NCBI GenBank assembly: GCA_009602725.1
Contig: WELB01000133.1
Coordinates: forward strand, 103,890 to 130,125
DNA: 26,236 nucleotides
Source of the DNA: Spirogloea muscicola
Lineage: Eukaryota > Streptophyta > Zygnematophyceae > Spirogloeales > Spirogloeaceae
Direction: 5' to 3'
Under the pieces are notes generated by a model. The model was not told the origin of the DNA and did not search any database. It worked only from the letters and a program-made list of their open reading frames with translations. This document shows, one piece after another, positions 1 to 26,236 of the stretch (position 1 is the first letter of the stretch; each line of letters starts with the position of its first letter). Both the position numbers and the translations under genes were made by a program.

Positions 1-1490
<1,490 letters not shown>

Positions 1491-1584
1491 CTAGGTAATT
1501 GCTCCATCCCCATCAAATCAGATCTGTGTAGCACAATCGTCATGATTGATCTGATAGGATGAAGAGGATGGAGCAGTAACCTAG
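1491..1584. repeat. Long imperfect foldback hairpin
   Basis: Bases 1491-1524 pair with 1548-1584 around a loop of about 23 bases. The left arm starts CTAGGTAATTGCTCCATCC. The reverse complement of the right arm starts CTAGGTTACTGCTCCATCC, and both inner ends carry CAGATC. There are several mismatches and a small length difference between arms. It could be a MITE-like remnant, a small-RNA precursor-like hairpin, or part of the 3' flank of the GPN1 gene, which ends at 1986 on the minus strand. No coding capacity. Confidence 0.6.
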
Positions 1585-1985
1585 TAATGTGGAGCTAAAC
1601 TGCACACATGCAAGCACATGACATCATTCAAGCCAGTGAGGGAGATTGCACATCGAAACACATGGCATGGTGCAGTGCAATCTCGGCACTAGAATCTGCT
1701 AACGAAGGAGCATACTGTATGATCAGTCATGTTAGAAGTTGTACTACAAGGCAGCTCATGGTTGTCCCAGATTACGTTTAGATGTTTTAGGCCCTACATT
1801 CGACGACATACAGCTGCCGCAATCGAGCATGCTTGCCCATATTGCGGCCTCCAGGTGAGGGGCTGGCCGGAGGTGGCAAAACTGGACAGACACTGGGCAA
1901 CTGCTATGCTGCCCATCGCGTCGATTTGAATACTACTTCACTCTAGCTCCCACGAGCCTCATGAGAGATCTCTTCCAGTAATATG

Positions 1986-4208
1986 TCACATTCTGCTATC
2001 CTCGTCATCCCCATCCTCTTCGTGATAGTCGTCCTCGTCCCCGACCTCATCCTCGTCCTCGTCCTCGTCACTCTCTGCACTGGATTTCGCCCTTGAGCGG
2101 AGCACGACCCTCTGGCCCTTGGCTTCCGCAATGTCTTGCTCTACTCTGGCAAGGTCTGCAGCCTTACGAGCTGCATCTCGCTTCTCCTTTTCAGCTCGCC
2201 TGTGCTCCAGCTCCACCCTGTGGCAGCAACACCAACATAAAAGTTCTTGGTCACTTGGCCCACTGCAACAGGCTTTCGTAGCAGTCTCCCTAGCAGCAAA
2301 TTACTGGGAGAATGATGAGAGCTTGCCTGTAGCTTGTCTCATACTCAATACCACTCTCATCCACAGCTTGGAAGAACTGGCGCATGCCTGCGCCAGTAAT
2401 CGCTGAAACTCCGACGTTCTTGAGGTTCTTATAGAATTCGTCAAGGACCAGGCAGAGGCTACGGCTCAATTGCGAAGTGTACGATGTGTCGCGCTCAATT
2501 GCAGCCTGGAATGCCTCAAAATCCTGGATCCACTGTAAAATGAATAGGCAGAGAATCTTCTCAGATGTTGTATCCCATTGAGACAGTCATTGCAACTATA
2601 AAGATTCTGACATGCAGATTAGCATGCCAAGCAGGCATCTTCCTTTCCGAAGCCAGAATATCTATCCTGCACTCATGGCCATGTATGGGATCCAAGGGAG
2701 CTCGCTGCACAACTCAGCAGCAATCTGAGAAGCCCTCAACATTACCTCCACGGCAAACTCGTGCTTGGCCACGTCGGTCTTGTTGAAAGCGAGAAGTAGG
2801 GGCAGGCGCGTCTTGTACAGGATGCCGCAGGCGTACAGCATGTTGCTCATGAATGTCACAGGGCTTGTGGACCGAGGTGTGTCCACAACATATGTCACAA
2901 CAGTGGGGAAGGTGGACGCAAAAGCCTCGGTAATAATTGCCCCCGATGCTGACCACGTGAAGATTTCAATCTGGCCAGGCGTGTCCACAAGCACGTAATC
3001 CAGCTCATTGGCCCGCCGCTCCACCAGCTTGACCACCTAAATTCGGCCAGCACCCACGAGGTTGCTGACAAGTTGAGGTCTTGAGTGGAACATTCTATCT
3101 TAAGAATCACAATGCAAGGAGCAGGTCGCCTGAAGAAGGGGGGGGCGGGGGTTGCTCAAGTGAGGGTTACAGATGGACTCTGACTCACTCCGATCTGGTC
3201 CAAACCCAATACTGAGTCCTAGACCGACAAACTTGTACCCCAAACCCCCAGAGCCTACTAGGACAGCTGAGACTTCATGCTTCTATCTGTTGAGGAGCCC
3301 TGAGTTACTGTCTCAAACAGAAAGAGTATTTCTCAAGTCACAGCTTCTTGATGGCTGGCAGACCATTACCAATCCATGTCAGCTTCATTCAAGAGCCCAT
3401 CATCGGATGAGAATGTGAGGTCTTTGCATATCCTGACCATCATTTGGTACATCATCTTACAGCTGAAAAGAAGCAAGCTTGACTTTTACGAAAGCAGGAT
3501 CGAGACTGCCTGCACCGGAGCTGCAAAGTTGCAGCGTCACCAGGGGTTGGCTGGATGTGAGGGTTGACATGATGTGAAGGCAACAGGCGAACCTCATCGA
3601 ACTTGGTGGCGAAGAGGTTGAGCGAGGTGAGGATGCCGCCGTTGGGGCCAAGGTGGTACTCCCTCATGACGTCCTTGTAGCGCACGGTGTCACGGATGTC
3701 GATGTTGGCGGGGTATGGCAGCGAGAGCACCGCAGGGTCGAGGTTGATGACGTACTTGCGCGCCTGCACGGAGGCCAGGTGCGCGTTGAACTGCTGCATG
3801 AGCGTCGTCTTCCCGCTGCCTGCGCGCCAACAACAAGGACAGCCGGCTCAACGATGAGCTCTGCAGCAACTCAGTGGCTGCACCATGACTAAGGCTCAAC
3901 TCTATGACCGAGATAGGGGCTGAGGTAGATGGTGCCAGGCTAGACTGAGATGCAGAAGCGGCGGGGCCCCAGGTACTCGTCGGCTCACCGGCCATGCCGA
4001 TGACGATGACCACGATGGGCCTTCGCCGCTGCTGCCGGGGGCCTGCCTGGTCGCCAGCCGCGGCTGCTGCGCCGCTGCTGGAGGCCACCGCGTGGACCGT
4101 GTCGGCCATCTGCCTCGGCTCGCCGGCGCCCTCCGTGGCATTGCTGCGGCCCGCCGCGTTGGCGGCAGCGGCAGCGGCGGCGGAGGCGGCGACGCCGCTG
4201 TCGGCCAT
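1986..4208 (-). CDS. GPN1: GPN-loop GTPase 1 (XAB1/RPAP4/Npa3 type), 5 exons
   Basis: Exons 4208-3989, 3819-3593, 3036-2746, 2532-2327 and 2217-1986 encode 391 aa, close to the family's usual ~370-400 aa. Visible motifs are the P-loop GMAGSGKTT (residues 71-79), the family-defining GPN loop LGPNGG (GPN at 131-133), the switch DTPGQIE (from 167), NKTD (234-237) and VSAITGAG. The tail is strongly acidic (DEDEDEDE run). GPN1 pairs with GPN3 and is needed for cytoplasmic assembly and nuclear import of RNA polymerase II. The start at 4208 has a good context (GGCCATGG) and opens an Ala-rich N-terminus; an in-frame upstream ATG at 4361 would lie inside the palindrome arm. Intron 4 is GC-AG (AG|GCAAGC). 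The gene's upstream region abuts the palindrome at 4308. Confidence 0.93.
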
Positions 4209-4291
4209 GGCCGCCGCGGATCCAGACAGTCGGACACTAGCTCCTCTACTGCACGTCCAGGCCGTCGGACACTTGCTGTTAGACGGCCACC

Positions 4292-4318
4292 ACCGCCGCC
4301 GCCGCCGCCGCCGCGGCG
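4292..4318. repeat. (CCG)n tract at the left palindrome boundary
   Basis: A run of CCG triplets ends in CCGCGGCGACG and overlaps the outer end of the left arm. The outer end of the right arm (7880-7889) carries the matching CCGCGGCGG, and the loop of the palindrome is also a CCG tract. The repeat lies 84-110 bp upstream of the GPN1 start codon. Confidence 0.85.
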
Positions 4319-4387
4319 ACGAAAGCGGCTGCTGGCGGTGGGGGCAGTGGGGACGCCTCACAGTCGGGGCAACAAGGCAACAAGTAG
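4308..4387 (+). pseudogene. Truncated 3' fragment of the SMP-domain gene
   Basis: Read on the plus strand, this segment ends ...QSGQQGNK followed by TAG at 4385-4387. It matches the last ~26 codons of the intact minus-strand gene at 7810-8001, with two changed residues (GD.S here against GG.P there). Everything upstream of the arm boundary at 4308 is unrelated (CCG repeat and GPN1 5' flank), so the start codon and the conserved core are missing. A TGTAA motif, the usual green-algal poly(A) signal, follows at 4525-4529, mirroring the one behind the intact gene. Confidence 0.75.
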
Positions 4388-5483
4388 GATCAACGTTAGC
4401 AGCGCCGCGCCTACATGGTGAGTCACAGGCTCGCTTGTGTCAAAGCGGCTGCGCAGGCCTTGAGGCGGGGCAGCTTGCTTGCTTGCCGATGTTGCTGCCT
4501 CTGCAACCCGCCGACAAGCAAAGCTGTAACATCAAAAGTCTGCAACCATGCTTTGAGCTGCCCAAGCCAAATTCTGAGTAGAGTACCTTGCCATGATGAC
4601 GCAGGACTCAAGTTGAATATCGGCGAGGAAATTATGGCGTGGTGGCAAGGAGTGGTTTTGATCTGGAGACGAAGTATGCCGCTTTCAGTGCCTCTGCTGT
4701 AGCCTTCGGTTTTGAGGGTGTTCACAGGGAGAGGCAACAGTGCGTTGCCTGCCCCTGTAGAGCAACGCTCTTCCTCTAGCCTGAGCTAGATATATCGTCT
4801 GCTGTACTTGAGTTGGAATATGGAAGAATATAATCAGCGAAGCGCTCAATGGCTCAAGTGCTCAAGTGCTCAATGTCCAGGGACCTATTGCTTCAGTCGT
4901 CAGGACTATGCATTGATGTCGCTTTGAATTTCATGCGCACCGCGCGCCTTCTCTCTCTCTCTCTCACTCATTATGCAATGATGTCGTTCCTGCCGCTTGT
5001 TACTCCCAAGTCACACGACATAATATGAGGCCCCCACTATCTAATCTAGGGGAACAGGCTACATCATTGTAATCATCTCAAGCGTACTTCCACAGAACAG
5101 ATATAATCCCTTATCGTTCAGAGCACTTCAGTGAAGCGATGTCACTTGGAAGGGTACGCATATGAGCATGTAGACAGGCAACTTTGGTGGCTGGCAAGCC
5201 ATGCTATATCCGCTCCTCGTTCGCTAGCCCGGCATCTGCAGAGGCCGCTACCACACCCGCTGCTGTTGCCACGAAGGCAGGCCTTCATTGAAGAAAGAAG
5301 AACCTTTGTTTGTGCTGGCCAATCCTCCCCGCACTCAGGAAAAAGGCTGGGACGCGTATACTAGTGCATCCATCAGATAGTCTTGCTTTTACTGAAACAG
5401 ACGTCACACGCTCACGGTCGAGCGCGGACGATGTCCTTCCTTAATTGGGCGACGTCTTTCCGCCGGCTAGCTACCCAGACTTG

Positions 5484-5908
5484 CATCTCCTGACTAGAGG
5501 TTACTGAGCGTTCCCTGGCTGATGTCTTAGTCCCAGTCCTTCGCACTCCGGCTCCTTCAGACCATGTCAGTCCTGTGGGCTGGCCTTTCCCAGCCACCAG
5601 TCAATCTGGCCGCGCTTTCTTTGACTCTCATCTCCTGACTGGAGGTCACTGAGCGTTCCCTGGCTGATGTCTTTGTCCGAGTCCTTCGCACTCCGGCTCC
5701 TTCAGACCATGTCCATTCCTGTGGGCTGGCCTTCCCAGCCACCAGTCAATCTGGCCGCGCTTTCTTTGACTCTCATCTCCTGACTGGAGGTTACTGAGCG
5801 TTCCCTGGCTGATGACTTAGTCCTAGTCCTTCGTACTCCGGCTCCTTCAGACCTTGTCCGTTCCTTTGGGCTGGCCTTTCCCAGACACCAGTCAATCTGG
5901 CCGCGCTT
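5484..5908 (+). repeat. Three tandem ~145-bp units (left arm)
   Basis: Units start at 5484, 5629 and 5774, each beginning CATCTCCTGACT, giving a 145-bp period. Shared blocks include GAGCGTTCCCTGGCTGATG, CTCCGGCTCCTTCAGACC, GGGCTGGCC.TTCCCAG and CAGTCAATCTGGCCGCGCTT. The third unit is shorter and more diverged. A related block, GGGCTGGCCTTCACAGCC, occurs in the dispersed repeat near 1282. Confidence 0.9.
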
Positions 5909-6065
5909 CCTGCTTCCTGAGGTGGCTGTCCCGAAGACCGACGGACAGTGGAGTGGTGGATATAAAGTTCCTTGTTGAATACAAAGCCCTCCTAACACAC
6001 TTCTGTTGATACTCTCGAGCTGCAGCATTGCCGCCGCAGCGCCTCCAGCGCCACGGCGCGAGCTT

Positions 6066-6071
<6 letters not shown>

Positions 6072-6096
<25 letters not shown>

Positions 6097-6124
6097 GGCG
6101 TTTGGCGCAGCTGCTGGCGCTGGC
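6072..6124. repeat. Palindrome loop with (CCG)n tract
   Basis: The 53-bp spacer between the arms consists of CCG triplets (to about 6095), then GCGGCGTTTGGCGCAG and a short GC-rich stretch. Pairing of the arms stops at 6071/6125. With the arms folded this would be the hairpin loop. Confidence 0.9.
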
Positions 6125-6288
6125 CGGCGCAAGCTCGCGCCGTGGCGCTGGAGGCGCTGCGGCGGCAATGCTGCAGCTCGAGAGTATCAACAGAAGTGTG
6201 TTAGGAGGGCTTTGTAATCAACAAGGAACTTTGTATCCACCACTCCACTGTCCGTCGGTCTTCGGGACAGCCACCTCAGGAAGCAGGA

Positions 6289-6713
6289 AGCGCGGCCAGA
6301 TTGACTGGTGGCTGGGAAAGGCCAGCCCAAAAGAACGGACAAGGTCTGAAGGAGCCGTAGTACGAAGGACTAGGACTAAGACATCAGCCAGGGAACGCTC
6401 AGTAACCTCCAGTCAGGAGATGAGAGTCAAAGAAAGCGCGGCCAGATTGACTGGTGGCTGGGAAAGGCCAGCCCACAGGAATGGACATGGTCTGAAGGAG
6501 CCGGAGTGCGAAGGACTCGGACAAAGACATCAGCCAGGGAACGCTCAGTGACCTCCAGTCAGGAGATGAGAGTCAAAGAAAGCGCGGCCAGATTGACTGG
6601 TGGCTGGGAAAGGCCAGCCCACAGGACTGACATGGTCTGAAGGAGCCGGAGTGCGAAGGACTGGGACTAAGACATCAGCCAGGGAACGCTCAGTAACCTC
6701 TAGTCAGGAGATG
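6289..6713 (-). repeat. Three tandem ~145-bp units (right arm)
   Basis: Mirror of the units at 5484-5908, in reverse order and orientation: about 6569-6713, 6423-6568 and 6289-6422. The middle unit is one base longer than its left-arm partner (CTTTCCC against CTTCCC). Confidence 0.88.
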
Positions 6714-7667
6714 CAAGTCTGAGTAGCTAGCCGGCGGAAAGACGTCGCCCAATTAAGGAAGGACATCGTCCGCGCTCGACCGTGAGCGTGTGACGTCTGT
6801 TTCAGTAAAAGCAAGACTATCTGATGGATGCACTAGTATACGCGTCCCAGCCTTTTTCCTGAGTGCGGGGAGGATTGGCCAGCACAAACAAAGGTTCTTC
6901 TTTCTTCAATGAAGGCCTGCCTTCGTGGCAACAGCAGCGGGTGTGGTAGCGGCCTCTGCAGATGCCGGGCTAGCGAACGAGGAGCGGATATAGCATGGCT
7001 TGCCAGCCACCAAAGTTGCCTGTCTACATGCTCATATGCGTACCCTTCCAAGTGACATCGCTTCACTGAAGTGCTCTGAACGATAAGGGATTATATCTGT
7101 TCTGTGGAAGTACGCTTGAGATGATTACAATGATGTAGCCTGTTCCCCTAGATTAGATAGTGGGGGCCTCATATTATGTCGTGTGACTTGGGAGTAACAA
7201 GCGGCAGGAACGACATCATTGCATAATGAGTGAGAGAGAGAGAGAGAAGGCGCGCGGTGCGCATGAAATTCAAAGCGACATCAATGCATAGTCCTGACGA
7301 CTGAAGCAATAGGTCCCTGGACATTGAGCACTTGAGCACTTGAGCCATTGAGCGCTTCGCTGATTATATTCTTCCATATTCCAACTCAAGTACAGCAGAC
7401 GATATATCTAGCTCAGGCTAGAGGAAGAGCGTTGCTCTCCAGGGGCAGGCAACGCACTGTTGCCTCTCCCTGTGAACACCCTCAAAACCGAAGGCTACAG
7501 CAGAGGCACTGAAAGCGGCATACTTCGTCTCCAGATCAAAACCACTCCTTGCCACCACGCCATAATTTCCTCGCCGATATTCAACTTGAGTCCTGCGTCA
7601 TCATGGCAAGGTACTCTACTCAGAATTTGGCTTGGGCAGCTCAAAGCATGGTTGCAGACTTTTGATG

Positions 7668-7672
7668 TTACA
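7668..7672 (-). terminator. TGTAA poly(A) signal candidate for the SMP gene
   Basis: TGTAA on the minus strand, about 138 nt past the TAG at 7810-7812. TGTAA is the common polyadenylation signal of green algae. No transcript evidence is available. Confidence 0.4.
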
Positions 7673-7809
7673 GCTTTGCTTGTCGGCGGGTTGCAGAGGC
7701 AGCAACATCGGCAAGCAAGCAAGCTGCCCCGCCTCAAGGCCTGCGCAGCCGCTTTGACACAAGCGAGCCTGTGACTCACCATGTAGGCGCGGCGCTGCTA
7801 ACGTTGATC

Positions 7810-8001
7810 CTACTTGTTGCCTTGTTGCCCCGACTGTGGGGCGCCCCCACTGCCCCCACCGCCAGCAGCCGCTTTCGTCGCCGCGGCGGACTGCGCACGG
7901 GCGGCGAAGCCACCTGAGCTCATGTCGCCACCGCCCTTGGCAGAGCTTGCTTGAATCCGCGACGCGTCTGCGCCCGTCATTGGGGTACTTCCCTTCGGCA
8001 T
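7810..8001 (-). CDS. Small SMP (seed maturation protein)-domain protein
   Basis: A single-exon frame of 63 aa starting at the ATG at 8001, in context CACCATGCC. The core TGADASRIQ..SAK..GD.SSG.FAARAQSAA resembles the short SMP-domain proteins of plants, algae and fungi (Pfam SMP), which typically read D-A-x-R-I-Q-S ... F-x-A-R-A-Q-S-A-A. The tail is Gly/Gln-rich low complexity. In plants SMP proteins are linked to late embryogenesis and desiccation, but the molecular role of the short forms is unclear. An in-frame upstream ATG at 8028 would add nine residues; I prefer 8001 because family members begin shortly before this core. The palindrome boundary at 7889 cuts the gene at codon 38, so its last ~26 codons and 3' flank are duplicated in inverted orientation upstream of GPN1. 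Confidence 0.6.
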   Translation of the reverse strand: MPKGSTPMTGADASRIQASSAKGGGDMSSGGFAARAQSAAATKAAAGGGGSGGAPQSGQQGNK

Positions 8002-9387
8002 GGTGCTATGTCTCAGTCTCGCTGCCAAGAAAGCGTCCGCTAGCCTGGTCAGCGCCGCCGCCGCCGCGGCCGCCGCCGCTGGTCCCGGCGCTCAGCTCGC
8101 TGGTCAGTCGACGCGCAGCGTGGTGGAGCTGCGTCGGCTGAGCGGAGCGCGGCGGCCGCGCGGCGTTGGCCGTGGCTGCGGCGATGGCGACCGCATGCTC
8201 GGCGGCTGCATGCATGCTGGTCATGCCAAGCCCGGACGGACATGCATGGCGGGAGCGGCGGCGCCGTTACGCCGCCGTTAGCGCGCTGCCGTTTCGGCTG
8301 GCGGATGGACGAGCCGAGAGGGACGGCGCCATCGAAGACGGCGAACCGGCAAACCAGTAGCAAACGACCACGCAAATCTAATTGCAGAAGTCCGACGCAA
8401 AGCTCGATCAGGACCAGCGCGACAGTACAAGGCAGAAGGACTTAGAGGAGAGTGATGGCTTCACTGAGGAGCGGTAAGTGTGATTGGCTACTACTGAATG
8501 TTCATTTGCAAAAGACACAATGTAATTGTCAAAGAGCAGGTGCTGAAAAGACAAATTGCTAAGACCAGCGAGAGGAGGTTTTAGTAAACGAGGCGGGTGA
8601 CCTCATTGTGCCCCCTTCTTCGCTGTGATAAGAACCTACTATGCGCTCTTCTCGCACTTGCCGTTTAAGTTCCCCCTAGCTTTGTTAGAGCCACCGTTCT
8701 TTCAGCAAAGCTGGAAAAGCTAGGTCCATGCCTTTAGGCTCTGCGCACCCAGCTTGCTCTTTTCTGGATTGGGTAGCAAGGCCAGCAGCTCTTGCACACC
8801 GCGGCCTCATTCAACCCGCAAAGTCAGCTTGACCAAACCGATTGCTCCAAAAAATTCTTGATCTAAAAGTTAGTAGAAGTACAGGGCGTACATGGCACAT
8901 GACAACCTGTCTTCTTTGACACAAGCGCCTCAAAGACTAGGACCAACCAGGATTCCACCATCATGAAACTGCAAGGCCGAAGAGGTGCTCGTTCATCCAC
9001 TTGACTCACGTCCAGCCAGGCTGCAGTCTTTACAAGTACTTTCAACTGGGTGGAGCATGCTCCTTCATGCAGAGTCATATATGACACAAAGCAGTTCAGA
9101 TCTTTGCACTGGTGCAAATCTGATTATCCTCATCAGACAGAGTGTCGTGAATTATTGGCATTGCATACCAGATTGAGATGCATACTCGATTGTATTTGCA
9201 GTGTTGCCAAAGGCTGGGTGCCCTGCTTCCCAGCCCTGAAAGTCGATCTTCAGCACTGTGTTCATGCTGGTTCTGGCAGCAGTCAGCAGTGCGCCGGAAT
9301 CAAAGAATCCTACTTATTGCTTGTACACATACAGCAGGGGTTAAGGTCCAGGCACATCCCGTACAGATCCCAACACACCTGCCATGC
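8002..9387. other. Intergenic region, no supported gene
   Basis: 8002-8350 is GC-rich with CCG-type runs (8057-8080) and is probably the promoter and 5' UTR side of the SMP gene. Frames there read as Ala/Arg low complexity. From 8450 composition drops to near 50% GC. A segment at 8388-8475 is flanked by an AG and a GGTAAGT and has an acidic, coding-looking frame, but no partner exon was found. TGTAA on the minus strand (9030-9034) could be the poly(A) signal of the cyclase gene, 354 nt past its stop. Confidence 0.5.
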
Positions 9388-12300
9388 CTACGCATGCAGG
9401 TGGAAAGCTGATGGCAGAAGAGCAAGCAAGCCAGTAGCTGCCAGAGCCTCAGTTGCCTTCACAGACATTAGGTGCCGGTTTTCGGAGCTCTCAAGACCCA
9501 AGTAGGTTCTGATCAAACCGGCCCCGCTCGGGTCGCTGGCCAAGTGCTTTACCAGGCGAAAGCGCAGTGAGTTGGGGGCGACCAAAAATGTCATAAAGGC
9601 AAACCACATCAAGTCCATGGATGAAAGGTTGGTGGAGAGGAATCCTTTCCAGAGCCTACACCATCAGCGAGAGCAACAATTCATAAGGAGTGTGTCTATA
9701 CTAATACATACATCAACTTCACTCATCACAAATGAGAAATGCCAAAGCGACTGATCCGACCTGCAATCATGTAATTGCAGGCAGTCCAGCTATATGAGGC
9801 TGTGACACGAATCTTGGCTGTTGTCCATCACAAAATGCTACGAAGCAAGTAAAACAGATTGACCGATGGTACTGATTGGCTTCTTAACCTTTCAGGCAGT
9901 CGAAAGAAGGTGTGGAAGAAGATGCGAGTATCAGACAGGTCAAGCTGCAGCAGAAGCTCCAACCCAAAGAGCATGAAAGCACGTTGTCTTCTTCTCTCTT
10001 GCGACCACAAGGCGTCCCAGGCTGCAAAGAAAGGAGGGCCTTCACTCAGCTATCTCTGACTTCTGCATACTTCTTCTTCAGGAGTTATCGGAGGCATGAA
10101 GCTTGCATCTCAGAAGTACACATAACCCCATTGCCTATCCAGGCACAGGCATGATCTGGTCCGAGCAAAATACAGAAACCTTGATAGAGAGGGCGAATGG
10201 ATGACCTTGGAGTGCTGCATTGTGAGACTGAGGCATCAATTCTGAACTGTGCAATGCCCCTTTTTCTGGTTGTAGAGCCTTGGCAATGGCAGCAGCATAA
10301 TGCGGAGCTTCTGTCAAAGATCGGGCAATTGAGTAACCTACAAGTTGACAACACACATATTGTCATGAAATGTCATCACTACTGTTATTGGTAATAAGAG
10401 AGTTAGTGTCTATCAACTTATCCATCAAGAGCACTGCTCCTCTCACTGATCTTCCTGTGCCGTAGCATCACGTGGAAGCACTTGCAAGAGCTGAATAAGC
10501 ACTAAGTAGCACCCCAGCATAGCATAGCTTGACATAAGTACTGGACTCTTGTGTACCTGTTGCTGGATGCACCATGCTTGCAGCTGCCCCATAGCCGAGG
10601 TGCCTTTGCTTGGTGTCAGGAATTGCACCGCCTACAGGGATGTACGACCACTCCTGCCATCCAAAATAAGCTACAGCAAGTATCACATGCAAGGAAAAAA
10701 CCCAGCTGCCGAGGACAAGAAATCCAAAGGACTTGGAGGACTACACTATATCTGCCTTCCAGGATCGCAGTGGCTTCTCTTGGCACAAGAAAGTAAGCAA
10801 GTGATGGATTAGAGGAGATGACTGGGAGCCTCTTGCACGGAGTTGCCTGTCACCTCTTCATGGACTTTCTTGACTCGAACTTTCAATGCCTGTAGCCGTT
10901 TGTGGAGGCGAGCCTTGAGCAGCTCAAATGGCATTGCCGGCCTACGTGCAAGACAAGTCTCCTGCACTTCTTTTGACAGGTGTCAGACGCCACAGCTTCG
11001 GCAGCAGTAGCATCCGTAGATGCCTACTTGAATGGTCATCATCATCTAGCTGAGCACAAGAGAGAGGACTAATGGAGCCACTAACAACATTCGTAGTAAC
11101 AGGCAAGTCTCTGCAGCTTGTGTGTATGGCAACTTCAGAAGCACTTGCCTCGAAGAAGATTCTTGTGGAGGTGACTGGCATAGCGTACAAAAAAGTAGGT
11201 GCATCTCTGAAGAGGCCCTCACTGGCATCCCCTTCTGAGCCAGGCAAGCCTGCCGTTCTGTAGTCCATGAAGACCATCAAGGATGGATCACAGGCATAAT
11301 TCTCAACCTGCAGCACAGTCCAGTGTGAGCTCCTGTGAGTTGCACAAGGGATTCCAGGCACTTTTTGTGGACAGGCAGTGACATCAAATGTCAATGCAAG
11401 CAGCTGCAAGCTTATCGTATCAGCACTGGCTACATTACAGACAGAAGAGTAGTCAGTCAATCTGCAAATGTGACTTCATAGTGTAAACTATAGTAGTAGA
11501 TGCCCACGTTCATTCTGTGCTACCTTACCTCCACCTCCATGCCGTAAGCTGTTTGAACACCAACTCCTCTCCCAGCAGCCTGGTAGGTCAAGAACTTCCC
11601 TGACGCTGCTCCAGCTGCAACAGTCACAAGCCTGGAAAGTACCAGGCTGATATTATTTACAGACTCAGACCAAGTGGAACTCGTTGCTTCAGATACACGG
11701 TGACAAGGGGTACATGCAAACGTCAATTTGCAGATACACAGGTAAGTACCGATGGTTGCAAGTCAATCAACACATACCTGCTCTGGATCTTCCAGCCATT
11801 TTGGCAGTGGACAGTATTCCTGTGAGGCGAGGGCTCTGTAATCTCTTCAACTTGGCTGTCTAAGTAGAGGACACCGGCTTCTTCACACCTGGCATTATGT
11901 GTTCATCGAAAAACTCATTCGGAAGCCACCATTTTTTCCATCACATCGCCTAACAGATTTTACTGTCTAGGAGTGTCAGAGGTTGTTGTACGTGTCACAA
12001 GGACAAGAAAAAGTAGTGGTAAGTGATGTATGATGAGGCTGTGCTGTGTACAGAAGGAAGCTGTGATTTTGCAAACACAAAACTCCCTAGCCCCAAGAGT
12101 TGTACAATGAAGCCAGGCCACATCGTGGACTCCGCACGGGACAAGTGCTACTAACCTCTGAAGCAGCTTCTGCAGAAGCAGGTGCCGTCCAACCCTACCA
12201 TAAGGCCGACCTACTAGTGTCGGCTCGTCGTGATCTATGTATATGGCTGTGTCCCGCCATGTCTGCTCTAAGCAGTCTTCAAGGCCAATAGCTGCACACA

Positions 12301-13194
12301 TCCTTTCAAAGGGTGTCAAATTTGCAAGTGCGTCCACCTGCTCTTTCGCTCTTTGGAAGGCCCGTCCGCTATTGGGACGAGCCTTATCTTGTAGTCACCT
12401 TGAAATTCGTCAACCCACACGCCGTAGTTGTTGACGAATGGCGAGTCGGGGCCGATTAGACCAACACTAAGTCCTAGTTTTGCAGACTCTGCAGCCAGGC
12501 ATAACCCTGCAGGTCCGCACCCGACGATGACAAGGTCCACATTTGCATCTCTTCCCAGAGCTGGAAGCTGCGAATTTGAAAGATTGAGAAGGAGAAGCGA
12601 TACTGCAATTAGATGCAAACACCCTGGCTAGCTGCTCGGTACAAATCATCAGCCATTTTTCGTCTATACAAGGCGAATGTATGGCTAGGTGTGCCACGCT
12701 ACATCGTGCGTAAATGCAGCTCATGTAGCTTCTCAGAGGCACTGTCTAGTGACTAAGGACTACGGTGGCACCTTGTCAGCAATCTTCGGGCAGTCGGCTA
12801 CAGGCTTCGAAGCCTGAAGCTGCACATGCTCTAGCTCCGTCCCCCCCGCTTTCAGATAGTCCTGCTCGTCTGCAAAGTCTTCTCGAGACAGGGCAACTGT
12901 AGTGGTCTCGTGCAGCGCGCCAACGGCCTTCACCAGCAACCTGGAGGCTGCTGCAGGCCATCTCCTCCTCCCTCTAGCGGCCTTTCCACTGAGCGCTGCT
13001 GCTCGGTCGGTATATCCAGATTGCCGGCAGCCTCCACGGCCAGGCTCGACAGAGGAGCTCCGTCCGGCCAGGCAATCGGCTCGGCAAGCTCCAGACTCTC
13101 GAGAGTGCGCGGGAAGCTCCCTCTGGCAGCCCGCGGCGATTTCAGGCTGACAGCGCCCGGCTAGCTTTACGCCGGTCGCCAATGCGGCTGCCAT
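9388..13194 (-). CDS. LCYE: Lycopene epsilon-cyclase, chloroplast precursor, 11 exons
   Basis: Exons 13194-12772, 12567-12399, 12291-12156, 11888-11778, 11631-11529, 11307-11149, 10961-10854, 10653-10557, 10337-10206, 10021-9889 and 9655-9388 give 612 aa. The enzyme closes an epsilon-ionone ring on lycopene, committing carotenoids to alpha-carotene and lutein, in plastid membranes. The first ~95 residues are Ala/Arg/Ser-rich with few acids, as in a transit peptide. EDFADEQDYLKAGG follows (the plant and algal epsilon-cyclase signature, which separates it from beta-cyclase), then the FAD/NAD motif VIVGCGPAGL (to residue ~163), NNYGVWVDEF (187-196), YGRVGRHLL, FLYAMP (353-358), FFEETCL, EWSYIPVGG (404 on) and GAAASMVHPATGYS. 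The intron after FFE is GC-AG (GAG|GCAAGT). The first 5' splice site (AAG|GTGCCA) is weak but phase-consistent. It is transcribed away from TTC27 across a shared 770-bp spacer. Confidence 0.93.
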
Positions 13195-13932
13195 ATGCGG
13201 AGACGTCTCCGAGCTACGCCGCGCGCTTCCTCGGCTTGAGTGACCTGGTCACGCCATGCAGTCCATCGCCACCGCTAGCTCGGCCGCGCCGGCTGCGCGG
13301 CCGAGGGCTCCACGCCAGCGCAGGCGCGGCGATGGCCCGCTCCAGGCGGCGGCGGCGGCGGCNGGGCACGGGCAAGGCGGGCGCGGCGCCGGCACTGGCG
13401 CTGGCCCGGTGGAGTGGGAGAAGCTGCTTCCGGGGGCGGGGGGCCCGTCCTCCCCTCCCCGGACCCGGCTCATGGCTGTTACCGGCGCCTGCCCCTCCTG
13501 GTCGCTACCCCCCTCCTCCCGTGGCCGACCTGGCTAGCGAGGCCCCCCTGCTGATCCCCTACGCGCTAACCGCGATAACCGGCCTCGGCGCTTCCGGTAA
13601 ACCTGCATCAACCCACGGTGTAGGCGGTTAGCCGGCTCACCCCCACACTCTGCCGGTACGAGCTCCGCGGAGAATCAGGTTAGCTGGCTCATCCGGACCC
13701 ACTGGTTTGAATATGGTCAGAGATCGGCTAATCTCAGTAGCTTTGGCAGCCGACGTGCCAGGCACGTGCGAGAGAATCGAAGGAAAGCCCGTGGATTGGT
13801 CGCATGCCAGCCACGTAGGCTGCCGGCAGCTAACGATCGGACCCCGAATACCGTCGTCGTTAAGGTGTCGTTGGGAGGGTTTGGGGTTCGGGGGAACGCA
13901 GTCTCCCAGGTGCCTGCCACAGGCGCCACAGT

Positions 13933-13964
<32 letters not shown>
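13195..13964. promoter_or_regulatory. Divergent promoter region between LCYE and TTC27
   Basis: The two start codons are 770 bp apart and point away from each other, so this stretch should hold both promoters and 5' UTRs. A palindromic G-box core CACGTG lies at 13763-13768, a motif known from light-regulated plant genes. A 16-bp direct repeat, GGTTAGCYGGCTCAYC, occurs at 13626-13641 and 13678-13693. A CGG tract with one ambiguous base (N, near 13363) lies at 13346-13363, and another CGG tract touches the TTC27 start codon. Functional use of these sites is inference. Confidence 0.55.
13933..13964 (+). repeat. (CGG)n tract directly before the TTC27 start codon
   Basis: About ten CGG triplets run up to GCG ATG at 13965. 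On the TTC27 transcript this would be the very end of the 5' UTR and could form stable GC structure. In the open frame it would read poly-Ala, so an upstream start cannot be excluded. Confidence 0.8.
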
Positions 13965-13965
<1 letters not shown>

Positions 13966-16900
13966 TGGAGGCCAGCGCAACAATGGCCGCGGACGGGGAG
14001 CCGGCGCCGTGGTGGCGTGTGGAGCACGAGCTGCTCCTGACGTCTCTGTCGGCGGCGAGGGGCAGCTCAGCCTGCAGCACGGCCGACGCCGCCAGCGCCG
14101 ACGAGCTCGCACAGGCTGCGGAGGCCGTCGTGGCGCGCATCCAGGCCGGCCAGTTGGCCGAGGCGTTGAGCTGCCGCTCGGCCATCCGCTTCCTGCTGGA
14201 CGCCGAGGCGGGCGCCGAGGCCGCCGCGAGTAGCCCGGCGTGCTACTTCGAGCTCATTCTGGCCAGCGCGGGAGCCGCCGCCGCGGACGGCGGCTGGCGC
14301 GGCGTGCTTGCGCTGGCGCTCGGGGCCGCGGCGCTGGGAGTCTTCGTGCAGGCCAACGTCACGGGGTCAGCTGTCTCTCCTTCCGCAGCAGCCTTCTTCC
14401 CCTGGTCAAGCAGCTTACTTCATGCAAAGATCAACTTACTCTGGAGGACACGACGTCCTGAGCACTGCCCGCCGATGGTGAATCACCAGCGACGTGCTGT
14501 GCTTTGCATCATATTCACCGCTTGTCTCTCCACGCTCGACTTGGCCAGGAACCTTGGTGTGCTAGCAAGTCATACTCGCCATGCTGGCCGCACTTCAGGC
14601 CCCCCTCAAGCTTCATGCAGTCAGGCAGAGGCCTGATGACTGCACAGAGCCTGAAAATAGCTGGCATGAGCTGCACCTTCTCCTCTGATCACGTGCAGGC
14701 CCCAGGTTGCGGCGCCGGTCCCCCCGCCAGTGGCCTTCGGTCACCTGCCGGCAGGCGACGGCAGCAGCGATGCAGCAGTCAGTGACGATCCTTGGGATTC
14801 CTGGGCCCGGGGCCAGCTCATGATTGATGGGGCCGACCTCATCGGCAAGCCGGCAGTGCTCCAGGTAGCGCCCTCTACAACTCCGGCAATTACGATGCCT
14901 GGTAGTACATCAACAGTTTTGCAGCATCACCCCTGCACAGGCCCGGCATGCGGAACAGGACAAAGCCAGGCTGCTGTGTGCAGTAACTTAAGTCAACGCC
15001 TCACCTGAAAGGCATGTACATTACTGAGAGCTGGCGTTGCCAACCTGCGCAGCATCTTGTGCTTGCACGGAACCTGCTCGTCCTGCCACCCGGCAGTGCC
15101 CCAGGACTAGCCACTGCTCCTTGGTGGGCGGCGCGGGCGCTGGCTGTCCACCAGCGCAGCCTGGCAGAGCGCTCACCTACACTTCACGTGCAGCTGGAGC
15201 TGGCCCTGAGTCAGGCGGTGTTCAACTGTGGATCCTGGATGCTGCTTCTGTCTAAACGGGAGAGCCACATGGTCGAGGCCAAGCCTACGTCCTGGACCGT
15301 GTCGGAGCGCCAGGCCAGAGTGGTCGCCGCTGCTGTGCGCCTGGAGGCGGGGCTGGCCAAGGAGGCCTACGGCCTGTCTGATGCGGCCAGGTACGTCCTG
15401 CTGGTAGTTACTTTGTGCTTTGTGGCACTGTTGATATGAAAGAAACTCAATCCTAGAATACTAGACACGAGCAACTTGTGCCTAATAGGAGAAACCCTAC
15501 TATGACAGATATCTATACCCTAAGCCTTCAACCCTGTCAGTATATAGCCCATAAAGTTGCATGGTAAAGAGCCTGACTATGACGCATTGATCCTGACTTC
15601 GAATTTACACCTAGAGCTTGCTAAGCCAAAGTTTAGAACTTAGCAGCCCTAATGTACAGCTATGCTAGGCTGGACGTGGACGCAGGCGGCAGGCTTTGAC
15701 GTGGTCCGCCATCCTGGCTTGGGCAGACTGTGCTTCCACGAGGCGGCAGAGGAGTGCGGCTTGTCAGTCAGCCTGTCGGGTGTCCTAGGATACCGCACCA
15801 AGCACCAGGTGGGAGGATCTTATGATATGCCAGCCAGCTGCACTTGTGCACTTATTTACCTTTGAAGAGGAATATGGGACTTAGTACAGATTTTGCTGAT
15901 TAGATCACTTGATAGCTTCTCAGGGAGGTGGCTCTGGTGGCAGGCAGATCCCACGGCCCAGATGGTCCTTCAGGCGCTAATCAAGGATGGCAAGGAGCTC
16001 GATCTTTCTGATAGCGAGCCTGAGTTAGCGGGGGCTGATGACGACGACAGTGGCAGGTTGACGGACGGAGTCGGACGCAGGGAGCATGAACGAGGGGATG
16101 ATGTGAAAGCAAGTGCTCAGGCAGTAGATGAAGGCGAGAGGGACATCTTGCTAGCCCCTCTCCTCGTCGACGAAGACAAGAGCAAGGTCCAATCATCTGG
16201 AAGAGCGTCCCTCAACAGCATCGAGCAGGCCATTGTCCTAGCTCTGAGCCTGGACGTCCGGCGAAATAACCCCAACGACGAGCTCCGGGGTCAGTGTCGG
16301 AGCCAGCTCATGCATCTTGATGGTCCTACTGACTTTCAAGGACCTGAAGAGTTGAAATTGTGCATGATCCTCGTGACTCACGCTGTGCAGGCTGGCAAAT
16401 GGCACCGTACATTGAGGCTGTGAGCGCTCAGGGCCACTTGCGGCCCATGGTAAGATGAGCATTTTTTGTCTAAAACCAACTGACATAATTTGGGCTGATG
16501 GTAATTTAGCTGCAAATACTGGACTCATACCAGCTGTTGGGGCAGATCTCAGACGGCTTCCATCGCTAGACTGCAGGTGCGGGCTTCCTGTGAACTCCTC
16601 CGCATTCGATGGGAGCGCTCGCGGTCCAGGACCCGGCAGAGGGCTCTGAGCACGATGGAGCGCTTGGTAATACATCACAGTCGACATTGTCAAAGCAGCC
16701 TCCCCACTACCTATTTGAGGCTGTTGTAGTAAATGTTGCAGGCGTGAGCCTAGCTCTTTTATGTGGCGCACAGAAAATTGCTCGGTAGTACTCTTACAGA
16801 TACAAGTGTGGTCTTTCAGGTCACAGATATGCAGGATGGGAATGCGAGAGTAGCCGAGCGTATGCGCTATGCATTCTGCGTGTGGTTCCCTACCTGGGCT

Positions 16901-19900
16901 GCCCTTCAAAAGTATGGTTGACTAAATTCCATATGCATAAGCATGGGTTCATTGACGTTCTTCGATAACTATAGTGTCACTCCTGTGCTGATCTTGCTCC
17001 ACAAGGTGTGAGATCTGTTGTTGCTTGAGCTTGTCATTGCCCCCCGATTTTGGGGCTGACCGTATCTGCTCAATGAGGTTGGCATCTCGTTTGCAGAGAA
17101 TATGGAGAATTTCTCCTGTCCGTAGGACTTGTTGGAGAGGCTCAGCTGCTCTTTGAGAAGCTGGAACTCTGGGATAATCTCATTGAATGCTACAGGTGGT
17201 TCACATGGTCCATGCAGCCGTAATGCAATTCGAGCCCACATGAGCCCACATTTTGTTGTGCACAGTAGTTGTGAATTGCCCAAGTGCTTATTGGTCTGCT
17301 CGTTGGCACAACTGATCCTTGTTCACGTTCGCTCCCTCGTTTGCAGACTATTAGGCAAGAGACCAGCAGCTATCCAGCTGGTCCAGGAGCGCTTGAAAGC
17401 TCAACCTGACGACCCACGCCTCTGGTCAGAAGCACTTTTCTTCCTGCACTGCTTTGGCTTACCATTCCATACGCTAGAGATCGTTGAGATCATCTTAGCA
17501 TCTGCTCTTGTTGAAGAGGATGCAGTGCTTTGTGGAGACTTCTATCTGCATATCTCATGGGCTGTGAAAGCGACCCAGGGGTATATTGCAGCTGCTGAGT
17601 GAAGTACATAGAATATTGTGTTCGGCACCAATGTAAATCTTCTTCTTTGCAACTTGTTCAGGTGCTCACTGGGGGATCTGACCTTTGACGATGACTGCTA
17701 CAACAAAGCCTGGGAGGTCTCAGGCCAGCGCTATGCTAGAGCACATGTAAGGGAATGTACCCAATGCAGTTGCATCTGCAGGTTGGTTGCTGGTAGTTGT
17801 TGGCATAGGTGCTTGATTTCAGCTTGCCAATGTCTTGAAGGTGCTACTGTTGAGCAGGAAAAGCTTTGGGGTATCTCATCATGTAGCAATGGCACCACTC
17901 TGTGCATGTATAGCGATCCTTGGCCCGCTCTGCAACTGGCCGCGGAGACTTTCGGAAAGCAGTGAGCCACTGGTATGTCTGACAGCCAGTCTTTATTATG
18001 GCCAGTCACTGTTATCCAAGCACGTCACTATGATGATTGTCCAAATAAACGTAGCAGCATGCGTAATGTACAGGCAAAGTCACCTTACCCCACTGCCAAT
18101 CTCGTCCACTTAGCTTGTCTGAATTTTGCAACCTTGTACTGGCTGAGTTCTACAATAAATTTTGATTCAAAATCAAGGGCTGCAAGTTGGCTGCTGATGC
18201 CTACAAGTGCTTGTTCCTGACAGGGAGACAGCATTGGCTCTGAATACTTTGCACCCAGACGGATGGTTTTCTTTGGGGTATGCCGCCATCCAGGTGAGAT
18301 AGCCTGAGTGAATGCTTGGCAGATAGTAAGTCTCAGCAAGGCATATGGTATGCATCAGTCTGTTCATTGGCTTGGTGAAGTGGTCTTGTTGCCGAGCTCC
18401 CAAATGCAATGTCCTTCCTTGCGAAGATGCAGAGACATAGTGGATTGTGCTAAGTGCAGCTCATATGCAGGCATTCATTTCAATGTAAATGCTGATGTCC
18501 CAGCCACTAGCCTCAAGGGCTAATTTGAGTGCAGATACAATTCTCCATGCAGGTAGAAGATGCTGACAAAGCTTTGAATGCTTTCACTCGAAGCATACAG
18601 CTTGACCCAGACAACGGGGAGACTTGGAACAACGTTGCTGCCTTGTGAGCAGGGGCATCAAGGGTCTCTGTCTGCAGTCATGGGGGCCATATGCTGCAAT
18701 CCGAATGCCAGATACATGTGTTTTGGACCTTTTGGTAGCATCAAGCTGCCATGTTTGCATCGTACAAGTTGGGCATAAAGTTAGACTCACTCAGAGGCTA
18801 CCGCTCTTAGCAACCACCTCAGGGGTCTGCACACTTAGTTTTCGCCAAGAAATATGCACTGCACAACAACTTATTCAACCCATCTGTGCATAGCAGTTGC
18901 TTGGGCTCCCAGATTGTCCTGATGCAATGTGATGGTGGCTGTGCAGGAACATACACAAGAAGCGGAGCAAGGAGGCATTCAAAGCTCTACAAGAGGCCCT
19001 GAAGTACAAGTAAGTGAAGCAGCAATATGGAGCAACAAGCCTGCTTCTTGTTTGCCAGTAGCTTTTTAAGGCTGCATCACTCTCTACTTTGCACCTTGTG
19101 CTGCATCTTATTGCATCACCAAGTCTATGCAGGCATGATAGCTGGCAAATGTGGGACAACTTTGTCAGAGTCGCCCTTGACGTGAAAAGCTTTGAGCAGG
19201 TCCGTGTAGTCTGCTTATGATAGTGCAACTTGAAGAGAAAACTGCAATGCTTATGTCTTATTGTGTCATAGTACAACAATTTGGCACTTAGCTTGTTCAG
19301 CACGTGTAGATGGCAATCTCTCTTATGCTTCTGTACTCTGACCACTCACGCACAAGCTTGGCGAGACTGAGAGCCACATGGTGCACCTAAGCACGTAACA
19401 TAGCTTCCTCATGCTGCAGGCCTTGAACGGGATGGACAAGATCCTGGAGTTGACCAACAACAAGCAGTTGGACATGGCAGCCTTGGAGCACCTAATACGT
19501 GAAATCGAACGGCACCATACGCCAGCAACTCCTGACTCTACGCCAGCTGAGGCAGACGCCTGTTCAGCAAACAGCGAGGAAGAAGAAGAAAGCATGGCTG
19601 TGGGCATGCAAGCCCATGCAGAGTCTGTTGCACGAGAGTGCGAGTCACAAGAACACGAGCCAGAACAAACAGTGGGTGTTGAGAAAGACAGAGGGCAATC
19701 AAAGGAGAAGTGTCCTCCTCTCTTTCAAAGGCAACTCCAAAAACTGCTGGAGAAAGTGAGGCTGATGCCTTCTGCCAAGTCGTCTTAAGCATTTGCTTTG
19801 ATTGGCCTCCCTCTTGAAGCTCACTCATTTCCTAGTGGTTTTTCACCTCGTCCCGGATTAGATGAAGCTAGCACCAATCTCGCCAGATATTGACAATTTG

Positions 19901-20794
19901 CGCTCGTCTTGCAATGAGAGCAGGTGGCAGCCGGTGGCGCAGGGGGGAACCAGATCTGGTCCTTGCAAGGGAGGTTCTTTGAAGCCGTCGGTCAACATGC
20001 CAGGGCTACAGAATGCTTCCAGAAACAAATCCGTGCTCTGCAGGTAGATATCCTGTCGACAGCTGAATTTCGATTTGTTGGGAAATGAAGAGCAATGATG
20101 TTTCTGGCTGCAGCTGGGCTAGGATTACCACAGCACAGATCATACTTGTTGTTGCAGTTGCCGCCGATTGATGCGGCAGCTACTATATTAACATCTATTA
20201 CTGTAACATGGTCAACAGGGGTCTAACTGGCAGAAGAGCAAAGACACATTCGAAGCATTCGCGACGGCATCTCTCCAGCTTTGCTGCAGCTATTTGAGGT
20301 CTGCCGAGCAGAATATGTTGGAATCTCCGAAGGCAGGTGCCCGAGAATTGTCAGCAGCCAGGATGCACCTTCGCAATGTCTTGAAGCAGGTCTGACCCTC
20401 CTATGCTAAGGACTCTTATTGCATGGCTTTCTCTGCCTTCGATCATCTATGTGCACTAAGTTCTCTTTGCATGTGGTCGTCACAAGGCAGAATCAATCGT
20501 TTCTAAGACTGCGTAGCCTTTGGTAGTCAGGCCATCATATGGTACATGCTCTTTCTCCTTGATTCCCATGTCGAAAGCAGCAAACCATAGACTGAGGCAA
20601 CAGCAAAGGCAAAGTGGCTAGAGCATCTGTTCTGAACTTTGTCTCTCCAGATCCCTCCTAAGCATCTCGTGACTTCAACTTGGATGTGATTCTGACAGGG
20701 AGGAGACTTTGCCGAGTTGGATGTGTACAAGCACTTGGCAGATTGCCTGCAGAGGGTGCAATTGATGGAACTGTCAGGAGGACAGGAGGCCTAG
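13965..20794 (+). CDS. TTC27: TPR protein of the TTC27/EMW1 family, 20 exons
   Basis: Exons 13965-14365, 14699-14864, 15053-15390, 15727-15808, 15944-16289, 16391-16449, 16577-16666, 16820-16911, 17097-17195, 17347-17424, 17662-17746, 17914-17972, 18224-18293, 18553-18644, 18947-19009, 19133-19199, 19420-19755, 19924-20043, 20219-20389 and 20699-20794 encode 969 aa in one frame. Family signatures include VQANVTG, SGVLGYRTKHQ, LLFEKLELWDNLIECY, SLGDLTFDDDCYNKAWE, the TPRs LHPDGWFSLGYAAIQ and LDPDNGETWNNVAAL, and KHDSWQMWDNF. TPRs span roughly residues 584-730. Acidic low-complexity inserts lie in exon 5 (after KELDLSDSEPE) and exon 17 (SEEEEES), making it longer than animal TTC27 (~840 aa). 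The yeast homologue Emw1 is essential for cell-wall maintenance; TTC27 is linked to HSP90-dependent assembly. Start chosen at the first ATG after the CGG tract. Confidence 0.92.
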
Positions 20795-21494
20795 GTTCAC
20801 CTTGCTTTTGATGGCAAACATCCTGCTCAGATTGTCTAGGAGCTGAGCACGACCTCGTGTACACGGCTCTCTGTAACAGAAGGCCTGCTGCTCGTGACGG
20901 GTTGTGGGTTTTTGTCAAGGTGGTTAACACAAAAGTTGGACATAGCCACTCCTTAGAAAGACTGTGGCAAGCTCTCAACAAAGCAAGACAGTTGGACAAT
21001 CTTCTGATTGATTGAATGTGCTTGCCGGAAGCACCAGGTATTACATGAGGCCAGACGCAAATGACAAAGACCCATATGCACACACATGCATTGCCATGTG
21101 AGTGCAGGTTCTTGGTGCAACACTTGACCACTCGTGTAAGCCTCATGCACAGTCCCGTCCATCATCTCGTCCAAGGGAGCTTATCAAAGTCGTCACTGCC
21201 AGTGTCTTCATTGATATCCGGAGATAGTTGCTATGGAATAGTTCCAATCTGATCAGACAGGCCAGTGGAATAAGCAGCTCGGGGCCAGCGGCTGTACAAA
21301 GCCACTCTTTCTTGGCCCTTGGCCAAAAAAACCAAGCAATGAATGGCTAACTAAAATCTGACTGGAGTTAGGCGAGAATGTCCCGGCGACAGTTTCTGCA
21401 CCTCCTGAGAGTAGATCAAGTGGTGCCTCAAGAGTCCTTCACTGAAAGTCTTTTGATATATCTCTAACCAGCCTACCTATCCAAGCAGCAGCGC
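20795..21494. other. Convergent intergenic spacer
   Basis: Downstream of both TTC27 (plus) and the histidine kinase (minus). It should contain both 3' UTRs. TGTAA occurs on the plus strand at 20872-20876 (for TTC27) and on the minus strand at 21041-21045 (possibly for the kinase, ~450 nt past its stop). Nothing else is recognisable. Confidence 0.6.
20872..20876 (+). terminator. TGTAA poly(A) signal candidate for TTC27
   Basis: TGTAA lies 78 nt after the TAG stop at 20792-20794, a typical position and sequence for a green-algal polyadenylation signal. Confidence 0.55.
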
Positions 21495-24400
21495 CTAAAC
21501 AGACTGGCACGTCTGAAGCGTAACAGAGATGCCTGTGTTACTAAGAGTTGCATCAATTGTTTCTACAAGCTGGCTGAAAGAGAAGGGTTTGGAGACATAT
21601 TCATCCATTCCTGCCGATAAGCAGACTTCACGGAAGGACCCAATGACATGGGAGGTAAGGCCTGCACAGAAGTCATAAGCAACACTTTCATGTGTCATTG
21701 GGATTGCGCTTCTGATGCAGTAAAGCCTCAACAAGTTACTTCTCCCGATGTTTTGGCTCGAGAATCAATACTGACAGCATCAGTAAGACAACCTCAATTG
21801 ATCATAGCACGGCAATGACAAGGACAGTCAGACTGATTGTCACCATGTGGCAGGCATACGAGCAAGGTTGGGTATCCCACCAATAACAGGCAAATGAGGC
21901 AAGCCCAGAGTTTTCTCGCGTGCGCGAATGGCCTTCACAGTCTCCAGCCCATCCATCAATGGCATCTGGCATGGAAGCTCCAGAAAGAGCGCAGTGTGAG
22001 TATGGTTTTCTGGGACCTACTAGTACCATCGGTTTTGTTTTGGTAGTTCAGAATTGTGCAACCTCCAGAAGTAAACTGATCACTCCAGCAAGATCAAAGT
22101 ATCAAGCATTGCTTAAGACTTGCCATTCTCAGTTTCTACTTCTCTCAGCACCTTACCTGCTACTCCCAACGTCATTAGCTACCATTCATAACCAGGACTA
22201 GTAATATGATCAAGCAGACAATTGCCAACACTGTGTCAGGTCGCACGGACCTGGACATCCAGGAGGAGGAGATCGTAGTGATCAGGCTGCTCGACCAATC
22301 TGTCGAGGACCTCAAGCCCGTTCCAGACAGCGTCAGTGTGAATGCCACGTTTCTCGAGGAACCGGCTGGCCACTTTCTGATTCACTGCGTTGTCATCTGC
22401 CAAGAGGATGCGCAGTCCCTGCTTCTCGCCGTCACTGCTTGTCGCTGCCTCCTTGGCCTGGCTGCCTGAGTTCACAGAGCTTGTCACCTCTTGTTGACCA
22501 TATGACTTGCTACTTGGCCAGGTCACTGTGCGGCCAAGCTTGACAACACCCTCTTCACCACTCGTGCTCGCATGTTGGCAGCTGGAAGATCTCTCTTGTT
22601 CTCCGCCAGCTTCCAGCGCAGGCCTCACATTGTCAAGTGGCTGACAGACATGTTGACAGCTAGCAGCTGTCACCTTCTGGCTCATTGACGAGCTCTGCAG
22701 CTCCTCGTCCAGCTGCTCCTCAGCCGGCGGGCCTAGGAAGAGCTGCCGACAGCTGCGACTCCTGAGCTCCGGCTCTGCTTGCAGTGAGCCTTCGGGCCCC
22801 TCCTCAGCAGCGGCAGCCATTGGAGGCGTGGTGGGCCTCGGGCTGACATCTGATGGATTCGTGGACTCAAGTCCAGAACTGGCCCATGGTGGACCTGGTG
22901 GCTTGGACGTGGTGTGCCGGAGCTCCGCCACCGGGACCGGATGCACCTTCTGGCTGCTTGGCAGAGCGCCGGCTTTTGCGGGCGCCGCTTGGCCAGCTGC
23001 CTCCTGCAACGTTGTGGTGAAGCGGAACACGCTGCCTTCCCCAGGCTTGCTCTCAATCCAGATCCTCCCTCCCATCATCTCCACAAGCCTGCAAGGTGAT
23101 CATGCTGGTGCACTTAGATGAGTAGCTGAAGAGCAGAGAGACTGATTACATAAAATTACGTGGATCTGGCTGGCAGACATTTATTGCGCACTGCCATGGG
23201 GGCTTGGAAGTGCAGACCTTTGGCAGATGGCGAGGCCAAGGCCAGAGCCGCCATACTTGCGACTGTGGGACGTGTCGGCCTGCTCAAAGCTGTTGAAGAT
23301 GGAGGACAGCTTCTCCTCCGGTACGCCTGCCGCAGCAGCTTGCCAAGCAGAGCTGACATTGGCTTTCCGTGGTAGCATTGCCGGCAGAAGCAGAGTGAGT
23401 ACGAACATTGTCTGACTGCCCTTCAGACGTCTATTGCTCCTCACCTATTCCAGTGTCGATGATGGAGAACTCCAGGTGGACGGCATCAGCAGTGCCCTCC
23501 GGCGAGCTGGGCATGGCGTCTGCAAACTTGCTAACTAGATCTCCAGTGATGAATGGTCTGTGGTCGCTTGTTGCAGTGACGACGTCAGCCGGCACTCGGA
23601 GGACCTCCACTCGCACTGACCCCTTCTGCGTGAACTTGATTGCATTACCCACCAGGTTCACCTGCCGAGACAGCAGGCAATCGGTTGCACAGAACACTTA
23701 GTGTTGCTTGTGTGACCCTTATTGTCTGTACTGTGTTAGTAGTCCCAAGCATCACAAAATCATCAGCATTGACAAGATAACCACTATGCTGCCACTCGCT
23801 TGTAGCTTGCTGCGATCAAGGCCCACCAGGCATTGGCGCAGGCGGCCCGGGTCGCCTACGACATGGGCAGGGACGTCCTTGCCAACATGCCACTGCATGT
23901 CCAGGCCCTTGGCGAGCGCCTTGCTGACGAGCATGCGCATGGAGCCGTCGAGCAGGTCCTCGAGGTTGAAGCACAGCCGCTCAATGACGAGCTTCCCAGC
24001 CTCGATGCGGCTGATGTCCAGCACGTCGTTCACAACCGTGAGCAAGTGATCAGCGGCCTGCGATACAGTGTCCAGGTGGTCCCGCTGCATCTCTGTCAGC
24101 GGCCCGTCCAGCGCCAGCACCGTCATCCCAATGATGCCGTGGATCGGCGTCCTGCGCGGACCCACGACACCAAGTTGAGGTAGAAGCCAAGGAGCGGGCT
24201 GCTAGCTGCTTGAGTTACACCTGGATGCAATGGCAAGGTGTTAGCTCAACCGCAATAGGTGAAGTGCATGTAGCATCAAACGCGACACAGTGCAATCGCT
24301 GATCGCTGTTCTCAGCATCGTCAGCTGCCGTTGACAACCTCGAAGAGGGCCCAAGGCACAAGGCTCGCCTAAGCGTGACGCACCGTATCTCGTGGCTCAT

Positions 24401-26236
24401 ATTGGCCAGGAACTGGCTCTTGGCCTCGGAAGCCTGCAGCGCGGCGGCCTTGGACGCCTCCAGCTCCCGATTTGCCGCCACCAGCTCGCTTGTGCGCTGC
24501 TCCACGCGCTGTTCCAGTGTTCTGCCAGCCAGCCAACACACCGTTGGAAAGGCAGGGAAGCCATCTTTCACATTACAATGGAGATACTCGTTGCTGCTTG
24601 GCACTGCAGGGGCGACACGTCATGTTGCAGAGCATGATACAGATCTGGCACGCACTTACACCCACGAGCTCAATGGGCAAAGATAGCACAGACAACAAGG
24701 AGGCTAGCTCACGCGTTGAGAGCCGCATGGGCCGCCTCGGCGTCCTTACACTCGCGCACTGCGGCTGCAAGCATCGTCCCCATGCCGGCGAGCACGGAGC
24801 AGAAGAGCTGGACCTGCGCTGCAGCACCACGATGCGTCAGAAATTTGACGACAAGCAGGAATGGCAAGCGCTTCTATGACTCCCTTCCCCAACTAGTGCC
24901 ATCTCAGTCTTAACTTGGTTGCATGCAGGGACCCATGCATTCTACTAAGTGCACGGGATCCACTTTCTGGTGAGCGAGCGATGCGGTCGGACCTGGAGGA
25001 GGGACTCGGTGACATTGGCGCGCTTGAAGGGGCCATGCTTGTGCCGGCATGCCGCCACTGACGACACCAGTAGCACAGCCACAGGCAGCCCGCGCCTGCA
25101 CAAGCAGAGCCGCCGCCGCCAGCTCGTGCTCATAAGCTCAGCTCGACTTGGCAGCCCTGTCCATAGTTGTGCAACTCAATGCTTGAGTCGGTCAAAGCCC
25201 AAAAAGTTCCAGAGGAGGGCGCATGACTGCACAGCAGGAATGGCCGTCTTCGAGGCCGGCGTGGTCGCACCGGTCGAAGCGGAAGGCAGCCCAGACGAGG
25301 TGGGGCATGACCAAGTAGGGGAGCGAGACGACGTGGCCGGACGGCAGCAGGCCGCCGAAGATGAGCAGGCTGGCGGCCATGAGGCTGCCAAGCAGCAGCG
25401 CGAGCTCGGCGACGTCGAGCATGCTGCGGCGGAGGCTCTTCTGTCGGCCGGTTATGGCCGCCGGCGCAACAGCGGAATAGCAGAAGCCAAGAATGACGGG
25501 CGCGACGGTGAGCATGCCGGAGGCGTCGCCGAGCCACCAGGTGAGGCAGCTGCGCGAGAAGGCGGCCCACGGCGCGAGGCCCGCGGCGCAGACGGTGGCC
25601 ACGCCCGCCGTGGCGCTCACCAGCGCCGCCGTTGGGCACACCGCCAGGAACTTGACGGCGCTCTTCACCGTAGGCCGTGCCATTCCCCCACTGCGCAACC
25701 GGCAATCTGCCATCAAGTCGACGCTCGGGACGCCGCCGCCGGCAGCTCTCCTAGGAGGTCCTGGAGCTCTCGAGCGGCGGCCATGGCTGCCAGGCTAGGC
25801 CCGAGTGCCTAGCCTGTCGCTCCGCTAGCATGTCACGAACACCCTCTGAATATGTCATGAACACCCTCTGAACTTCTTGCACTAGTGTCTGCCTGAACAA
25901 TGTATTGCCTTCAATTGGCCACTATTCTCATTTCGTGTGCACCGCGCCTTCTCTCCCCTTCTGTATGCACCTGGCTGGCTTTCACAGCCGCTCTTTTTAC
26001 ATCAACAGCCGCAGTCAGTAAGTAAAGTGATTAGCATTACTAATTGCTAAGTGTCAAGTGCTAAACCCACCGGCCGACGGCGAAGTCGAGGAGGCCAGCG
26101 GCGACGGCGCCCTCGGCGGCGTTGCCCAGGCCGATGGCGGCCGACGCCAGCCACACGGCGCCTTTGCCGCCGCCGCGCCAGGCGAAGGCCACCAGGTTGG
26201 CGGCGGTGGCGCCGGCCCAGACGGCGGCCGCCGCCG
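21495..26236 (-). CDS. MASE1 hybrid histidine kinase, 5' end outside the window
   Basis: Exons (5' to 3') <26236-26071, 25690-25271, 25095-24993, 24813-24713, 24521-24384, 24151-23827, 23661-23445, 23326-23218, 23088-22251, 21965-21881 and 21661-21495 give 888 aa plus the missing N-terminus. The first ~210 residues are hydrophobic with MASE1 signatures: [42 protein letters not shown] and [16 protein letters not shown] coiled stretch ([19 protein letters not shown]) leads into His[20 protein letters not shown] (phospho-His 306 of this fragment). HATPase boxes follow: [12 protein letters not shown]1 [15 protein letters not shown]2 GGSGLGLAI. After a ~165-residue Ser/Glu-rich linker comes a receiver: ADDN (DD 757-758), phospho-Asp 803 in LLLLDVQMPLMDG, T/S 836-837 and Lys 858 in SKPF. 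It should autophosphorylate and pass phosphate within itself, then to an HPt protein. The ligand is unknown. Confidence 0.92.
25840..25990 (+). repeat. Dispersed-repeat copy inside a kinase intron
   Basis: Within the 380-bp intron 25691-26070, the segment TGTGCACCGCGCCTTCTCTC and the following GGCTGGCTTTCACAGCC match blocks of the repeats near 1010-1300 and 4930. Just upstream, ATGTCAYGAACACCCTCTGAA is present twice in tandem (near 25830 and 25853). It lies in the intron and does not affect the reading frame. Confidence 0.55.

Follow-up and report, generated by a model that had tools for sequence, protein, structure and literature searches.

Between the genes for the GTPase GPN1 and for a seed maturation protein (SMP) of Spirogloea muscicola lies a large, near-perfect palindrome, and it raises two questions: how such a structure could arise in an algal nuclear locus, and whether it is real or a product of the assembly. 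We analysed a stretch of 26,236 nucleotides that contains it, here called the window (C133:103890-130125; the assembly has 153.1 Mb in 471 contigs). The full alignment of the two arms covers 1765 columns with 10 mismatches and one indel of a single base, equal to 99.4% identity; at such a length, chance similarity is no issue. The alignment bears out a sequence-only reading of the window, which had described a large near-perfect palindrome with arms of about 1.76 kb, about a dozen mismatches and one indel. The same reading had named a 53-bp CCG loop: its length is indeed 53 nt and it opens with a GCC run (6068-6094), but CCG triplets make up only about half of the loop, the remainder being GC-rich in other ways. 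At its outer end the arm falls within a CCG-rich tract, and this boundary is soft by a few bases. The features of the locus, in window coordinates, are:

1986..4208, minus strand: gene of the GPN-loop GTPase GPN1, its conserved exon frames free of stops
4295..4318, plus strand: GCC tract at the outer junction, ending in GCGGCG; the last 11 bases (4308-4318) are CCGCCGCGGCG, common to the SMP exon
4308..6071, plus strand: left arm, an inverted copy of the right arm and, on the assembly as given, the derived one; its non-tract part starts at 4319
4308..4387, plus strand: truncated 3' coding end of SMP in the left arm, with two amino-acid changes; in frame upstream there is a stop and no ATG
5447..5917, plus strand: dispersed-repeat array of three units of about 145 bp, left-arm copy; absent at this place from C107 and C208
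6067..6099, plus strand: GCC tract at the inner junction, the second copy, also ending in GCGGCG; CGCCG (6067-6071) is common to the right arm
6072..6124, no strand: loop of 53 nt, the SMP-GPN1 spacer including the GCC tract, ancestral on the assembly as given
6125..7889, minus strand: right arm, 3' end of the SMP gene and its downstream region, ancestral on the assembly as given
6280..6749, minus strand: dispersed-repeat array, right-arm copy with the same units of about 145 bp
7810..8001, minus strand: gene for an SMP-like protein (seed maturation protein) of 63 aa, in a single exon
7879..7889, minus strand: microhomology CCGCCGCGGCG within the SMP coding exon; 11 of 11 bases in the C107b exon, 9 in C208

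The gene names given by the sequence-only reading, GPN1 and SMP, hold: ATP_bind_1 matches two GPN1 exon frames (2.2e-31 and 4e-21) and the SMP profile (PF04927) matches with an E-value of 0.0011 and 19.7 bits, which falls just under the Pfam gathering cut-off of 22 bits, and we therefore label the gene SMP-like. GPN1 lies downstream of SMP on the same minus strand, and the outer end of the right arm falls within the SMP coding exon. As there are no stops in its conserved exon frames, this copy of GPN1 is not visibly broken (splice sites are only partly modelled). An Rfam search of the window at gathering cut-offs gave no matches.

The ancestral state of the locus

The whole window has two syntenic partners, C107:327382-350200 and C208:101300-126906. 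GPN1 (window 2000-4290) is 89% identical to C107 and 86% identical to C208, and both of these adjoin their SMP genes; C107 carries two in tandem (C107a and C107b, L009:4184-5713), one of which has a diverged protein. In C107 and C208 the order is spacer, CGG tract and GPN1 leader, without the insert, and the empty pre-event site is present at both of the two syntenic loci. In C107, about 80 bases lie between the end of the CGG tract and the GPN1 start; in the window, the distance from the outer tract (end at 4318) to the GPN1 start codon is 110 bp. At the GPN1 start of C208 there are a single N and a short loss.

Homology was followed across the arm boundaries with a query that consisted of SMP, right arm and loop (window 8600-6050, in SMP sense). 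At the outer boundary of the right arm, inside the SMP exon, homology to C107a, C107b and C208 runs across, and at its inner boundary homology to C107b and C208 runs on into the loop. The left arm is without such continuity: it has the GPN1 leader on one side and the GCC tract of the loop on the other. Both syntenic outgroups being without the insert, the assembly as given shows an inserted left arm, with right arm and loop in the ancestral state. The palindrome is neither symmetrical nor free-standing: one arm is the original and the other is a copy. The donor segment from which the insert was copied is close by, at a distance of 53 bp.

The 11 differences between the arms (left-arm positions 4353, 4358, 4758, 5475, 5731 (the indel), 5815, 5838, 5864, 5885, 5963 and 5979) were polarised against C107a, C107b, C208, 11 copies of the dispersed repeat and sister subrepeats. 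Nine could be polarised: six are derived in the left arm (4353, 4358, 5475, 5731, 5815 and 5885) and three in the right arm (4758, 5838 and 5864), with 5963 and 5979 not polarisable. At 4758 the base of the left arm is that of C107b and C208, and C107a has a third base. The two changes to SMP coding sequence, 4353 and 4358, are both derived in the truncated left copy and both alter amino acids.

The dispersed-repeat array is present in both arms and at the same place in neither homeolog; thus, most simply, the repeat arrived before the inverted copy was made. The repeat is also contained in an inverted repeat on C317 (L013:1874-3014; arms of 524 bp, 95% identical and 96 bp apart), which is possibly a full foldback-like element. 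In 20 other stretches, which were picked by homology or adjacency and not at random, no further inverted arms with a spacer between them exceeded 524 bp, under a filter that would miss palindromes with no spacer.

Three syntenic copies were present at all three loci tested (the window, the C18 locus and the C163 locus; 76-94% identity, depending on the piece), and 153 Mb is 3 x 51 Mb. From synteny, the genome looks triplicated, and the three copies may reflect a hybrid polyploid or a mixed culture. A search for the Rubisco large subunit, by which plastid types were to be counted as a mixed-culture test, had no matches, with plastid contigs presumably absent from the data; the control was positive in 5 of 14 genomes.

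Junctions and a proposed template switch

In the assembly as it stands, microhomology is present at both junctions, with 11 bp for the outer and 5 bp for the inner one (CGCCG, common to the right-arm end and the GCC tract). The insert starts after CCGCCGCGGCG, and the same 11 bases directly precede the copied part in the SMP exon. This exon-side match predates the event, as C107b has all 11 bases and C208 has nine. On the tract side, GCGGCG is found in both tract copies of the window and in neither the C107 nor the C208 tract, and this match is therefore known from this locus only. GCC runs lie on both sides of the insert (4295-4312 and 6068-6094), as would follow from a strand that departed from the tract, copied the SMP region and came back into the tract; being a repeat tract, they do not amount to a clean target-site duplication.

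The best explanation, and one we consider reasonably probable, is that two template switches took place at the GCC tract during replication or break repair. The starting order would have been GPN1, GCC tract, spacer, SMP downstream region and SMP. In replication, or when a break at the GCC tract was being repaired, the strand under synthesis would have detached at ...CCGCCGCGGCG; it would have annealed to the identical 11 bases of the SMP coding exon, which lie on the opposite strand at a distance of about 1.8 kb. About 1.75 kb would then have been copied back towards the tract, until the strand re-entered it via the 5-base match CGCCG and synthesis continued. This would yield part of SMP and its downstream region as an inverted copy between two GCC tracts, with the original across the 53-base loop. 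We infer the template-switch mechanism with its enzymes, a single event and a low age; one point against a single event followed by even mutation is that it does not predict the uneven spread of the arm differences.

Real insert, assembly artefact or gene conversion

The insert is, in our judgement, likely to be real. It is unlikely, though some risk remains, that the GCC tract contained a gap into which right-arm sequence, which might stem from a second haplotype, was put a second time in inverted orientation, by gap filling or by a chimeric join; a heterozygous sample may have been the source of such a fill. Runs of 3971 and 3935 Ns directly flank the window and perhaps are gaps, and the window together with L009-L028 (160,530 letters) contains 13 N stretches (7 single Ns). 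At 13363 of the window, a single N ends a CGG tract. The first 121 positions of the window, straight after the 3971-N run, are all A, and in L025 a run of 84 A likewise adjoins an N run: these A runs are possibly gap-edge artefacts or real poly-A tails.

The draft also contains two SMP fragments that probably are false copies caused by gap-fill errors, to judge from their sequence: one at C18 (L011:4347-5037, 691 bp) and one at C163 (L012:4607-5211, 605 bp). Both start in CGG tracts, end on a single N and have no differences to C107a outside the CGG tract (two and one inside, respectively). The homeologs (C11 and C26 for C18, C52 and C10 for C163) hold about 630-780 bp of other sequence at this place, which is alike within each homeolog pair and is without SMP beyond CGG-tract matches. 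The single-N ends and the other sequence in the homeologs led us to reject the two fragments as further insertions entered via triplet repeats. In addition, a stretch of 319 bp that runs up to a single N is 100% identical between C163 (L012) and C52 (L031:1-320), in a match that averages 94% as a whole, and this is probably another cross-fill. A wrong join might likewise leave microhomology at a junction.

Several observations argue against an artefact at the palindrome. The left arm has 11 differences in 1765 columns versus none in the two false copies (Fisher p = 0.004, 60 tract bases per false copy being left out of the count), and it contains no N. The overlaps at the junctions, 11 and 5 bp, are below the usual minima of assemblers. 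At the three sites that have changed in the right arm the left arm is ancestral, which errors in a copied sequence are unlikely to produce. Searches of the assembly with window 2000-4290 and 7900-26236 gave no further near-identical copy of either, and an unmerged haplotype is therefore unlikely. A hairpin read with a missed adapter was rejected, as the loop is genomic DNA with homologs and the outer flank of one arm is unlike that of the other. The sequence-only reading had held that the mismatches speak against an artefact and are not proof, and this caution was right, given the probable false repeat-mediated fills elsewhere in the draft.

An older inverted duplication, the arms of which have been kept alike by arm-to-arm gene conversion, we regard as distinctly improbable. 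In the noncoding stretch from SMP to the dispersed repeat, the right arm differs from C107b by 16.2% and from C208 by 15.9%, whereas the two arms differ from each other at one of 1046 columns: the event is thus either young or the arms were homogenised. In favour of conversion, the differences sit towards the arm ends: 4359-5474 contains only one (4758), and against a uniform distribution the mean distance to the nearest arm edge (p = 0.003), the longest gap (p = 0.038) and a KS test (p = 0.017) all indicate clustering, as does the comparison of the one difference in the 1046 noncoding columns with the 10 in the other 719 (Fisher p = 0.0008), significance being nominal throughout as the tests were picked after the pattern had been seen. 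The uneven spread described by the sequence-only reading is thus confirmed, at least nominally. It fits conversion in the mid-arms and also fits consensus difficulty in the inner repeat units: six of the 11 differences fall in the dispersed-repeat array, where consensus trouble is an alternative. Each arm, moreover, has private point changes, and there is no sign of age. Identical runs between the arms reach 716 bp and could not be phased if short reads were used, which makes the assignment of differences to arms uncertain. Of the two causes that had been offered from the sequence, recent duplication or ongoing conversion, the duplication is supported, with an old right arm and an inverted insert on the left; ongoing arm-to-arm conversion is no more than possible.

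Consequences and comparison with known systems

If two template switches at the GCC tract created the insert, the consequence is most likely a 1.75-kb addition just upstream of GPN1 that carries an SMP pseudogene fragment and has no selected function. Through the insert, the DNA that used to lie upstream of the GPN1 start is now about 1.75 kb further off, and its inverted copy faces SMP. Most likely the insert is selectively neutral, helped by the two further GPN1-SMP loci. We give little credence to the idea that the inverted copy is a working hairpin or antisense locus that silences SMP, with GPN1 having acquired a new 1.75-kb upstream region: transcripts that cross the loop, or that start from the inverted copy upstream of GPN1, would pair with SMP mRNA. 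If true, a single copying error would have given rise to a new silencing locus, for which the two undisturbed homeologs would serve as controls within the same genome. Provided that the insert is real, the birth of a large palindrome can be read here, with donor, switch points, triplet repeat and two empty sites in one genome. A genome that has syntenic copies in threes can provide its own ancestral states, and the probable false SMP copies that entered via CGG tracts are a practical warning for users of the assembly.

Foldback transposons have the shape of long inverted repeats, and the overall shape is alike here, but the arms are a gene and its flank and not the ends of a mobile element. 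That the palindrome is a foldback-type transposon or a giant MITE, as long inverted repeats around a short loop and the dispersed repeat in their inner parts (inverted elsewhere, in the 524-bp arms of C317) might suggest, is extremely unlikely: the arm ends lie inside an SMP exon and the GCC tract, no other copy of the whole unit was present among at least 70 matches (40 of 3438 candidates scored), and the reading is refuted by one arm being SMP exon and flank with syntenic homologs. Triplet repeats such as the one at this locus form secondary structure, and a triplet repeat of this kind would be the entry point here. A literature search on long palindromes in nuclear genomes of green algae gave mostly organelle work among the matches listed; we do not claim that they are absent from print.

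Excerpts of PMC10766186 describe how ODIRA makes inverted triplications. The likeness is a strand switch at short inverted repeats that results in long palindromic junctions (same excerpts), but ODIRA was rejected as it needs an inverted triplication with two palindromic junctions and here there is a single inverted extra copy. PMC7954356, also in excerpt, is a further paper in the comparison with known mechanisms. According to excerpts of PMC11724301, inverted insertions at yeast breaks are mostly of about 5-34 bp. The FoSTeS/MMBIR class, as described in excerpts of PMC2621351 and PMC8421209, has templated inverted insertions with a nearby donor and microhomology at the junctions, and the insert is alike in this; it differs in that 1.75 kb were inserted, in an algal nuclear locus. 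In kind, the locus appears to be a copying accident of a type already known, and a clean case of it.
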